A stretch of 64,000 nucleotides of DNA, taken from a bacterium. Its GTDB lineage: Bacteria > Desulfobacterota > DSWW01. Below, one piece after another: positions 1 to 64,000 of the stretch. Numbering within the stretch: the first letter of the stretch is position 1; each line of letters opens with the position of its first letter. The notes under the pieces are model-generated. The model saw nothing but the letters and a program-made list of their open reading frames with translations. It had not been told where the DNA came from and did no database searches. The translations under genes were made by a program, and so were the position numbers. The stretch covers positions 1-64,000 of the forward strand of contig JANQFG010000038.1 of assembly GCA_028277985.1 (NCBI GenBank), given 5' to 3'.

Positions 1-143
1 TCCGATACCCGCAACGGCCGGCTCAGCCGGTTCAATCATAGAGAAACAGGGGGAGGAATCATCCCGGCTTCATCAAGAATACCAAGTTCCCACCTGTTAA
101 CAGATCCAAGACTTGCGCACGATCAACGAGAGGAGGCTAGGTG

Positions 144-665
144 ATGAAAAACAGTTTACCGAGACCGTTTAGACAACCCCTTGGAACAGGCCGTTCGTTC
201 CTGGATCAGATCCTGTTTCTCATCCCCGCTACCTTCTTAGCAGCAAGTTTGCTATGGGGATGTCAAACAGGCTTCGTCACAGACCCTTGTACACAGGATA
301 GCCAATGTACGTTCAGCCAGATATGCATTGACGGATGGTGCAAGGATGGCTGCAAAGTTACCAGTGACTGTGCCTTTCCCAAGGTCTGCCAGAATAATGG
401 AGGCACTCCCGAAGGTGATTGTGTTCATAAGACTTGCGAAGAAGATAATGAATGCCGGTATGGCTCGTGGTGTAAGAGCAGGAGATGCAAAGCTCGGACG
501 TGTGCTTTCGATCCAAATTCCTGTTTGGAGGATCAGTTCTGCTCCAATGAGACGTGCTATCCAGATAGCTGTGATGAGGAATCCGATTGTACTGCTTCTG
601 AAACGTCCTGCGTAGTCAGAGAGACAGGAGCAGTTCCAGATGGCAGGTGCGTGGACAATCCCTGA
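144..665 (+). CDS. Cys-rich lipoprotein, copy 1 of duplicated module
   Basis: The protein has 173 residues. A long N-terminal signal segment ends in the lipobox LLWGC, which puts the lipidated Cys at residue 40. The mature part is a string of C-x(4-6)-C modules of the type 'C..D.DC..gq.C.dg.C' (for example DSQCTFSQICIDGWC), a disulfide-rich pattern common in secreted proteins of myxobacteria and relatives. The ATG at 144 is preferred over the tracked GTG at 141 because AGGAGG lies 7 nt upstream and because the paralog at 3044 starts at the same residue. It precedes the large Ca-repeat protein by about 75 nt and is probably co-transcribed with it. The function is unknown; an outer-membrane-anchored partner of the downstream protein is an inference. 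Confidence 0.85.
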   Translation: MKNSLPRPFRQPLGTGRSFLDQILFLIPATFLAASLLWGCQTGFVTDPCTQDSQCTFSQICIDGWCKDGCKVTSDCAFPKVCQNNGGTPEGDCVHKTCEEDNECRYGSWCKSRRCKARTCAFDPNSCLEDQFCSNETCYPDSCDEESDCTASETSCVVRETGAVPDGRCVDNP

Positions 666-739
666 CCGTGTCTTCAATCCGAGTGTTTCTGTGAAAAACT
701 CCTGGCCTTTTTGGCCTTTTGTGGGAAAAGGAGGACCCG

Positions 740-2965
740 ATGAATCGATTTGGAAAACCTCGAGGTGTTGTCAGCACTGCCTTATTTGTAGTCACATTTG
801 TCTGCCTCTGCCTTCTTGTGGCCATGCCTGCCACAGGTCAGCAAGTCGTCAACGTCGATTTCCGGTCAGACGATGATACGGAGACCTACGAAGGCGACAA
901 CGGCAGATTCAGTACGCCTGGAGGCGAGGTCTGGAACCCGGTTCAGTTCGACACGAACGAGACGGATCTCCTGGATGAATTCGGAGTCCCTACTCCGGTA
1001 GATGTGGAATACCCAGCGGGCGGCTATTTTGCTTCTTTTTTGGATGACATGGCTGACAACGAGCTTCAGGATACCGGCACCACTGCAGGCTTCCAAGTAC
1101 TGGACCTGGTAGCTGGAGAAACCTATGACTTGGCTATCTATGCAAGCCCGGGCACAGGCTTGGGTTTAACTCATGGAGCCGGCGGGTTCGGGGGTCACTG
1201 CAACAATTCTGGTGACCCCACCTACGACCTTCCCGGGGTCCAAGGTCAAGACTACTGCTTGTTCTGGGGTCTGGTCCCCTACGATGTGGGCGGTGGCAGA
1301 CTCGGTATCGTGATTGATTTCATTGACGGCCAGATCGTTGGGATCCAGCTTCATGGGGACTTCGGCGGCGGCTCGACTACGTGTGTGGAAGATCATGAAT
1401 GCCCGGTAGGACAAATCTGCAGTGCAGCATCCCAGTGTGTCGATGCTCCTTCAACGATCGGGACGAATCCGGACCCTGACAGCAACTTCCATTCTCTTGT
1501 TGAGGGGCAGGATACTTCGCTGCATCTTAGCTTCCATGCTGAAGAAGGGGACCTGCAGGTTCAGGATGCAAATGTGGTCTTTCCGGATGCATTTGAATTC
1601 AAACCCTTCAACCCCCTGGGTGGTCCACTCGGATTTGTGGGATTCGACCTGGATGAAGACGGTGTGGTGGATGTTACCTATGATATTCTCGCTGATCCGG
1701 ACGATTCATCCGGCACCAAGGCCTTTGTGGACGTGAACGGCAATATTGCATTCGACCGTGTCTTCGAGCCTCGAGTTGTCCAGAGCGATGGATCCATTAT
1801 CCTCAGTATCCACACTCCGTCAGGGGATGGAAACCCGGAAACGCTAGAGGTTCCCCAGTCAATGCGGATCTCGGTGAACCTGAATCCCGGTATCATAACG
1901 CCTATGATCCCCGGTTCCCAGACAGTTGCATTCACAGGTATTTCCGTGGACCCGGACACTGGCAAGCATGATGATGGCAGACACAATCATCCCTTGAGCT
2001 TCACCATGGATTACCCGGCAGAAATCCTGCCCGACAGGGATGGTGACGGGATTCCCGATGACGCGGACGGGTGCCCGGACGACGGCAACAAGGCCGAACC
2101 GGGTCTATGCGGCTGTGGTACACCCGATACCGACAGCGATGGCGACCAAACGCCGGACTGTAATGACAACTGCCCGGATGATCCTGACAAGGTGGACCCA
2201 GGTACCTGCGACTGTGGCACGCCCGATACCGACAGTGACGGCGACCAAATCCCGGATTGTAATGACAACTGCCCGGCCGATCCGAACAAGGTGGACCCAG
2301 GCATCTGCGGATGTGGTGAATCCGATGCTGACAGTGACATGGACGGAACGCCGGACTGCAATGACAATTGCCCGGATGATCCGAACAAGGTGGAGCAAGG
2401 CCCCTGTGGATGTGGTGTGGCCGATATCGACAGCGATGGGGACGAAACGCCGGACTGTAATGACGGCTGCCCGGATGACGGAAACAAGGTGGAACCCGGT
2501 ATTTGCGGCTGTGGTGTGTCGGATAACGACAGTGACGGCGACCAAACACCTGATTGCAATGACGGCTGCCCGGATGATCCGAACAAGGTGGAATCAGGTA
2601 TCTGCGACTGTGGTGTAGCCGACACCGACAGCGATGGGGACAACTATCCGGTGTGTTTGAATGACTGCAATGATGATGATGCGAGCATTCACCCAGGCGC
2701 TGAAGAGCTTTGTGACGAGGTGGACAATAACTGTGACGGGCAAGTAGACGAGGGATGCTCCGTTTGTGATCCCAGTCTGTACATCGGTGATCTGGATGAT
2801 GATTGTGACATCGACCGGGACGACGTGGGGCTCCTTCTCGGATACAGAAACCAGCCGGCAAGCCAATGCCTCGAGTGCGACCTTGACGGAGATGGAACAG
2901 TCACCGTTCTCGATGCCCGGATGCTGGTACTGCAATGCACGCGACCAAGGTGTGCGACAGAGTAA
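740..2965 (+). CDS. Secreted protein with TSP3-like repeats, MopE motif and dockerin-like end (copy 1)
   Basis: The protein has 741 residues. Residues 1 to about 34 are a Sec signal peptide ending in PATGQ. A beta-rich region with a short Cys module (ECPVGQICSAASQC) follows, then an extracellular Ca-type domain rich in D-x-D. From about residue 430 come six 33-residue thrombospondin-type-3-like repeats (D.DSDGDxxPDCNDnCPDDpNKVepGxCgCG). Next are a MopE-type metal-binding motif (DNNCDGQVDEGC, about 641-673) and a dockerin-like pair of EF-hand loops (DLDDDCDIDRDDV and DLDGDGTVTVLDA, about 681-733). ATG 740 follows AAAGGAGG; the tracked start at 719 adds seven unlikely residues. It probably acts as a Ca-stabilised cell-surface or secreted adhesion/scaffold protein. 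No cohesin is seen in the window. Confidence 0.88.
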   Translation: MNRFGKPRGVVSTALFVVTFVCLCLLVAMPATGQQVVNVDFRSDDDTETYEGDNGRFSTPGGEVWNPVQFDTNETDLLDEFGVPTPVDVEYPAGGYFASFLDDMADNELQDTGTTAGFQVLDLVAGETYDLAIYASPGTGLGLTHGAGGFGGHCNNSGDPTYDLPGVQGQDYCLFWGLVPYDVGGGRLGIVIDFIDGQIVGIQLHGDFGGGSTTCVEDHECPVGQICSAASQCVDAPSTIGTNPDPDSNFHSLVEGQDTSLHLSFHAEEGDLQVQDANVVFPDAFEFKPFNPLGGPLGFVGFDLDEDGVVDVTYDILADPDDSSGTKAFVDVNGNIAFDRVFEPRVVQSDGSIILSIHTPSGDGNPETLEVPQSMRISVNLNPGIITPMIPGSQTVAFTGISVDPDTGKHDDGRHNHPLSFTMDYPAEILPDRDGDGIPDDADGCPDDGNKAEPGLCGCGTPDTDSDGDQTPDCNDNCPDDPDKVDPGTCDCGTPDTDSDGDQIPDCNDNCPADPNKVDPGICGCGESDADSDMDGTPDCNDNCPDDPNKVEQGPCGCGVADIDSDGDETPDCNDGCPDDGNKVEPGICGCGVSDNDSDGDQTPDCNDGCPDDPNKVESGICDCGVADTDSDGDNYPVCLNDCNDDDASIHPGAEELCDEVDNNCDGQVDEGCSVCDPSLYIGDLDDDCDIDRDDVGLLLGYRNQPASQCLECDLDGDGTVTVLDARMLVLQCTRPRCATE
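2031..2660 (+). repeat. 99-nt tandem repeats encoding TSP3-like units (copy 1)
   Basis: Six full repeats of 33 codons plus a terminal partial repeat. Each encodes D.DSDGD..PDCND.CPDD.NKV.PG.C.CG. The periodicity produces long out-of-frame shadow ORFs on the minus strand. Confidence 0.85.
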
Positions 2966-3043
2966 GGATACCAAATGAATAAGGAGTTCCCACCTGTTAA
3001 CAGATCGTGGGCTTACGCATGATCAACAAAAGGAGGGTAGATA

Positions 3044-3595
3044 ATGAACAACTGCTTTCAGAGACGATTCAGACAACCCGATGCATCCGGTCGCCCGTTC
3101 CGAGAGTACATCTTCTTTCTTATCGCGATCGCGCTCTTAACAACAAGTTTGCTGTGGGGGTGTACGACTACGGAAGAAAAGGCCAGGAATTTAAGACAGG
3201 CTTCGGGAGATGCTTCATCATCATGCAAAACGGATGGGGAGTGTAGCTCGAATTCGATATGCATTGACGATGTGTGCCAGCCTGGTTGCAGAGTCACCAG
3301 TGACTGCGCGTTTCCCAAAATCTGCCAGAACAATGGAGGCACTCCCGTAGGTGATTGTGTTCCTGAGAACTGCGCTTTCAATGCCGATTGCCGACATGGC
3401 GCGGTGTGCACGGGCAACATATGCTCCGCTCTTCCGTGCCCCAAAGAGCCCGGTATCTGTTCGGAAGACCTGCACTGTTCAGATGGACGGTGTTATCCGA
3501 AAGATTGTGAGAATGATTCCGATTGTACTGCTTCTGCAACGTCCTGTGTAGTCAGAGTTGCGGGAACAGGTGGCCTTTGCCTGGACAATCCCTGA
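3044..3595 (+). CDS. Cys-rich lipoprotein, copy 2 of duplicated module
   Basis: The protein has 183 residues and is a paralog of the gene at 144. It has the same start context (AGGAGG then ATG), the same lipobox LLWGC with Cys40 and the same Cys-spaced modules (CRVTSDCAFPKICQNNGGTP is nearly identical in both copies). The C-terminal end ..CTASATSCVVR...LDNP also matches copy 1. About 70 nt separate it from the second large repeat protein, so gene order and spacing of the module are preserved. The function is unknown. It is anchored in the outer membrane if lipidated and sorted normally. Confidence 0.85.
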   Translation: MNNCFQRRFRQPDASGRPFREYIFFLIAIALLTTSLLWGCTTTEEKARNLRQASGDASSSCKTDGECSSNSICIDDVCQPGCRVTSDCAFPKICQNNGGTPVGDCVPENCAFNADCRHGAVCTGNICSALPCPKEPGICSEDLHCSDGRCYPKDCENDSDCTASATSCVVRVAGTGGLCLDNP

Positions 3596-3668
3596 CCGTG
3601 TTCGCAAATAGAGTGCTTCAGCGGAAGAATTCTGCTGTTCTGATCTTTCGTGAGAAAAGGAGGAACCG

Positions 3669-5696
3669 ATGAAACGATTTGGAAAGCCTCGAGGTGCCGT
3701 CAGCACCGCTTCTTATGTATTGATATTTACCCTGCTCGGCCTTCTTTCGGCCATGCCTGCCACAGGCCAGCAAGTCGTCAACGTCGATTTCCGGTCAGGT
3801 GATGATGCGGAGACCTACGAAGGCGACAACGGCAGGTTCAGTACGTCCGGAGGCGAGGTCTGGAACCCGGTTGAGTTTGATGAGAACGAGACGGATCTGC
3901 TGGATGAATTCGGAGTCCCTACTCAGGTAGATGTGGAATACCCACCGGCCGGCTGTTGTTGTACGTATCCGGATGATGATGCTACCAACGATCTTCACGA
4001 TAGCGGCACCTGCGCAGGCTTCCAGATACTGGATCTTGAAGATGGAAAAACCTACGACCTGGCCATCTATGCAAGCCCCAACACGGGCTTCTTTTTGTCT
4101 GATGCGACGGGCGGGATCTTTGGTCCCTGCACCTATGATGGTCCCTTCAATTACGACATTCCCGGGGTCGAGGGTGGAGATTTCTGCTTGTTCTGGAATC
4201 TGATCCCCTTTGATGTGGGCGGTGGCAGATTCGGCATCGAGATTGGCGGCCCTGACGGCCAGATCGTCGGGTTCCAGCTCAACGGCGATTTCGGCGGTGG
4301 CCCAACTGCATGTGCGGATGATTATGAGTGCCCGGTTGGACAAATCTGCAGTGCAGCATCCCAGTGTGTCGATGCTCCTTCAAGGGTCGGGACGAATCCG
4401 GACCCTGACAGCAATTTTGACTCTCTCGTCGAGGGGCAGGAGACTTCGCTATACCTTAGCTTCCATGCTGAAGAGGGGGACCTGCAGGTTCAGGATGCGA
4501 ATGTGGTCTTTCCGGATGCATTCGAATTCAAACCTTTCAATCCTCTGGGTGGTCCACTCGGATACGTGGGATTCGACCTGGATGAAGACGGTGGGGTGGA
4601 TGTTACCTATGATATCCTCCCAGATCCGGACGATTCATCCGGCACCAAGGCCTTTGTTGACCTGAACGACAATGGTGAATTCGAGCGTCTTGTGGAGCCT
4701 CGAGTTGTTCAAAGCGATGGATCCATCATCCTCAATATCAACGCTCCGTCAGGGGATGGAGATCCGGAAACCCTCGAGGTTCCCCTGTCTGTGCGGATCT
4801 CGGTAAATCTGAATCCCGGTATCATCACGCCCATGATCCCCGGCTCCCACACGGTAGCATTCACCGGCATTTCCGTGGACCCGGACACAGGCAACGCTGA
4901 CGATGGCAGACACAACCATCCCTTGAGCTTTACCTTGAATTACCCGGCAGAAATCTTGCCCGACAGGGATGGTGACGGGATTCCCGACGACGTGGACGGT
5001 TGCCCGGACGATGGCAACAAAGCGGAACCGGGTCCCTGCGGCTGCGGGGTACCCGATACCGATAGTGATGTGGACGGAACGCCGGACTGTAATGACAACT
5101 GCCCGGATGATCCGAACAAGGTGGAGCCAGGAGCCTGCGACTGTGGTACGCCGGATACCGACAGTGACGGTGACGAAACGCCGGACTGCAATGACGACTG
5201 CCCGGATGACGGAAACAAGGTGGAACCGGGAGCCTGCGGCTGTGGCACCCCGGATACCGACACCGATCAGGACGAAACACCTGATTGCATTGACGGCTGC
5301 CCGGACGATGGCAACAAGGTCGAACCGGGACTATGCGGCTGTGGTGTTCCCGACATCGACAACGATGGGGACAACTACCCCGTGTGTTTGAATGACTGCG
5401 ATGACAGCGATGCAAGCATTCACCCGGGAGCTGAAGAGCTTTGCGACGAGGTGGACAATAACTGTGACGGGCAAGTAGATGAGGGATGCTCCGTTTGTGA
5501 TCCTAGTCTGTACATCGGTGATCTGGATGATGATTGTGACATCGACCGGGATGACGTGAGACTCCTTCTCGGATACAGAAACCAGCCGGCAAGCCAATGC
5601 CTCGAGTGCGATCTTGATGGAGACGGAACGATCACCGTTCTCGATGCCCGGATGCTGGTATTGCAGTGCACGCGACCAAGATGCGCGACGCAGTAG
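3669..5696 (+). CDS. Secreted protein with TSP3-like repeats, MopE motif and dockerin-like end (copy 2)
   Basis: The protein has 675 residues and is a paralog of the gene at 740, with the same domain order: signal peptide to PATGQ, beta-rich region, Cys module ECPVGQICSAASQC, Ca-type domain, TSP3-like repeats from about residue 433, MopE motif (DNNCDGQVDEGC, about 575-607) and dockerin-like tail (about 615-667). It has four full 33-residue repeats against six in copy 1, which accounts exactly for the 66-residue difference. The repeat-flanking domains are highly similar, while the patch around 3950-4190 has diverged most. The start ATG follows AAAGGAGG. The role is inferred as Ca-dependent surface or extracellular scaffold. 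Confidence 0.88.
   Translation: MKRFGKPRGAVSTASYVLIFTLLGLLSAMPATGQQVVNVDFRSGDDAETYEGDNGRFSTSGGEVWNPVEFDENETDLLDEFGVPTQVDVEYPPAGCCCTYPDDDATNDLHDSGTCAGFQILDLEDGKTYDLAIYASPNTGFFLSDATGGIFGPCTYDGPFNYDIPGVEGGDFCLFWNLIPFDVGGGRFGIEIGGPDGQIVGFQLNGDFGGGPTACADDYECPVGQICSAASQCVDAPSRVGTNPDPDSNFDSLVEGQETSLYLSFHAEEGDLQVQDANVVFPDAFEFKPFNPLGGPLGYVGFDLDEDGGVDVTYDILPDPDDSSGTKAFVDLNDNGEFERLVEPRVVQSDGSIILNINAPSGDGDPETLEVPLSVRISVNLNPGIITPMIPGSHTVAFTGISVDPDTGNADDGRHNHPLSFTLNYPAEILPDRDGDGIPDDVDGCPDDGNKAEPGPCGCGVPDTDSDVDGTPDCNDNCPDDPNKVEPGACDCGTPDTDSDGDETPDCNDDCPDDGNKVEPGACGCGTPDTDTDQDETPDCIDGCPDDGNKVEPGLCGCGVPDIDNDGDNYPVCLNDCDDSDASIHPGAEELCDEVDNNCDGQVDEGCSVCDPSLYIGDLDDDCDIDRDDVRLLLGYRNQPASQCLECDLDGDGTITVLDARMLVLQCTRPRCATQ
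4965..5380 (+). repeat. 99-nt tandem repeats encoding TSP3-like units (copy 2)
   Basis: Four full repeats plus a terminal partial repeat of the same 33-codon unit as at 2031-2660. Two fewer units than in copy 1, consistent with slippage or unequal recombination. Confidence 0.85.
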
Positions 5697-5721
5697 CAAT
5701 ATGAAGGATTAAGAGTACAAG

Positions 5722-5782
5722 AAAAAGGGGACGGATCTATTTTTCCAAGAAGCAAAGAAGATAGATGCGTCCCCTTTATTTT
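5722..5782. repeat. REP-like palindrome, family A (GGGGACGGATCTAT)
   Basis: Inverted repeat with arms AAAAAGGGGACGGATCTAT and ATAGATGCGTCCCCTTT around a purine-rich loop. It sits between converging genes, where it could also act as a bidirectional transcription stop. The same element recurs at 11061 and, as a half, at 20052. Confidence 0.8.
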
Positions 5783-6250
5783 CTAAGGACAGTCGTGATA
5801 CACCCAAGCCCCCCTGCCTTCCAACTCGGGCACGTACACGTTGCATGAGTCCTCGCTCAAGGGATTGTCTTCCAGCCACACGTTGTCGTGCAGTCCGATC
5901 CCGGCGTTCTGCACCATTGGAGAGAGGTCGTACACCTCGTTCGAAGTCACATCGATGAAGTTGCCGTCCGTCTGGACGTAGTCCCACAGTGTTTGGGGGA
6001 GCTGGAGGTAGGTCTGCTGATAGAAGGGGACCGGTATGGGTTCGTACCAGAATCCGGAAATGGGAATCGGCAACAACAGGTAGAGAACGAAAAGATCGTA
6101 GCCGCCCGAGCTCCAGGCGAAGTTGGGCGGGGCCACAACCGGGGCCCCGTGTTTCGGGAAAAGGGGAGCGAAGCCCGCTCCGTAAACCGGGAAACAGGCG
6201 AAGCAGACCATGACGACAGCCACCCCCAGGACGACAAGCGTTCTCTTCAT
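5783..6250 (-). CDS. Small secreted protein of unknown function
   Basis: The protein has 155 residues with a clear signal peptide (MKRTLVVLGVAVVMVCFACFPVYG, cleavage near residue 24). The mature part is aromatic and proline rich (NFAWSSGGYDLFVLYLLLP.., GFWYEPIPVPFYQQ), giving the impression of a compact beta domain. Two Cys late in the protein (DSCNVYV and the C-terminal HDCP) could form a disulfide. ATG 6250 follows AAGGAGG with 5 nt spacing, so the upstream Met in the track is rejected. The gene stands alone between a REP-like palindrome and the divergent diadenylate cyclase gene. I do not recognise a family. Confidence 0.75.
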   Translation of the reverse strand: MKRTLVVLGVAVVMVCFACFPVYGAGFAPLFPKHGAPVVAPPNFAWSSGGYDLFVLYLLLPIPISGFWYEPIPVPFYQQTYLQLPQTLWDYVQTDGNFIDVTSNEVYDLSPMVQNAGIGLHDNVWLEDNPLSEDSCNVYVPELEGRGAWVYHDCP

Positions 6251-6278
6251 GGCACCCTCCTTCAAAAATATAGTCTAT

Positions 6279-6308
6279 ATTATATTATAGCGTTTTACAT
6301 CTCGTCAA
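6279..6308 (-). promoter_or_regulatory. Predicted sigma-70-type promoter for the small secreted protein
   Basis: On the minus strand TTGACG (6303-6308) and TATAAT (6279-6284) are separated by 18 nt. A second TATAAT lies 5 nt closer. The strong -10 in an AT-rich stretch about 30 nt upstream of the start codon supports it. Confidence 0.6.
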
Positions 6309-6399
6309 TCATTTTCTTCGACTCGACAAGAGGCGGCAAGGGCCTTACCATGAGTTGTCTGAACGCTTCCCCCTTCACCGGACCGGTCCAAAGGATGTC

Positions 6400-8007
6400 A
6401 TGAACATTCCCTTTTTGCTGGAATGGAAGAACTTCCTCGATATCCTCGTGATCAGTTTTATCCTGCATCGGCTGTTCCTGCTCATGCGCGGCACGGTCGC
6501 CTTCCAGGTGTCGATCGGCCTGGTCTTCCTGTGGCTCTTTCAGGAGGCGGCCAACGCCGCGGGGTTGGTGCTGACGAGCTGGTTCTTCCGGGGTATCGGA
6601 GCGGTCGCCGTCCTCGTGCTCGTAGTGGTCTTCCGAAACGAGCTGCGGGAGATCCTGGTTCACACCAACCCGATCCGTTTCCTTCTGGGACGTTCCCGGC
6701 AGACCCGTGAGGTGGGTCATCACCTGATCGCGCAGGCCGCATTCCGGCTGTCCAACTGCCGGGTCGGAGCACTGATCGTGATCGAGAACCAGGACGAGTT
6801 GCGAGGCAATGTTCGAGGAGGTCTTCCCATTGACTCGAATCTGCTGCCCGAGGTTCTGGAGAGCATCTTTGCCAAGGAAAGCCCGATTCACGACGGTGCC
6901 GTCATCATTCGGGGAAACCGAATCGACCAGGCCGGAACTTACCTGCCCTTGACCGAGGAAGAGACCCTTCCACTGCACTTCGGTACGAGGCATCGAGCAG
7001 CCATAGGGTTGAGCGAAATATGCGACGCCGTGGTTCTGGTGGTGTCGGAGGAAAGGGGCGACATCTCTCTCGTCCATCGGCGGAACGTGGAGCGTATCCA
7101 TCATCCGGATCAGCTCGAGCAACGGCTCGACTTCCTGTTGATGACCCGAGATGCCGCGAAAGCAAAAGAACGAAAGGGCCGCGGGGCCTTGATGACCCAA
7201 GCAGGAGGCCTGTTGTTGACGTTTGTCCTGGTTTCCACCTTCTGGGGCCTCTACACGGGCAGGGAATTCTCGCTGATTTCGGTGAAGGCCCCGGTCTACT
7301 ATCGGGATATTCCGGACGGGTTACAGATGAAGAAGGCCTCGGCTGAAGAGGTCGAAGTGCAGGTGAGCGGCAGGCGCGGCCTGGTCAGCTCGCTCGATCC
7401 CCAGCAGGTGAGGGCATTCCTGAGCCTGGGCCGGATCCAGGAGGGAGAGCAGGTGCTCATGCTGAAATCCGAAAACATTCTTCTCTCGCCCGGGCTCGAG
7501 GTGGAACGGATCACTCCCTCTTCAATCACTGTGGAGATGGAGCACATTCACGAAAGAACGGTAAAGGTCATTGCGGATCTGACCGGGCCTCCGCCGGACG
7601 GCTTCGCGTCGGATTCGGTCCGGCTGAAACCGGATGCCGTGAAGATTCGAGGGCCGGCCACCCTGGTCGAAGGAATCACCAGCATCAAGACCCGGCCGAT
7701 CGATCTCAAGAGCCTGCGAGTTCGAGACGGAGAGGCTAGCCTGGATGCTTCGCTCTTGATCGAGTCTCCCTCCATCGAGCTGCCGGACCTGGCGAGAGGC
7801 GAAGTGCAGGTTAGTATCCGCTTCCGCACCGTGGAGGAGAAGCGCGAAAAGATCGCCGTCCGCACGCACACGGTGCGCAAAGGGGATACGCTCTACGAAA
7901 TCGGCAAGGACTACGGGGTGCGGGCCGAGACGATTCGAAACCTGAACGGCCTGAAGCCCGGCGAATACATCCAGCCCGGCCAGGAACTCAAGATCCCAAT
8001 CCCTTGA
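6400..8007 (+). CDS. Diadenylate cyclase CdaA-type fused to YbbR repeats and LysM
   Basis: The protein has 535 residues. Three N-terminal membrane helices (about 5-85) lead into a DisA_N/DAC cyclase domain (about 85-245) with both hallmark motifs, DGA (165-167) and GTRHRAA (195-201), so synthesis of c-di-AMP from two ATP is likely. A further membrane helix (about 267-287) is followed by two YbbR-like (CdaR) repeats on the outside and a C-terminal LysM (HTVRKGDTLYEIGKDYGV.., about 491-535), a peptidoglycan-binding module. In most bacteria CdaA and its regulator CdaR are separate proteins. ATG 6400 with AAAGGA upstream is chosen over the tracked TTG at 6355, because family members begin just before the first helix. 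A direct cell-wall sensing role for the fusion is an inference. Confidence 0.9.
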   Translation: MNIPFLLEWKNFLDILVISFILHRLFLLMRGTVAFQVSIGLVFLWLFQEAANAAGLVLTSWFFRGIGAVAVLVLVVVFRNELREILVHTNPIRFLLGRSRQTREVGHHLIAQAAFRLSNCRVGALIVIENQDELRGNVRGGLPIDSNLLPEVLESIFAKESPIHDGAVIIRGNRIDQAGTYLPLTEEETLPLHFGTRHRAAIGLSEICDAVVLVVSEERGDISLVHRRNVERIHHPDQLEQRLDFLLMTRDAAKAKERKGRGALMTQAGGLLLTFVLVSTFWGLYTGREFSLISVKAPVYYRDIPDGLQMKKASAEEVEVQVSGRRGLVSSLDPQQVRAFLSLGRIQEGEQVLMLKSENILLSPGLEVERITPSSITVEMEHIHERTVKVIADLTGPPPDGFASDSVRLKPDAVKIRGPATLVEGITSIKTRPIDLKSLRVRDGEASLDASLLIESPSIELPDLARGEVQVSIRFRTVEEKREKIAVRTHTVRKGDTLYEIGKDYGVRAETIRNLNGLKPGEYIQPGQELKIPIP

Positions 8008-8010
8008 AGC

Positions 8011-8060
8011 CGTCATTCCCGCGGAGCCTCTCCCTGCGAAGGCGGGGAGCGGGCATCCCT
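8011..8060. repeat. Dispersed repeat, family C (GTCATTCCCGC...GCGGGCATCC)
   Basis: Contains CGTCATTCCCGC and GCGAAGGCGGGGAGCGGGCATCCC, the arms of a widespread palindromic intergenic repeat. Related copies are at about 8954-9062, 15715-15762, 18125-18200 and 19521-19550. Located just after the diadenylate cyclase stop. Confidence 0.65.
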
Positions 8061-8104
8061 CCGCCTCGAGGCTAGCCCTGAAAGAGGTTCGCAGGATCCA
8101 TTTT

Positions 8105-8902
8105 CTAGCCGAAGACCTTGCCCACCATTGAGGGGTCGTGGCCCGGGATGATCAAGTCCCGGCTCGATGCCGTGGCCACCACCTTCCACATGCTGTCGTA
8201 CCATTCAACGAGGTTCACGAAGATCGCCGGCGGCAGGAAGGGCAGGTCCGGCCGGGGCGCTATGGCAACCGTTGTGCCGGCCAGGTCCGTGACTTCCGTA
8301 CGGGTCGGGTCCAGGTTGTAGTAGGAGTAGCACTGGTCTCCGGTGAGTACGGCGGTCCCCTTTGCCGTGGACACGGCAAGCCCCTGGAGTCCCTGTGTAT
8401 GGCCCGGCAGGAAGAGGGTGCTCACCCCGTCCGTCACCTCGTACTCGCCCTCCACCAGAACCAAGTCCATTGCTTCCAGGCTGCGGAACAGGGAGGATTC
8501 GAAGAACACCCGGGCAGGAGGAACAGGGTTGAAGGCGGTGTTCCACTCCTTCTTCTGAAGGATGATCCTCGCGTTCTTGAACAATGAGGAATATGTGCAG
8601 TGATCAAAGTGAAGGTGGCTCAGCACAAGGTAGTCGATCTCCTCCGGGGTTGTGCCGACCGATTGAAGTGCGGTACGGATCCCCTCCTCGCCTCCTCCGG
8701 CACAGGGAAAACCGTGCACAAGGCCCTGGTCGTCCGGGGCCTCCACCCCGGAGTCCATCACGATCTTCGTGCCTTCCCCCTCGATATAGAAGATGGGGAC
8801 GGGAGCCACGATGAAGGTCTGCATGTCGCCGCCCATGCCCAGGAGGCCTACGGGTGCGGTGATCCGGGCCACCTCGAGGGGACGGATCGTATAGTGAGCC
8901 AT
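8105..8902 (-). CDS. Metallo-beta-lactamase-fold hydrolase, N-acyl-homoserine-lactonase-like
   Basis: The protein has 265 residues and no signal peptide, so it is probably cytoplasmic. The dinuclear zinc signature HxHxDH is present at 96-101 (SHLHFDHC). It is followed by a His in PGHTQG, the Asp of LTGDQ and the late His in IIPGHDP, which is the full ligand set of the MBL fold. Length and motif spacing fit the AhlD/AiiA-like subgroup, whose characterised members open lactone rings, but lactonase substrate specificity cannot be read from sequence. AAGGAGG precedes ATG 8902. It lies downstream of and in the same orientation as the ABC genes, separated by dispersed repeats, so co-transcription is uncertain. 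Confidence 0.85.
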   Translation of the reverse strand: MAHYTIRPLEVARITAPVGLLGMGGDMQTFIVAPVPIFYIEGEGTKIVMDSGVEAPDDQGLVHGFPCAGGGEEGIRTALQSVGTTPEEIDYLVLSHLHFDHCTYSSLFKNARIILQKKEWNTAFNPVPPARVFFESSLFRSLEAMDLVLVEGEYEVTDGVSTLFLPGHTQGLQGLAVSTAKGTAVLTGDQCYSYYNLDPTRTEVTDLAGTTVAIAPRPDLPFLPPAIFVNLVEWYDSMWKVVATASSRDLIIPGHDPSMVGKVFG

Positions 8903-8925
8903 GGTGCACCTCCTTCAATCATGGA

Positions 8926-9062
8926 CATTGCGAGCGAAGCGTGGCAATCCCCAATGAGCCGTCATCCCCGCCCCTGTCTACTACCTGCAGGGGCAGGCTC
9001 CGGCTGGGATCCCTGAGTGCCTCGTACCTCTGGATTCCTGCCTTCGCAAGAATGACGTCAAG
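8926..9062. repeat. Composite of dispersed repeats, families D and C
   Basis: ATTGCGAGCGAAGCGTGGCAATCCC (8928-8952) is a copy of the ATTGCGAGG...GCAATC palindrome (family D). It is followed by GTCATCCCCGCCCCTG... and ...TTCGCAAGAATGACG (family C). The stretch fills the gap between the MBL gene and the ABC operon. Confidence 0.6.
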
Positions 9063-9065
9063 CAC

Positions 9066-9767
9066 CTATTTTGTCTCGTCGCTTTCTACCCTGCCATCGA
9101 CCATCCGGACGATTCGACGCGCCCGATCCATGACCCTGGGATCGTGTGTGGAGAATACGAAGGTTGCGCCCCTGTTCCGGTTCAAGCCCTCCATGATGGA
9201 GAGCAACTTCTCGGCCGTCTCCGAGTCCACGTTGGCCGTGGGCTCGTCTGCCAGCACCACCGCCGGGTTTGCAGCGATAGCCCTCGCGATAGCCACACGC
9301 TGCTGCTGGCCGCCGGACAGCTCGTGGGGCCGACGATGCTCCATACCTTCGAGTCCCACCTCGGCGAGGAGCGCCATCACGCGATCGCTGCGTTCCGCCT
9401 CGGTCCTGCCCTGGAGAGACATGACGATCTCGGCATTTTCATACGCCGTGAGCACCGGGATCAGATTGTAGGCCTGGAACACGAAGCCGATGCGATCCCG
9501 CCTCAGATGGCTAAGGGCCTTGCGGCTCAGGGCGCCGAGCTCGTGCCCCTCGACCGAAACCGTGCCCGAAGTCGGCTCATCGAGCGCGCCGATCACGTTC
9601 AGCGTCGTTGTCTTTCCGGAGCCAGAGGGTCCGCAGATTGCGGTGAACTCGCCTTTGCGGATCTCGAGCGAGAGCCCGCGCAGGGCGTGAACGTCGACGG
9701 CGCCCTGCTGATAGGTCTTGGTCACGTCTCTGAGCTCAACAACCTTCTCGTTTGCTGAATCCGTCAT
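9066..9767 (-). CDS. ABC transporter ATP-binding protein (MacB/LolD type)
   Basis: The protein has 233 residues. It contains Walker A (GPSGSGKTT, about 46-54), a Q-loop (FVFQAYNL), the ABC signature (LSGGQQQR), Walker B (VVLADEPT) and the switch His (FSTHD). Size and sequence fit the LolD/MacB/FtsE-like class that energises FtsX-type permeases. It is the third gene of a minus-strand set with the two permeases upstream, only about 10 nt away from the nearer one. ATG 9767 gives the better distance from the GAGGTG ribosome site; the tracked start at 9776 adds three residues. Expected role: ATPase of an exporter or lipoprotein-handling complex at the inner membrane. Confidence 0.93.
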   Translation of the reverse strand: MTDSANEKVVELRDVTKTYQQGAVDVHALRGLSLEIRKGEFTAICGPSGSGKTTTLNVIGALDEPTSGTVSVEGHELGALSRKALSHLRRDRIGFVFQAYNLIPVLTAYENAEIVMSLQGRTEAERSDRVMALLAEVGLEGMEHRRPHELSGGQQQRVAIARAIAANPAVVLADEPTANVDSETAEKLLSIMEGLNRNRGATFVFSTHDPRVMDRARRIVRMVDGRVESDETK

Positions 9768-9777
9768 GCATTGCACC

Positions 9778-11031
9778 TCACACGATCTTGATCGTCTCTA
9801 CGGGAGCGACACGACCGGCCCGCCAAGCCGGGTAAAGGCCGGAGAGCATGGTGGCAACGAACACGGCAACAGCGATCATGATCGCGTGCTCCGGAAAGAT
9901 ACCCGCTCTCATCACCGTCGAGACCGCTACGCCCGCCACCTCCATTTCGGCGCCTTCCCCCCCGATCATGGCGGTCATGTCAATGCCCTTTGTACTCAGA
10001 TACAGATAGGGGCCGACGGTCAGGGCAGCAGCCGCGACCAGGCCGACAAGAGCCAGCCAGAGGCTTTCCAGCATCACGAGCCGAAACAGGCTGCCCGGGC
10101 TGAAGCCGATCGCCATCATGATCCCGAACTCGCGCAGCCTTTCCATCACGCTCACGAACAGGGTGTTGAAGATGCCTGCCGCCACGATGATTGCGATCAG
10201 TACCTCCATGAAGATCGCGCCTCCCACCTTCATGGCGATGAAGCCTGCGAGATCGGGTTGGATCTGGTCCCAGGTCAGGGCCGCGACGTCCGGGCCGACC
10301 CGTGCCTGCAGGCGACGGGCCACCTCGCCGCTCTTGCGCTGGTCGTCGATGAACACAGCCACCTGGAGGGCCTCGTCCGGGGCGTAGCCAAGTACGTCGC
10401 GGATCGAGTCGATGGGAAGTATGCAGAGGGCGGCGTCCAGACTGGGGGCGCCCGTGCGCACGATCCCCGAGACGCGGGCCAGCCCGCTGACGATCTCGCC
10501 GTTCTTGTCCGTCAGCGTGTAGACCACCTTCTTGCCCATCTCGGCACCCAGGTTCTTGGCGAGTTTCTTCCCGAGGATGATGCCCCGGTCCCGGCTCGAC
10601 TCGAACAACTCACCTTCTTCCAGCCCCTCCAGGAACGAAAGCGTGTTCTCGTCCTCTACGTCGGGATCATACGCGATGAATCCTCCACCGTAGTTGGCGC
10701 TCGCCGTGGAAAGCATGGCGAATCCCATGATTCGGGTGACGACCCTCTCGACCTCCTGGTCCTCCATCGAAAGGGATGCGAGCCGGTCCGTGTCCACGAC
10801 CGATCGGCTCAGGGTGGGCTTGTCCTGGTACTCGGGATGCTGCAGGGTGACGTGCCCTCCGATCATTCGGGCGGCCAGGTCGATCATGTCGGCGAAGTTC
10901 CGGTCCTGAAAGGAGGTGAAGAGCACGGCCAGGAAACTGCCGAAGGCGATCGATGAGATCGTGATCAGCGTACGTCGACGCCGGCGCCACAGATTGCGCC
11001 AGGCCATAACCCCCAGGCTGGATCCTTTCAT
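9778..11031 (-). CDS. ABC transporter permease, FtsX/MacB type
   Basis: The protein has 417 residues. It has an N-terminal basic stretch (WRNLWRRRRRTL) followed by one membrane helix, a periplasmic domain of about 230 residues (MacB_PCD-like) and three C-terminal helices of the FtsX domain (VLIAIIVAAGIFNTLFVSVMER.. is the typical first segment). AGGAGG precedes ATG 11031. It is homologous to the upstream permease at 11172 and lies directly before the ATPase gene, so the three encode one heteromeric transporter. A family-A REP palindrome sits between the two permease genes. Confidence 0.92.
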   Translation of the reverse strand: MKGSSLGVMAWRNLWRRRRRTLITISSIAFGSFLAVLFTSFQDRNFADMIDLAARMIGGHVTLQHPEYQDKPTLSRSVVDTDRLASLSMEDQEVERVVTRIMGFAMLSTASANYGGGFIAYDPDVEDENTLSFLEGLEEGELFESSRDRGIILGKKLAKNLGAEMGKKVVYTLTDKNGEIVSGLARVSGIVRTGAPSLDAALCILPIDSIRDVLGYAPDEALQVAVFIDDQRKSGEVARRLQARVGPDVAALTWDQIQPDLAGFIAMKVGGAIFMEVLIAIIVAAGIFNTLFVSVMERLREFGIMMAIGFSPGSLFRLVMLESLWLALVGLVAAAALTVGPYLYLSTKGIDMTAMIGGEGAEMEVAGVAVSTVMRAGIFPEHAIMIAVAVFVATMLSGLYPAWRAGRVAPVETIKIV

Positions 11032-11060
11032 CCCATCCTCCTGTCACTCCAACATTTCAA

Positions 11061-11145
11061 AAAAGAAAAAGGGGACGGATCTATTTCTTTCATTTCCCTT
11101 CCTCTCATCTTCCCGACGAAAAAAAATAGATCCGTCCCCTTTTTT
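11061..11145. repeat. REP-like palindrome, family A
   Basis: AAAAAGGGGACGGATCTATTTC and GAAAAAAAATAGATCCGTCCCC form near-perfect inverted arms. It is inserted between the two permease genes of one ABC operon and might attenuate or process the transcript. Confidence 0.85.
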
Positions 11146-11171
11146 GGATCTATCTTTCTGCCTTTCTCACG

Positions 11172-12386
11172 TTACTGGTGTCGCATCGCCTCCACCGGCC
11201 GGATCACCGCGGCCTTCAAGGCCGGGTACACCACGGCGAGGGTCACGATCACGACGAGGACCAGCACCGGCATCGTGAATGTTCTGTCTGTGACCACGGC
11301 ACGCCACACCGGATCCACGGCCAGGCCCATGATGGACGCGCCACCGAGCGTTCCCATGTTGATGCCCACCTCCATCAGGAACCAGAGGCCCGGGACGCTG
11401 AGCGCAAGCCCGAGGAGGACGGCCAGTCCGGTCTGTATCACGCTCTCGACGACGATCAGCCCCAGAACCCATGCGGGGCTGAAACCCAGGGCCTTGAGTA
11501 CGCCGATTTCCCGGATGCGTTCGAACACGGCCATCAACATCGCATTCAGGATCAGGATGCCGATGGCGATGTAGATGATGAAGAAGATGACGATCATCAG
11601 CCCCCGGACCGAGTCGAGCATGGAGGCGATGGTGGGCATCAGCTCACGCCAGGACTGGACGTCGAGCCCTGCGGCGATCTGGCGGATCGCCTCGGCAGCC
11701 TCTTCGATCTCGACTCCTTCCGGTCGTCGGACGATGATCTGATGGGCGCCGTCGTGCATGGCAAAGAAATCCCGAAAGGCCTTCACGGTCATGAAGACGC
11801 CGGTGCGGTCCGTCATGTCGCTCACGCCCTTGAGCACCCCCCGCACCCGGTAAAGGTCGTTTGCGATGCTGCCGTCGGCGGCCTGGCTGAGGGCCACCAG
11901 CTCATCACCCGGGTCGACCCCGAGGGTCTGGGCCAGTTGTCGTCCGATCACGACTTCCTTTGGGCGCTCCTCGGCCAACCAGTCGCCGAGGGCGACGTGC
12001 TTGTGGATATCGCTCACCTCGGCGTCCCGCTGCGTGGTCACCCCCCGGAAGGACACGCCTGCCGAGGATTCGCCGGCCGCGGCAAGCCCGCCTCCCAGCA
12101 GACGGGCGCAGGCGCGGAATCCGAGCTCCTCGACCTTCTCGAGCAGGGACTCCGGGTCCCCGATGCTGGCATACAGCGATGGGTTGTCCCGGAAATCCTG
12201 GGCAAAGACCTGCACATCGCCCAGCTCCAGGTTCAGGATGTTGCGCTCCATGCCCACAAAGTAGCCTTCCAGAAGGCCGCTGTAGAGGATCATGACCCAC
12301 AGGGCGAGCGTCATGGCCGCCACGGTCACGACGGTACGCCGCCGGCTCCGCCAGATGTTTCTCCAGGCCATCTTGAGCAGATTCAC
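11172..12386 (-). CDS. ABC transporter permease, FtsX/MacB type (second subunit)
   Basis: The protein has 404 residues with the same architecture as its neighbour: WRNIWRSRRRT at the N-terminus, first helix, large periplasmic domain, then FtsX helices (IVIFFIIYIAIGILILNAMLMAVFERIREIGVLKALGFSP is diagnostic). The start is GTG 12386, 7 nt after AAGGAG. It is first in the minus-strand operon permease-permease-ATPase. The divergent gene at 12691 encodes a lipocalin-like lipoprotein. That arrangement resembles the AttEFGH type of ABC system (ATPase, two permeases, secreted lipocalin-like hydrolase family), which suggests a functional link. Confidence 0.92.
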   Translation of the reverse strand: MNLLKMAWRNIWRSRRRTVVTVAAMTLALWVMILYSGLLEGYFVGMERNILNLELGDVQVFAQDFRDNPSLYASIGDPESLLEKVEELGFRACARLLGGGLAAAGESSAGVSFRGVTTQRDAEVSDIHKHVALGDWLAEERPKEVVIGRQLAQTLGVDPGDELVALSQAADGSIANDLYRVRGVLKGVSDMTDRTGVFMTVKAFRDFFAMHDGAHQIIVRRPEGVEIEEAAEAIRQIAAGLDVQSWRELMPTIASMLDSVRGLMIVIFFIIYIAIGILILNAMLMAVFERIREIGVLKALGFSPAWVLGLIVVESVIQTGLAVLLGLALSVPGLWFLMEVGINMGTLGGASIMGLAVDPVWRAVVTDRTFTMPVLVLVVIVTLAVVYPALKAAVIRPVEAMRHQ

Positions 12387-12690
12387 GTTGTAGGCTCCTT
12401 GCGGTATTCGGAGACTCTATTTCTTTTTCGGCCCGGAATCAATTCGGATGTCGTGGACGAAATCGGGGACGGTTACAGGCCGAAATGGGGTAAGGGTACC
12501 GCGTTCCGCCCATATCGGATACTGTCCCCAAGTTCCGAAACCGCTGCGGCGACCGATTCATCCAAGTAGGACATTCTAAACGTAATATATATCATTATAA
12601 TAGACGAGGATTACCGGAGAGGTGTGACAGAGAGAGAATCGGGGGCAGCCTCGGCTTGTGGTAACTCACTAATATTGAAGAGGAACGACC
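12387..12690. other. Divergent intergenic region with degenerate REP copy and -10 element
   Basis: Between the divergent ABC operon and lipoprotein gene. It holds a degenerate palindrome with GGGGACGGTTAC (12465) and GGATACTGTCCCC (about 12517-12529), and an AT-rich patch with a perfect TATAAT (12596-12601) facing the lipoprotein gene. I see no convincing -35 and no further gene. Confidence 0.5.
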
Positions 12691-13926
12691 ATGTTTTGGA
12701 GACGGCTTGGGCGGATGGTGAGAACAGGGATGATTGCGGCGATGGTGCTGAGTTGGGCCCTCACGGGGTGCGGCTCGGATGACGAAGACGGCTTCGGTGT
12801 GCCTCTCGGGACTCCGGATGATCCGGGCGGCGGTGACGGCATCATTCTCACCCCTGCCTCCGAGAATGACCCTCACCTGCCGGAAAGTCCCGGCCCCTGG
12901 TTCGAGGGTTGGTATACCCGGGTGACCGATGTGGGGGGAAGCCGCTCCGTGGCGGTCATCGTGGCCTCCCACCTGCCGAAGGGCGTGACTTACATGCCGG
13001 GCATGGACCTGCCAGGCTACGTGAATGTGCTCATCGGTGAGGGCGACGGAACACCCACCCTCTCCCTCACCGCCTTTCCGGACCAGACCATGACCCTGGT
13101 GAACGGTCAGCCCGTCTCGCGAGACCCGATCGCCGGAATGCCCACCTATTTCGAGTGGGTCACCACGGGCCCGCAGGCCTTTGGCACGGTTACCGAAGAC
13201 AGCGTGGACATAAGCATCCCGGACGTCGTGGATATCCGCATCCAGACAACCAACCGGATCCCCTGGGACGTGGAAGACCCCTTTGAGAGCCCGGAAGGGT
13301 TCCTGGCATCCGCTCCCGTGCCCCTTCACTGGTGGGTTCAGAGCCTGGGGTCGGACGCAGAGTACGAGTACACCATTTACGGAGAGAATGGCCCGGAAAC
13401 CGTGAGCGGGACCGGCTACGCCCATCTGGAGAAGAACTGGCAGAGGGAATTCCCCATCGGTTGGGTGTGGACCCAGGGGATTGCCCCGGGCAACGAAGCG
13501 CAGTTCGTGGCCAGCATCGCCAAAGTGGATCTTCTCAACGGCACCATCATCGATCCATGGATCGTGGCCTATCGCTCCCCTAACGTGTCCTGGAATTTCC
13601 AGTTCTTCATTCCCGGCATGACCGCGACCACCCGGATGGATCCCTGTGCGGGCACGTTCTATATGAAGTTGCGGGATCCCTTCCGGACGTTGATCTACGA
13701 CGCCTCGGCACCGCCTGGTTCCTTTGGCGATGTTTCGATTCCAACCGAAGACGGGTTCATCACCCAGAAGGGGGGCGAATCCTTTTCCGCAACCGTGGAG
13801 GTGACGGCCTCCTGGCACATCCCGTTGGGCGGCCTCGCCGATGTCGAGTTCCCGATCGAGTCGAGGGTCTTCCACAACGCCGTCCTCGAGTTCGGCAACG
13901 GCTTCGTCTGCCCCGACCCTCCCTAG
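12691..13926 (+). CDS. Tocopherol-cyclase/AttH-like lipocalin-fold lipoprotein
   Basis: The protein has 411 residues, with lipobox LTGC giving Cys27 and then an acidic, Gly-rich linker. The mature protein starts with PGPWFEGWYTRV and has a mid-protein motif YAHLEKNWQREFPIGWVWTQG. Both closely resemble the WFEGWY... and Y.EKNWG..FP..W.W.Q signatures of tocopherol cyclase-like proteins, relatives of the CrtC/AttH lipocalin-type hydrolases. The predicted location is an outer-membrane-anchored periplasmic protein binding a hydrophobic substrate. It is divergent from the FtsX-type ABC operon. The enzyme activity is not deducible; a role in quinone or lipid chemistry is speculation. Confidence 0.72.
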   Translation: MFWRRLGRMVRTGMIAAMVLSWALTGCGSDDEDGFGVPLGTPDDPGGGDGIILTPASENDPHLPESPGPWFEGWYTRVTDVGGSRSVAVIVASHLPKGVTYMPGMDLPGYVNVLIGEGDGTPTLSLTAFPDQTMTLVNGQPVSRDPIAGMPTYFEWVTTGPQAFGTVTEDSVDISIPDVVDIRIQTTNRIPWDVEDPFESPEGFLASAPVPLHWWVQSLGSDAEYEYTIYGENGPETVSGTGYAHLEKNWQREFPIGWVWTQGIAPGNEAQFVASIAKVDLLNGTIIDPWIVAYRSPNVSWNFQFFIPGMTATTRMDPCAGTFYMKLRDPFRTLIYDASAPPGSFGDVSIPTEDGFITQKGGESFSATVEVTASWHIPLGGLADVEFPIESRVFHNAVLEFGNGFVCPDPP

Positions 13927-13944
13927 CCTCCCAGTCGGGGTCAC

Positions 13945-14242
13945 CCAATTGCGCAACATCCCCGCGCACACTCAAATCGGGGACAGCCACTAATTATCGA
14001 GAAACCAGTGGCTGTCCCCAATTTCGCTAAGCGTAGGAGGACAATTGCGTAACAAAGCCGGGCGTTTAAATCAGGGACAGCCACCGAATTCAGGCAAAAT
14101 GAGTGGCTGTCCCTATTTTCGCAGGTAAATGAGTGGCTGTCCCCAGTTTCGCTAAGCGGAGGCGGACAATTGCGTAACAAAGCCAGGCGTTTAAATCAGG
14201 GACAGCCACCGAACTCGGGTAGATAAGTGGCTGTCCCCGATC
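13945..14242. repeat. Cluster of REP-like palindromes, family B (GTGGCTGTCCCC)
   Basis: Three tandem units. Each starts with CAATTGCGYAACA.., then GGGACAGCCAC, a short loop and GTGGCTGTCCC. The palindromes lie at about 13974-14025, 14067-14118 (with an extra right arm at 14130-14147) and 14193-14240. The unit is about 100-125 bp including the AATTGCGTAAC leader. The cluster fills the gap between the two converging lipoprotein genes; no gene is seen in it. Confidence 0.88.
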
Positions 14243-14290
14243 TAGTCGGATGCTGCGAGCGGAGCGCTGCAGCCTCCCGGTGCCATGGGG

Positions 14291-15541
14291 CTAGGGCTTG
14301 GCCTGGAACGTGACGAAGGGCTCGGACGCCAGGGCGTACTCCTCGGTCAGGTATTGCTCGTACCGCTCATCACCCTCTACGAATGCCTTGAAGAGTGAGA
14401 CCGTGAACAAGTTCGTGATGCGGTGGGCCTCGTCGATGTCCAGGGCCGGAGGGTTGCAGGGTTCGGTGAAAGCGGTCCCCAGGAGAAGATCGATCATCCA
14501 CTGCTTGATTCCCCTGACTTTCATGCCATGGATCAGGTCGCAGGAATTCGAGAAGGAGAAGTGCACAGCGTCCTCGAGGTCCGTCTGAAAGACCTGATCG
14601 CTCATGAGCCCGAAGGGACGGTCGTTGTTCTCCTCGATGGGCGTGGTTGTGTCATTGGTGCCCCCAATGATCAGGGTGGGCACGCTGATGGCTTCGAGCT
14701 CCCCGTCGCCGAACCAGGCAGAGGCGGGTGCGAGGGGCGCGATCGCATCCACCCGGGAGTCCGGAGGGATAGGCTCGAACCCCTCCGGCAGTTCGGAGGC
14801 GACCTCCTCAGGCGGGTCCGCCCCAAACCCTGCCGCCATGGCGAAACTCGTGAATCCTCCAAACGAGTGACCGCACACACCGATCCGCTCCGAATCGATC
14901 CTTCCATAGAAGGGGTCGCCTGCGTCCTCTGTCTTCTCGAGCATGCGCGTGATCAGGAAAGAGACGTCGAGCGGCCGCGCAACCATCATTTCCTCCAGAG
15001 GGGCGAAGGTGCCGCCGAGCTCGTCGAGCAGCGTATTGCCGATATGACCTGGAGCCACCACGATGAACCCATGGCTTGCAAGAATCTCGGTCAGGAAGAA
15101 GGACTGGTACCGAAGGCCGCCGGACCCGTGGGAAAAAACGATAAGCGGAAACTCGTCCGCCCCCGAGACAGGCGGTGCGTCGAAGGCCAGTTCAGAAGGA
15201 CTGGTGAATACGACCGGCAGGGAGAGTATCTCGACGGTCACCTGGTACAGGCTCGGGCCGCCGGTGGCGTCCTTTTGGTCGACAGGGTACCAGGCGTCCA
15301 CGGGTAACTCCCGGCCCCCGCGATCCGCATCCACGATCGTGAACGAGCTGCGGCCCACCGAAAATGGGCCGACCTCGTCGGGTGAGTGGAGTCCATCGCC
15401 GCCCGAGTGACCGAAGGCTTCCTCCGTATCCGACCCGCACGCGGTCACGGCGAGGACGGCCGCCATCGTGAAGAGGACCACAAGAAGCCGTAGCGGCCGG
15501 GCACTGTGAAGGATGTGAACCGAAGTCGCAGGCACATTCAT
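14291..15541 (-). CDS. Secreted alpha/beta-hydrolase lipoprotein (PAF-acetylhydrolase/dienelactone-hydrolase-like)
   Basis: The protein has 416 residues. The lipobox AVTAC gives Cys35. The oxyanion region is LIVFSHGSGG (about 133-142), the nucleophile elbow GHSFGG places Ser226, an acid follows in IIGGTND, and AVHFSF likely carries the catalytic His. The sequence pattern and length fit bacterial platelet-activating-factor acetylhydrolase-like or chlorophyllase-like hydrolases acting on esters. AAGGAGG precedes ATG 15541. It is one of three secreted lipoprotein enzymes between 12.7 and 19.5 kb. The substrate is unknown. Confidence 0.85.
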   Translation of the reverse strand: MNVPATSVHILHSARPLRLLVVLFTMAAVLAVTACGSDTEEAFGHSGGDGLHSPDEVGPFSVGRSSFTIVDADRGGRELPVDAWYPVDQKDATGGPSLYQVTVEILSLPVVFTSPSELAFDAPPVSGADEFPLIVFSHGSGGLRYQSFFLTEILASHGFIVVAPGHIGNTLLDELGGTFAPLEEMMVARPLDVSFLITRMLEKTEDAGDPFYGRIDSERIGVCGHSFGGFTSFAMAAGFGADPPEEVASELPEGFEPIPPDSRVDAIAPLAPASAWFGDGELEAISVPTLIIGGTNDTTTPIEENNDRPFGLMSDQVFQTDLEDAVHFSFSNSCDLIHGMKVRGIKQWMIDLLLGTAFTEPCNPPALDIDEAHRITNLFTVSLFKAFVEGDERYEQYLTEEYALASEPFVTFQAKP

Positions 15542-15630
15542 GGGAAATCCTCCTTATGGGGCGGATGCATGGACGCCCAGCATAGTGCATCCGACGGGCC
15601 GGGTCGAGGCATAAACCCAATCTTCTACAG

Positions 15631-15762
15631 TTCGGGGACAGCCACCGAACTACGGGAGATAAGTGGCTGTCCCCGAACTATCTGAGATAAGTGGCTGTCC
15701 CCGAACTATCCGGAGAGATCCCCGCTTTCGCGGGGGTGACGGTTTTTGCGGGGATGACGGCC
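15631..15762. repeat. REP-like family B palindromes followed by a family C copy
   Basis: GGGGACAGCCACC (15634) pairs with GTGGCTGTCCCC at 15663 and again at 15691. Next comes GATCCCCGCTTTCGCGGGGGTGACGGTTTTTGCGGGGATGACGG, a family C copy. It occupies most of the divergent gap before the histidine kinase gene. Confidence 0.85.
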
Positions 15763-15830
15763 TGTGAGCTTGAGCCTTTCGGCGTTCCTAAGCTATTATA
15801 ACCGCTTACATTGTCCGGAAAGGCGGCTGC

Positions 15831-17987
15831 ATGAGCAAGCTCGGCTCCTACTTGAGAGACCTGTTCAACTCGATCCTGAATTTTCACTATCTTCTTCCGG
15901 TGACCGCCGTTGTCCTCATCCTGATCCTGGGCGCTGCGCTGTACAACGTGGCCGAGGAAACAGGCTATATGCGCGAGCAACTCCGCGAGGACTTCAACCA
16001 GCAGCAGCTGATCCTCGCCCGCCAAGCAGCCCTCCGCATCCACAAGGAGCTGAAGGACATCTCGGCAGAGGTGCGACGCCTGACCGAAGCAATGGAGGGG
16101 GCAGCCCCGTCATCGGCTCTTCACCCGTACATGCGAACTACCCTCGACTACAACCACGGCAAGGGCCTCAAAGAAATCGGACGAGTCTCGGCAGAAGGGG
16201 CTGTGCTCGAGTCGGTCCGTACCACCGACTCGCCGCTTTTGGAACACTCGAAGATCCCGGCCGGTTGCCTCGTGGACGAACCGAAAGCCATATTTCTCGG
16301 GCCCCTCCAGGTGCGAGGCGATAAATCAGAAGACAAGGTCGTTGTCGGTCTCGTCTGCTCTTCAATGAAGGGCAAACGCTTCGACGGCCAGGTACTCTAC
16401 GGCGTGGTGGACGTGACCCACCTGCTGCGCACGACGGCCGAGGGTATCCGTTCCGGCAAGACCGGCTACGCCTGGGTGCTGGACGAGCAGGGCCGCTTTC
16501 TCTTCCATCCGGACCGCGACTTCATCGGCAAGAACGCCTTCACGGCCCGCGCCGAGCGGGAGCCCTACATCAGCTTCAACGAAATCAACCGGATCATGAA
16601 GGAGAGCATGCTCACCGGGGAGGAAGGGTCGGGGAATTACGTGAGCGGTTGGCATAGAGGGGTCGAGGGCGAGATGGCCAAGCTCATCGCCTACTCGCCG
16701 GTCCGGACGACGACCCTCCCGCCCGGAAGACTCTGGTCCGTGGCCGTTTCCGCTCCCACCAGCGAGGTAGCCGCAACGGTGGACGAGATGCGGAGCCGGC
16801 AACTGATCACACAGATCGCGATCATCGGCGTGATGTTCGGGTTCGCCCTGCTGGTGGTGGTCTACCAGAGGCGGAGCGCAAGATCCCTGAAGAGGCAGGT
16901 GAGCGTGCAAGAGGAGTTCATCTCCTCGGTCGTGCAGAACTCGGTGGATGCGATCATCTTCATCGACAATGACAACCAGGTCAAGATGTGGAACAAGGGG
17001 GCGGAGATGACCTTCGGCTACACAGCCGAAGAGATGCTGGGTAGCCGGTTTCGGCGCCTGATCCCGCCGGACATCGACGCAGATGAAGAACTGGGCCGCA
17101 TCCGGGAAGAGGTGCAGCAAAAGGGGTTCCTCAGGAACTACCAGGCGCAGCGGATCACCAAATCCGGCAAACGCATCACCGTGAACATCTCCCGCACGAT
17201 GCTCTACAACAAGCAGGGGCAACCCCTGGGAAGCACAGCGATTATCACGGACATGAGCGAAAAGCTGGAAATGGACAAACACATCTACAACACGGAGAAG
17301 CTTGCGTCCATCGGGATCCTGGCCGCCGGCGTGGCCCACGAAATCAACAACCCCCTTGCCGTCATTCTCGGATTCACCGACCTGCTCAAGGAGAAGTTTG
17401 AAAAGGGCACGCCCGAGAGGGAAGACCTCCAGTTGATCGAGGGCAACGCAAACCACGCCAAGCAGATCGTCGAGAACCTGCTCGGCTTTGCCCGTGTCAC
17501 CGAAGGACTGGAGGATCACGTCGATATCAACCGGGCCCTGACCACCGTCAGCAATATCGTTCAGAACACACTGATGACCAAGAAGGTCGAATTCGTGAGC
17601 GAAATCGGCGAAAATCTCCCCCCGGTGGCCGGCGACGCGAGAGAATTTCAGCAGGTCGTGTTCAATCTCATCAACAATGCAGTGGCCGCCATGGATGAGG
17701 AGGGGGGAATCCTGACCCTGAAAGCGTGGGCGGAAGACGCCAAGGTGCTCGTCCAGGTCCAGGACACGGGCGCCGGAATCCCGGACCGGATCAAGGGACA
17801 GATCTTCGATCCTTTCTTCACGACGAAGAAGGTGGGGCAGGGGACAGGCCTCGGGCTTTCGCTCTGTTACGGGATCGTTCAGAAGTACGGCGGCAGAATG
17901 GATTTCACCAGCGTGTCTCGGGAAGACACGCAGGACGCCCCAAGTGGAACCACCTTCACGGTGACCATGCCGCTTTACGAGGCCTGA
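15831..17987 (+). CDS. Sensor histidine kinase, Cache-PAS-HisKA-HATPase
   Basis: The protein has 718 residues. A membrane helix (about 20-42) is followed by a periplasmic Cache-like sensor (about 45-320, containing GYAWVLDEQGRFLFHPDRDFIG), a second helix (about 323-345), a PAS domain (about 355-470), a HisKA phosphoacceptor (LASIGILAAGVAHEINNP) and a HATPase with N box (NLINNAVAAMDE), G1 (DTGAGIP), F box (IFDPFFTTK) and G2 (GTGLGLSL). No response regulator is adjacent, so it is an orphan in this window. The start at 15831 lies about 6 nt after AAAGGCGG. It likely senses a small molecule in the periplasm and signals to an unlinked regulator. Confidence 0.93.
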   Translation: MSKLGSYLRDLFNSILNFHYLLPVTAVVLILILGAALYNVAEETGYMREQLREDFNQQQLILARQAALRIHKELKDISAEVRRLTEAMEGAAPSSALHPYMRTTLDYNHGKGLKEIGRVSAEGAVLESVRTTDSPLLEHSKIPAGCLVDEPKAIFLGPLQVRGDKSEDKVVVGLVCSSMKGKRFDGQVLYGVVDVTHLLRTTAEGIRSGKTGYAWVLDEQGRFLFHPDRDFIGKNAFTARAEREPYISFNEINRIMKESMLTGEEGSGNYVSGWHRGVEGEMAKLIAYSPVRTTTLPPGRLWSVAVSAPTSEVAATVDEMRSRQLITQIAIIGVMFGFALLVVVYQRRSARSLKRQVSVQEEFISSVVQNSVDAIIFIDNDNQVKMWNKGAEMTFGYTAEEMLGSRFRRLIPPDIDADEELGRIREEVQQKGFLRNYQAQRITKSGKRITVNISRTMLYNKQGQPLGSTAIITDMSEKLEMDKHIYNTEKLASIGILAAGVAHEINNPLAVILGFTDLLKEKFEKGTPEREDLQLIEGNANHAKQIVENLLGFARVTEGLEDHVDINRALTTVSNIVQNTLMTKKVEFVSEIGENLPPVAGDAREFQQVVFNLINNAVAAMDEEGGILTLKAWAEDAKVLVQVQDTGAGIPDRIKGQIFDPFFTTKKVGQGTGLGLSLCYGIVQKYGGRMDFTSVSREDTQDAPSGTTFTVTMPLYEA

Positions 17988-17993
17988 TCCCGG

Positions 17994-18200
17994 GAGATTG
18001 CTTCGCTCCGCTCGCAATGTCCTATATTGCCGGAGATTGCGAGGGCGCGTGAGCGCCCGCGGCAACCCCTCGGCACCGTGAATTCCTTCTCCCCTCCGGA
18101 GCGTGTCGATAAATGGACTATCTCAACGATTCTGTCATGCCTGCGAAGCCTGCCCCCCGCCTACAGACTGCGGGGGGCAGGCTTCGTAGAAATGATGGGG
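17994..18200. repeat. Dispersed repeats, families D and C
   Basis: GGGAGATTGCTTCGCTCCGCTCGCAATGTC and GGAGATTGCGAGGGCGCGTGAGCGCCCGCGGCAAC are family D copies. At 18134-18192, TGTCATGCCTGCGAAGCCTGCCCCCCGC...GCGGGGGGCAGGCTTCGTAG forms a long hairpin of family C character. They lie between the histidine kinase and the serine hydrolase. Confidence 0.65.
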
Positions 18201-18255
18201 AATAAGCGTTCTTAGACACCCCCTCGAGGGAGAGGGGATAGAGGAGGAGCAACGC

Positions 18256-19509
18256 ATGAAGATTAACAAGACCAGGCTGCTGTTTGGTTTTCTCCTGCTC
18301 CTTCTGACCGCAGTCCCTTGGATGGCCGGGTGCAGCAGCGACGAGGCTGTCCAAAGCGAGGGCAACGGAGCCCCCGCGCGGCCTGAGCCGCCCTATGACT
18401 GGGCCGACCCGGATCTTGCGAGCCGCCTCGACCAGGCCCTGGAGGGCTGGGTCGAGGATTTGGGGCTCTACGGTGCTGCGGCCGTCGTCACGACTCCGGG
18501 ATGGCTCGACTGGTCTGCCGCCACCGGCGTGCGCGACCTGGATACGATGGAGCCCTTTCGGGTCGACGAGCTTGCCCGCATCGCAAGCGCCACGAAGACG
18601 CATACGGCAGCCGTCATCCTGCAACTCGTGGACGAGGGCCCGTTCACGCTTGAGAGGACCCTGGCCGCTGTTGCGCCCGGTTACCCGAACGCCGCCAACA
18701 TCACCGTCCGGCATCTCCTCCAGCATCGGAGTGGGATCCCTGACATTCAGCTCGTGGACGGTGTCTTTATTGCTGCCGTGCTCTTACAGCCGGAGAGATG
18801 GTGGATTCCCGGGGAGGTCCTCAGGTGGACCTACCTGCCCTTTCCGCTCTACAACATCTTTTCGGGGGAGTTCGTGCCCAGGGAGCCGGTCGGGGCGCCC
18901 GGTGAAAAGTACCACTATTCTCAGCCCGGCTACTTTGGGCTCGGGATCATCATCGAGACGCTGACCGGAAAGGACCTCGCAACCGTTTACCGGGAGCGCA
19001 TCTTCCAGACCCTCGGAATGACCGAAGCGTACCTGCCCGGCGAGAACGAGCCTTTCGAACCCTGGGGCTACACCAGCCTGTTCGGCCTCCTGGAGGAGAA
19101 GGTCCCGAGTACGGAACTGGCGAGTTCTCCAAACGGGCTGAACAGCGTGGGGTGGGCAGCAGGGGGGATCGTCGCCAATGCCCGCAACCTGGTGACGTTC
19201 CTGTCGGCGTTCGTGGAAGGGCGCCTGTGCTCCGAGGAGAGAATCGCCGACGCGATGGAATGGCTGGCCATGAATCCGGACGACGTCGAGGGCGAAGGAG
19301 AGTACGGACTCGGGTTGGTCAGACGCTACTACGACGGGTTCACCACCCTGGGGCACGATGGTGCGCTGCCGGGCAGCGGCTCCGTCATGCGGTACATCCC
19401 CGCGCTCGATGTCTATGTAGGCGCCGTCACCAACACGGACGGCAGGAACCCCGAGGTGCCCGACCTGGTCGAACGGGTTCATGCCGCACTGCTGAACGAA
19501 GTCCCGTAA
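18256..19509 (+). CDS. Serine hydrolase lipoprotein, beta-lactamase/D-Ala-carboxypeptidase family (class C-like)
   Basis: The protein has 417 residues with lipobox WMAGC (Cys26). The catalytic SxxK is S111-A-T-K114. The second motif is Tyr-based (YSQPGY rather than the usual YSN). The third element appears as GHDGALPGSGS, an HxG form typical of the EstB/penicillin-binding-protein-like esterases rather than true beta-lactamases. It therefore probably hydrolyses an ester or D-amino-acid peptide in the periplasm; antibiotic resistance should not be assumed. RBS GAGGAGCAACGC precedes the ATG. It is followed by a converging MAPEG gene. Confidence 0.88.
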   Translation: MKINKTRLLFGFLLLLLTAVPWMAGCSSDEAVQSEGNGAPARPEPPYDWADPDLASRLDQALEGWVEDLGLYGAAAVVTTPGWLDWSAATGVRDLDTMEPFRVDELARIASATKTHTAAVILQLVDEGPFTLERTLAAVAPGYPNAANITVRHLLQHRSGIPDIQLVDGVFIAAVLLQPERWWIPGEVLRWTYLPFPLYNIFSGEFVPREPVGAPGEKYHYSQPGYFGLGIIIETLTGKDLATVYRERIFQTLGMTEAYLPGENEPFEPWGYTSLFGLLEEKVPSTELASSPNGLNSVGWAAGGIVANARNLVTFLSAFVEGRLCSEERIADAMEWLAMNPDDVEGEGEYGLGLVRRYYDGFTTLGHDGALPGSGSVMRYIPALDVYVGAVTNTDGRNPEVPDLVERVHAALLNEVP

Positions 19510-19520
19510 AGCCCGCGAAG

Positions 19521-19550
19521 GCGTCATCCCCGCGAAGGCGGGGATCCATC
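19521..19550. repeat. Dispersed repeat, family C
   Basis: GCGTCATCCCCGCGAAGGCGGGGATCCATC is the cleanest copy of this palindrome in the window. It is located between the converging stops of the serine hydrolase and MAPEG genes. Confidence 0.75.
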
Positions 19551-19553
19551 GGC

Positions 19554-19967
19554 TCAGAAAAGCTCCCGCACCGCCATCACCATGATCAGAACCCATCCGA
19601 TCAGGAATACAGGGAAGCGGATGGACACACGATTGAACGTGAACTGCACGATCGAGTGCAGCACCCGCGAGCCGAAAAAGCCCCAGGCGCAGTACACATG
19701 GATCGAATCCGCGTGTCCCATGGCCCAGATGTAGAAGATCAGGGCATAGAAGACGGTCGGCACCTCGAACAGGTGATTGTAGTTGTCCGCGATTTGCCGG
19801 GCCGGATTCGGCAGCTGCTGCAGGGCAACGACGTGTTTCGCGTCCTCCATATCGACGCCTGTCTGACTCATCGCCCTTGCGCGAGTGGAAATCATGCAGA
19901 CGAAGACCACTGCATGCAGGAGTACCATCGCCAGAACCGGTTGGAGAATGCAGCCTGCTTCCATCAT
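19554..19967 (-). CDS. MAPEG family membrane protein
   Basis: The protein has 137 residues and four membrane helices. The motif ..RQIADNYNHLFEVPTVFYAL.. and the late GSRVLHSIVQFTFNRVSIRFPVF stretch match the membrane-associated eicosanoid/glutathione metabolism superfamily (the E-N-P and R-x-H-N-like signature regions). Length is normal for the family. Bacterial members are often glutathione-dependent transferases or peroxidases, but many have no known substrate. AGGAGG lies just before two consecutive ATG codons (19967 and 19964); the second has the better spacing. Confidence 0.88.
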   Translation of the reverse strand: MMEAGCILQPVLAMVLLHAVVFVCMISTRARAMSQTGVDMEDAKHVVALQQLPNPARQIADNYNHLFEVPTVFYALIFYIWAMGHADSIHVYCAWGFFGSRVLHSIVQFTFNRVSIRFPVFLIGWVLIMVMAVRELF

Positions 19968-20051
19968 TCACCTCCTGGGTTTGCGTTGGTGAGATGAAAG
20001 CACAGTCCCTGTGAAATGTCATCACCCATTTGGGGGATGGACATTTGTGGG

Positions 20052-20079
20052 GAAAGAAATAGATCCGTCCCCTTTTTTA
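20052..20079. repeat. Half REP element, family A
   Basis: AAGAAATAGATCCGTCCCCTTTTTT is the right arm of the family A palindrome without its partner. It overlaps the 3' end of the NorD-like gene, whose stop lies inside the element. Confidence 0.7.
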
Positions 20080-22854
20080 AGTGGTGACCTTGCGGTAGAG
20101 CTTGAGCAGGGCCTCGGGCAGGGAGAGGATGTCGTGGATGACCATGTACTGGGACTCCGGGCACATCTTCCTCAGGTAGTCCTCGCCCCGGCGGTCCACG
20201 GTGATGCAGTAGGTGTAGGTGCCGTCCCTCTCCAGCTCGGCCAGGGCCTGCGCCGTATCCTGCACCCCGTACTCATGGCTGGTGCGGTCGTATCCATAGT
20301 CCTGGTCCTGGGGAAACCCATCGCTGATCAGGAAGACATTCTTGCGGCGGGCATCCTCCTTGGAGAGCTTGGCCCTGCAGTGCCGCAAGGCGGTGCCCAT
20401 GCGGGTGCTGCCTTTCGGTTCGATCGCCCCGATCCGGTCCTTCACCTGGTTCGTGTACCGCTGCGAGAATTCCTTGATCGTATAGAAATCCACCTGATTG
20501 CGGCCGCACCCGGAAAAGCCAAAGATGCCGTACCGGTCGCCCAGCACGCCCAGGGCCTCTGCCAGCAGGACCAGGGCCTCCTTCTCCATGTCGATGATCC
20601 GCTTCTGGGCGCTCGTGCCTTCCGCTGTCTGCACGCTCGATGAGAGGCTCGTCCTCAGGCCGGAGAGCACCCGCGAGAGCTCGTCCCCGCGGTCCTCGGG
20701 CCAGTCGTCACTTTCTCCCGCCGTGGCCGTTGTGCCCGAAGGGGCTGTCTCCTCGCCCTCCTCTTCCACGGGCACGCAGACCGGCTCGCTCGTGCTCGAG
20801 CTCATGTCGACCAGGAAGACCGTGCAGACGTCCCTCTGCACCTTTCTGCGCTGCTGGTAGAGCCGGTTCGTGCCGGGCAGCCCGGACATGCGGTCGATCA
20901 GATGCTCCACCGCCCGGTCCAGGTCGATCTCCTCTCCGTCCAGAAGGGATTTCTCCTTCCGATACTCTTCGGGCCGTATCTTCTCGAACTGCTTGCGCAC
21001 GGACGGGATGAGCGGCCCGTAGATGGCGCGCACCTGCGCGGCGAAATCCTCGCCGTCCGGGCGGACCTCCCTCTCCAGCAACCGGCACCAGCCCGCCCTG
21101 TAGTCGTTGATCGTGTAGTCCCACTCATCATAATAATAGACCGTCGCGTCCGTTTCCCTTGCGGTCCGCCTGTGCTCCCGCCTGAGCAGCGAGAGCATCT
21201 GCCCCTTCAAGGCCCTGCCGTCCTCCTGCTTCTTCTTCAGGTGCGACATGAGCGGGAAGGTCTGCGAGGGGTTCTGGAAGTAGAGGCCCGGGCCGTCGAA
21301 GGCCTCGTCCCGGATGCTCTCCACGGTGATCTCCACGCCCATTTCGAGTAGCTTTTTCAGCTCGTCCAGCGACATGATCTGCCTGGGGGCGTTCGGATCG
21401 TCGGACTGGGCGCCTTCCAGATGTTCGGCCATCTGCAGGCCCTTCTGCACCTCCCCCAGGTCCGTCTCGCCGCGAAACTCCAGCGGCGCGTCCAGATCCC
21501 CGAGCGATTCCGCCTCCCCCGCGTCGGCATCCAGCTCTGCCCCGAGGGCCTCCATGAAAGTGACGCTGGCGAGTTCATCATCGGAGAGGTATTCCAGGTC
21601 CGCACCGTACATCTGGTCTTCCGGCCACGGACCGGCCAGTGGGATCCGGGTCTTCAGAATCCCCTGGAAGAACCAGTAGACCTCTGTTGCGGCGACCGCC
21701 GAATCCTCTGCCGTTGCTCCGGGCGCGAAGGCGGGTGCGAGCCGCTCCGCCACAAGCCGCCAGATGTGGGCGAGCCCGGGCGGCACCGCATCCGGCTTCC
21801 TCTTCGGGTCCAGAGAGATCCTGAGGAGCATCTCCATGAGCGAGGCGCCAAGAGTCAGGCCGGCCATGTCCGGCCGCTTCGAGAGGATGTCGTCGATGAA
21901 AGGGCCCATGTCCGCATCGAGCCCCGGGTAGCCGCGCCGAAGGTGCGCGTCCACGCGTCCGTCCTCGGCGAATACGAAGATCCTCTGTGCGAGGCCCGGG
22001 CGGGGGAACAAGTGAAAGAAGACTTGCAGATCCGAGAGGAAGTCCTCCTGTTCCTCCCTCCTCTGGAGTTCCGGCTTCCAGCTGCCCAGGACCGGATGCC
22101 TGGCCACCCGTTCGAGAAACGCGAGCAGGCCGAAGCCGAAAGTCTTCGCCTCGTGATATCCGGCCTGGTGTGCCGCAAGGATCCGGTAGAAGAGCCGGTT
22201 CTCGTGATGCGTGGCAAAGGCCTGCACCGCCGGCGGCAGGAAGATCCCATGGCCGTCCGAGTAGGGGAAGAGCCATGGCCGCCCGCCGGCAAATCCGGCG
22301 AGGGCCTCTCCAGCGCTCTGCACCTCGAGCCGCTTTCCGCTGACTGCATGCACATACAGGCGAAGCGAATCCCGGATCTCGTCCAGATGGACCGTGCAGT
22401 CCGCCCGCCTCAGGCCCTGTCGGGCAGAGCGGGAGTGGAGATCGAAATAGGCGCGCCCGGCCGAAGGGTTTCTCGCCAGGAGCTGCAGACCCTCATCCAC
22501 CCACTTGCCGATGTTCTCGCTGCCGAGGGCAGTGCTCAGGTGCAGAAGGTGGGAGAGGAAACCGTAAGCAGCGGTCACCGAGGCACAGGAGATCCGGGTC
22601 GCGTGCCGGATGCCCTCCTCGGCCACATCGTCCGGCAGGATGCGTGCAAGATCCGGCAGCCACTCCAACAGGCTTTGGGCCTGCACCGGCGCGCCCTCCG
22701 CGATCGAGCGGACGAGTTCGAGGGCAGAGGAATGCAGGCCGGGAGCCATCCGGGCCTCAAAGGCCTCGATCTTTGCACGGGTTCGGGAGCTCGACCGGGC
22801 CGGCCGGCCCTTCCGGGGCAGACCCTGGTCCAGCAATTGGATTAGATCGTCCAT
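20077..22854 (-). CDS. NorD/CbbO-type von Willebrand factor A protein
   Basis: The protein has 925 residues. The C-terminal third is a VWA domain with MIDAS motif DMSSSTS, and the conserved late block has LISDGFPQDQDYGYDRTSHEYGVQDTAQAL. It ends with the family-typical QYMVIHDILSLPEALLKLYRKVT. The long N-terminal region is all-helical in appearance. Characterised NorD/CbbO proteins pair with an NorQ/CbbQ AAA+ ring to remodel a target enzyme (nitric oxide reductase or Rubisco). The partner gene lies immediately upstream with a 9-nt gap. No nor or rbc gene is in the window, so the client is unknown. The 3' end runs into a half REP. Confidence 0.9.
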   Translation of the reverse strand: MDDLIQLLDQGLPRKGRPARSSSRTRAKIEAFEARMAPGLHSSALELVRSIAEGAPVQAQSLLEWLPDLARILPDDVAEEGIRHATRISCASVTAAYGFLSHLLHLSTALGSENIGKWVDEGLQLLARNPSAGRAYFDLHSRSARQGLRRADCTVHLDEIRDSLRLYVHAVSGKRLEVQSAGEALAGFAGGRPWLFPYSDGHGIFLPPAVQAFATHHENRLFYRILAAHQAGYHEAKTFGFGLLAFLERVARHPVLGSWKPELQRREEQEDFLSDLQVFFHLFPRPGLAQRIFVFAEDGRVDAHLRRGYPGLDADMGPFIDDILSKRPDMAGLTLGASLMEMLLRISLDPKRKPDAVPPGLAHIWRLVAERLAPAFAPGATAEDSAVAATEVYWFFQGILKTRIPLAGPWPEDQMYGADLEYLSDDELASVTFMEALGAELDADAGEAESLGDLDAPLEFRGETDLGEVQKGLQMAEHLEGAQSDDPNAPRQIMSLDELKKLLEMGVEITVESIRDEAFDGPGLYFQNPSQTFPLMSHLKKKQEDGRALKGQMLSLLRREHRRTARETDATVYYYDEWDYTINDYRAGWCRLLEREVRPDGEDFAAQVRAIYGPLIPSVRKQFEKIRPEEYRKEKSLLDGEEIDLDRAVEHLIDRMSGLPGTNRLYQQRRKVQRDVCTVFLVDMSSSTSEPVCVPVEEEGEETAPSGTTATAGESDDWPEDRGDELSRVLSGLRTSLSSSVQTAEGTSAQKRIIDMEKEALVLLAEALGVLGDRYGIFGFSGCGRNQVDFYTIKEFSQRYTNQVKDRIGAIEPKGSTRMGTALRHCRAKLSKEDARRKNVFLISDGFPQDQDYGYDRTSHEYGVQDTAQALAELERDGTYTYCITVDRRGEDYLRKMCPESQYMVIHDILSLPEALLKLYRKVTT

Positions 22855-22863
22855 TTGGATCTT

Positions 22864-23769
22864 CTATGGAAACACCGAATCGATCAGGTCCTCGATCGCC
22901 CGGTTCATGTCCGGGTCGTCCGTGACCGAGGCCGACAGGGTGATTCTGCAGGCCAGCCTGGGAGCAATTCCGCTCAGGATCAGCCGCCCGGCGTAGATCA
23001 AAAGCCGCGTGCTCACGCCCTCCTCGAGCCCCTGCTGCTTCAGATGAAACGTCTTCTCCCCGAGCAGGGCGAGCTGCAGGGCCTGCTCGGGCGGCAGCCC
23101 GCACTCGTGGGTGACGATGTTCGCATTCATCTCGGGCGTCGGGTATCCGAACTCGATCGTCACGAACCGCTGCCTCGTGCTCTGTTTCAGATCCTTTGCA
23201 ACACTCTGGTAGCCGGGGTTGTACGAAATCACGAGCAGGAAGTCCGGGTGGGCCTCCAGGATCTGTCCCTTCTTGTCCAAGGGCAGGAACCTGCGGTAGT
23301 CGGTCAGGGGGTGAATCAGGACCAGCGTGTCCTTGCGGGCCTCCACGACCTCGTCCAGGTAGCAGATCGCCCCTGAGCGAACCGCCTTGGTCAGGGGCCC
23401 GTCCGCCCAGACCGTGCTCGCCCCGTCGATCAGGTATCTCCCGACCAGGTCCGTGGCGGTCAGGTCTTCGTGGCAGGCAACCGTGATGAGCTTGAGGTGC
23501 TCCAGGTTCCGGGCCACGGATTCGTCGCCTTCGGCCGCACGCCCCGTTCCAAGCCCTCCCTTGAGTCGGTAGGTCATGTACTCCACGAAACGGGTCTTGC
23601 CGCAGCCGGTCGGCCCCTTGAGCAACACGGGCAACCGGTTGTGGTAGGCCGCTTCGAAAAGCTCGATCTCATCCCCAATTGGGAGGTAGAAGGGCTCCTC
23701 CGAATCCACGTCCGGTTCATATTCTCGTACAGAGTGTTTCTTTGACGGATCCGCTTTCGCAGGCGACAT
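22864..23769 (-). CDS. MoxR-type AAA+ ATPase, NorQ/CbbQ family
   Basis: The protein has 301 residues. It has Walker A GPTGCGKT (52-59), Walker B-like [12 protein letters not shown], a sensor/Arg region around [14 protein letters not shown] and the C-terminal lid of the CbbQ/NirQ/NorQ/GpvN group. The ATG at 23769 (MSPAKADP) is chosen over the tracked TTG at 23844, because the extra 25 residues are not family-like and the TTG lacks an RBS. The gene forms a bicistron with the NorD-like VWA gene. Expected role: ATP-driven remodelling chaperone for a metalloenzyme, with the VWA protein as adaptor. Confidence 0.9.
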
Positions 23770-24015
23770 CGTGGGCTCACTTTGCTTGGGTAAAAAGTTC
23801 AGGAACGAATTACTAATATACAACACTTCTTTTTCTGACTTCAAACCTGCCGGATCAAGAGGGTGGATTCGGTCCCTGCCCCGATGGTTGCCGAAAAGGT
23901 CGAATTGCGACGATTTTTCTTGACGGGTTTCCCAGGCAGTAGCATAATAATTGATACAATCGATATAATTGATATGGTTATGTGAATTTGAACTCCGGTA
24001 CGGGAGGCAGAGGAA

Positions 24016-24285
24016 GTGTTGAGAATCGTGACCGCCATGAAGGCTAGAAAGAACTTGGGCGAAATCCTCGAGGAGGTCTTCTACAAGCAGGACAGCTTCG
24101 TGATCAAGAGAGGGAAGAAGGCGATGGCCGTCGTCCTGCCGCTCGAGGAATACGAGGCATACCGTCGGCAGCGGGATGAGGATTTCCGGGTGTACGACGA
24201 GATACGAGAGCAGAGCGCGACATATGGGACCGGCGAAGTCGAAGAGGACGTGCAGGACGCGATCGAGGCAGTACGAAAGGGCTGA
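24016..24285 (+). CDS. Antitoxin, Phd/YefM-like (type II toxin-antitoxin)
   Basis: The protein has 89 residues. The N-terminal [17 protein letters not shown]...[17 protein letters not shown] pattern is typical of Phd/YefM DNA-binding antitoxins, followed by an acidic toxin-wrapping tail. The start is GTG 24016 after GGAGGCAGAGGAA. An ATG overlaps its stop codon (TGATG), as expected for a translationally coupled toxin, but that frame stops after eight codons (next entry). An AT-rich promoter-like area with repeated ATTGATA..ATCGATATAATTGATAT lies just upstream (about 23949-23975) and could hold the autoregulatory operator. Confidence 0.85.
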
Positions 24286-24311
24286 TGCTCAGAGCGGTCG
24301 TCGATAGATAG
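24285..24311 (+). pseudogene. Remnant of a PIN-domain toxin gene (first 8 codons)
   Basis: Reads MLRAVVDR then stop. PIN-family toxins partnered with such antitoxins commonly begin MLRAVVDTNV, where the Asp is the first metal ligand, so the sequence matches the first seven residues and then diverges. The TGATG overlap with the antitoxin stop supports it being the toxin start. The rest of the toxin is absent from the following 370 nt in all frames I read. Confidence 0.55.
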
Positions 24312-24682
24312 GAAGTAACCCCCTTATTCGGCGATTTCTCCGTTTGGATCAACGGCCCTCCCCGCGAAGGCCCCGAACCTCCTTCTTGCGCCCGCTCAAT
24401 TCGGATAACATCTTTATCAAAAAACATGCCTCCGAAACCCATCAATTCCGCACGACGAACTCAGATATAAAACGGGGTCCCTGTGTGATAGAAGCCCGCA
24501 AAGAAATTTTAATAATCAACAGATTATTTTATTGAATAGGTTCTTTCTTCCTCCTTGACTCCTCGACCCGTCCGCACTATGGAAACACAAGCAACGCCGA
24601 CACGGGAATCCCGAGCTGAACGAGGCGTCGTCCCCCAAAAAGAGGGGATCGCTGGGCGCCCACTTATGCCGAGACAGCGGAT
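24312..24682. other. Intergenic region with possible structured leader
   Basis: No gene is seen. Before the next CDS, 24591-24662 can fold on the plus strand: ACGCC/GGCGT closes a helix around a CGGG-AATC..CCCG hairpin, followed by CCCC/GGGG and the palindrome TGGGCGCCCA. It matches no riboswitch class I can name. Confidence 0.3.
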
Positions 24683-25762
24683 GTGCGCGTGAAAATCCTC
24701 CACTTCAGACCGTCATGCCTTCTTCTACCCCTTCTTGTCTGCTTTTTCAGCCTCCATCTCCCCACAACACTTAGCGCCAACCAGGGCGAGACCCTGATCC
24801 TCATCTGGGACGCGAACCAGGAACAGGACCTGAGAGGCTACCGGATCTACGAATCGGACAACATGGGCAACATCGGAGCCCTCGAGCGGGAACTGCTGCT
24901 GGAGGAAATCCCCCCGGCACACACAGAGGCGGGCATCGCGGCCATCACAGTCTCCGGAGTGCCGGAAGGCTACCACTGCTGGGCTGTGACCGCCTTTGAC
25001 CATGGGCAGAACGAGAGTTATCCGAGCGACGCGGAATGCATCCCGATCGGCGTTCAGCCCGATCCCATCCATATGGCCGACTTCTTCGAAGACGGCTACT
25101 ACGGAAGCTACCCCGGGGTAGAGGCACATTACGATAGCAGCATGATCTACACCTTCTACGGCAGGCCCGACGAACAGCTCCTCACCTATCGCCTCTGGGA
25201 CATCAACTCTCCCACAGAGGTCGAGATTCTGGTGAACGGGCAGAGCCTTGGACATGCGGACATGACAGAGCAATACGAGTGCTCTCTACTCCGCTCGATC
25301 CGGATTCCGCCTGACTTTCTGAACCCAATCGGCCTGAACACCCTGACCTTCAGGTGGAATCGAGCCGGGCCGGACGATATGTGGGCCGTGGGAACGGTTG
25401 GAATCGTAGACCTGATTCCCTTGCCCTCCCAGAGCTTCCATGGAAACCTGGCCAACGTTCCCGGCGGCGACCAGAGCCACACCCGGATGGTGGGCTACAC
25501 GTTTCAGGGCTCTCCGGGGTACTCTTTTCTCATCTACCGGGTCTATGACATCGATTTCGAGGGCGAGATCGAGATTTTCCTGAACGGGCGCTGGCTGGAT
25601 GTGGTGGACACCGTCGGCAACGACACCTACCTGAACCCGCTTCCCCTCTTCCTTCCGGAGCACCTGATCCTGGGCCAGGGTGTGAACACGATCCTGTTCA
25701 ACAATACCTTCAACCCGCCTTACTCCCTCGTCTGGGGCGTCGGCGACGTGAATCATCCTTAA
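24683..25762 (+). CDS. Secreted protein with FnIII-like N-terminal domain
   Basis: The protein has 359 residues. The signal peptide ends near TTLSA (about residue 32). Residues about 35-125 look like a fibronectin type III fold (LIWDANQEQDLRGYRIYES ... HCWAVTAFDHGQNESYPS). Two related beta-rich blocks follow, each containing an EILVNGQ/EIFLNGR element and a 'GLNTLTF/GVNTILF' strand, suggesting an internal duplication. The start is GTG 24683 or GTG 24689; no strong RBS decides. There is no anchor motif, so it is probably released or surface-associated. Family and function are not recognised. Confidence 0.75.
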   Translation: MRVKILHFRPSCLLLPLLVCFFSLHLPTTLSANQGETLILIWDANQEQDLRGYRIYESDNMGNIGALERELLLEEIPPAHTEAGIAAITVSGVPEGYHCWAVTAFDHGQNESYPSDAECIPIGVQPDPIHMADFFEDGYYGSYPGVEAHYDSSMIYTFYGRPDEQLLTYRLWDINSPTEVEILVNGQSLGHADMTEQYECSLLRSIRIPPDFLNPIGLNTLTFRWNRAGPDDMWAVGTVGIVDLIPLPSQSFHGNLANVPGGDQSHTRMVGYTFQGSPGYSFLIYRVYDIDFEGEIEIFLNGRWLDVVDTVGNDTYLNPLPLFLPEHLILGQGVNTILFNNTFNPPYSLVWGVGDVNHP

Positions 25763-26269
25763 AGATCCTTTTCCGACATCTATCAGGCTTAAGGTCTCCT
25801 CTGCTTTTCGCCGATGTATGGCTTGGAAGAGGGGTTGCGGAAGACCAGGGAGTGGTTCCTCGCCAGGCGCCAAGCTTTCCTGCCTATAAGGGATCGGGAC
25901 CGAAGGGTAAACGTCCCCGCAATGTGACGAGAGACCCTATACGCCGCCGCCTCTGTATTTCGGGTGCAGACTCTGCAGTTGTTCAGGTCGCAGCCATCCA
26001 GCGCAGCGCATACTTGGCAAGATGCCGCGAGCTTCACCACCAAAGTTATTCTGGGGTCCAACTCGAAGTTTTGTTGTGTGTCCAGTCACGAACCATCCTC
26101 AAAGAAATATAACAAGAAAGGCAACATTCTTAATTTAGTTGACTTTGTATTCACAAGGTAGTAACTACGGAAGGGTTCTTCCAATTCACTTTAGGAACCT
26201 GTCTTATTTTACCGTTTATAAAAAATAAAATGACACAAGCCCGATTCATCTAGACAAGAAGATCTTTTC
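25763..26269. other. Gene-free region upstream of the polysaccharide locus
   Basis: ORFs here are short, lack ribosome sites and contradict one another, so I call none. The right half becomes AT-rich (TTGACT at 26139-26144, TTTATAAAAAATAAAATG near 26214) and probably carries the promoter of the 26-43 kb gene set, but no clean -35/-10 pair can be assigned. Confidence 0.45.
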
Positions 26270-28255
26270 ATGAACGGAGTTCGCATACAACGGAAGACGC
26301 GATTTCTTGAAACCGCCGGGCGCTATGCCGGGGGTCTCGTTGGCAGGCTGTTGGCCCTCGTCTCCGGCAATCGTCTTTTGAGAGCGACTGCTATAACGGT
26401 CTGGTATATGACCGTGGTTTCTCTTGCCTATTACGGGGCCTATTTGCTCAGGTTCGACGGAGCAATACCCGCACAAACATTTGGAGTAATATACCGAACC
26501 CTACCGATTCTCCTCCTCGTACGCATCCTTACGTTCCAGCGATTCGAGCTGTACTCCGGCCTACTTCGGTACGTGAGCGTAGATGACGTCTGGCGCACCA
26601 TGAAGGCCGTAGCCGTGTCCACTCTTGTCTTTATGGTTATCATCTACCTGATGCAACCAGGTTTCGAGGGATTTCCGAGGTCGGTCTTCATCGTTGAGAC
26701 CATGCTGACGCTTGGAATCCTCTCCGGGCACCGAATGACATTGCGGGCACTGCGGGAGAGGTCGCAAAACGGCAAGGGCAGCGAAGGCCTTACGAGAAGA
26801 ATCCTTCTCGTAGGTGACCTGGACTCCGCAGATGGCCTGTTAAGGGTGATGAAGACGGGCCGAAACGGAGAGAAGGAGTTTGTCGGTATTGTCCACGAAG
26901 CGTCCTCTGCTCAGGGAACAATGCTAAGAGATGTGAGGGTCCTGGGCGGCCTCGACGAGCTGCCCGACATCGTGCAACGGGAAAGGCCGGGCGAGGTGCT
27001 CATTCTCCCTCCTTACACCTCTTCCCCCAAGACGTTGCGGGAGGTCATAGACCGATGCACGGTGGATGGTAACCTCTGCAAGTACCAGATGGTTCCCTCC
27101 CTACTGGATATTGCAGATGGAAAGACCTCCGTCTCGATGATTCGCCAGGTCGAGATCGAGGACCTTCTCGGACGTCCGCCCGTGAAGATGGACAGAAGCG
27201 ATGTGAAGAGCTTCCTGAAGGGGAAGGCGGTCATGGTGACTGGCGCCGGCGGCAGTATCGGCTCAGAGCTTTGCCGTCAGATTGGGAACTACGAACCCGC
27301 CCTGCTCGTTCTCTACGAGCTGAGCGAGTACAACCTGTACGAGATAGATCTGGATCTCCGCAACAGATACCCCGCCCTCGAGATTATTCCGATCGCCGGG
27401 GACATTTGTGACGAAAGAAATGTTGCCAGGACCATTGAACGATACGGGATTGATGTCATCTATCACGCCGCTGCCTACAAGCATGTGCCGCTGATGGAAA
27501 ACAATGTAGCAGCGTGCGTCAGGACGAATGTAATCGGCACCGAGCGTGTCGCCCTGGTAGCGGAGCGGTGTGGGGTGAACAAGTTTGTCCTGATCTCCTC
27601 GGATAAGGCCGTGCGTCCCACCAGCGTGATGGGGGCCAGCAAGCGGCTTGCTGAGCGCCTAATCCAGGAGAGGCCTTGCTCTGATACGAAATTCGTTGGC
27701 GTTCGTTTTGGGAACGTTCTGGGGAGCAGCGGCAGTGTGATCCCGCAATTCAAGAGGCAGATCAAGGCAGGCGGGCCGGTTACGGTGACTCATCGTGAAA
27801 TCAAACGCTACTTCATGTCGATTCCGGAGGCCGTGGATTTGGTCCTACAGGCTTCCATAGTTGGAGATGACCGTGAGGTCATGGTGCTCGAAATGGGGGA
27901 GCCGATAAAGATTCGGGATCTTGCGACCAGGCTTATCGAACTCTCGGGGTTGCGGCCCGGCAAGGATATAGAGATTCTCTACACGGGCCTACGGCGCGGG
28001 GAGAAGCTCTACGAGGAGCTGTTGACGGCGGATGATAACGTGGTGCGAACCGCTTATGAGAAGATCTGGGTAATGCGGAACGAGGGAAATGGTGAAACTG
28101 CGGTACCCGTTGACCTCATTCGGCTAGAAGATGCTGTTGAAGATGACGATGAAGCCAAGGTTAGAGCCATCCTCTGCGAGGGTGTTTCTGATAATCAATT
28201 TGCTGCCCGGGTGACATCCCAGCCTGAAACCGCACACGTCACTTCTCTGCAATGA
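26270..28255 (+). CDS. Membrane-bound nucleotide-sugar 4,6-dehydratase (FlaA1/CapD/PglF-like)
   Basis: The protein has 661 residues. Four N-terminal membrane helices, a first Rossmann-like region (about 165-290), then a catalytic short-chain dehydrogenase domain with NAD motif GAGGSIGSELC, YHAAAYKHVPLME and ISSDKAVRPTSVMGASKR. As in PglF/WbpM, the usual SDR Tyr-x-x-x-Lys appears as M-x-x-x-K, which supports dehydratase function, normally on UDP-GlcNAc to give a UDP-4-keto-6-deoxy sugar. It heads the polysaccharide locus, and the aminotransferase at 41048 could act on its product. Confidence 0.92.
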   Translation: MNGVRIQRKTRFLETAGRYAGGLVGRLLALVSGNRLLRATAITVWYMTVVSLAYYGAYLLRFDGAIPAQTFGVIYRTLPILLLVRILTFQRFELYSGLLRYVSVDDVWRTMKAVAVSTLVFMVIIYLMQPGFEGFPRSVFIVETMLTLGILSGHRMTLRALRERSQNGKGSEGLTRRILLVGDLDSADGLLRVMKTGRNGEKEFVGIVHEASSAQGTMLRDVRVLGGLDELPDIVQRERPGEVLILPPYTSSPKTLREVIDRCTVDGNLCKYQMVPSLLDIADGKTSVSMIRQVEIEDLLGRPPVKMDRSDVKSFLKGKAVMVTGAGGSIGSELCRQIGNYEPALLVLYELSEYNLYEIDLDLRNRYPALEIIPIAGDICDERNVARTIERYGIDVIYHAAAYKHVPLMENNVAACVRTNVIGTERVALVAERCGVNKFVLISSDKAVRPTSVMGASKRLAERLIQERPCSDTKFVGVRFGNVLGSSGSVIPQFKRQIKAGGPVTVTHREIKRYFMSIPEAVDLVLQASIVGDDREVMVLEMGEPIKIRDLATRLIELSGLRPGKDIEILYTGLRRGEKLYEELLTADDNVVRTAYEKIWVMRNEGNGETAVPVDLIRLEDAVEDDDEAKVRAILCEGVSDNQFAARVTSQPETAHVTSLQ

Positions 28256-28590
28256 CGAACTCTGAGAGCCTCAAGCCGATGCCGGCTACCCAACCCAACG
28301 ATGGGCGCAGGGCGCTGGCCATCGCGGGAGTTTTCGGGTTCATTGGGCTCAATGTCCTCTATCAGTATTCTTGGGAAAGGCCGCAGAGGTTTAGGGGACC
28401 CATATCTCCACAAGAAGACAGCGGAATATCGCGACGCTGTTCGCAGGTCAATCGACATCTACCACAGGCATGTCTAGCGGGTCCGGTCGCTCAAGGACCT
28501 CTGCAATACCTCTCCGATACATCCCCCAGACGGTTATTTACTTCTTTAGGCTCTTGGGTTCGGACCTTTCGACCGGGGGTCCCGTTCTGA
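28252..28590 (+). other. Doubtful ORF/gene remnant between dehydratase and flippase
   Basis: A 112-codon frame starts with ATGA overlap on the preceding stop, which looks like translational coupling. After about 45 residues (..GVFGFIGLNVLYQYSWERPQR) the protein becomes low-information. In the +1 frame the bases from about 28392 encode GLGDPYLHKKTAEYRDAVRRS..IYHRHV followed by a stop, which looks more protein-like. A frameshifted or deleted gene is plausible. No family is recognised. Confidence 0.3.
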
Positions 28591-28591
28591 A

Positions 28592-29941
28592 ATGGTGCTG
28601 AAAAAGAAATTCAATGAAATACTCTCGGACACGAAGTTCTCCGAAATAATTGTTGGGTCAACTTGGGCTCTGTCCGCCCGTATCCTGACCATTGGCCTCG
28701 GCCTTGCCATCTATATCATTATCACACGCATCTACGGTGCAGAGATGCTGGGCATCGTGGCAATGATCAATTCCTTTCTAACCCTGGTTACCATCTTGAC
28801 CGTTCTAGGTACCAATACTTCGATCCTGCGCCTTCTTCCCGAACACGTGGTCAGATACTCTCAGACTTCTGCTCTGAAAGTTTATCGGAAGATCCAAAGC
28901 CTAGTCATCGGGGTTTCCTTGTTCACAAGTATTCTTCTTCTTTGTTGTTCTGCGGTAGTAGCTGACAAGGTATTCTCAAAGCCGCATCTGTCCTTCTACT
29001 TTGCTATCGCTGCGGTCTTCGTGATGTTCAAATCGCTAATGATTCTGAATACACAGGCGGTCCGTGGACTGAAACTGGTCCGGGCATTCGCTTTGATGCT
29101 GCTCATGCCCCACGGATTCAATCTCTTGTTATTGATTGTTCTTGGCGTGCTGGTGGCCACGGTAGATGTACCTGTGTATGCTCAGTTGGGTAGTTTCGCC
29201 CTGACCGGAGTACTCGGATGGGGGATCATGGAGTCTACTTTCAAGCAGCGAATCCGACCACAGGATAGAGTCCAATCGATACCCATAACAGAGATTGTTT
29301 CCATCTCTTTGCCAATGCTGATGACCGCAACCATGACTCTCATCATTAGTGAGACTGGGGTGATTATGCTGGGTATGTTTCGAAGCGAGGTCGATGTGGG
29401 ATACTATGCTATTGCTGTCAGGGTTGGTACATTGACCTCGTTCGTCCTTCAGGCAGTCAATTCCATAGTAGCGCCAAAATTCTCGGAACTCTTTCATTCG
29501 AACCAGGTTGAAGATCTATTCTATGTGGCCAAGAAGTCGGCAAAACTTATTTTTTGGACTACGACCCCCGTATTACTGGGGTTTGTTATATTTGGAAAAG
29601 ATATTCTAGGTCTTGTCTTCGGCAGTGAGTTTGCTTTGGCATATCCAGCGTTGGTGATCCTGGTTTTGGGCGAGTTTGTGAACTCGATTTCCGGATCTAC
29701 AGCATTGTTCATGAACATGACAGGCAACCAAAAAACGTTTAGAAACATAATGCTCCTTGCCGCAATGATAAATATCACACTGAATCTGGTACTCATCCCT
29801 AGACTTGGAATCCATGGCGCGGCAATTGCGGCCTCGTCCAGCCTGGTTGTTTGGAACGTGACCACCCTGATCTACATAAAGCTGAGATTCGGTATGACCA
29901 CGGGGTACTTTCCGTTTCTTGCATCAACTATGAACCAATAA
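28592..29941 (+). CDS. Polysaccharide flippase (Wzx/PST-MATE type)
   Basis: The protein has 449 residues and about 12 hydrophobic helices. The N-terminal ..STWALSARILTIGLGLAIYIIITRIYG is the classical start of the oligosaccharide flippase family, and the late ..NITLNLVLIPRLGIHGAAIAASSS.. is its conserved end. It would move the undecaprenyl-linked repeat unit across the inner membrane. It lies inside the locus with dehydratase upstream and sugar-modification genes downstream. ATG 28592 has no strong RBS. Confidence 0.9.
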   Translation: MVLKKKFNEILSDTKFSEIIVGSTWALSARILTIGLGLAIYIIITRIYGAEMLGIVAMINSFLTLVTILTVLGTNTSILRLLPEHVVRYSQTSALKVYRKIQSLVIGVSLFTSILLLCCSAVVADKVFSKPHLSFYFAIAAVFVMFKSLMILNTQAVRGLKLVRAFALMLLMPHGFNLLLLIVLGVLVATVDVPVYAQLGSFALTGVLGWGIMESTFKQRIRPQDRVQSIPITEIVSISLPMLMTATMTLIISETGVIMLGMFRSEVDVGYYAIAVRVGTLTSFVLQAVNSIVAPKFSELFHSNQVEDLFYVAKKSAKLIFWTTTPVLLGFVIFGKDILGLVFGSEFALAYPALVILVLGEFVNSISGSTALFMNMTGNQKTFRNIMLLAAMINITLNLVLIPRLGIHGAAIAASSSLVVWNVTTLIYIKLRFGMTTGYFPFLASTMNQ

Positions 29942-30081
29942 CGAGGAGTCATGAGTTACCTGGAATATTCAAGATGCCCTGAACAAGAGAATCAGGATTG
30001 CTGCATAAATGATAGACGTGTTCAGCGCTAGCTGCTATAGGTGGAATTGTAGAATATTCGAACAATCAGCAGGGATAGGAC

Positions 30082-31215
30082 ATGAGCGAATACCAGACAT
30101 GTAGAAACTGTGTTATGGATACAACCGATTCCAGAATTACCTTTGATGGTGAAGGAATTTGCGATCACTGCAATAACTTCTACAAGAATATCCTGCCAAA
30201 CTGGAATACCGATGATACGGGAAGGATAGAACTTGAAAGAATAGCAGAAAAGATCAGAAAGCAGGGAGTTGGCAAGGACTTCGATTGTATCATGGGGATG
30301 AGCGGAGGAATAGACAGCTCCTACCTGACATATATCGTAAAGGAAGAACTTGGTTTGCGGCCTCTTGTCTTTCATGTGGATGCCGGTTGGAACTCCCAGG
30401 AAGCCGTCAACAACATAGAGAAACTAGTTGATGGGCTAGGTTTGGATCTGTATACGGAAGTAATCGACTGGGAGGAGATGAAAGATCTTCAATTGGCGTT
30501 CTTCAAAGCCGGCGTACCGCACCTCGACACACCTCAGGATCACGCCTTTTTTGCGACTATGTACAATTTTGCAGCCAAATACAAGATCAAATACATTCTA
30601 ACAGGGGCGAACTTTTCTACTGAATGCGTTAAGAATCCAATTGAGTGGCATTACCCTGCCAGTGACCTTGTTCAGCTAAGGGATATTCACAAGAAGTTCG
30701 GTAGTCGTCCGTTAACCAGATTCCCCTTAGCAAATATCCTCAAGTATAAGATCTACTATCGCTATTTCAGGGGGATCACGGTCGTAAAACCATTAAACTA
30801 CGTCCCATATATAAAGCTGCAGGCGATGAAGCTACTGGCAGATCGTTTTGGATGGCAGGAATACCCACAGAAGCATTTTGAATCACGGTTCACTAAATTC
30901 TATGAAGGCTATTGGCAGCCCAAGAAGTTCAACATCGACAAAAGAAAGACCCAATTCTCAAGCTTAATACTAACAGAACAAATGACCCGGGAAGAAGCCC
31001 TGGAGAAGCTTTCAAGGCCAGCATACGACGAAAGCACGATAAAGCAAGAATTTGAGTATGTAGCAACCAAGCTCGGCATTACTGTGGAGGAACTACAGGG
31101 CTATATGGACGCCCCGAATAGAACTTTTAGGGACTACAAATCACAAAGGAGCATATTCAAACTGGGGACGAAAGTGCTGACTGCAACAGGGCTGGAAAAG
31201 CGGGTCATAAGATGA
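30082..31215 (+). CDS. N-acetyl sugar amidotransferase (PseA/WbpG-like)
   Basis: The protein has 377 residues. The N-terminal C-x2-C pairs (CRNCVMDTTDSRI..CDHCNNF) suggest a zinc site. The ATP-pyrophosphatase PP-loop is SGGIDSSY. Known family members (WbpG, PseA, LgaA-type) transfer an amino or acetamidino group to a sugar, with ammonia supplied by HisH/HisF-like partners. Here the stop overlaps the start of hisH2 by 4 nt (ATGA), and hisF2 follows, reproducing the WbpG-HisH2-HisF2 trio. Predicted product: an amidino-substituted N-acetyl sugar for the surface polymer. Confidence 0.9.
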   Translation: MSEYQTCRNCVMDTTDSRITFDGEGICDHCNNFYKNILPNWNTDDTGRIELERIAEKIRKQGVGKDFDCIMGMSGGIDSSYLTYIVKEELGLRPLVFHVDAGWNSQEAVNNIEKLVDGLGLDLYTEVIDWEEMKDLQLAFFKAGVPHLDTPQDHAFFATMYNFAAKYKIKYILTGANFSTECVKNPIEWHYPASDLVQLRDIHKKFGSRPLTRFPLANILKYKIYYRYFRGITVVKPLNYVPYIKLQAMKLLADRFGWQEYPQKHFESRFTKFYEGYWQPKKFNIDKRKTQFSSLILTEQMTREEALEKLSRPAYDESTIKQEFEYVATKLGITVEELQGYMDAPNRTFRDYKSQRSIFKLGTKVLTATGLEKRVIR

Positions 31216-31826
31216 TAGCAATCATCGATTATGGCTTGGGGAATATCCGAGCCTTTGCGAACGTATACAAGAACTTGGATATGCCACATAAGATCGTTTC
31301 AACAAGCGATGATCTTAAGAACTCTACCAAGATAGTATTGCCGGGAGTCGGTGCCTTTGATTACGCTATGGAGTTACTGCAAGGATCTGGATTGCGAGAA
31401 CCTCTTGACGAGCTTGTGCTCCGAGGCAAGATGCCGGTTTTGGGAATCTGTATTGGCATGCAGATTCTTGCTCACTCCAGCGAAGAGGGGCGTTCACCAG
31501 GGCTTGGTTGGATTGATAGTACCGTAGTGAAGATCGATACTTCAAGATTGAATCACAAAACCCATCTTCCTCATATGGGATGGAATAGCATAAGCCCGGC
31601 CAGGAACAATCCCCTGTTTCGGGAAATTGACGAAGGCGCTCGTTTCTATTTTCTCCATTCCTACTATATCAAGTGCAGAAACGAAGAGAACATAGTTGCC
31701 ACCACTGACTATGGAGGAGTGTTTCCGTGTGCCGTGAACTCAGGTGACATCTATGGAGTTCAATTCCATCCGGAGAAGAGCCATCAAAATGGTGTTAGAC
31801 TTCTCAAGAACTTTGGGAATTTATGA
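31212..31826 (+). CDS. hisH2: HisH2-type glutamine amidotransferase for sugar amidination
   Basis: The protein has 204 residues and is a class I glutaminase. The nucleophile is in GICIGMQ and the His/Glu pair in QFHPEKS; the glycine-rich oxyanion region is LPGVGAFD. It is homologous to HisH of histidine synthesis, but its context between the sugar amidotransferase and a non-canonical HisF shows it serves ammonia delivery to WbpG-like chemistry. It overlaps both neighbours by 4 nt, implying tight translational coupling and equimolar synthesis. Confidence 0.9.
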   Translation: MIAIIDYGLGNIRAFANVYKNLDMPHKIVSTSDDLKNSTKIVLPGVGAFDYAMELLQGSGLREPLDELVLRGKMPVLGICIGMQILAHSSEEGRSPGLGWIDSTVVKIDTSRLNHKTHLPHMGWNSISPARNNPLFREIDEGARFYFLHSYYIKCRNEENIVATTDYGGVFPCAVNSGDIYGVQFHPEKSHQNGVRLLKNFGNL

Positions 31827-32635
31827 GAATGTTACTGCCAAGGATAATCCCCTGTCTATTAGTTCAAAATAAGGGCCTTGTGAAAACGGTGAAATTCAAG
31901 AGCCCGAAGTATGTCGGCGACCCGATAAACGCAGTTAAGATCTTCAATGAAAAGGAGGTTGATGAACTTATCGTGCTCGATATTGATGCTACGGCAGAGC
32001 GAAGAGAACCTGACTATAAGATGATTGAAAATCTAGCCGTCGAGTGCCGTATGCCTCTCTGCTATGGCGGAGGAATTAAGACGGTTGATCAAGCACAAAG
32101 GATATTGGGGCTAGGTGTAGAGAAAATAGCAGTGAGTTCCATCGCAATAGAGGAGCCGGAAATAGTATCTAGAATGGCCGAGCGAGTCGGCAGCCAGAGC
32201 GTGATCGTGGTCATAGATGTGAAGAAACGTCGTTTTCTGGATAGATATGACGCATATACGTTGAATGGCAAGAAGAACACCCACAAATGCCCGATTGAGT
32301 TTGCTCTGAAAATGGAAAGACATAATGCGGGAGAAATAGTCATTAACTCCATCGACAATGATGGAATAATGAAGGGATATGATCATTCCTTGGTTGATAA
32401 GATCCGCCGATCCATCACGTTACCATTGACCGTACTCGGCGGGGCTGGGTCCCTGGAAGACATCCGTGAGCTAATCAATCAACACGGAATCATTGGCGCT
32501 GCTTGTGGCAGTCTGTTTGTTTTCAAAGGCAAATACCGGGCGGTACTCATAAACTATCCAAGCCGATCTGAGAAAGACGTGCTTGCCTTTTCCGATAGGA
32601 GCGACCTTGAGTCTGCCCGAAAACAATTGTCATAG
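31823..32635 (+). CDS. hisF2: HisF2-type partner of sugar amidotransferase
   Basis: The protein has 270 residues and a TIM barrel of the HisF family (LCYGGGIKTVDQAQ, VVIDVKK, GEIVINSIDNDG, VLGGAGSLEDI). The first catalytic Asp of true HisF (D11 in RIIACLDV) is replaced: here RIIPCLLV. The second Asp (D130, in VVIDVKK) is kept. Loss of D11 argues against imidazole-glycerol-phosphate synthesis and for a role as ammonia channel for the neighbouring PP-loop enzyme. It starts inside the end of hisH2. Confidence 0.9.
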   Translation: MRMLLPRIIPCLLVQNKGLVKTVKFKSPKYVGDPINAVKIFNEKEVDELIVLDIDATAERREPDYKMIENLAVECRMPLCYGGGIKTVDQAQRILGLGVEKIAVSSIAIEEPEIVSRMAERVGSQSVIVVIDVKKRRFLDRYDAYTLNGKKNTHKCPIEFALKMERHNAGEIVINSIDNDGIMKGYDHSLVDKIRRSITLPLTVLGGAGSLEDIRELINQHGIIGAACGSLFVFKGKYRAVLINYPSRSEKDVLAFSDRSDLESARKQLS

Positions 32636-32669
32636 GCCTTTTTGAATAAGCCCCATAGGGGTCATCAAT

Positions 32670-33746
32670 ATGCGAAAAGTTGTCCATGTTGTCGGCGCAC
32701 GTCCTAACTATATGAAAGCAACCCCAGTCATTTTGGGTTTGGAGAGACACACACACATCGAACAGATCCTTGTGCACACAGGCCAACACTATGACGAAAA
32801 CATGTCGAAAATCTTCTTCGATCAATTGGGAATGCCCGAACCCGATTTTAACCTTGAAGTAGGTTCCAGCTCACATGCCGTACAGACAGCTGAAGTAATG
32901 ATCCGTTTTGAAGCGGTGGTGGAGGATCTTCAGCCGGATCTGGTGCTTGTCTACGGGGATGTAAATTCTACCCTGGCGGCTGCAGTCGTCGCTGCAAAGC
33001 TGGGGATAAGGGTAGGGCACGTGGAAGCTGGCCTGCGGTCATGGGACCGCTCAATGCCTGAGGAAATCAATCGAGTCCTAACGGACCAAATAAGTGACAT
33101 TCTTTTCACGCCCTCTGATGATGGAGATAGGAATCTCAATAGGGAGGGGATAAGCTCCAAGAAAGTTCACATGGTTGGAAATGTGATGATTGACACGCTG
33201 GTTCGTTTGCTCGAGAAGGCACGCCAACCAGAGATACCAGAATTGCAGGAGAGATTTGCGCTCGTCACATTGCATCGGCCTTCGAATGTGGACGATCTGT
33301 CAGTGTTTCGCAGCATAATCAATATGCTCAATGAAATCAGCGGATCTCTTCAAATCATCTTCCCGATTCATCCTCGGACAAGGAAGATGATTACCGAAGG
33401 TAATATCAGTGTTCAACAGAACAAGGGATTCATCATAAGGGATCCCTTGGGGTATCTTGAGTTCCTATGGCTTCAGGAACATGCGACAGTGGTTCTGACG
33501 GATTCTGGGGGCATCCAGGAAGAGACTACATTCTTACAAGTGCCTTGTTTGACTCTAAGGGACAGTACCGAGCGCCCAATCACCGAAAGTCTTGGTACGA
33601 ATATTGTGGTGGGCAATGATATGGCTCTCGCCAAAGAGGAGGTTCTCAGAATTCTGAACGGCAATGGAAAAGTAGGGAGTATTCCTCCACTGTGGGATGG
33701 GAAGACAGGAGAACGTATAGCTGGAATCTTGGCTGAGGAGTCCTAG
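32670..33746 (+). CDS. wecB: UDP-N-acetylglucosamine 2-epimerase, non-hydrolysing
   Basis: The protein has 358 residues and a GT-B fold. Diagnostic blocks are VGARPNYMKATPVI, GHVEAGLRSWDRSMPEEINR, LTLHRPSNVD-like (VTLHRPSNVD) and LTDSGGIQEE. It interconverts UDP-GlcNAc and UDP-ManNAc, or a diacetamido-uronate analogue as with WbpI. Given the WbpG-HisH2-HisF2 trio directly upstream, a WbpI-like role in a 2,3-diamino mannuronate route is possible but not decided by sequence. The gap to hisF2 is 34 nt. Confidence 0.9.
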   Translation: MRKVVHVVGARPNYMKATPVILGLERHTHIEQILVHTGQHYDENMSKIFFDQLGMPEPDFNLEVGSSSHAVQTAEVMIRFEAVVEDLQPDLVLVYGDVNSTLAAAVVAAKLGIRVGHVEAGLRSWDRSMPEEINRVLTDQISDILFTPSDDGDRNLNREGISSKKVHMVGNVMIDTLVRLLEKARQPEIPELQERFALVTLHRPSNVDDLSVFRSIINMLNEISGSLQIIFPIHPRTRKMITEGNISVQQNKGFIIRDPLGYLEFLWLQEHATVVLTDSGGIQEETTFLQVPCLTLRDSTERPITESLGTNIVVGNDMALAKEEVLRILNGNGKVGSIPPLWDGKTGERIAGILAEES

Positions 33747-33835
33747 AAAGAAGTACGTTTTCCCGGTCAGATATTACCGTTTCTTTCGCCTATATGGAGA
33801 CCCCAAGAATCGATGTCCAGGGGCTAGAGGGTTGT

Positions 33836-36001
33836 ATGAAACAGATTTTACAGAACTTGAAGAGCGGTGAAATGGTCCTGGAAGATGTGCCGGCACCTAA
33901 GGCCAGTCCAGGGCACTTGCTTGTTCAGACTACTCGATCTCTGATTTCCGCCGGGACGGAAAGGATGTTGATTGACTTCGGCCGAGCAGGGTACCTTGAC
34001 AAGGCCCGGCAACAACCGGAGAAGGTGAAGCAAGTCATCAATAAGGTGAGGACCGACGGTATAGGGCCCACGCTGGAAACAGTCGCGGCAAAGCTTGATC
34101 AGGCCATACCTCTGGGATATAGCAATGTTGGCCGCGTACTAGAAGTTGGTGAGGGGGTCAAAGGGTTTGCCCCAGGAGATCGAGTAGTATCCAATGGGCG
34201 GCATGCTGAGGTGGTGTGTGTTCCAGTGAATCTAACGGCCCGAATTCCGGAGGGTGTGGATGACGAAACCGCTACATTCACAGTCATTTCATCGATAGCT
34301 CTGAATGGAGTGCGTCTCTTGGCACCCGCTCTGGGTGAGTCGGTATGCGTCTTTGGTCTTGGGCTAATTGGCCTCGTAGCCTGTCAGTTGTTGATGAGTA
34401 GTGGAGTCAGGGTTGTCGGTTTCGATTATGAGAAGAGCCGAGTAGATTTAGCTACTGAATTCGGTGCGCATGCTCTGAAGGTTTCGGATCAGATGGATCC
34501 GGTTCAAGCGGCGCTGTCTTTCAGCAAGGGACAGGGAGTGGATGGCGTGCTCGTTACAGCTGCCACGAAAAGCCACGAACTCATACATCAAGCGGCTCAG
34601 ATGTCTCGCAAGCGCGGGCGTATTGTCTTGACCGGGGTTACGGGATTGAATCTGAATCGGGCTGACTTCTATGAAAAGGAGCTTTCCTTTCAAGTATCTT
34701 GTTCTTATGGCCCCGGGCGTTACGACCCTAGTTATGAAGAAAAAGGAAATGACTATCCTATTGGATTTGTACGGTGGACGGAACAGCGCAATTTTGAAGC
34801 GATATTGGATCTTTTGAGACTTGGTCGCTTGAATGTAGCCCCTTTGACCTCGAAAACCTATTCCTTCGACCAAGCAAAAGAAGCATATGACCTGCTTCAT
34901 GACAAAAACTCTATCGGGATCATATTGGAATACCCTGAAGTTGCTCAGGACTCCGGCGACGACGGGAGCTTGGTCAAGAGGGTGGTAGCGATCAAGTCGC
35001 CATCAATCAAGGGAGAAAAGGTAGTCGTCGGTGTGATTGGAGCAGGGAATTTTACACAACTTCGCCTATTGCCGGTTCTAAAGAAGAATTCGGTTCGTCT
35101 AAAATGGATTGCCAGCTCACAGGGTATTACCAGCTCACACGCCGCTCGAAAGTTCGCTTTCGAGAACAACACGACAGACTATGAGGCTATTCTAGATGAT
35201 GATGAGGTGAACTCTGTTTTCATCACTACTCGCCATTCATCGCACGCCTCCTTAGTAATGAAAGCCCTGAAGGCTGGAAAGAATGTGTTTGTTGAAAAGC
35301 CCCTATGCATTACCCCGGACGAATTGCAGCAGGTGTCGTTGGCCTATCAGGCGGCCTGCAAAGATCAAGAAGGAAAACTGCTGCTTATGGTGGGCTTCAA
35401 CAGAAGATTTTCAGCACTATCTTCCGTGATCCGGGGCATGATACAAGACAGACAGAAACCTCTCTCCACCGTTTTCTTGGTCAATGCCGGTGATATTCCC
35501 GCTGACCATTGGGTACAGGACCCCACCGAGGGGGGGGGGCGGATAATCGGTGAAGCCGTTCACTTCATCGACTATCTACATTTCTTAACAGGGGCCCCGA
35601 TCTCTCGTGTGAACGCCATGAAATCGAATCCTGAGGAACCTCGACCGAGAGAGGACAATGCTGCTATCACGTTAGCTTTTGAGGATGGTTCAATTGGGCA
35701 AATCAACTACTTTTCGGACGGGTCCAAGAGCTATCCTAAGGAAAGCATGGATCTCTTTTTCGATGGAAAGATCTTGAGACTAAACAATTTCAAGACGCTA
35801 CACGGGTTTGGGCTTAGATCCTTTAGGAAGAAGGCGCTCTATGGTCAAGACAAAGGTCACGCGAAAGGCTTCATGTCCTTTGTTGAAGCAGTGGAGAATG
35901 GACGTGATGCGCCCATACCATTTGAGAGTCTAATCAATGTCCATCAAGCAGCCTTCGCTACGCTGGAATCTATGCGGCATAACGTGCAAATCTCTATTTG
36001 A
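33836..36001 (+). CDS. Two-domain oxidoreductase: Zn-type alcohol dehydrogenase plus Gfo/Idh/MocA
   Basis: The protein has 721 residues. The N-terminal half (about 1-375) is a medium-chain dehydrogenase/reductase (VCVFGLGLIGLVACQLL Rossmann motif). The C-terminal half (about 395-721) is a Gfo/Idh/MocA oxidoreductase (VVGVIGAGNFTQ..., then NVFVEKPL with the catalytic Lys and EAVHFIDYLHFLTG). This fusion recurs in surface-polysaccharide loci, often beside heparinase II/III proteins, and probably oxidises or epimerises a nucleotide sugar. Family members begin MKQ.LQN.K.GE, so ATG 33836 is preferred over the tracked 33794. Confidence 0.9.
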   Translation: MKQILQNLKSGEMVLEDVPAPKASPGHLLVQTTRSLISAGTERMLIDFGRAGYLDKARQQPEKVKQVINKVRTDGIGPTLETVAAKLDQAIPLGYSNVGRVLEVGEGVKGFAPGDRVVSNGRHAEVVCVPVNLTARIPEGVDDETATFTVISSIALNGVRLLAPALGESVCVFGLGLIGLVACQLLMSSGVRVVGFDYEKSRVDLATEFGAHALKVSDQMDPVQAALSFSKGQGVDGVLVTAATKSHELIHQAAQMSRKRGRIVLTGVTGLNLNRADFYEKELSFQVSCSYGPGRYDPSYEEKGNDYPIGFVRWTEQRNFEAILDLLRLGRLNVAPLTSKTYSFDQAKEAYDLLHDKNSIGIILEYPEVAQDSGDDGSLVKRVVAIKSPSIKGEKVVVGVIGAGNFTQLRLLPVLKKNSVRLKWIASSQGITSSHAARKFAFENNTTDYEAILDDDEVNSVFITTRHSSHASLVMKALKAGKNVFVEKPLCITPDELQQVSLAYQAACKDQEGKLLLMVGFNRRFSALSSVIRGMIQDRQKPLSTVFLVNAGDIPADHWVQDPTEGGGRIIGEAVHFIDYLHFLTGAPISRVNAMKSNPEEPRPREDNAAITLAFEDGSIGQINYFSDGSKSYPKESMDLFFDGKILRLNNFKTLHGFGLRSFRKKALYGQDKGHAKGFMSFVEAVENGRDAPIPFESLINVHQAAFATLESMRHNVQISI

Positions 36002-36019
36002 TAAACATGACTGACTGAC

Positions 36020-36895
36020 ATGAAAGCGGCAAGAGTGTTGAAATGCCCCATTATTATTGTTGGAGCCGGCCGATCGGGAACCACGATGATAAAGGACGCC
36101 CTGTCCTACCATCCTGATATTTGCGCAACCCCATATGAGCTGAACTATCTTTGGAGATACGGAAATAGTCGTCTAAGCCACGACATGCTTGATCCAGAAC
36201 AACATCTTTCCCCAAGGAAAGCGAAGTACATCCGGGGAAAACTTGAAAAAATGTTGATACTGTCTGGGAAACAATACTTGGTTGAGAAAACCGTTGCCAA
36301 TGTATTGCGCCTCTCCTACGTGCACGGCATTTGCCCGGATGGAAAGGTTATCCATATCATTAGAGATGGAAGAGCAGTTACCGCCTCGGCGATGATACGG
36401 TGGAAAGCGAGAGCAACGAGTTCTTACCTGATGTCCAAGGGATTAACAATTCCTCCTTTAGACATCCCTCGGGTGGGCCTCAGTTTCCTCTTGAACCGGA
36501 TAAAGCGGCGTATTCGTAAGCGAGACTATATTCAAAGTTGGGGCCCCCGTTGGCCGGGCTTTGATGAAGATGTTGCTCGACTTCCTTTGATGGAAATCTG
36601 TGCCATGCAATGGAAGAAATCTATTGAGTCGGCCTCTTCCCAGAGACACACTTTACCGAAAGGTCAATATACTGAGATTCGATACGAAGAGTTCGTAACG
36701 GATCCAAGCAGAGGATTTGATCAACTCTCTGAATTCTTGAGTATTGATTTCTCGGCTCCTGCCTTCAAATCTCAGATTGAAGAAGGCATTACTACCTCCA
36801 GCCTGGACAAATGGAAAACATCTTTTTCAGGACAGGACATGAATAGACTATACTCCATAATTGGCCAAACTCTTGGGACGCTAGGATACGAATGA
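36020..36895 (+). CDS. Sulfotransferase family protein (1)
   Basis: The protein has 291 residues. The 5'-phosphosulfate-binding loop is IIIVGAGRSGTTMI near the N-terminus and the 3'-phosphate-binding strand is VIHIIRDGRAVTASAM, the two hallmarks of PAPS-dependent sulfotransferases. The C-terminal EIRYEEFVTDP and LDKW elements are also typical. It probably sulfates a sugar hydroxyl in the polymer or its lipid-linked precursor. Its stop overlaps the next gene's ATG by 4 nt. Confidence 0.87.
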   Translation: MKAARVLKCPIIIVGAGRSGTTMIKDALSYHPDICATPYELNYLWRYGNSRLSHDMLDPEQHLSPRKAKYIRGKLEKMLILSGKQYLVEKTVANVLRLSYVHGICPDGKVIHIIRDGRAVTASAMIRWKARATSSYLMSKGLTIPPLDIPRVGLSFLLNRIKRRIRKRDYIQSWGPRWPGFDEDVARLPLMEICAMQWKKSIESASSQRHTLPKGQYTEIRYEEFVTDPSRGFDQLSEFLSIDFSAPAFKSQIEEGITTSSLDKWKTSFSGQDMNRLYSIIGQTLGTLGYE

Positions 36896-38172
36896 AAAAG
36901 AAGGGTTTGAACATTTGGATAATCAATCACTACGCTGGCAATCTGAAGTACGGCATGGAATATCGACATTTCTTTCTCGCCAGGCACCTACGTGCTGCCG
37001 GACATTCCCCTAAGATAATATCTTCTTCATTCCATCATCTATTTACCGAACTTCCCGTCGTGAACCAGAAAATGACCTTTGAGACCTTCGAGGAAATACC
37101 CTTTGTATTCATTCGCACACCTAGATATGAGGGAAACGGAATCGGCCGGCTGAAGAACATCCTCATCTTTTCGCTAAGGGTTAACAGGGAATACAAGAAC
37201 CTTGAGAAAGAGTTTGGAAGACCGGACGTACTATTGGGCTCATCTCCTCACCCCTTCGTCTATTCAAATCTTTCGAAGTTAAGGAGAGTATACGGCATCC
37301 CGGCTCTATACGAAGTAAGAGACCTGTGGCCGCAGATGCTGATAGAATTGGGTTCCATTTCGAAGTTCCATCCACTAAGTCTCTTGTTCTATTGGATCGA
37401 GCGCCGAGCGTTGCTGAGTTCTGATGGTGTTATTTCTCTTTGGCATTCTGCGGATGAATATATGCTTCGTCACGGGTTGACGAAGGAGCGTTATCACTAT
37501 TTGCCCAACGGCATAGAGCTAGACGCCGAAGGAGGTGACCAGGAAATCGATAGCTCTCATCCGTTAATGAAAAAGGTTGAGGAGAGAAAATCCAAAGGCA
37601 AGTTCCTGGTAGGCTATGGTGGTAGCCATGGGTATGCAAATCCATTGTCCGTCATGATCGAGGCATGCAAGCTATTGAAGAAGAGGAACATTCATGATGT
37701 TGAATTCTTCTTGGTCGGGGACGGCCCAGATAAAGACCGTGTTGTCAGCCAGGCGAAAGCGTTGAAGTTAGAGAACATTCACTTCCATGGCTATGTTGCT
37801 AAACCTGTTATCATGGCTTTCTACAAAATGCTGGATGTGGCATTCATGGGGTTAAGGGATCTGCCCTTGTTCAAGTATGGCCCTACCCCTAACAAGCTCA
37901 TGGACTACTTGGCAGCCGGCAAGCCGATTATCTATGCCATCAATTCCAGCTTCGATCCCGTTCAGGAGGTCGGTGCCGGCGTGAGTATTCCTTCAGATGA
38001 CCCTGAGCAGTTGGTTGAAGCAATTATAAGAATCAAAGCGCTGTCCGGCTCAGAAAGAGAAAGGATGGGACGGGCTGGCCGGCGATATGCTGAACAGGAA
38101 CTCAACTTCAAGACAATCGCAGGCAAGCTAGCAGACGTGGCTCAGAGATGTATTGAACAAAGGACTAGCTGA
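36892..38172 (+). CDS. Glycosyltransferase family 4 (GT-B)
   Basis: The protein has 426 residues. The C-terminal donor domain shows GYGGSHGYANPLSVMIEACKLL and the E-x7-E-like region ..GPTPNKLMDYLAAGKPIIYAINSSFDPVQEVGAG. The acceptor domain has PALYEVRDLWPQ. It is WbuB-like in appearance and would add a sugar to the lipid-linked repeat unit at the cytoplasmic face. It overlaps the sulfotransferase gene (ATGA). Confidence 0.9.
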   Translation: MKKKGLNIWIINHYAGNLKYGMEYRHFFLARHLRAAGHSPKIISSSFHHLFTELPVVNQKMTFETFEEIPFVFIRTPRYEGNGIGRLKNILIFSLRVNREYKNLEKEFGRPDVLLGSSPHPFVYSNLSKLRRVYGIPALYEVRDLWPQMLIELGSISKFHPLSLLFYWIERRALLSSDGVISLWHSADEYMLRHGLTKERYHYLPNGIELDAEGGDQEIDSSHPLMKKVEERKSKGKFLVGYGGSHGYANPLSVMIEACKLLKKRNIHDVEFFLVGDGPDKDRVVSQAKALKLENIHFHGYVAKPVIMAFYKMLDVAFMGLRDLPLFKYGPTPNKLMDYLAAGKPIIYAINSSFDPVQEVGAGVSIPSDDPEQLVEAIIRIKALSGSERERMGRAGRRYAEQELNFKTIAGKLADVAQRCIEQRTS

Positions 38173-38177
38173 ACCTT

Positions 38178-40322
38178 ATGCTTGGCAGAGTTGAGAGTAT
38201 TTGGGAAGAATGCAGAAGAGTAGGCTTAGGGCCTTTCAGTTATCGAGTGGCGCGTGAGATCTCCCAGCGTAGCGGGCTCTCCTGTTTGATGAGACCGATT
38301 AAGGAATTCCGAGACGACTACTTCCTAAGGAAATGTAGGTCAGGTACACCTGATGACCCCGATGAGTTTCTGTCTTGGTGGAAAGAGCAGAAGAATCTGT
38401 TCTTCATTGATACTCTCGACAACTATCCCAACCACCTCAACAGGTGGCTTGAAGAAGGCGGCCGCGGCACCCTATATAACACTGCACGGGAGGCGTGTTC
38501 CGGCCGGATACTGGCTTTTCGTGGCTGGGTAGCTGACTATGGTAGCCCTGTAGATTGGAACAAGAACCCTGCGAAAGGGAATAGTTGGCCAAGTGACCTT
38601 CACTCCTTGCGGCTATTGAGCCGAAGTAGAAAAGAAGAACATGGCGATATCAAACTGACCTGGGAAATGGGTCGATTCCTGCATATACCTGATATCGTAC
38701 GAGCCTTCTTCCTCTCTGGGGATGAAGAATTGATCCAGCAGCTTTTTGATCAGATATCTTCGTTTGAAACCTTGAATCCGTTGCATCGCGGGCCTCATTG
38801 GATTAGCGAACAAGAAGTGGCTATACGGACCTGTATGTTCGTTTTGGTATTGTCTGTGCTTAGAAATAGCCAGACCCTTACAGGATCAAAGACTCAATTG
38901 CTATTTCGTCAAATAGCCGCAGGCGCCGAATACTGTTACAAGGAAATCGAGTACTCAAGGCAGTGCATCCGAAATAATCATCTTATTGGAGGCGCCTTGG
39001 GTATGTACCTTCCAGGATGTATATTGCCCTGGCACAAATACGCAGTCCGTTGGCGAAAGAAAGGAAAGAGGTTATTGCTTGAAGCGTTGAGGACGCAGTG
39101 GCATTCCGATGGCGGATACACACAGCCTTCTCACAATTATCATCGTCTAAGTATCAATTACCTTCTCTGGGTGCTTCGGTTAGCGCAGATACAGAGCGAT
39201 GAAGACCTTGTTGAGGCGATCCTCTCAAGATTTAGGAAATCTTTTGATCTGTTAAATGAAATGGTGGATGATTCTTCCGGACATCTGCCCAACTGGGGTC
39301 CGAATGATGGTGCGCAGTTTTGCCCCTGGACGTCTTGTGAGTACCCTGATTTCAGACCCTTGCTGACATCGATGCGATACGCCTTGAGTAAGAAGCGTCA
39401 GTATCAAGACGGCCCTTGGGACGAACAACTCTTGTGGTTGTGGGGTGAGGAGGCTGTTTCGGCGCCCGTTAGCCCTGCTCCTAAGCAAAGCAAGCGAAAT
39501 TTCAATGTCGCTGGGTTGCACATAATACGCCGAAACAATGACTTCTCTGTCCTGAGATGTGGGCCGATTACATCTCGTTATGGCCAACAAGCGGATCAGC
39601 TTCATGTAGATGTCTGGTGGAGAGGCAGAAACGTCTTGATCGATCCTGGGAGCTACCTCTATGGAGACCCTTCTTTTCACGACTGGTTTCGCTCTACGCA
39701 TGCTCACAATACGTTGACAATCGATAACGAGAGCCAGATGGTCCCATATCGTCAGTTTCTCTTTTTGAAGTGGCCTAATGCAGGCCTACTGAGGATGCCT
39801 GAGCCTCCTCGTAGTATTATCGAATGGTGCTGTGGTTGGCATGATGGATATCGTCGGCTGGAACGCGATATCATTCACATTCGGGTGTTAGCCGCGTTGA
39901 GAAAAGGGGGTTGGTTAGTTGTGGACTGGCTGAAAGCTCTTTCGTCCGGCCGAGGAGAGCAGCTCGCCCAACGCTGGCATATGGCGGATGGAGCGTTTTC
40001 GTACAGTAATGATCGTCTAGATCTTGACTTGGATGTCGGGACCTTTTCGATTGTCTGGAGGGCTTCTGATTCAATGGAAGCAAGAATGACCCGGGCCAGC
40101 GACTCTCCTGTTGACGGCTGGACGTCTCGCTACTATGGAAGAAAAGAGCCTTCGCCAACGTTGACTCTTCAAGCGACTCTGCGAAAAGAGTTCTGTTGTG
40201 CAGCTGTTTTCGGGGACGAACGGGATGTAGAGGATGCCGATCTTCAAGTTGAGAATATGAGGGTTATTATTGAAGGGGATACGCTCGTGGCCCCAAACGT
40301 GCAAGATTCTGTGAAGCCGTGA
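38178..40322 (+). CDS. Heparinase II/III family protein (polysaccharide lyase-like)
   Basis: The protein has 714 residues. An (alpha/alpha)-toroid N-terminal half carries QCIRNNHLIGGALGMYLPG and HSDGGYTQPSHNYHRLSINYLLW. The C-terminal beta-sandwich domain carries QADQLHVDVWWRGRNVLIDPGSYLY and STHAHNTLTIDN, the Heparinase II/III signature. No signal peptide is apparent, so it may act in the cytoplasm or be exported otherwise. Such proteins are frequent inside bacterial capsule loci next to two-domain oxidoreductases. Cleavage of a uronate-containing chain by beta-elimination is the family activity. Confidence 0.87.
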   Translation: MLGRVESIWEECRRVGLGPFSYRVAREISQRSGLSCLMRPIKEFRDDYFLRKCRSGTPDDPDEFLSWWKEQKNLFFIDTLDNYPNHLNRWLEEGGRGTLYNTAREACSGRILAFRGWVADYGSPVDWNKNPAKGNSWPSDLHSLRLLSRSRKEEHGDIKLTWEMGRFLHIPDIVRAFFLSGDEELIQQLFDQISSFETLNPLHRGPHWISEQEVAIRTCMFVLVLSVLRNSQTLTGSKTQLLFRQIAAGAEYCYKEIEYSRQCIRNNHLIGGALGMYLPGCILPWHKYAVRWRKKGKRLLLEALRTQWHSDGGYTQPSHNYHRLSINYLLWVLRLAQIQSDEDLVEAILSRFRKSFDLLNEMVDDSSGHLPNWGPNDGAQFCPWTSCEYPDFRPLLTSMRYALSKKRQYQDGPWDEQLLWLWGEEAVSAPVSPAPKQSKRNFNVAGLHIIRRNNDFSVLRCGPITSRYGQQADQLHVDVWWRGRNVLIDPGSYLYGDPSFHDWFRSTHAHNTLTIDNESQMVPYRQFLFLKWPNAGLLRMPEPPRSIIEWCCGWHDGYRRLERDIIHIRVLAALRKGGWLVVDWLKALSSGRGEQLAQRWHMADGAFSYSNDRLDLDLDVGTFSIVWRASDSMEARMTRASDSPVDGWTSRYYGRKEPSPTLTLQATLRKEFCCAAVFGDERDVEDADLQVENMRVIIEGDTLVAPNVQDSVKP

Positions 40323-40388
40323 TTCTGTATTTCTCAATTAGGGTTTTAAGACGACTGCCTATCTGTGAACTAGTATACAAGTATATCG

Positions 40389-41036
40389 ATGCCAAGAACA
40401 CAACGGAATACCCTAGGGCTATCATCAGGCCAGCGTTTGGGAAAACGGCTGTTTGACATCCTCTTATCATTTCTGGGATTAGGCATCTCTGGGCCGATTA
40501 TCATCCTGGCATACTTCTTGGCATCATTGGACACAAGAAGGAGCGGATTCTTTTTTCAGTTACGCGTTGGACTATACGGGCGCCAATTCAAGGTCATCAA
40601 AATTCGCACGATGAAAGAGGTGGCGCACGTAAGCACAAGTGTTACAACAGATAGAGATCCGAGGATTACCAGGTTAGGCAGGTTCTTTAGAAAGACAAAA
40701 ATAGATGAACTCCCTCAGCTTGTGAATGTGTTACTAGGTGACATGAGTTTTGTTGGCCCCAGACCGGATGTGCCTGGTTTCGCTGACAGATTGAAGGGTG
40801 ATGACCGACTGATTCTTTCTGTGCGGCCGGGGATCACAAGTCCGGCAACACTGAAGTTCAGAAACGAAGAGGAGATCCTGGCATCCCAACAGGACCCGGA
40901 GCAATACAATAGGGATGTCCTCTTCCCCGAAAAGACCGTACTGAACAGGGAATATGTTGAGAACTACAGCTTCTGCGGCGACATTAGACTAATCTTCGCT
41001 ACGATCTTCCCGCCGCAACAGGAAAAGAACGAATAG
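40389..41036 (+). CDS. Initiating sugar-1-phosphate transferase (undecaprenyl-phosphate acceptor)
   Basis: The protein has 215 residues. One N-terminal re-entrant/membrane helix (LFDILLSFLGLGISGPIIILAYFLA) precedes the catalytic bacterial-sugar-transferase domain: FFFQLRVGLYGRQFKVIKIRTM, FFRKTKIDELPQLVNVLLGDMSFVGPRP and VRPGIT. The short monotopic form resembles PglC-type phosphoglycosyl transferases. It would load the first sugar phosphate, plausibly the product of the dehydratase/aminotransferase pair, onto the lipid carrier. Confidence 0.92.
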   Translation: MPRTQRNTLGLSSGQRLGKRLFDILLSFLGLGISGPIIILAYFLASLDTRRSGFFFQLRVGLYGRQFKVIKIRTMKEVAHVSTSVTTDRDPRITRLGRFFRKTKIDELPQLVNVLLGDMSFVGPRPDVPGFADRLKGDDRLILSVRPGITSPATLKFRNEEEILASQQDPEQYNRDVLFPEKTVLNREYVENYSFCGDIRLIFATIFPPQQEKNE

Positions 41037-41047
41037 GAGAGCATGAG

Positions 41048-42199
41048 GTGAAGAATGAAAGAGTTTTCCTATCACCTCCACACATGAGCGAACTGGAATT
41101 GGAATTCGTTAAGGATGCGTTTGAGAGCAACTATATCGCGCCTGTGGGCCCGATGGTAGATGCATTTGAGCGAGAACTCTCTGAGGCGGTTGGAATCTCA
41201 CATGTAGTCGCGCTTTCAAGTGGCACTGCAGCAATGCATCTCGTTCTGAAGCACTTGAACGTCTCCCGAGATGATGTAGTCCTTGCGTCTACGCTTACGT
41301 TCATTGGAAGTGTAAGTCATGTGGCGCATCTTGGAGCTAACCTCGTCTTCATAGATTGCGATCGTAAAACGTGGAACATGGATCCGAATCTGCTGGCCGA
41401 AGAGCTTCAATATTGGGATCGAAAAGGCAAGCTTCCCAAAGCCGTGATTCCAACTGACCTGTACGGACAGTGTGCGGACCTTGACACGATTCAGGCAACT
41501 TGTTCGCGATTCGAGATTCCGGTCATTTGCGATGCCGCAGAATCACTAGGCGCGCGTTACAAGGGGCGGCCAGCGGGAAATGGAGGGGCTGCTGCGGTGT
41601 ACTCCTTCAATGGAAACAAGATTATTACGACTTCAGGGGGAGGCGCTCTAGCGAGTGAGGACGCGGACCTAATTGAACATGCACGGAAACTTGCCACGCA
41701 GGCGCGCGAGGCATTTCCTCATTATGAACATAATGAAATAGGATTCAACTATAGGATGAGCAATGTTCTCGCAGCAATAGGCAGGGGCCAGCTCCGCGTT
41801 CTCAACGATAGAATCAGACGAAAGCACCAGATATTTGATCTATACAAGGAACAATTGGGAACTCTTCCTGGAATCGAATTCATGCCTGAGGCAGAGTATG
41901 GTGTGTCCTCAAGATGGCTGACCGTTATTCTGATAGATCCAGAGGTGTTTGGGGTCGATGCGGATTCTGTGCGTGAAACACTGGAGGTGAACAACATAGA
42001 AGCGAGGCCCATATGGAAACCCATGCACCTTCAACCCGTCTTCACGGGAAGCAGGGTACGAGATGGCAAGGTCGCCGAGGATCTCTTCAGTCGGGGATTG
42101 TGCTTACCATCTGGAACAGGAATGTTAGATGCAACGCTTGAGAGGATTTCCGACATAATAAAGAACTGCAGCCCCATCGCAGCTCCCAGTCATGCCTAA
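41048..42199 (+). CDS. PLP-dependent sugar aminotransferase, DegT/DnrJ/EryC1/StrS (PglE-like)
   Basis: The protein has 383 residues. Conserved blocks are SSGTAAMHLVL, LYGQCADLDTI, CDAAESLGARYKG and SFNGNKIITTSGGGAL; the last carries the PLP-binding Lys. Length and sequence resemble PglE/PerA-type enzymes making 4-amino-4,6-dideoxy sugars from UDP-4-keto substrates. The start is GTG 41048 with AGGAGA 7 nt upstream. It follows the sugar transferase by 11 nt, as in pgl-type loci (dehydratase, aminotransferase, PGT). Confidence 0.92.
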   Translation: MKNERVFLSPPHMSELELEFVKDAFESNYIAPVGPMVDAFERELSEAVGISHVVALSSGTAAMHLVLKHLNVSRDDVVLASTLTFIGSVSHVAHLGANLVFIDCDRKTWNMDPNLLAEELQYWDRKGKLPKAVIPTDLYGQCADLDTIQATCSRFEIPVICDAAESLGARYKGRPAGNGGAAAVYSFNGNKIITTSGGGALASEDADLIEHARKLATQAREAFPHYEHNEIGFNYRMSNVLAAIGRGQLRVLNDRIRRKHQIFDLYKEQLGTLPGIEFMPEAEYGVSSRWLTVILIDPEVFGVDADSVRETLEVNNIEARPIWKPMHLQPVFTGSRVRDGKVAEDLFSRGLCLPSGTGMLDATLERISDIIKNCSPIAAPSHA

Positions 42200-42229
42200 G
42201 CCATTTGTTATCTTTGTGGAAAGCGACCC

Positions 42230-43243
42230 ATGGACGGAAGCAACAAGAAGGTGCTATTCGTTTGTACACATGGCATCGGTGATTTCATAATGACGCTTCC
42301 GGCCATACGAAAGATCGCGAATAATAGGTACGAACTACTGTTACTCCTCAATGGTCCCATGGAGAGGGAAGCGGTCGACGTATTACTAAAGGATGTCGCC
42401 TTTACCAGCGTAGCCTTGGCTGAGTTCGGAGGTTCTCGAAAGAGCCAGGCTCTCAAGGTCGTCCGTTGGATCAGGAAACACAAGATTGACTATGCTTTTG
42501 CGCAATACAATGTCAATTCCACGCTATTTTCATTGATGGTATTTCTAGGCGGAGTGAAATATCGATACGGCTGGGCTGGGAAGTTCGATTGGCTGAATAC
42601 ACAATCGTTTTCTCCGAAAGGAGAACACAAGGTAGTTGAAACATGTAGACTACTAGAGGTACTAGACATTCAGTATTCATGGAGCGAGCTACGCTGGCCT
42701 GAGAAGCCGCCTAATAGGAGTTCATCAGAACCCACTGTTGTAGCGTTTGGCCCGGGCTGTTTTGTGGAGGAAATTCACAAACGCTGGCCCCTTGAAAAGT
42801 ACGCGGAACTGGCCGGGTTGCTTTCAGAGGATGGAATCATAGTAGAGCTCTTGGGTAGCCGCGACGAGGAGCAGTTGTGTGACCGCATCGTAGAATTGTC
42901 AGGGGCAGAGAACGTGAAGAACTATGCAGGGAAATGTACGTTCGAGGAATCGCTCAAAAGGCTTGAGAGGGCAAACCTTGCTGTGACAAACTGCAACACG
43001 ATTTCACATATGGCTGCATATGTGGGTATCCCTGTCGTGGGGATATATGGACCTACCAATCCCGACATCACAGGGCCATTCTCACTGAATCTTACAAAGG
43101 TCAGCTTATCACTTGATTGTTCGCCCTGCTATAAGAGAGGATATACTAGGGGATGTGGGAATCCTATATGCCTGAGCGACATAGAAGTAGAAAGAGTCTA
43201 CAACGAAGTCAAGAACGTATTGCTAAATCGAAAGAGGGGGTGA
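42230..43243 (+). CDS. Glycosyltransferase family 9 (heptosyltransferase-like)
   Basis: The protein has 337 residues. The N-terminal KVLFVCTHGIGDFIMTLPAIR and the C-terminal NCNTISHMAAYVGIPVVGIYGPTNP (the conserved D/N-S-G-x-x-H-like loop and the P-T-x-P end) define GT9. GT9 enzymes usually transfer heptose to lipopolysaccharide core; in capsule loci they may transfer other sugars. It is the last plus-strand gene of the main block and converges on the polymerase gene. Confidence 0.88.
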   Translation: MDGSNKKVLFVCTHGIGDFIMTLPAIRKIANNRYELLLLLNGPMEREAVDVLLKDVAFTSVALAEFGGSRKSQALKVVRWIRKHKIDYAFAQYNVNSTLFSLMVFLGGVKYRYGWAGKFDWLNTQSFSPKGEHKVVETCRLLEVLDIQYSWSELRWPEKPPNRSSSEPTVVAFGPGCFVEEIHKRWPLEKYAELAGLLSEDGIIVELLGSRDEEQLCDRIVELSGAENVKNYAGKCTFEESLKRLERANLAVTNCNTISHMAAYVGIPVVGIYGPTNPDITGPFSLNLTKVSLSLDCSPCYKRGYTRGCGNPICLSDIEVERVYNEVKNVLLNRKRG

Positions 43244-43354
43244 TCTCACAATTCCTGGCGCAGCGCGGGCCAGAAGGTTCTCTCTCCTGCAATCGATCTG
43301 TCTTGCCGGAGGTTTGGAGACGTGTTTAAACCATCCTCTGTATCTGGAGCAGCA

Positions 43355-44797
43355 CTAAGAGTGAGAGGGGTCTTCTCCTCGATAAGGAACTGTGGGTTTT
43401 TTAGAATGGCTATTATTCCGGAGCAATCCTTGGGTGGATCTGTTTAGAGCCGTTGGATTAGGCTTAGGTGTCCGTACGAAGCCAAAAACCTCATAAGAGG
43501 CTAATAAGACAAGCGTGAATAGGATATTGAAGACAAGATAGTAGACACCATCTGTAGTCCCGCGCATCAGAAGTACTATCAAGATAATGTAAGTAGACCA
43601 GACAGTGTTACGAATCACACTATTCCTGTGCACGACATAGTTGTCAAGAATCCGTATAGGTACGATGGTCAGTAGACCAAGCGCTAATATAGTAGCTTGC
43701 CAGCCGAAGCTCAGAACAAACATCCCAATCAGTCCTGGCGGCTGGTTCGCGCGTCTTGAGTAAGTCGCGGTGCCTAGTTCATAGCCGAAAAGAAAAGGCA
43801 TCCCTTCAATTTTCAGTCCCATAGTCCAAGTGTCAGGAAAAGGAAGAAAGATGATACGCCGTAGGATTCCAAAGGGGAAGATGACACCTTGATCTCTATT
43901 CAATCGAATCGCTTCCAGAGAGGCGCGGTAGAAATAGGTCATGTCACCATGCTCGAGCAAGTCAGGTATCCCCTCTGAAAAGGAATATGCCAGCGCATCA
44001 ATAGAATCAACTCTATCCCAGGACATAGCCCTGCCACGCTGCCACGCTATCGCAAAAAAGCCGACAAGCACAAGAGCAAGTATCATTCGTCTACTGATGG
44101 GAAGAGAGCCCTTTTTTCGCTGAAAGAACCCAGCCACTGCACCCGAAACGATGAAGAAAAGCCATTTCCGTCCCCCGGACAGTAGTACCATGGCGACAAT
44201 AGCCCCGTAAACGAGAAAGGATAGTGCCTTGTTGGGCATTCTCAGCTTGAAATCGTAGAACGTGAATACGGTGGTTAGGCCGAGTAAGTAGAAACCAACA
44301 TTCAGTAGTAGACTTCTCACAGTATCATACTTGAACCATTCGAACCGACTGGCACTGACCAATTCCGACAGAGACAATCCAGTCCCAAGAACAAATATAG
44401 AAAGACCGAGGACCGTTGCAAGGCCCGTAGCGAGATAAATAAAGTGCTCAACTTGATGACGATCTCTATCTGATCGTTCTTTGCCAGCAGGCTTCCTCCT
44501 AGGCCTCCTTCTGAATGTAGTTAGGGTGCCAACAACATAGTAGGTTATGGCTGTTATAAATATCGTGACCGAGTAGATCACGTAGACGGTTTCGTCTCTT
44601 ATGGGATCCCCTCTTATGCCCGTAGCGTATCCTACTGTTAGATTCAGAAGAAGCGGGCTGATAACAAGCAGAATAAGAAACAGAACTCCCCAAAGAAATG
44701 TGCAAGGTGACCCACGTGCCTTGACTCTCATTTGAGTTCTTAGGGCAATACCTATAATGAATAGCGAAAGCGCTAGGAGGATGTTGGAAACAGTCAT
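43355..44797 (-). CDS. O-antigen polymerase-like membrane protein (Wzy candidate)
   Basis: The protein has 480 residues from ATG 44797, which begins the first helix (MTVSNILLALSLF..). The tracked TTG at 44857 adds 20 residues without a visible RBS. About 10-12 membrane helices with a cytoplasmic basic linker (FRRRPRRKPAGKERSDRDR) and a large loop before ..GYELGTATYSRRANQPPGLIGMF, as in oligosaccharide repeat-unit polymerases. Sequence identity in Wzy proteins is low, so assignment rests on topology and location. Orientation is opposite to the rest of the locus. Confidence 0.75.
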   Translation of the reverse strand: MTVSNILLALSLFIIGIALRTQMRVKARGSPCTFLWGVLFLILLVISPLLLNLTVGYATGIRGDPIRDETVYVIYSVTIFITAITYYVVGTLTTFRRRPRRKPAGKERSDRDRHQVEHFIYLATGLATVLGLSIFVLGTGLSLSELVSASRFEWFKYDTVRSLLLNVGFYLLGLTTVFTFYDFKLRMPNKALSFLVYGAIVAMVLLSGGRKWLFFIVSGAVAGFFQRKKGSLPISRRMILALVLVGFFAIAWQRGRAMSWDRVDSIDALAYSFSEGIPDLLEHGDMTYFYRASLEAIRLNRDQGVIFPFGILRRIIFLPFPDTWTMGLKIEGMPFLFGYELGTATYSRRANQPPGLIGMFVLSFGWQATILALGLLTIVPIRILDNYVVHRNSVIRNTVWSTYIILIVLLMRGTTDGVYYLVFNILFTLVLLASYEVFGFVRTPKPNPTALNRSTQGLLRNNSHSKKPTVPYRGEDPSHS

Positions 44798-45376
44798 GGA
44801 TAGGTCCGCTGAGGCCTTCAGCCAAGTGGCGAATCCACTTGACGCAACTCCGCTCAAGAAGTTGTCAAATTTCCATCATTGCACAGATTATAGCATTTTT
44901 TTGAGAGGTGTCTATCCAAAAGCTCTCCGATTGGAAATGTATTGCGGCCGTTTTTCCTGGACAGGAGTCCCTAACTCACGGGCGATGTCTCTTTGGGGGA
45001 TTCCCTCAGCAGCCGTACTTCGATGACCATGCAGTGCTGCTTCCTGAGCATGGGCCAGCTCCAACCTTGGGCATAGGCTCTCAAGGGAGATCCTCTCGCT
45101 CAGTAAGGGGGATGTCCTATTCGGGTGATTTCGTAATGTCTAGCATCGGTACTGACTTCGGCCGCGCTTCGATCCGGAGCCGCGTTGTCCCGCAACAGCC
45201 TGCCCCCGGATCTCCGGACAATCCACATTGCCGAGGACCGCAGCAAGTGGTGGACTCAGTTCCTCCTGTTACGGTACAATTTGTATCGGTGTGCAGCCTT
45301 GAGTTGCAGTACCAGCCACCAAAGAGTAGGGACTTCTCCAGCAATATCAACAAGAAGCCCTCGATCAGTTCAGGGT
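44798..45376. other. Gene-poor gap between Wzy candidate and second sulfotransferase
   Basis: Apart from the HTH-like remnant at 44912-45141, only incoherent short frames are present. It probably holds the divergent promoters for both flanking genes, but no clean elements can be assigned. Confidence 0.4.
44912..45141 (-). pseudogene. Possible remnant of an HTH (transposase-like) gene
   Basis: A minus-strand frame without a Met start runs between two stops and contains HRSTAAEGIPQRDIARELGTP, which looks like the helix-turn-helix of transposase or resolvase N-termini (..QRDIARELG..). The frame breaks on both sides. The 44798-45376 gap is otherwise without a gene and sits between the inverted polymerase gene and an extra sulfotransferase, where an insertion scar would be expected. 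Confidence 0.3.
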
Positions 45377-46261
45377 ATGCCTATGTGTAGAATAGACGCC
45401 ATGATCATTGGGACGCAAAAGGCAGGCACAACGTCCTTTGCATATTATCTGTCACAACATCCTAGAATAATGTGTCACATTGACAGAGGCCTGAAGGAGT
45501 TTTCTTTCTTCATTGAAGATAGGATCTCTTCCATTCCCTTTGATGACTACTTTCTGGAGAGTTACCTACGACATCCTGAGCAAGATGAACTCGTTTTGGC
45601 GAAGAACGTTAGCATCATGTTTAGTCCTGAAGCGGTGAGGCGGCTCAGGGATCATAACCCGGATTGCAAGCTTATTGTAATGCTCAGAAACCCAATCGAT
45701 CGAGCCTATTCCTCGTTTTGGTACGAGAAATTCAGAGGTTCAGAAGTTTTGGAGACATTTGAAGAAGCAATCCTCGGAGGTGCACGCAATGAGGAAGTAG
45801 TCGCTAAGAAGCATCATCGGCCGTATCTGACGCAAGGCTTGTATTTCGAACAGCTAACAACAATTGAGAAGGTGTTCGATGGGCGCCGGCCTCTAGTAAT
45901 ATTACTTGAGGATCTAAAAGACTCACCTCATGATGTTATACAACAAACATTCGAGTTTCTTCACATTCAACAATATGACATCGAGACCAATGAAGTTGTT
46001 AATCCGGCAAAAGCTGTTCGTTCACCTCGGCTAGCGCAACTCGTTTACAATCAAAGCTATGCCAAGTCACTAGCAAAAAAGCTAATACCTCTAAATGTAA
46101 GAAGAAGGATTCGAAACTCGATCCAGGAGATGAACTCCTACGAACAGAAACCTCCAAAGATGAAGCAGACGACACGGGAAAGAATGATCGAGTACTACCG
46201 TCCACATAATGATCGATTGTGTGAATACATTGGCAGGGATTTGAGCGCTTGGAACAAGTAG
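45377..46261 (+). CDS. Sulfotransferase family protein (2)
   Basis: The protein has 294 residues. The 5'-PSB loop is MIIGTQKAGTTSFAYYLSQHP and the 3'-PB motif is VMLRNPIDRAYSSFWYE, closely matching heparan-sulfate-type sulfotransferase patterns (GTQKAGTT / RNPIDRAYS). The first 64 codons of the tracked frame are atypical, so ATG 45377 (or ATG 45383) is chosen. It is unrelated in detail to the sulfotransferase at 36020, suggesting two different sulfation positions or targets. It is followed by a strong bidirectional terminator at 46449. Confidence 0.87.
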   Translation: MPMCRIDAMIIGTQKAGTTSFAYYLSQHPRIMCHIDRGLKEFSFFIEDRISSIPFDDYFLESYLRHPEQDELVLAKNVSIMFSPEAVRRLRDHNPDCKLIVMLRNPIDRAYSSFWYEKFRGSEVLETFEEAILGGARNEEVVAKKHHRPYLTQGLYFEQLTTIEKVFDGRRPLVILLEDLKDSPHDVIQQTFEFLHIQQYDIETNEVVNPAKAVRSPRLAQLVYNQSYAKSLAKKLIPLNVRRRIRNSIQEMNSYEQKPPKMKQTTRERMIEYYRPHNDRLCEYIGRDLSAWNK

Positions 46262-46448
46262 CGTTTCCTGTAAACGAGAAAGTAAGATCAACAGAGGGGG
46301 CCAGATTAGCTGGCAAAGGCCCTAGGCTTCGGCATCCGATCCGGTCAAACAGCGCTCAAGCCCAGCGGGTCGTTGCCGTCAGGGAAGGGGAAGACAGCCT
46401 GGACGTAACAAGAATCAAGGATTGAGGGAAGCACAACCGTGGCAGCAT

Positions 46449-46484
46449 GAAAAAGAGCCCTCGGCAAGGCCGAGGGCTCTTTTT
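46449..46484. terminator. Bidirectional intrinsic terminator
   Basis: AAAAAGAGCCCTCGGC - AAG - GCCGAGGGCTCTTTTT is a perfect 16-bp stem with U-tracts on both strands. It serves the sulfotransferase gene (plus) and the PEP-CTERM gene ending at 46563 (minus). Confidence 0.95.
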
Positions 46485-46562
46485 CACACTAAGAAAGCCC
46501 AGATAGAGAGTTTGTGCTAGGAGAGAGGCATGAATCTATCTGTCGTCTGAGATATTGTGTCT

Positions 46563-47279
46563 CTAGCTCTTGACCCTCCGTCTTAGCGCACTGAGGCCGA
46601 TAAGGCCGCTACCCAAGAGAAGCATCGTCCCCGGTTCCGGAGTAGGATGGGGAGCTACACCATCAACCAGAAGGATGAGGTCGTTGTAGTCCCCGTCACC
46701 AAGTCCGGCCTTTCCTTCCCAGCCGAACAAGTAGACAGAGTCACTCAGGTCGATCCCATGAAGCTCTTCATAGGACAGTATAAGGAACTCGGGAACCTCC
46801 AATGCTACGAAGTGGTCTTCCTGAACGGTGAGCTCGCTGTCCGAATACCACCGAACATCTTCCGTCCCATCGCGGTTTGTATCGATCCCTTCCCACCACC
46901 TGAATTCTTCGCCCACCGAGAATGGCACCTGCACGTAGTTCTCTCCGAATGAAAGGCTTCCGAAATCGATCAACATTTCGAGACTTCCATTCTGAACCCC
47001 AAATGACTGAATTCCCCCCGCGTACCACATCTCAGCGAGAACGGTTCCGTCCTGCGCTACCCACCAGTGGTCTTGCCCGTCTGGTACGCCATATAAGGAG
47101 AACAGTTGATCCGAAGAGGTTGAGCTGTCATTGAAAAGGGTGTTCCAGACATTGTACAGATTCTGCTCAGAGCCGCTTCCATCTGATGGCCAGGGATCGT
47201 TGATCGGTACAGCCATAGCGACTTGAGACACACCAAGGATCAGTAAAGATGCTAACAGGATGGTTGATAATCTTCTCAT
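46563..47279 (-). CDS. PEP-CTERM sorting-domain protein with DUF4114-like domain
   Basis: The protein has 238 residues. The signal peptide runs MRRLSTILLASLLILGVSQVAMA. The C-terminus is PTPEPGTMLLLGSGLIGLSALRRRVKS, a textbook PEP-CTERM signal (PEP motif, hydrophobic helix, Arg cluster) for exosortase processing. Just before it, DSVYLFGWEGKAGLGDGDYNDLI resembles the Ca-binding end of DUF4114. ATG 47279 follows GGAGG by 10 nt. Expression is predicted to depend on the sigma-54 promoter at 47336, as known for PEP-CTERM genes under PrsR/PrsK. It likely goes to the extracellular matrix with the polysaccharide. Confidence 0.92.
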   Translation of the reverse strand: MRRLSTILLASLLILGVSQVAMAVPINDPWPSDGSGSEQNLYNVWNTLFNDSSTSSDQLFSLYGVPDGQDHWWVAQDGTVLAEMWYAGGIQSFGVQNGSLEMLIDFGSLSFGENYVQVPFSVGEEFRWWEGIDTNRDGTEDVRWYSDSELTVQEDHFVALEVPEFLILSYEELHGIDLSDSVYLFGWEGKAGLGDGDYNDLILLVDGVAPHPTPEPGTMLLLGSGLIGLSALRRRVKS

Positions 47280-47335
47280 TTTGTTCGCGCCTCCATGAAG
47301 TGGTTTCCCGATGCTTCGCTGATGCACGTTCTAAC

Positions 47336-47351
47336 AGCAAGAGACGTGCCA
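47336..47351 (-). promoter_or_regulatory. Sigma-54 (-24/-12) promoter of the PEP-CTERM gene
   Basis: The minus strand reads TGGCACGTCTCTTGCT, matching the consensus TGGCACG-N4-TTGCW in every conserved position including the invariant GG and GC. It lies 57 nt upstream of the start codon. Confidence 0.9.
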
Positions 47352-47438
47352 GATTGCAGGGGAAGGAAAAGCGGCAGGAAATCGCAGGGTTATGGCCTGC
47401 TATGAAACAATTGCATAGCACAACCATCTGGGTGTGGG

Positions 47439-47455
47439 AAAGTGGTTTCCACTTT
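47439..47455 (-). promoter_or_regulatory. Candidate enhancer-binding-protein site
   Basis: AAAGTGG-TTT-CCACTTT is a perfect 7-bp inverted repeat located about 90 bp upstream of the -24 element, the usual position of an activator site for sigma-54 promoters. A half-like GAAGTGGTTTCCC recurs at 47297. Confidence 0.5.
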
Positions 47456-47525
47456 TGAGGTGTAGGAACGCCACTGTGCTGGGGGACGACCTCAGTCGCT
47501 TGCGTGTCGTCGCAAAGTCCGACGG

Positions 47526-47564
47526 AAAGAAAACAGGGATACCCCTTGGCGAGGGTATCCCTGT
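47526..47564 (-). terminator. Intrinsic terminator of the lectin PEP-CTERM gene
   Basis: ACAGGGATACCC...GGGTATCCCTGT forms a 12-bp stem (47533-47564). On the minus strand it is followed by TTTTCTTT. It lies about 35 nt after the stop at 47599. Confidence 0.85.
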
Positions 47565-47598
47565 CAGTGATTAGAGGTTTTGTTTAGAGGTTGCTGCT

Positions 47599-48183
47599 TT
47601 ATTTCTTGCCCATGAATCTCTTCCGGAATCCTGCAAACCCGATCATACCTACCCCGAGAAGAAGCATCGTAGACGGTTCCGGATGGGGAATGGGAGGCCC
47701 ATACTCTACGATGTATCCACCCATGTGCCGCCTGTTGTCCATGTCATCCCATTCGCCCGTGAGCGTATCCCAGTAATGGAGATAGTGCTGGGTCCCGCCC
47801 ACGCCGTTATTGGGTTCGTTCGGATGCCATGGCTCGTAGATCCAGTCTTCCCCGGTGACCCACGCCCAGAAGCCGTCGGGCTCCGCGGTCAACTCTGTCT
47901 GGTAACCACCCAACCAGTAGCTCGCGTACCTACCCCGTTCCAGGTTGTCGTTCAGCAGGTTCCAGACGAACGCATTCTCTTCTGCGCTGGTGAGCGTTAC
48001 AAGATGACCGCCATCGGTGTAGTCCGTCGCCAGGTCTTTCGCGTCTTCCCAAGTCAGGCCGCGGCCTACCCACACGACCTCATACCAATGGCCGTTTCCG
48101 TCCCACTGGAATTTCTCCGCACCTGCGGTCGTTGCCAGAAGAAGAATGGCTCCTGCCATAATGATTGTTTTTGCAGCTTTCAT
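47599..48183 (-). CDS. C-type lectin-domain PEP-CTERM protein
   Basis: The protein has 194 residues. The signal peptide ends at TTAGA. A C-type-lectin-like domain (about 25-165) has TWEDAKDLATDYTDGGHLVTLTSAEEN, YWLGGYQ, the carbohydrate/Ca motif EPNN and the WDD strand (GEWDDM). The end is HPEPSTMLLLGVGMIGFAGFRKRFMGKK, a PEP-CTERM signal. It likely binds a glycan in the extracellular matrix after exosortase processing. GGAGG precedes the ATG. Unlike its neighbour at 46563, I find no sigma-54 promoter directly upstream. Confidence 0.92.
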   Translation of the reverse strand: MKAAKTIIMAGAILLLATTAGAEKFQWDGNGHWYEVVWVGRGLTWEDAKDLATDYTDGGHLVTLTSAEENAFVWNLLNDNLERGRYASYWLGGYQTELTAEPDGFWAWVTGEDWIYEPWHPNEPNNGVGGTQHYLHYWDTLTGEWDDMDNRRHMGGYIVEYGPPIPHPEPSTMLLLGVGMIGFAGFRKRFMGKK

Positions 48184-48447
48184 GCCTGCCCACCTCCGTT
48201 GAGGAGCGCTCTCTCTTTAGGGTGGTAAATACACCCCACACAGCCCGATGTACCTACCGGGTAATAGTCTGTGATGCTCCCCCCCAGGAGGGAGTTTCTG
48301 GTTTTTAACATCTCTTTTTCTTTATTTTTCGTTTCAGGGGCGGGAGCCGTGCTGAGGAATTACCTTTTTTGTTTCAATGACGGCAACTTACGGGGATCGG
48401 CGTTGCCCTGGGAGGGCGTGGTGGGGTGCGGTAAAGGCCGGGGTCGG

Positions 48448-48972
48448 CTAGCTCTCCTGCTCGGTGTGATCGTCCTCGGTCCAGGAGATGGTGAGCTCTT
48501 TTACGCCGAATTCCACTGCCTCCTTGTAGCTCTCCATATAGAGGTCGATCTGGTTCCGCTTTCGGTAGTGCATCCGGTCCATGACGACCACTTTGCCTAT
48601 TCCTTCGATGTGGACTTCCTTGCCGCGGGTCAGACCGCTCCTCTCCAGGTCTCTGGAGATTGCTATGATTCCGGGTCGGACCTTGTCTCCCCAAGCGCAG
48701 ATCTCTGGGGTATCGTCTGTTTGACGGGGGACGGCGTTGTATGCGGTCGCCTTGACGACGCGGGTAACCTTGGTTCGCTTTTTCTTCGAAGGTTTCTTCC
48801 TTTCGGCCAGAGTGGTGTCTGGTTGCTCTGGGGCAGGCGCTACCATGGCGAGCTCTTCCTGAACGGATGCTTCAGGCTGGGGCGCTACAGGAGGATGAAC
48901 CCTGCGGTTGTCTGCAAGGAAGGCGAAGACCGTAATGGACACGAATACAATGGAAGCCCTCAAGGAATGCAT
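48448..48972 (-). CDS. 3D-domain (Asp-Asp-Asp) protein, likely cell-wall acting
   Basis: The protein has 174 residues. An N-terminal membrane/signal segment (SIVFVSITVFAFLA) and a Pro/Ala-rich linker precede a basic KKPSKKKRTKV stretch. The C-terminal 3D domain follows: VVKATAYNAVPRQTDDTPEICAWGDKVRPGIIAISRDL ... GKVVVMDRMHYRKRNQIDLYM, with the conserved Asp residues in TDD, VVMDRM and IDLYM. 3D domains form double-psi barrels of lytic-transglycosylase type (MltA/RpfB end), so peptidoglycan binding or cleavage is likely. Confidence 0.85.
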   Translation of the reverse strand: MHSLRASIVFVSITVFAFLADNRRVHPPVAPQPEASVQEELAMVAPAPEQPDTTLAERKKPSKKKRTKVTRVVKATAYNAVPRQTDDTPEICAWGDKVRPGIIAISRDLERSGLTRGKEVHIEGIGKVVVMDRMHYRKRNQIDLYMESYKEAVEFGVKELTISWTEDDHTEQES

Positions 48973-49390
48973 GCGTCACCTCTATGTGGAAAAGGCTTTT
49001 GCCTCACTCCTCGGGTGCTTCCATCCGGGAAGGCACCCTTGCTGTGTAACAAGGATTAGGGAGTGGAGGCTAGCACAACAAATAAAACGAGTCAACGCGA
49101 ATTAAAATCAGCAATCTCCATGCCAGTAAGGGGATGCAAGAGCCGCTCCTTAAAGCGATCTCTTTTCAGTGAATACCTAATGATGCGTTTTCAATAAGTT
49201 TTGTTTCCGAAAGGATCAAGCGTACCGAGAGTTCTCCAAGCCCGCGTCCTTTGCGAAAAAAGGGAAAACGGTTTCCCAGGAGAGAAAGGGAATTTCCATG
49301 GATCCTCTGCATGTACGACTTCGTTCGGTATGGTAGCGAGGACGTCAAGCGCCGCCTGCTTGTTTCCTACTCGTGCCTTGTGAGATCCTT
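48973..49390. other. Divergent intergenic region
   Basis: Left part: leader and promoter of the 3D-domain gene. From 49100 to 49390 I see no gene, repeat or clear promoter; it is the upstream region of the DUF362 gene. Confidence 0.4.
49067..49095 (-). promoter_or_regulatory. Predicted promoter of the 3D-domain gene with structured leader
   Basis: On the minus strand TTGACT (49090-49095), 17 nt, then TAGCCT (49067-49072). The leader of about 85 nt contains a hairpin GGGTGCCTTCC-CGGAT-GGAAGCACCC (about 49012-49041) and then AGGC-AAAA-GCCTTTT. Confidence 0.45.
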
Positions 49391-50191
49391 ATGTCTATGA
49401 ACTCTGCTGTTGTTGTTCCCTTCAAGGATTATGAGAGAACGGTCTTCAAGCTGCTGGACCAGCTCGGAGTGGCGCCGCTGCTCGCCGAGCAGGGACTCAT
49501 CCTGCTCAAGCCGAACCTGGTGACCAGCTCACCGCCACCGGTGACCACCGATGTGGGGATGGTTGCCGCTGTGGCGAAGTGGTGCAGGGAGGTGACCAGC
49601 GCGACGATTGTGGTCGTGGAAGGGAGCGGTGAAGGTGAGACGCACAAGAACTACCGCCACCTCGGGTACAGGAAGGTCCCTGCCGACGACTTCATAGACC
49701 TGGACCGGGAAGAGATCGCCGAGTACGCTCATCCGAAAGCAGAGCGTTTCCCGAGGATCTGGCTCCCCAAGCTCATGACCCAGGGATTTCTCATTTCGAT
49801 TCCGGTTCTCAAGGATCACTCCATCGCCGGGGTGACCCTGAGTATCAAGAACATGATCGGGATGCTGCCGGCCAGCCGCTACGGTGGGTACTGGTCCTTC
49901 AAGAAGTCTGCGGTTCACGACGGCGATCTGGATCAGGCGATCGCAGACTTGGCTCTCTACCGTGCGCCGGACCTCTCCCTCGTCGACGGGCGCATTGGCA
50001 TGAAGGGCAGCCACTTGAGCGGTATCCCCTGCAGCCCGCAGAAAAAGGTCCTCATAGGAGGTTTGAACCCCTGGTCCGTGGATGCGAGGTCGGCGTGGAT
50101 TCTCGGGTGGAGCTGGGAGCAGATCGGGCACTTGAGCGCCACGCGGTCTTTGTTCTCCGAGCCTACCACATGTAAAGAACCTGATATTTGA
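49391..50191 (+). CDS. DUF362 domain-containing protein
   Basis: The protein has 266 residues from ATG 49391 (a second ATG is at 49397; the tracked GTG at 49373 seems too far upstream). The DUF362 pattern is clear: ILLKPNLVTSSPPPVTTDVGMVAAVAKWC, VVEGSGEGETHKNYRHLGY, ISIPVLKDHSIAGVTLSIKNMIG and VDGRIGMKGSHLSG. No Cys-rich ferredoxin extension is present. The function of the family is unsettled. The last 29 nt overlap tail-to-tail with the converging DUF4139 gene. Confidence 0.85.
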   Translation: MSMNSAVVVPFKDYERTVFKLLDQLGVAPLLAEQGLILLKPNLVTSSPPPVTTDVGMVAAVAKWCREVTSATIVVVEGSGEGETHKNYRHLGYRKVPADDFIDLDREEIAEYAHPKAERFPRIWLPKLMTQGFLISIPVLKDHSIAGVTLSIKNMIGMLPASRYGGYWSFKKSAVHDGDLDQAIADLALYRAPDLSLVDGRIGMKGSHLSGIPCSPQKKVLIGGLNPWSVDARSAWILGWSWEQIGHLSATRSLFSEPTTCKEPDI

Positions 50192-51539
50192 ATGTCTTCT
50201 CGCCCTTCTTCAGCACGGACACTTCGAACTCGACCTTTTGGGCCTCCTTCTTACGAACCTTCGGCGTCGGGCCGATGAACTTCCAGTCCCCGCGGAAGTG
50301 CTCGACCACCGTGACGGTCACCGGGGTTTCCTTGCGGTTGCGTAGTTGAATCTCTACGGTCTCCTGGCGGGAGCGCTTGCTGACCTGGCGCGTCTCGAGG
50401 AGCGTGCGCTCGCCTACGATGTCAAAGGCGTTGCCCAGGTGGACGCGAACCTCTTCTCCTTCGGCCACGTGCCCGATCCGATCTTCGCCCGCAAAGGCAG
50501 CGGTCTTGTCGTCCGCTTCCTTGTACACCCGCATGCGGCCTCCCGGCAGCGGCATGCCCATGCCGTTCTCTTTGGTGTTCTTTAGCACGAGGTTCACCCG
50601 GACCTTGGTCTGGTCGCGGTCGCCGTCATAGCTGAACTCCTTGTCCGCCTTGACCGAGGAGGGCGGGAAGAGGTTGAGCTGTTTGCTCTGCCGGTCGGTG
50701 AGAGTGGCGGTACGGTCGAGTGTGTAGAGGTGGTACTCGAACAGGGGCTTCTCCTCGAAACTCGGGCCAGAGGCTTTGGCGGACATCATTGCGCCTTCCA
50801 TTCGCATTCCGTCTCGGGCTCGATAGGGTTGTGGGGTGACTCTGTGCACGTCACCGGCCACGAGACGGATCCCTGCGTCCTTGAAAGAACGGCCCGAGCG
50901 GTTGTCGATGGAGGCCCAGCCGGACAACTCCAGAAGGCCCTCCTCTTCCCGAATGGTTGCGATGTATTCGGCTTGCCACTGGATGCCCTTCGTGAGGTAG
51001 CGGATCTGGGCTTCGTGCCTTCCCGACCTCGTGGCCTCCAGCATCCAGACCAGGGAGGGTTTGGTGACCAGGCCCTCCGGAAGGGCGGGAAACTGGAGGG
51101 TCGCGATCGATTGGCCCTTGATGACCTGCACCGCACCTTCCTCGAGCTCGAGAATCGCATCTCCGGCTTGTGCGCTGAGCAGGCTGCCTCGGTATGTCCC
51201 CCCCTCTTCGATGGTGATGACCACGGGCTGGCCGAGGTAGCGCTCCATCAGACGGCCTGTTCCTGTGAGATCGAATTCGAATCGTTGTTCGTGGAGGGTG
51301 ACGGTATCGGGCGACGTCAATGATTGGAAGCGCACCGAGGTCGGTTCGATCAGGCCCGGTACGTCGGAAATCCTGACCTCCTGCATGCCCCGGGTCAGGC
51401 GAAGGCTGCGCGCCTCCTGGATCATGGCGAAGTTGTCGTTGTAGATCGTGAGTGTTGTGTTCGGCTCTTCCGCCGCGAACGCGGCGGCCGCCAGCGCAAC
51501 GGTGATCCAAAGGCTCAGACAGAGAGTTGATATTCGCAC
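50163..51539 (-). CDS. DUF4139 domain-containing secreted protein
   Basis: The protein has 458 residues from GTG 51539, which has AAGGAGG 6 nt upstream. The tracked start at 51659 lies inside a REP element and is rejected. Signal peptide STLCLSLWITVALAAAAFA. The N-terminal part (NTTLTIYNDNFAMIQEARSLRLTRGMQEV..DVP) and C-terminal beta region (VRVNLVLKNTKENGMGMPLPGGRMRVYKEAD.., RNRKETPVTVTVVEHFRGDWKF) are typical DUF4139. It is periplasmic or surface located; its function is unknown. Confidence 0.87.
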   Translation of the reverse strand: MRISTLCLSLWITVALAAAAFAAEEPNTTLTIYNDNFAMIQEARSLRLTRGMQEVRISDVPGLIEPTSVRFQSLTSPDTVTLHEQRFEFDLTGTGRLMERYLGQPVVITIEEGGTYRGSLLSAQAGDAILELEEGAVQVIKGQSIATLQFPALPEGLVTKPSLVWMLEATRSGRHEAQIRYLTKGIQWQAEYIATIREEEGLLELSGWASIDNRSGRSFKDAGIRLVAGDVHRVTPQPYRARDGMRMEGAMMSAKASGPSFEEKPLFEYHLYTLDRTATLTDRQSKQLNLFPPSSVKADKEFSYDGDRDQTKVRVNLVLKNTKENGMGMPLPGGRMRVYKEADDKTAAFAGEDRIGHVAEGEEVRVHLGNAFDIVGERTLLETRQVSKRSRQETVEIQLRNRKETPVTVTVVEHFRGDWKFIGPTPKVRKKEAQKVEFEVSVLKKGEKTFKYQVLYMW

Positions 51540-51581
51540 AGTGATCCTCCTTGTTCTTTTCCTTATTAGGTACAGGCATTT

Positions 51582-51669
51582 GAATTGGGGACAGCCACCG
51601 ATTTCGCCAAAAATCAGTGGCTGTCCCCAATTAAGCCATAAATGGGTGGCTGTCCCCAATTAAGCCGCA
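51582..51669. repeat. REP-like palindrome, family B, with extra right arm
   Basis: AATTGGGGACAGCCACCGATTT pairs with AATCAGTGGCTGTCCCCAATT (51613-51632). A second right arm GGGTGGCTGTCCCCAATTAAG follows. Copies at 13945, 15631 and 63190 share the core. Confidence 0.88.
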
Positions 51670-51774
51670 GCGGTTCATGCCTCATCCTAGAGAAAAGGCA
51701 CGAAGCGAATCAATGGACTGCGTACCGGCTCATCAGGAATAACGAAGAACCGACTCATTTGGTTTCAACGACGA

Positions 51775-52176
51775 TCAGCGCTGTGCAAGAGAAGTGCTCC
51801 GCTCGGTGCGTGGATCGGGCCGGTCGCAGAAGACGAGCAGGTAGCAGTCGGAATCCCCCCTGTTCTCGATCGCATGCTCGACCATGGGTGGAAGCTCGAA
51901 AAGCCAAGGTCCTTGCCCTTCCAGATTCAACTCCTGCGGATCGGGGTGTGTAGGGGATCGCCATACGATGGTTGCAGGTCCGCCGAAAACGTACAGCCAT
52001 TCGGTTGCATCGCTGTGGTAGTGATTACCCCGTAAGGTGCCCGGCCGGATGGACACGAGGTGGTGGTTGCCGGTCTTGTCCACGGGCAGCCCCGAGGCCG
52101 CAATGGGATTCAGTGACCAGCCCCTCTCATCGGTTCGCTTGATCTCGTTCAGGTCCACTTCCCTCGGTTCGGCCAT
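51775..52176 (-). CDS. Cupin-domain protein
   Basis: The protein has 133 residues from ATG 52176 after GGGGGAGACCC. The tracked 310-residue frame extends far upstream out of frame through the neighbouring oxidoreductase and is wrong. The single cupin core is LVSIRPGTLRGNHYHSDATEWLYVFGGPATIVW (G-x5-H-x-H-x3,4-E-x6-G motif with H52, H54 and E59 as metal ligands) and a second motif PPMVEHAIENRGDSDCYLLVF. It is cytosolic and could be an isomerase or a small-molecule binding protein; the substrate is unknown. It lies 38 nt downstream of the oxidoreductase gene on the same strand. Confidence 0.85.
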   Translation of the reverse strand: MAEPREVDLNEIKRTDERGWSLNPIAASGLPVDKTGNHHLVSIRPGTLRGNHYHSDATEWLYVFGGPATIVWRSPTHPDPQELNLEGQGPWLFELPPMVEHAIENRGDSDCYLLVFCDRPDPRTERSTSLAQR

Positions 52177-52214
52177 GCTGGGTCTCCCCCGCGAGCTTGG
52201 GCTTTCGCCGGCCC

Positions 52215-53198
52215 TTAGAAGGTGAGCACGATCTTTCCGACGTTCTCGTTTCTCTCCATTCGTTCGGTGGCCTCGTGCAGCTTGTCGAAGTCCACGACAG
52301 AGTCGATGACAGGCTTGAGTCTTCCCTGTGCCAGGAGCGGAAGCACCTGGTGGGCAAAATCCTGGGTGGCCAGGATCTTCTCTTCGAGGGGTCGCGAGCG
52401 AAGGGTGGTTCCGATGATGTGAAGCCGCTTGGTGAGGACCGTCGCGAGGGATGTCTCCGCGCTCAGTCCGCTCATGATCCCGAACAGGATCAGCCTTCCG
52501 CAGGTCTTGAGCACGGCAAGGTTCCTCTGCCAGTAGTCGGCGCCTACGGTGTCCAGGATCAGGTCCACGGCGTTCGGGCCGAATGCTTCCTGGATGCGTT
52601 CCTGAAAGTCTTCTTCCTTGTAGTTGATCCCGGTCAGGGGCGCGAGTTCGGCCACCCGTTCGAGCTTCTCGGCACCGCCCGCCGTGCCGATCGCTCTGGC
52701 CCCCCACTGGTGCACGAGCTGGAGGGCCGCACTTCCCACGCCTCCTGCCACGGCGTGGATGAGCACCAGGTCGCCTGCCTTCATTCCGCCCTGCGAGACC
52801 AGGGCATCGTGTGCGGAGATGAATGCCTCTGGGATCGCAGCCGCATCGGTTTCACTCATGCCTTCGGGCACGGGTACGACGCATCGCTGGTGAATGACGA
52901 CCTGCTCGGCATACGAGCCGCCGGCCGTGATCCCGAAGACCGGCTCCGCGCCTTTCCACTCGGTGACCGCTTCGCCGGTCTGGTCCACGTATCCGACGAA
53001 TTCTAGGCCCGGGATGTCCTGCGGTGCCCCCGGTGGTGCCGGGTAGAGCCCTCGGCGCTGGAGCAGGTCAGCCCGGTTGATGGCCGTGGCCGTCACCCGG
53101 ACGCGGATGTTCTCGCCCCGGGCCACGAGATCCTCCCGCTCCTGGATGACGAGGTTCTCTACTTCTTTACCGTGCTTCTCGATGACTGCACATTTCAT
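52215..53198 (-). CDS. NAD(P)H:quinone oxidoreductase, PIG3/TP53I3 type
   Basis: The protein has 327 residues from ATG 53198 after AGGAGG. It is a zinc-independent medium-chain reductase: TAINRADLLQRRGLYPAPPGAPQDIPGLEFVG is the classic N-terminal block, and AVAGGVGSAALQLVHQWGARAIGTAG is the NADPH Rossmann motif. The C-terminal region has KLHEATERMERNENVGKIVLTF. It likely reduces quinones or other electrophiles in the cytosol. The tracked start at 53540 overlaps sixA and is rejected. A cupin gene follows, probably co-transcribed. Confidence 0.92.
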   Translation of the reverse strand: MKCAVIEKHGKEVENLVIQEREDLVARGENIRVRVTATAINRADLLQRRGLYPAPPGAPQDIPGLEFVGYVDQTGEAVTEWKGAEPVFGITAGGSYAEQVVIHQRCVVPVPEGMSETDAAAIPEAFISAHDALVSQGGMKAGDLVLIHAVAGGVGSAALQLVHQWGARAIGTAGGAEKLERVAELAPLTGINYKEEDFQERIQEAFGPNAVDLILDTVGADYWQRNLAVLKTCGRLILFGIMSGLSAETSLATVLTKRLHIIGTTLRSRPLEEKILATQDFAHQVLPLLAQGRLKPVIDSVVDFDKLHEATERMERNENVGKIVLTF

Positions 53199-53277
53199 GG
53201 GCTGACCTCCTGTGATAATATATCGGTTTTCGATGGCGAAGCGAAGCGAGAGGTTCCTCGAAACCGAGGAGTGAATC

Positions 53278-53739
53278 ATGCGGCTGTACCTTGTTCGACA
53301 CGGCGAGGCCCTGCCCAAGGAGGTGGATCCTGAGCGCGGGTTGACCCAGGAGGGCAAACAGGATGCCGAGAAGGTCGCGAGCCTTCTAGAGGGACAGGCC
53401 ATCAAGGTGGAGGCGGTCTGGGAGAGCGGGAAGAAGAGAGCCACCGAGACGGCCGAGATCATGGCGGGCGCGCTCACCTCGGAGACAGGGATCGCCCGGC
53501 AGGCCGGCATGGCCCCCATGGACCCGGTGACGCCGATCATGGAGGAAATCGACTCCCTGGAAGGCGACTACATGCTCGTGGGCCACATGCCCTTCATGTC
53601 GATCCTGGCCTCCCGCCTGATCCTGGGAGAGGAGGACCCGGACGTGGTCATCTTCCGGGAGGCCACGGTGGTGTGTTTGGAAAAGGGGCCGAACGGCCGC
53701 TGGGCCGTGGGGTGGATGGTCACGCCCGAAATGCTTTGA
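53278..53739 (+). CDS. sixA: Phosphohistidine phosphatase SixA
   Basis: The protein has 153 residues, the usual length for SixA. The histidine-phosphatase RHGE motif is at 7-10 (catalytic His8), with Arg in KKRATETAEIM and the second His in LVGHMPFM. It would dephosphorylate phosphohistidine, e.g. of the HPt domain of a phosphorelay or of the nitrogen PTS. It is divergent from the quinone reductase gene with about 80 nt between. Confidence 0.92.
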   Translation: MRLYLVRHGEALPKEVDPERGLTQEGKQDAEKVASLLEGQAIKVEAVWESGKKRATETAEIMAGALTSETGIARQAGMAPMDPVTPIMEEIDSLEGDYMLVGHMPFMSILASRLILGEEDPDVVIFREATVVCLEKGPNGRWAVGWMVTPEML

Positions 53740-53774
53740 CGGGCCTGTGAGTTGAGGGCTTCAGCCGGGTAGAC

Positions 53775-54371
53775 TCAGCGCTTGTTCCAGTTTCCGGCCA
53801 GATCCTGGATCCACCATCCCGGCCGGGCGAATTGCCTCCACTGCTCTGCAAAAGACTTCTGGACCTTGGGCAGGTCCTTGGCTTCGACCCCAAGCTCCTT
53901 GGCCACTTCCTTGTAGAGGTCCTTCCGGTCCGCGTTCTCCTCTTTCACGATCCGGTTGAGCTTCGCCCGATCCTTCATCGGCAGAACCGAGGCGTCCCGG
54001 ACGACCACCCGCCCGTCGTTGCCCTCGCCGATGGCCCCGGCATCGAAGAAGGGTATCAGAGCGTCGAACCGCTGCTTGATCTTCTGCTTGATGGAATCTA
54101 TGGCGGGGCTCGAGACCGTGGTCTCCTTGCTGCCGGCGTACGCGATCCCGGTGAGCCGCCACCGGTGGGATCCCGTCTCCTCCGCCTTCCCGCTTTCCTC
54201 CGCCTCCCCCTGCCCTTCCTCCGGCATGGCGCCGCCGCGGATGTCCTCGATGATCTGCTTGGCGGTCTGGTCCACCTCCTCCGAAGGGTAGAAGTACACA
54301 TTGACCGTGAGACAGGCCGCGAAGGCGACCATCAGGGTTGCGGCAACGACGTACAGGCTCCTTGGGCGCAT
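53775..54371 (-). CDS. ydbL: YdbL family DUF1318 lipoprotein
   Basis: The protein has 198 residues. The N-terminus MRPRSLYVVAATLMVAFAAC has a lipobox-like end (Cys20) followed by LTVNVYFYPSEEVDQTAKQIIEDIRG. The C-terminal half is the DUF1318 signature region (DASVLPMKDRAKLNRIVKEENADRKDLYKEVAKELGV). In E. coli YdbL is a soluble periplasmic protein encoded with YdbH and the lipoprotein YnbE; here it seems itself lipidated. It lies downstream of the YdbH-like gene on the same strand. It probably regulates or caps the YdbH lipid-transfer bridge. Confidence 0.85.
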   Translation of the reverse strand: MRPRSLYVVAATLMVAFAACLTVNVYFYPSEEVDQTAKQIIEDIRGGAMPEEGQGEAEESGKAEETGSHRWRLTGIAYAGSKETTVSSPAIDSIKQKIKQRFDALIPFFDAGAIGEGNDGRVVVRDASVLPMKDRAKLNRIVKEENADRKDLYKEVAKELGVEAKDLPKVQKSFAEQWRQFARPGWWIQDLAGNWNKR

Positions 54372-54460
54372 GAGGGTTCTCCCATTGAGAAGAAGTTTTT
54401 ATGTGAGTCCTTTATAGGGTTAGACGTGTCGGGCTGCAAATATATTGGACATTATAAATG

Positions 54461-54487
54461 AAAAAAAGGTGTCAGGAACCTTTTTCT
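54461..54487. repeat. REP-like palindrome, family E (AAAAAGGTGTCAGGAACCTTTTT)
   Basis: Inverted arms AAAAAGGT and AACCTTTTT around GTCAGG, directly abutting the stop codon of the YdbH-like gene. It has terminator-like shape on the minus strand and separates ydbH from ydbL. Confidence 0.65.
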
Positions 54488-57400
54488 TACCTGCCCTCCC
54501 CGATGCGCATGATGTCTGAGAGCCACCGGTTGAACCGGATCTTCTGGTTCCGGGTCATGACCGTGATCGGCATCGACAGGGTCGGCACCCGGAAGGGGCG
54601 GCGGATGATCAGGTACTCCTTGTTGCCCTTTGGGAGACCGTGCAGCTCGAGCCACCCGTCTTCGAGAATGGCGCGGATCCCCATCTTGCGGTAATAGTAC
54701 TCGTCGAAGAACCGGTACAGGCCCACGGAGAGCACGTTCGCAAGTTGGCTGGATCCGCCTATCCGGGCGATGTTCTCCACGGCGGTGGCGTCGATCTTCC
54801 GGGGGACGCCTCGCCTCTTGACGGTCTTGAGGTCGGCGTCAAAGGCGGTGGCGTAAGGGAAGCCTTGGCGGACCCTCAGGCCGTGGATCCTGCCCTGGAG
54901 CACGCCCGAGACCCGGCCGAACCGAAGGGGAGAGCTGAGTGCAGAGAGATCGATCGCTTCCAGGTCCACATCGAGCTGTGCAACAGGGGTGGGCCCTGGA
55001 AAACCCGCGGCCCGCATCCCGGAGAGCTTCACGGCTCCACCAAAGGTAGAGAGAGTGAGCAAGCCCTCGGTTTCGATCTTGCCATCGGCCAGGCGTACCT
55101 CCGAGAGATCTCCGTCAAGGGTTCCCTCCAGGGGCGGCTGCATGAATTCCCGGGTGATGGGTTGAAGAGGGATGCCGGTCGCCCGGACTGTACACCTGCC
55201 CGACGGAGCGCCGGGAATCGGTGCGCGAAGCTCGATATCCTCGACAAGGAGCTCGCCGTCTCGAATCCGTAGGTCGAGCCGGCCGACAGCCTCCAGGACA
55301 CCGTCTTCGAGAGCGATTCTGTCGAAGAGCCCGCTCAGCCGGCCCTCGATGGCTCTGCCGGCCACGGCCGTCGCGATGGGTTCCAGGGCCAGGCTGTCGA
55401 TCGATGCGGTTGCCCTGCCCTTCGGCCGGCCCGAGCCCAGGCTGTTCAACGAGAATTCAGTGATGCTGACCGATCCTCCGGAAAACTCGACGCGCATCGG
55501 GTCTTCCAGGGTCACGCTGTCTTCTTCCACCCGAATCCGGGCATGGATCTTCGGGACCTCGAGACCTTTGAAATCGATCCCCTCGATCGATACGGTCCCG
55601 GGCGGCACGGGGCCGTCATGCGTGGGGCCGTGGGAAGTCGAATCCGTTGAGATCGAAAGAGAGAAGGGCAGGTCGACTTCGACCTTTTCGATCGAGAGGC
55701 CCTTTGAGGGATCATCTACGAGGGCCTCCTCCAGTTGCAGTCTTCCTCGGGCACGGTATGCCTGGTCCTCCACATCCAGATCCGTTGAGATCGCGAGAGC
55801 GCCGGCCCCGGTCATCTGTTCGATTTCGGGATACAACCCGCCCATGGCGTCTTGCAGGACCCGTTCGAGCAGCGCATCGAGATGGATGGGACCGGCTTCG
55901 ATCTTTGTCCGGCCCCGGATCCCGTCCGGTCCCTTGGTGAGGTTTCCGGCGAGACCGACAGCCCCCACACCGTCGAGCATGAGCTTTGCGGACCTGAGTT
56001 CGAGGGCTCGGGTTCCTGCGTTGAATCGGAGGTCGGCATCAAGTCGCGGGCGGGTCCGGGACAGGTTGCCGTAGAGTTCCCCCATTACGATCTCGCCACG
56101 GGGCAGAGCTGCGCCCACGGTTACCTCAAAGGGAGAGCCGGACATGGGGACACGAAAGGTTCCCTCCATATCGATGTCGATACCTTCACCCATTCGCAGG
56201 TAGTCGGGGGAGGCGAACTGCCCGTTCAAGAGCCGGGCGGAAAAGTCGCCCCGAACGGGCGATCCCTTGTCCAAACCAACGCGTGCGTTGCCGGACAGGT
56301 GGACGCTTCCGTCCCACTGGTAGTCCGCGAGTTGGGGGGGCAAGGTAGGGCCTAGCAGAGAGACCAGGCGCGGGGCCTCCAGGGATTCGAAGGTGACCTT
56401 TGCGGTCACTCCGTCCGGGCCATAGACACAAGATGCCTCCCGGGCGGCGATCTTGCCGACCTCGAGACGACGGGCCTCGACACGGAGTCTCTCAAGTTTT
56501 CCCGTCTGGAAGGCACCACTGAGGGCGGTGTCGAGCAATATGGGGATTTCGCCGACTGCGGCCGCCGCGATCAGGAAATCGGACGTGCGGACCGACCCCT
56601 TCATGACCATCGATTCCATGCTGCCTGAAAGCTCTGCCTCGAAGATCGCATTTCCATCGAGTTTAGCATTCCCCGGCAAGGTGGCTCGCGGGGACAGGGC
56701 GGTTGCCATCGCGTTCAGGTCACTGACCGTGGCCAGGACAGAGGCTGTCGTCAGCCGGGTGCCGGCGAGGATGCCGGCCAGGGATCCCCGCGTGTGGAAC
56801 TCCAGGGTATCCTGCCGACTGATCACATCCAGTGCCCAATCGGCGCGGTCTGTAAGAGTGTCGAAATCGAGGGAACCTGAAAGATCCAGCGGTTCGAGAC
56901 CGGCGTCGGTCTGCTTGCCCGCCACGATCAGGCCCTCCAGCGAGGCTATCGCCTCTTCCATGAACAGGGAGAAGCCCTCGTGGCGAGGGTGAGGCATTAG
57001 GACTAAGCCACCCATCTGCAGGTTTCCCCGGGAGAACCCGGCGTTGAAGCGTTTCTCATCCAGGGCCAGATCCTCGGAGTCAATGATGAAGTGAACCGCC
57101 TCTATTCCGTTGGGACCCGACACGGGGAAGGCGGCCCCGGCGAGAGACCCGGTAATGGGCATGTCCAGGCCTGCGAACCCAACCAGGGCCGGGAGATCCG
57201 GGACCGGCAGGACGACAGGCCCTGGGGGGGCAGAGATCGAATGAGGAGATACCTGCAGGGTCACTTGGTCGCCCTGCCCGGTTGGATCCTTCAGGGCGAT
57301 CTTCAAGCTGCCCTGTTCGGCTTCAGGGCCGAGGGTCCACTCTGCGTGAATATCTTCGAAACAGACGGATCCTTCTGCCGAACGGACACGAGCGGTTTCG

Positions 57401-57855
57401 ATATGGACATTCGCCTCCCGGATCCTCCAGACCCAGTCCGGGATCTCGAGGGGGCGACCTTCGAAGGCGGCCATGCCCTGTCCGGAGCCTTCTGCCCGAG
57501 GTTCAAGTTCGATTTCCACGGCCTCGACGCGGATTTCGTCCGCGTGTGCACGAGCGAGGGCCTCGGGGCCGGAGAGGACGGCTGCATGACCGGCGTAAAC
57601 ATGAAAGGCGTTCTGGCCGGTCTGTCCTTCGACGGTGATTCCCTCGACTGTTATACGAAAGGGAAACTCGAACCGGATTCTCTCGATGCTGCAGGAAAAG
57701 CCTGTTGCCGCGCGAACCGTCTCTTCGGCCAGTCGCTGCATGCCCGGCGACTTGAGGACAGGCCCCATCAGCAGGGCAAGCGCCACGATGGCGAGCACCA
57801 GGGCAGCGACCAGAGCCGCGAGGATCAGAATCGATTTTTTTATGACGGCCTTCAC
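54487..57855 (-). CDS. ydbH: AsmA-like YdbH family protein (intermembrane lipid transport)
   Basis: The protein has 1122 residues from GTG 57855 (VKAVIKKSILILAALVAALVLAIVALALLMGPVL), so an inner-membrane anchor lies right at the N-terminus. The tracked extension to 57987 comes from a dispersed repeat and is rejected. A very long, Leu/Val/Gly-rich repetitive beta region (about 45-1050) fits a periplasm-spanning groove of the AsmA/TamB/YhdP class. The conserved end has ATAVENIARIGGSSQLANVLSVGLYRFFDEYYYRKMGIRAIL...RRPFRVPTLSMP. The pairing with a DUF1318 gene identifies the YdbH subgroup. Role: phospholipid movement to the outer membrane. Confidence 0.85.
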   Translation of the reverse strand: MKAVIKKSILILAALVAALVLAIVALALLMGPVLKSPGMQRLAEETVRAATGFSCSIERIRFEFPFRITVEGITVEGQTGQNAFHVYAGHAAVLSGPEALARAHADEIRVEAVEIELEPRAEGSGQGMAAFEGRPLEIPDWVWRIREANVHIETARVRSAEGSVCFEDIHAEWTLGPEAEQGSLKIALKDPTGQGDQVTLQVSPHSISAPPGPVVLPVPDLPALVGFAGLDMPITGSLAGAAFPVSGPNGIEAVHFIIDSEDLALDEKRFNAGFSRGNLQMGGLVLMPHPRHEGFSLFMEEAIASLEGLIVAGKQTDAGLEPLDLSGSLDFDTLTDRADWALDVISRQDTLEFHTRGSLAGILAGTRLTTASVLATVSDLNAMATALSPRATLPGNAKLDGNAIFEAELSGSMESMVMKGSVRTSDFLIAAAAVGEIPILLDTALSGAFQTGKLERLRVEARRLEVGKIAAREASCVYGPDGVTAKVTFESLEAPRLVSLLGPTLPPQLADYQWDGSVHLSGNARVGLDKGSPVRGDFSARLLNGQFASPDYLRMGEGIDIDMEGTFRVPMSGSPFEVTVGAALPRGEIVMGELYGNLSRTRPRLDADLRFNAGTRALELRSAKLMLDGVGAVGLAGNLTKGPDGIRGRTKIEAGPIHLDALLERVLQDAMGGLYPEIEQMTGAGALAISTDLDVEDQAYRARGRLQLEEALVDDPSKGLSIEKVEVDLPFSLSISTDSTSHGPTHDGPVPPGTVSIEGIDFKGLEVPKIHARIRVEEDSVTLEDPMRVEFSGGSVSITEFSLNSLGSGRPKGRATASIDSLALEPIATAVAGRAIEGRLSGLFDRIALEDGVLEAVGRLDLRIRDGELLVEDIELRAPIPGAPSGRCTVRATGIPLQPITREFMQPPLEGTLDGDLSEVRLADGKIETEGLLTLSTFGGAVKLSGMRAAGFPGPTPVAQLDVDLEAIDLSALSSPLRFGRVSGVLQGRIHGLRVRQGFPYATAFDADLKTVKRRGVPRKIDATAVENIARIGGSSQLANVLSVGLYRFFDEYYYRKMGIRAILEDGWLELHGLPKGNKEYLIIRRPFRVPTLSMPITVMTRNQKIRFNRWLSDIMRIGEGR

Positions 57856-58157
57856 GCCAAACCCCAGCCTGGTATGCCCGATGCTACCTGCGGAAATTGC
57901 GAGGAGCTTAGGCGACGCGGCAATCCCCCGGCACCGAAGCCTCTGGAACTGGGGGATTGCTTCGCCCCTTTGACCAGGGGCTCGCAATGTCCCCTGTTCA
58001 GTAGCGCACGCCGGACCTCTGCCTTATTGACAAGGTTCCCTCGTGCATAATAGATTACCGTCTCCTCGCTGAACAAGCACCGTGAAGTGTTCTCGCTTGG
58101 CACGCTTCATTCTTCCCGGCTTTGCAGCCTTAAGGATTCGCAATCAATACGACACGG
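57856..58157. other. Divergent intergenic region
   Basis: Mostly family D repeats (57894-57994). The remaining 58000-58157 contains TTGACA (58028-58033) and an AT-rich CATAATAGATTACC about 17 nt later, a possible promoter toward the ligase/TPR gene. No further gene is seen. Confidence 0.4.
57894..57994. repeat. Dispersed repeat, family D, two copies
   Basis: AAATTGCGAGGAGCTTAGGCGACGCGGCAATCCCCC and GGGGGATTGCTTCGCCCCTTTGACCAGGGGCTCGCAATGTCC are inverted copies of the same palindromic unit. They lie between the divergent YdbH-like and ligase/TPR genes. Confidence 0.75.
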
Positions 58158-61100
58158 ATGGAAGCTCAATCTCCCCTTTATGATGACAGTGGCGCCCCGT
58201 CCGGCACGAGGGTCAGAAGAAAGCGGGTCAAGAGGTCGAGAAGAAAACGACGTCCCGCCTGGCGCCGCACGCTCGACAACTGGACCACCTTCGAGGCCTC
58301 TGACGCGGCCGGTGTGGTGGGCCTGCTGATCGAGGGGCTGCTTATTGCCATGCTCGTGCTGGCGCCCCTGCCCCTTGGCTCGGTGGCCCCCTGGGCGCGA
58401 GCGGTTCTCTTTGTAAGTGCGTGTCTGCTCCTGTTCCTCTGGTTTGTGAGAGCCTCCCTGTTGGGAAGGATCGAGATCGTCCGGACTCCGGTATGGTACT
58501 TTGTTGCCGGCTATCTCCTGGTCCTGCTCTTTCAGCTGATCCCCCTGCCCCATTTTCTGCTCTCAGGGCTTTCACCCAGGGCTGCGGAAATCTACGCCTG
58601 GCTCGTACCCGGCTATCCCGAGCAGTCCGGCATGATGTCCGTCAGCCTGAATCCGTATGCCACGTTCCAGGAGATCTTCCGGATCCTCACCTTTGGCATC
58701 ATCCTGTTCGTGTTCGTGAACCATTTCCAGGATCGACGCCAGATCGCTCGAGTCCTCTGGGCCCTGGTTGCGGTCGGCCTGTTTCAGGCCTTCTACGGCC
58801 TCGCGGAGAAGTTCTCCGGGAGCCCCCAGATCTTCTGGATCGTTCCCGGAGATACGGTGAGTGTTCACGGCACCTATTACAACCGAAACCACTTCGCGGG
58901 CCTGATGGAGATGCTCACCCCGGCGGTCTTCGGCCTGTTCCTTGCCTCGCTGGCGACCCGGACACGGTCCTGGAGGTCAACCCAGCAGACCCTGTTCCAG
59001 CGAATCGAGCAGGCCCTGTCCAAGGGGAGGGCCTACCGGAACGTTCTGCTCGGTCTGGTCGTTGCGGCGATGTTCCTTGCAGGCGTGCTTTCCCTGTCCC
59101 GAGGAGGCACCCTCGGGCTGCTGGTCGGGTTTCTCGTCCTCTTCGGCTTCACTGGGGCAAGGGGAGAGAAACAAGCGCGGCTCGGCAGGGTATTCGTCTT
59201 CGTCCTGATGGTTGCCCTGGGTCTCCTTTTGTACCGGGGCATGGAGGGCATCGTCGACCGGTTCGAGGAGGTCGCCGGGGAGAATTCCTCCTGGGAAGAA
59301 AGGCAGGAACTGCACCAGGCAGGGGCCCGCATGTGGGGGGACTTTCCCCTGCTGGGTGTAGGGGGCGGCGCCTTTCAGAATGTATTTCCGGCCTACCAGC
59401 CGGAACGCTACGGGAACCTGGTGGCTCGCTATCTTCACAACGACTGGCTCCAGGTAGCCTGCGAGACCGGCTTAGCCGGTGCCGCCGTCGCCTATGTGGG
59501 GCTGGGCGTGTTCCTGGTCGGGCTTTTTCGCAGCATTCGAAGGAGGCAAGATCCGTATTGCAGGCTCATCTTTGCCGGCGCCTTTGCCGGCGTTGTCGCC
59601 ATCCTGCTCCACAGCCTGGTCGACTTCAACCTGTATATGGTGACCGCGAACGGATTGGTCTTTACGGTCCTGCTTGGGGTGTGCCACGGGGCGGCCCACA
59701 TGCAGGGACGTTCCAAGGGCTCTGATGCGACCTTTCGGAAGAGGGTGATCGAGATCCAAGGGATGGGCCTTCGTGCGGGGCTGCCATTGGTAGTGCTCGT
59801 GGCCTGCTTGGTGGGTTCCATCCTTCCGGCCAGGAGCGGGATGGCCGACATCGCCTTCAACCGTAACAGGCCCCCGGCCAAGGGAACGCCGGACCTCTAC
59901 TTCTTCTGGCAGAGTAAACGCGCGGATCAGGAAACGGTGGATCTGTCCCTGACCAGGGCACTCGCCCTTCAGCCCGGCTCGCCCAAGTACAACTTCGCCC
60001 AAGGGCTCAGCCAGGTGGAATCAATTCGAGAGAAGATCTTGTCTGCGGCCCGGCAGCGGGCCCGGGCCCTGTATCTTCTCGAGGCTTCCGCGAGACCAGC
60101 GGATGACGAGGTCCAGGCCCTCGCCAATGACATCTCCGAGGCACTCGAGGAGGATGCTACCCTGCCCGACGAGGAGACCGAGGAGTTCCGGGAGCTGGTT
60201 TTGGTCCTTACCGATCCGGCCAGGAGAGGGATGCTGGAGGAGATCCGGGCGGATCTCGAGGTGGCGGAGAGGTCTTTCCAAGAGGCCATGCGGATGGCTC
60301 CCACAGTCCCCTGGTACCGGATGGGCCTTGCGATGAGCTATGCCGATCTACTGGGTCCTGATCTTGCCGCCGAGAAGCCGAAGGTGGATGCCCTGGTCGC
60401 CGAGGCCCTTGCCCTCGCGCCGAGCAGACCGGATAGCCTGTTCTCGGCCGCCCGATACTATGCCAGGGGGATCCTGAAGAAGTCGGGCGGGCTCGATGCG
60501 AGTCGGGAAAGGGATGGGCAGGTGCTGGCCATGTTCCGGAAGGCGGTTCACGCAGAGCCCTGGAGCTACGCCGACCCCACCTACGAGTTCCTCGTGGGAG
60601 AGGCCGGTGCGGATCCCGGGTTGCTGTTCGAGATCACCCCGGAGACGCTTCGCTCCCAGAGGCGCCTCGAGGGCTTCTGCAGCAGGAGAGGACTGTGGCC
60701 GGAGGCCCTCGAGGCTGCAGGTAATGTGCTCTCAATCCTCGGAATCGATCCGCAGAGCCCAAGTATCCCGGAAATGGAGCCCGACTCCGTCGAATTTCGA
60801 GTAGGTGCCTCCACCACACGGCAGCAGGTGCGTACCCTGCAGAGGCTGGGAATGATCGAGCCCTGGCGGGTTTCGCTGGAGAGGTACAGGGCCTTTCTAA
60901 GGATGAGCTGTGATGCGCTGCTCGAGGATGCCTCCCGCTACGCGAGCATGTCGAGGCTTGCCGAAGCGAGAAAGTCCTGCACGGATTGCCTCGAGCATGA
61001 CTGGAACCACCTGGACGCCTTCTTGAAGAAGACAGAGATCGAATTGCTTCCAGGAGCCTTTCCGGACAAGAACGGGGAGGCCGGCCTGCTGCAGGAACTC

Positions 61101-61988
61101 CTGCGCCTGGGTGAGGCCAGGCCCGAGATAGGCGGGACAGACTGCGAACGGATCGAGGGAATTCTCCGGCAACTGACCCCCGAGACGCCGATCGAGCATT
61201 TGGAGGCGAAGCTCGTCGAGGCGGTGCTAAACCGGTGGTGCGGTGATCTCGACGAGGCCGTGCGGATCCTGCGGGCCCTGCTCCTCGTCGACGCCAAGCC
61301 TTTTCTCTACTGGCATCAGAGGCACCTCATTCACTATCACCTGGGCAGAGCGCTGGAGATGGCGGGGTCCGAGGGCGAGGCAGTCTCCGAGTACGAGCAG
61401 GCCCTGGAGTATGCGCCATCCCACATGCCTTCGCTTGAACGACTCGTAGGGCTGGGCTTTGCGGGCGAGGTGCTGGGTGAGGGCAAGGACGGGACCGATC
61501 CTGCCGGAGAGCCGATGCCCGAGTACGTGGCGGAGTTGGCAACCGTGGGAGACAGGTTGCAGGCTCTCACCCCGGAGCAGCCTTGGGGTGTCGATATGGG
61601 AGGAAGAGTCGCGCTTCTGGGCCAAACCTTCGAAGGAACCGGAGGAGAGTCCGGGTTCACGGCCAGGTATTTCTGGCAAATCACGTCGGATCTGGACCCG
61701 ACCGACTATCATGTGGGCTATCGGTACTTCGACGAGGCGGGTGACCCGATCTACCGGGAATGGAGGAACCTGTTCACCGAGCCAGGGAAATATGGGGAGA
61801 GCCTCGACGGCGGCATCGGTACCGTCCTGATGCACTGGCATTATCTGCCCATCCCTCGGGAAATCCCCGCAGAGGTGCGAATTCTGGTCGGAAAAAAGCG
61901 GAAGGGCAAATTCCGGCCCCCGTCCCTCCGAACGATCACCGGGGATCGATGGCTGATCCTGGGGCTGCCCTCGGACGAGCCCTCCTAG
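58158..61988 (+). CDS. O-antigen ligase/polymerase (Wzy_C) fused to TPR-like C-terminus
   Basis: The protein has 1276 residues. A highly basic cytoplasmic N-terminus (VRRKRVKRSRRKRR) precedes about 12 membrane helices (about 55-560) with a Wzy_C-type core: FNRNHFAG-like TYYNRNHFAGLMEML, LSLSRGGTLGLL, and the periplasmic loop with VGGGAFQNVFPAY and RYLHNDWLQVACETGLAG. Residues about 580-1100 are helical repeats that look TPR-like; a distinct beta-type end follows (ARYFWQITSDLDPTDYHVGYRYF). Such ligase-TPR fusions transfer or polymerise exopolysaccharide or glycans on proteins. It is not adjacent to the main sugar locus. It stands alone as a second Wzy/WaaL candidate. Confidence 0.87.
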   Translation: MEAQSPLYDDSGAPSGTRVRRKRVKRSRRKRRPAWRRTLDNWTTFEASDAAGVVGLLIEGLLIAMLVLAPLPLGSVAPWARAVLFVSACLLLFLWFVRASLLGRIEIVRTPVWYFVAGYLLVLLFQLIPLPHFLLSGLSPRAAEIYAWLVPGYPEQSGMMSVSLNPYATFQEIFRILTFGIILFVFVNHFQDRRQIARVLWALVAVGLFQAFYGLAEKFSGSPQIFWIVPGDTVSVHGTYYNRNHFAGLMEMLTPAVFGLFLASLATRTRSWRSTQQTLFQRIEQALSKGRAYRNVLLGLVVAAMFLAGVLSLSRGGTLGLLVGFLVLFGFTGARGEKQARLGRVFVFVLMVALGLLLYRGMEGIVDRFEEVAGENSSWEERQELHQAGARMWGDFPLLGVGGGAFQNVFPAYQPERYGNLVARYLHNDWLQVACETGLAGAAVAYVGLGVFLVGLFRSIRRRQDPYCRLIFAGAFAGVVAILLHSLVDFNLYMVTANGLVFTVLLGVCHGAAHMQGRSKGSDATFRKRVIEIQGMGLRAGLPLVVLVACLVGSILPARSGMADIAFNRNRPPAKGTPDLYFFWQSKRADQETVDLSLTRALALQPGSPKYNFAQGLSQVESIREKILSAARQRARALYLLEASARPADDEVQALANDISEALEEDATLPDEETEEFRELVLVLTDPARRGMLEEIRADLEVAERSFQEAMRMAPTVPWYRMGLAMSYADLLGPDLAAEKPKVDALVAEALALAPSRPDSLFSAARYYARGILKKSGGLDASRERDGQVLAMFRKAVHAEPWSYADPTYEFLVGEAGADPGLLFEITPETLRSQRRLEGFCSRRGLWPEALEAAGNVLSILGIDPQSPSIPEMEPDSVEFRVGASTTRQQVRTLQRLGMIEPWRVSLERYRAFLRMSCDALLEDASRYASMSRLAEARKSCTDCLEHDWNHLDAFLKKTEIELLPGAFPDKNGEAGLLQELLRLGEARPEIGGTDCERIEGILRQLTPETPIEHLEAKLVEAVLNRWCGDLDEAVRILRALLLVDAKPFLYWHQRHLIHYHLGRALEMAGSEGEAVSEYEQALEYAPSHMPSLERLVGLGFAGEVLGEGKDGTDPAGEPMPEYVAELATVGDRLQALTPEQPWGVDMGGRVALLGQTFEGTGGESGFTARYFWQITSDLDPTDYHVGYRYFDEAGDPIYREWRNLFTEPGKYGESLDGGIGTVLMHWHYLPIPREIPAEVRILVGKKRKGKFRPPSLRTITGDRWLILGLPSDEPS

Positions 61989-62019
61989 GAGAATTTTCCC
62001 TTTTTCTGAAAAAAAGACT

Positions 62020-62063
62020 TGACAGGGAGGGCCGGGTGTTGTACTTTATTTGCAAGATACAAA
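62020..62063 (+). promoter_or_regulatory. Promoter and candidate autoregulatory operator of the MarR gene
   Basis: TTGACA (62020-62025), 16 nt, TACTTT (62042-62047). A palindrome TTTG-CAAGATA-CAAA (62049-62063) lies at the expected transcription start, where MarR-family proteins typically bind to repress their own gene. Confidence 0.65.
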
Positions 62064-62080
62064 TTTTCGGGACAGCAAAT

Positions 62081-62566
62081 ATGGTTCACGACCCCCAACA
62101 TTACGAAGCAGACGTTCAAGAGTTTGGGGAGCTCCTCTCGGTGATGATTCGGTCCTTCGCAGCCTTCGAGAGGAGCGAGATTTTCTGCTCGGGAGTGACC
62201 ATGTCTCAGTGCTCAACCATACTGGGCATCGGAAAGATGGGGACGATGACCATGAACGCCCTGAGCGAATGGATGAGCCTGGCCACGAGCACCATGACCC
62301 GGATCGTGGACAACCTGGTCAGAGATGGATACATCGAGCGCTCCCAGGATCCACAGGACCGGAGGGTAGTTCGGGTATCGCTGACAGAGGAAGGAGAAAA
62401 ACTTTTTCAGGCGATCCTGGAGATCTACCACGAGTACCACGCAAAGATCGTCGAGTGCATCCCGGCCGACGAGCTGCACCAGGTGGTGGAATCCCTGACC
62501 ATGCTCATCGAGGCGATCAAGAAGACGCCTCTGCTGGATAATCAAATTTGTACTAAAGAAAGCTGA
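62081..62566 (+). CDS. MarR family transcriptional regulator
   Basis: The protein has 161 residues from ATG 62081; the tracked frame from 61760 overlaps the ligase gene and is rejected. The winged-helix core is MTMNALSEWMSLATSTMTRIVDNLVRDGYIERSQDPQDRRVVRVSLTEEGEKLF, with the canonical wing D-x-R-D-x-R (DPQDRR). Cys residues near ..EIFCSGVTMSQCSTIL could allow redox sensing. A promoter with operator-like palindrome is immediately upstream and a similar site follows the gene, ahead of two small membrane protein genes, its likely targets. Confidence 0.92.
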   Translation: MVHDPQHYEADVQEFGELLSVMIRSFAAFERSEIFCSGVTMSQCSTILGIGKMGTMTMNALSEWMSLATSTMTRIVDNLVRDGYIERSQDPQDRRVVRVSLTEEGEKLFQAILEIYHEYHAKIVECIPADELHQVVESLTMLIEAIKKTPLLDNQICTKES

Positions 62567-62582
62567 AAAAAATTTCGAATAT

Positions 62583-62601
62583 TAATTGTAGGATACAAAT
62601 T
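62583..62601. promoter_or_regulatory. Second candidate MarR operator, before the small membrane proteins
   Basis: AATTGTA-GGA-TACAAATT is an imperfect palindrome. It shares GATACAAATT with the site at 62056-62065. Related half sites are AATTTGTA at 62545 and TTACAAAT at 62609. Confidence 0.5.
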
Positions 62602-62684
62602 CGGCAGGTTACAAATAACGGAGACTGCAAATGGTGCAGTCACGAAGCAACCACAACCCAAGGACCTGAAAGGAGGTGAAGGCC

Positions 62685-62879
62685 ATGAGAGCAACCGCAG
62701 GTGCAATCAAGAAGCACACGATGCCGATCCTCCCTCTGATTCCGGAAGCGGCGCGAGAGAAGCTGACGAGGGAGAGGTTGGCGGAGGCTGGGGTTATTGC
62801 CGCAACGGTAGCGGTGATGGTGATCCTTACCACTGCGCTCCAGTATGGGCTGGAGCGGTACGTGATCGTAGGAATGTAG
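62685..62879 (+). CDS. Small single-pass membrane protein (1)
   Basis: The protein has 64 residues from ATG 62685, 8 nt after AGGAGG; the tracked GTG at 62676 sits inside the RBS. A basic N-terminus (KKHTMPILPLIPEAAREKLTRERLAE) leads into one helix (AGVIAATVAVMVILTTALQYGL) and a short tail. No family is recognised. The leader GACCTGAAAGGAGG is repeated exactly before the next gene, and both proteins end their helix with an LQY/VQY element, pointing to an old duplication. It is probably controlled by the upstream MarR protein. Confidence 0.75.
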   Translation: MRATAGAIKKHTMPILPLIPEAAREKLTRERLAEAGVIAATVAVMVILTTALQYGLERYVIVGM

Positions 62880-62914
62880 TTAGCGATACCTTGACCTGAA
62901 AGGAGGGTATCAAG

Positions 62915-63139
62915 ATGCAAGCGAACACGGATGTCCTGACCAATGAGGTGCAAGGCCTTCCCGTGGATTGGGAAGAGACTCGATGCTGGGCGCGGCAGAG
63001 GCTGCAGGATGCAGGGAAAGCGGCGGTCGGTATTGCTGCCTTCCTGGCACTCGCTGGGCTCGTACAGTACGCCCTGTTCCAGGCTCTTGAGAACTGGACG
63101 GTCACGCAGATGGGGCCCGCTGTCGTAGGCGTCTTCTAG
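62915..63139 (+). CDS. Small single-pass membrane protein (2)
   Basis: The protein has 74 residues with AAAGGAGG before ATG 62915. An acidic/aromatic N-terminal half (LPVDWEETRCWARQRLQDAGK) is followed by one helix (AAVGIAAFLALAGLVQYALFQAL) and ENWTVTQMGPAVVGVF. It shares its 14-nt leader GACCTGAAAGGAGG and the hydrophobic QY element with the preceding small protein, 35 nt upstream. The function is unknown. The two could form a hetero-oligomer in the inner membrane. Confidence 0.75.
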   Translation: MQANTDVLTNEVQGLPVDWEETRCWARQRLQDAGKAAVGIAAFLALAGLVQYALFQALENWTVTQMGPAVVGVF

Positions 63140-63189
63140 GGATGACGCGGATTACGCGAGCCGATGGCGAGGCAATCCGCAGGCTGCCA

Positions 63190-63246
63190 AAATCGGGGGC
63201 AGCCATTGAATGGGAGAACCTTGAGATGTGGTGGCTGTCCCCGATC
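63190..63246. repeat. REP-like palindrome, family B (degenerate)
   Basis: AAAATCGGGGGCAGCCATTG pairs with GTGGTGGCTGTCCCCGAT. It is preceded by GATGACGCGGATTACGCGAGC...GGCAATCC, a degraded family D-like sequence (63141-63180). It separates the small-protein operon from the converging secreted-protein gene. Confidence 0.75.
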
Positions 63247-63259
63247 CGCTCTGGGTGGG

Positions 63260-63799
63260 CTAGCGCGTGCCCCTGAGGGTAGCGTCGACGTTACACACCG
63301 AGTCGGTGAACGGTGGGACCGCTTGCGGGATGGAGACCGCCAGGGTTGCATCGACCCGCTCATCCGAGATTGGGCATAGTGTACCGGTGATCGATACAGG
63401 GAAGGTGACGCTGGCCGGCAGGCCAGGGAAACCCAAATTGACGGTTACTTGTGTAGTGCCCGGGGCCGTGAACACGATTTCCCCGAACTCTTCCGATATG
63501 GTTCCGGCAATCTGCGGGCTTCCGGGCAGGGGCAGCGTTACCGTTGCCGGTTCAGGCAGATCCGTGAAGCCGGGTCGCTGGATGGGAAAGGGTCCGCTTG
63601 GGATCAGGCCGAATTCCTGAAACAGGGCGAACATGTTGTCGCAATCGTCTTCATGGCCGACAGGCGCGAAGGAGTACAGGCCTGCGGTCAATTCCTCATT
63701 GGTGCATTCAGGCTCAGATGAACCCCCGCCACCGCAATTCGTGCACCCCTCATCACTTCCGCACTGAACAAGCATCAGGGCCGGCACGATAACGAGCAA
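63260..63799 (-). CDS. Secreted/lipoprotein of unknown function with interrupted signal peptide
   Basis: The open part encodes 179 residues: hydrophobic LLVIVPALMLVQC (lipobox LVQC), a Cys/Gly-rich linker (DEGCTNCGGGGSS), then a beta-rich domain (ATVTLPLPGSPQIAGTISEEFGEIVFTAPGTTQVTVNLGFPG). The natural start seems to be ATG 63835, 7 nt after AAGGAG, reading MSGLI, then an in-frame TGA, then SEWFRALLVIVP in the same frame. Either translation starts at TTG 63799 or the gene is inactivated. A paralog lies immediately upstream (63866-64000). The function is unknown. Confidence 0.6.
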   Translation of the reverse strand: MLVIVPALMLVQCGSDEGCTNCGGGGSSEPECTNEELTAGLYSFAPVGHEDDCDNMFALFQEFGLIPSGPFPIQRPGFTDLPEPATVTLPLPGSPQIAGTISEEFGEIVFTAPGTTQVTVNLGFPGLPASVTFPVSITGTLCPISDERVDATLAVSIPQAVPPFTDSVCNVDATLRGTR

Positions 63800-63865
63800 A
63801 GCCCTGAACCACTCCGATCAAATCAAGCCGCTCATCAACAATCTCCTTTCCTGAATTCTCCTGTA

Positions 63866-64000
63866 CTAAGGCGAGCCGGTCGCTGGCACGCTGACTGTGC
63901 ACGGGGTGGCGATCAAGGGAGGGTCAACAGACTGAACCGTGATTGTGAAAACAGCATCTACCCTGTCTTCCGTTGCAGGGCAAAGGGTCCCGGACACCCT
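63866..64000 (-). CDS. C-terminal fragment of a paralogous secreted protein (cut by window edge)
   Basis: 44 codons and a stop. VSGTLCPATEDRVDAVFTITVQSVDPPLIATPCTV aligns with ITGTLCPISDERVDATLAVSIPQAVPPFTDSVCNV of the gene at 63260, so the two are tandem paralogs with about 30 nt between them. The rest lies outside the window. Confidence 0.75.
   Translation of the reverse strand, partial: RVSGTLCPATEDRVDAVFTITVQSVDPPLIATPCTVSVPATGSP

Follow-up and report, generated by a model that had tools for sequence, protein, structure and literature searches.

A CdaA-YbbR diadenylate cyclase fusion ending in a LysM domain: a possible wall-tied c-di-AMP synthase in Desulfobacterota

Through membrane helices the regulator CdaR binds the diadenylate cyclase CdaA, whose activity it can increase or decrease (PMC10243994, PMC8573169, PMC9259658). 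The signal sensed by CdaR/YbbR and the way in which it alters CdaA are an open question (PMC8573169, PMC9259658). An earlier note on the DNA described here stated that CdaA and CdaR are normally separate. This is true for most bacteria; however, a review reports a fused CdaA-CdaR in some streptococci (PMC10243994), and CdaA-YbbR fusions are frequent in Desulfobacterota.

The window, which is the whole stretch of 64,000 nucleotides that was analysed (positions 1 to 64,000 of contig JANQFG010000038.1, assembly GCA_028277985.1, from a Desulfobacterota bacterium), has a gene at 6400-8007 (+) that encodes a fused CdaA-YbbR-LysM diadenylate cyclase of 535 aa. In the open-reading-frame listing a single uninterrupted frame runs from a possible TTG start at 6355 or from ATG 6400 to the stop codon at 8005-8007. 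ATG 6400 is the likely start because AAAGGA, its likely ribosome-binding site, is located at 6390-6395 (+) and the homolog alignment begins there. There are no in-frame stops around 7200, GC3 is 0.70-0.84 in each segment of the gene with no change of frame in any segment, and the remaining two forward frames have 29 and 5 stops. A divergent gene at 5783-6265 (-) shares its intergenic region with the fusion gene; its 160-aa product begins like a signal peptide and has no Pfam matches. The window also has two long secreted proteins (719-2965 and 3669-5696) with near-identical N-termini; the one at 3669-5696 contains acidic DxDxDG-type repeats and has no Pfam matches.

Pfam, hydropathy and an AlphaFold2 model agree with the layout proposed in the earlier note, in which one chain continues from a CdaA-type cyclase through an extra membrane helix into YbbR repeats and a C-terminal LysM. 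A search for PF02457, PF07949 and PF01476 found all three in one frame and in that order, with YbbR spread over two stretches. All of the features that follow are on the forward strand (+). The N-terminus has the three membrane helices of a CdaA-type protein (6424-6630), seen in the hydropathy and as model helices 9-29, 33-54 and 57-77. The corresponding CdaA_N profile (PF19293) matches weakly, at 18.7 bits with a cut-off of 23.8 bits, and scores over the cut-off in three relatives (L038, L039 and L118). The diadenylate cyclase (DAC) domain (PF02457, 6733-7080) has a Pfam value of 4.7e-37 and resembles CdaA/DacA crystal structures in Foldseek, with E values to 1e-15. It carries both HDGA and GxRHRxA, as expected of a CdaA-type enzyme. 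The DGA catalytic motif (HDGA, 6892-6900) and the RHR motif (GTRHRAA, 6988-6996) are intact as had been noted, and these and the intact SEE motif are invariant in 26 homologs.

A fourth membrane helix (7183-7263, residues 262-288) is found in both the hydropathy and the model. Its cytoplasmic flank has 7 Lys/Arg against 3 Asp/Glu; by the positive-inside rule, the C-terminal part (YbbR and LysM) is therefore predicted to be periplasmic. YbbR domain 1 (PF07949, 7291-7536) and YbbR domain 2 (7561-7782) follow, with a Pfam value for the two stretches of 2.2e-15. When the family profile was compared with structures, it matched a diadenylate cyclase (9g69, 2e-65) and YbbR structures, among them the CdaR domain of Listeria (5hqh, 1.7e-7). 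The YbbR domains are thus behind a membrane helix and, in the predicted topology, outside the cytoplasm, as in CdaR. The C-terminal LysM domain (PF01476, 7867-7998) matches its profile over the cut-off (3.1e-14), has the beta-alpha-alpha-beta fold in the model and is kept in five further genomes. The model consists of the first three membrane helices, the DAC domain, one long helix, two beta domains and the LysM fold. Its mean pLDDT is 84 (about 93 in LysM), and its pTM of 0.40 leaves the relative placement of the domains unresolved. The domain architecture and membrane topology of the fused protein are well supported.

The window genome has three DAC genes. The first (L001), elsewhere in the genome, is an ordinary cdaA followed by cdaR and preceded by a folP-like gene; the second is the fusion; the third (L003) encodes a protein of 297 aa whose DAC domain is C-terminal. 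Judged by these genes, the fusion is a second cyclase beside an ordinary cdaA-cdaR pair, so that another source of c-di-AMP is present in the genome. A tree of 135 cyclase parts, built by a quick method, has one branch (SH-aLRT 99) that separates all fused proteins from all separate CdaA, and in it the ordinary CdaA of the window genome clusters with the CdaA of its congeners. With the NCBIfam equivalog TIGR00159 the fused protein scores 180.8 bits, and the cut-off is 188.8; it would be classed as CdaA-like but outside this curated equivalog. Among 395 Desulfobacterota genomes searched, 163 had a strong match and about half of these hold a single-frame fused protein; within this sample no fused protein but that of the window reaches a LysM. 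The named relatives that match are mostly Thermodesulfobacteriota. No fused copy was found in the same-genus genomes G001 and G002; in G001 it was sought just past the counterpart of window gene 14291-15541, where the contig begins with a different gene. The CdaA-YbbR fusion itself is a known kind that is widespread in this phylum, and what is new here is the LysM.

The nearest homologs of the fusion (44-54% identity) are all fused, rather than separate genes split at about 7200, the arrangement that the earlier note had named as the sign of an assembly error. The order CdaA-YbbR-LysM recurs in frame in homologs from five further genomes, which came from a targeted search of related classes, so that their number gives no overall frequency. 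One (L038) is on a short contig of an Acidobacteriota-labelled MAG, CSMAG_733. A second (L181), from a genome of the same class, is 87% identical to it over the available part and ends at the contig end; given this second genome, mis-binning of L038 is less likely. The others are L167 in G795, L168 in G797, which is a single contig, and L169 in G805. The dN/dS of the LysM (Nei-Gojobori, in-house script) is 0.10 for L038/L181, where a 14-residue linker gives 0.69, and 0.28 for L167/L168, although the segments are short (45-46 codons) and the values rough. The low ratios therefore indicate that the LysM is kept by purifying selection. The LysM copies group in a clade with a support of 97, although the LysM columns had been filtered out by occupancy. 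L166, a member inside this clade, has no LysM: its gene has a clean stop and the sequence downstream is without one. One gain and one loss of the LysM would be the simplest reading. The branch of the window protein in this tree is long and its exact position is unsure. G795 and G797 each have one fused copy with the LysM and one without.

Several genes next to the fusions are related to c-di-AMP or to the wall. In G795 a PgpH-type 7TM-HD phosphodiesterase gene (7TMR-HDED/7TM/HD, L184:1840-4113, +) precedes the LysM fusion by 95 bp on the same strand; in G797 a C-terminal PgpH-type remnant is at the equivalent place, next to a run of N (a scaffold gap). In both genomes it is the LysM copy that the PgpH-type gene adjoins. 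The PgpH type is a family of c-di-AMP phosphodiesterases; the window genome also holds a gene of this type. An OmpA-domain lipoprotein-like gene is convergent to the fusion in G795 and G797, the domain being called by Pfam on the G797 copy and by a similar N-terminus on the G795 copy. In four Geobacter/Desulfuromonas-type relatives a LysM-LysM-NlpC/P60 wall hydrolase gene comes immediately after a LysM-less fusion (L008:227-1360 (-), L049:4454-5554, L053:4507-5550, L054:4461-5528), and in a member of the Desulfobacterales (L048) the fusion is followed directly by a gene for a LysM coiled-coil protein. These neighbors suggest that a link to the wall also exists between adjacent genes. A LysM match in G026 belongs to a separate downstream NlpC/P60 gene and was rejected as part of a fusion. 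A short secreted DUF2914 protein (about 150 aa, Pfam 1e-19 on two examples) is encoded directly upstream in 27/57 fused loci (e.g. L041, L043 and L051), mainly in Desulfobacterales and Syntrophobacterales, with a median gap of 4 bases. It is a candidate periplasmic partner of CdaA-YbbR fusions; no functional study of DUF2914 was found in the open-licence literature. None of the PgpH-type, OmpA-lipoprotein, LysM-NlpC/P60, LysM coiled-coil or DUF2914 genes adjoins the window fusion, no conserved operon partner was found across the whole LysM subfamily, and no c-di-AMP riboswitch (RF00379) was found in the window genome.

The contig fits its genome. The MBL-fold (metallo-beta-lactamase-fold) gene downstream of the fusion has a 77% identical counterpart in the same-genus genome G001, where it is followed by the counterpart of window gene 14291-15541. 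The intergenic repeats at about 8008-8065 and 8917-9064 are found on many contigs of the window genome (G000) and also in G001 and G002. Because of this shared gene, gene order and repeats, the contig appears to belong to the window genome, and a mis-binned contig is unlikely. A run of genes at 28592-46261 has a low GC3 of about 0.5 and translations that resemble surface polysaccharide synthesis; it is probably a horizontally acquired island. At 8.85 Mb, the window genome is roughly double those of its two congeners, which measure 4.7 Mb and 3.8 Mb; the smaller of them is 85% complete.

The anatomy of the protein suggests that a fused CdaA-CdaR-type inner-membrane c-di-AMP synthase has gained a peptidoglycan-binding tail, and that its output depends somehow on a tie to peptidoglycan through the LysM (probability about 0.5). 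The cytoplasmic DAC domain would produce c-di-AMP, and beyond the fourth helix the two YbbR domains would form a periplasmic stalk; both the product and the periplasmic placement are what knowledge of the families would predict. The terminal LysM would grip the N-acetylglucosamine strands of the wall. Contact of the LysM with the wall is plausible, since the domain is conserved and its predicted side of the membrane is the outer one, and family knowledge makes it probable that it binds peptidoglycan. With the CdaR part joined to the enzyme and tipped by the LysM, binding to the wall could exert a pull on the cyclase or gather it into clusters. Wall attachment, spacing or clustering on the glycan could then be relayed along the stalk and through helix four to the bundle of CdaA helices, where it would alter the pairing of the DAC domains and hence the rate of synthesis. 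The strictest form of this reading, a one-molecule sensor in which peptidoglycan held in the protein's own LysM directly switches cyclase activity, is tentative. The wall-tied reading is favored by the domains, the motifs, the model, the branch that sets fused proteins apart from separate CdaA, the LysM clade, the selection on the LysM, the PgpH-type neighbor in G795 with its remnant in G797, the PgpH-type gene of the window genome, the LysM genes that follow fusions in relatives and the known effect of CdaR on CdaA. Counting against it are the many fused cyclases, most of those found, that have no LysM and are presumably functional, the LysM-less L166 inside the clade, the ordinary CdaA-CdaR pair in the same genome, the lack of a fused copy in G001 and G002 and the low pTM of the model.

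The same anatomy is explained if the LysM is a passive anchor that brings the enzyme to places where the wall grows or into a periplasmic complex, the enzyme's activity being set by other inputs (a YbbR ligand, helix contacts or GlmM). This is a serious possibility, if one we would not bet on. The LysM is a common anchoring module, it is absent from most fused cyclases, and the pairing of fused copies with and without it in two genomes looks as if location alone differed. However, only a short linker lies between the regulatory YbbR stalk and the LysM, so an anchored cyclase could still feel force or clustering. It is improbable that the fusion instead makes another nucleotide after evolutionary drift, or has little activity left, and serves chiefly as a sensor of c-di-AMP or of the envelope. 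Its status as a second copy next to an ordinary CdaA and its long tree branches would agree with drift, but the invariant DGA, RHR and SEE motifs, the close match of the cyclase domain to CdaA structures and the PgpH-type gene adjoining the LysM fusion in G795 do not. That a frameshift or assembly artefact fused two or three genes, as the draft state of the genome (291 contigs, 7.85% contamination) might allow and as the earlier note wished to see checked, is refuted by independent copies with an identical domain order in five other genomes, one of them a single contig, and further by the stop-free frame with uniform GC3, the purifying selection on the LysM and the same-genus gene neighbors and repeats.

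The fusion places a cyclase, YbbR and a wall-binding domain on one natural chain, and the LysM-less copies in the same genomes are controls. The question of whether the wall controls c-di-AMP therefore becomes a deletion experiment. If true, a one-molecule sensor would reveal the signal of at least one kind of CdaA/YbbR system. The coupling of c-di-AMP to the wall, studied mostly in Gram-positive bacteria, would be extended to a Gram-negative phylum.

Compared with CdaA (DacA; TIGR00159/PF02457), the fused protein has the same three N-terminal helices, DAC domain, HDGA and GTRHRAA, and its best PDB matches are CdaA-type; it differs by the added fourth helix, YbbR domains and LysM and by its clade apart from separate CdaA. 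Like CdaR (YbbR, PF07949), it has one helix followed by extracytoplasmic YbbR domains with a profile match to Listeria CdaR 5hqh, but these share a chain with the cyclase and end in a LysM, and there are two of them where CdaR of lactic acid bacteria has three or four (PMC10243994). The fused CdaA-CdaR proteins of streptococci (PMC10243994) and Desulfobacterota likewise have the cyclase and YbbR on one chain. Among all the fused proteins examined, only members of the LysM subfamily carry the LysM. No paper describing a nucleotide cyclase with a LysM was found in the open-licence literature. The domain (PF01476) is usually carried by hydrolases, lipoproteins or spore proteins; the one described here is a canonical LysM of 44 residues, extracytoplasmic by prediction as in those proteins, but it is carried by a nucleotide cyclase.
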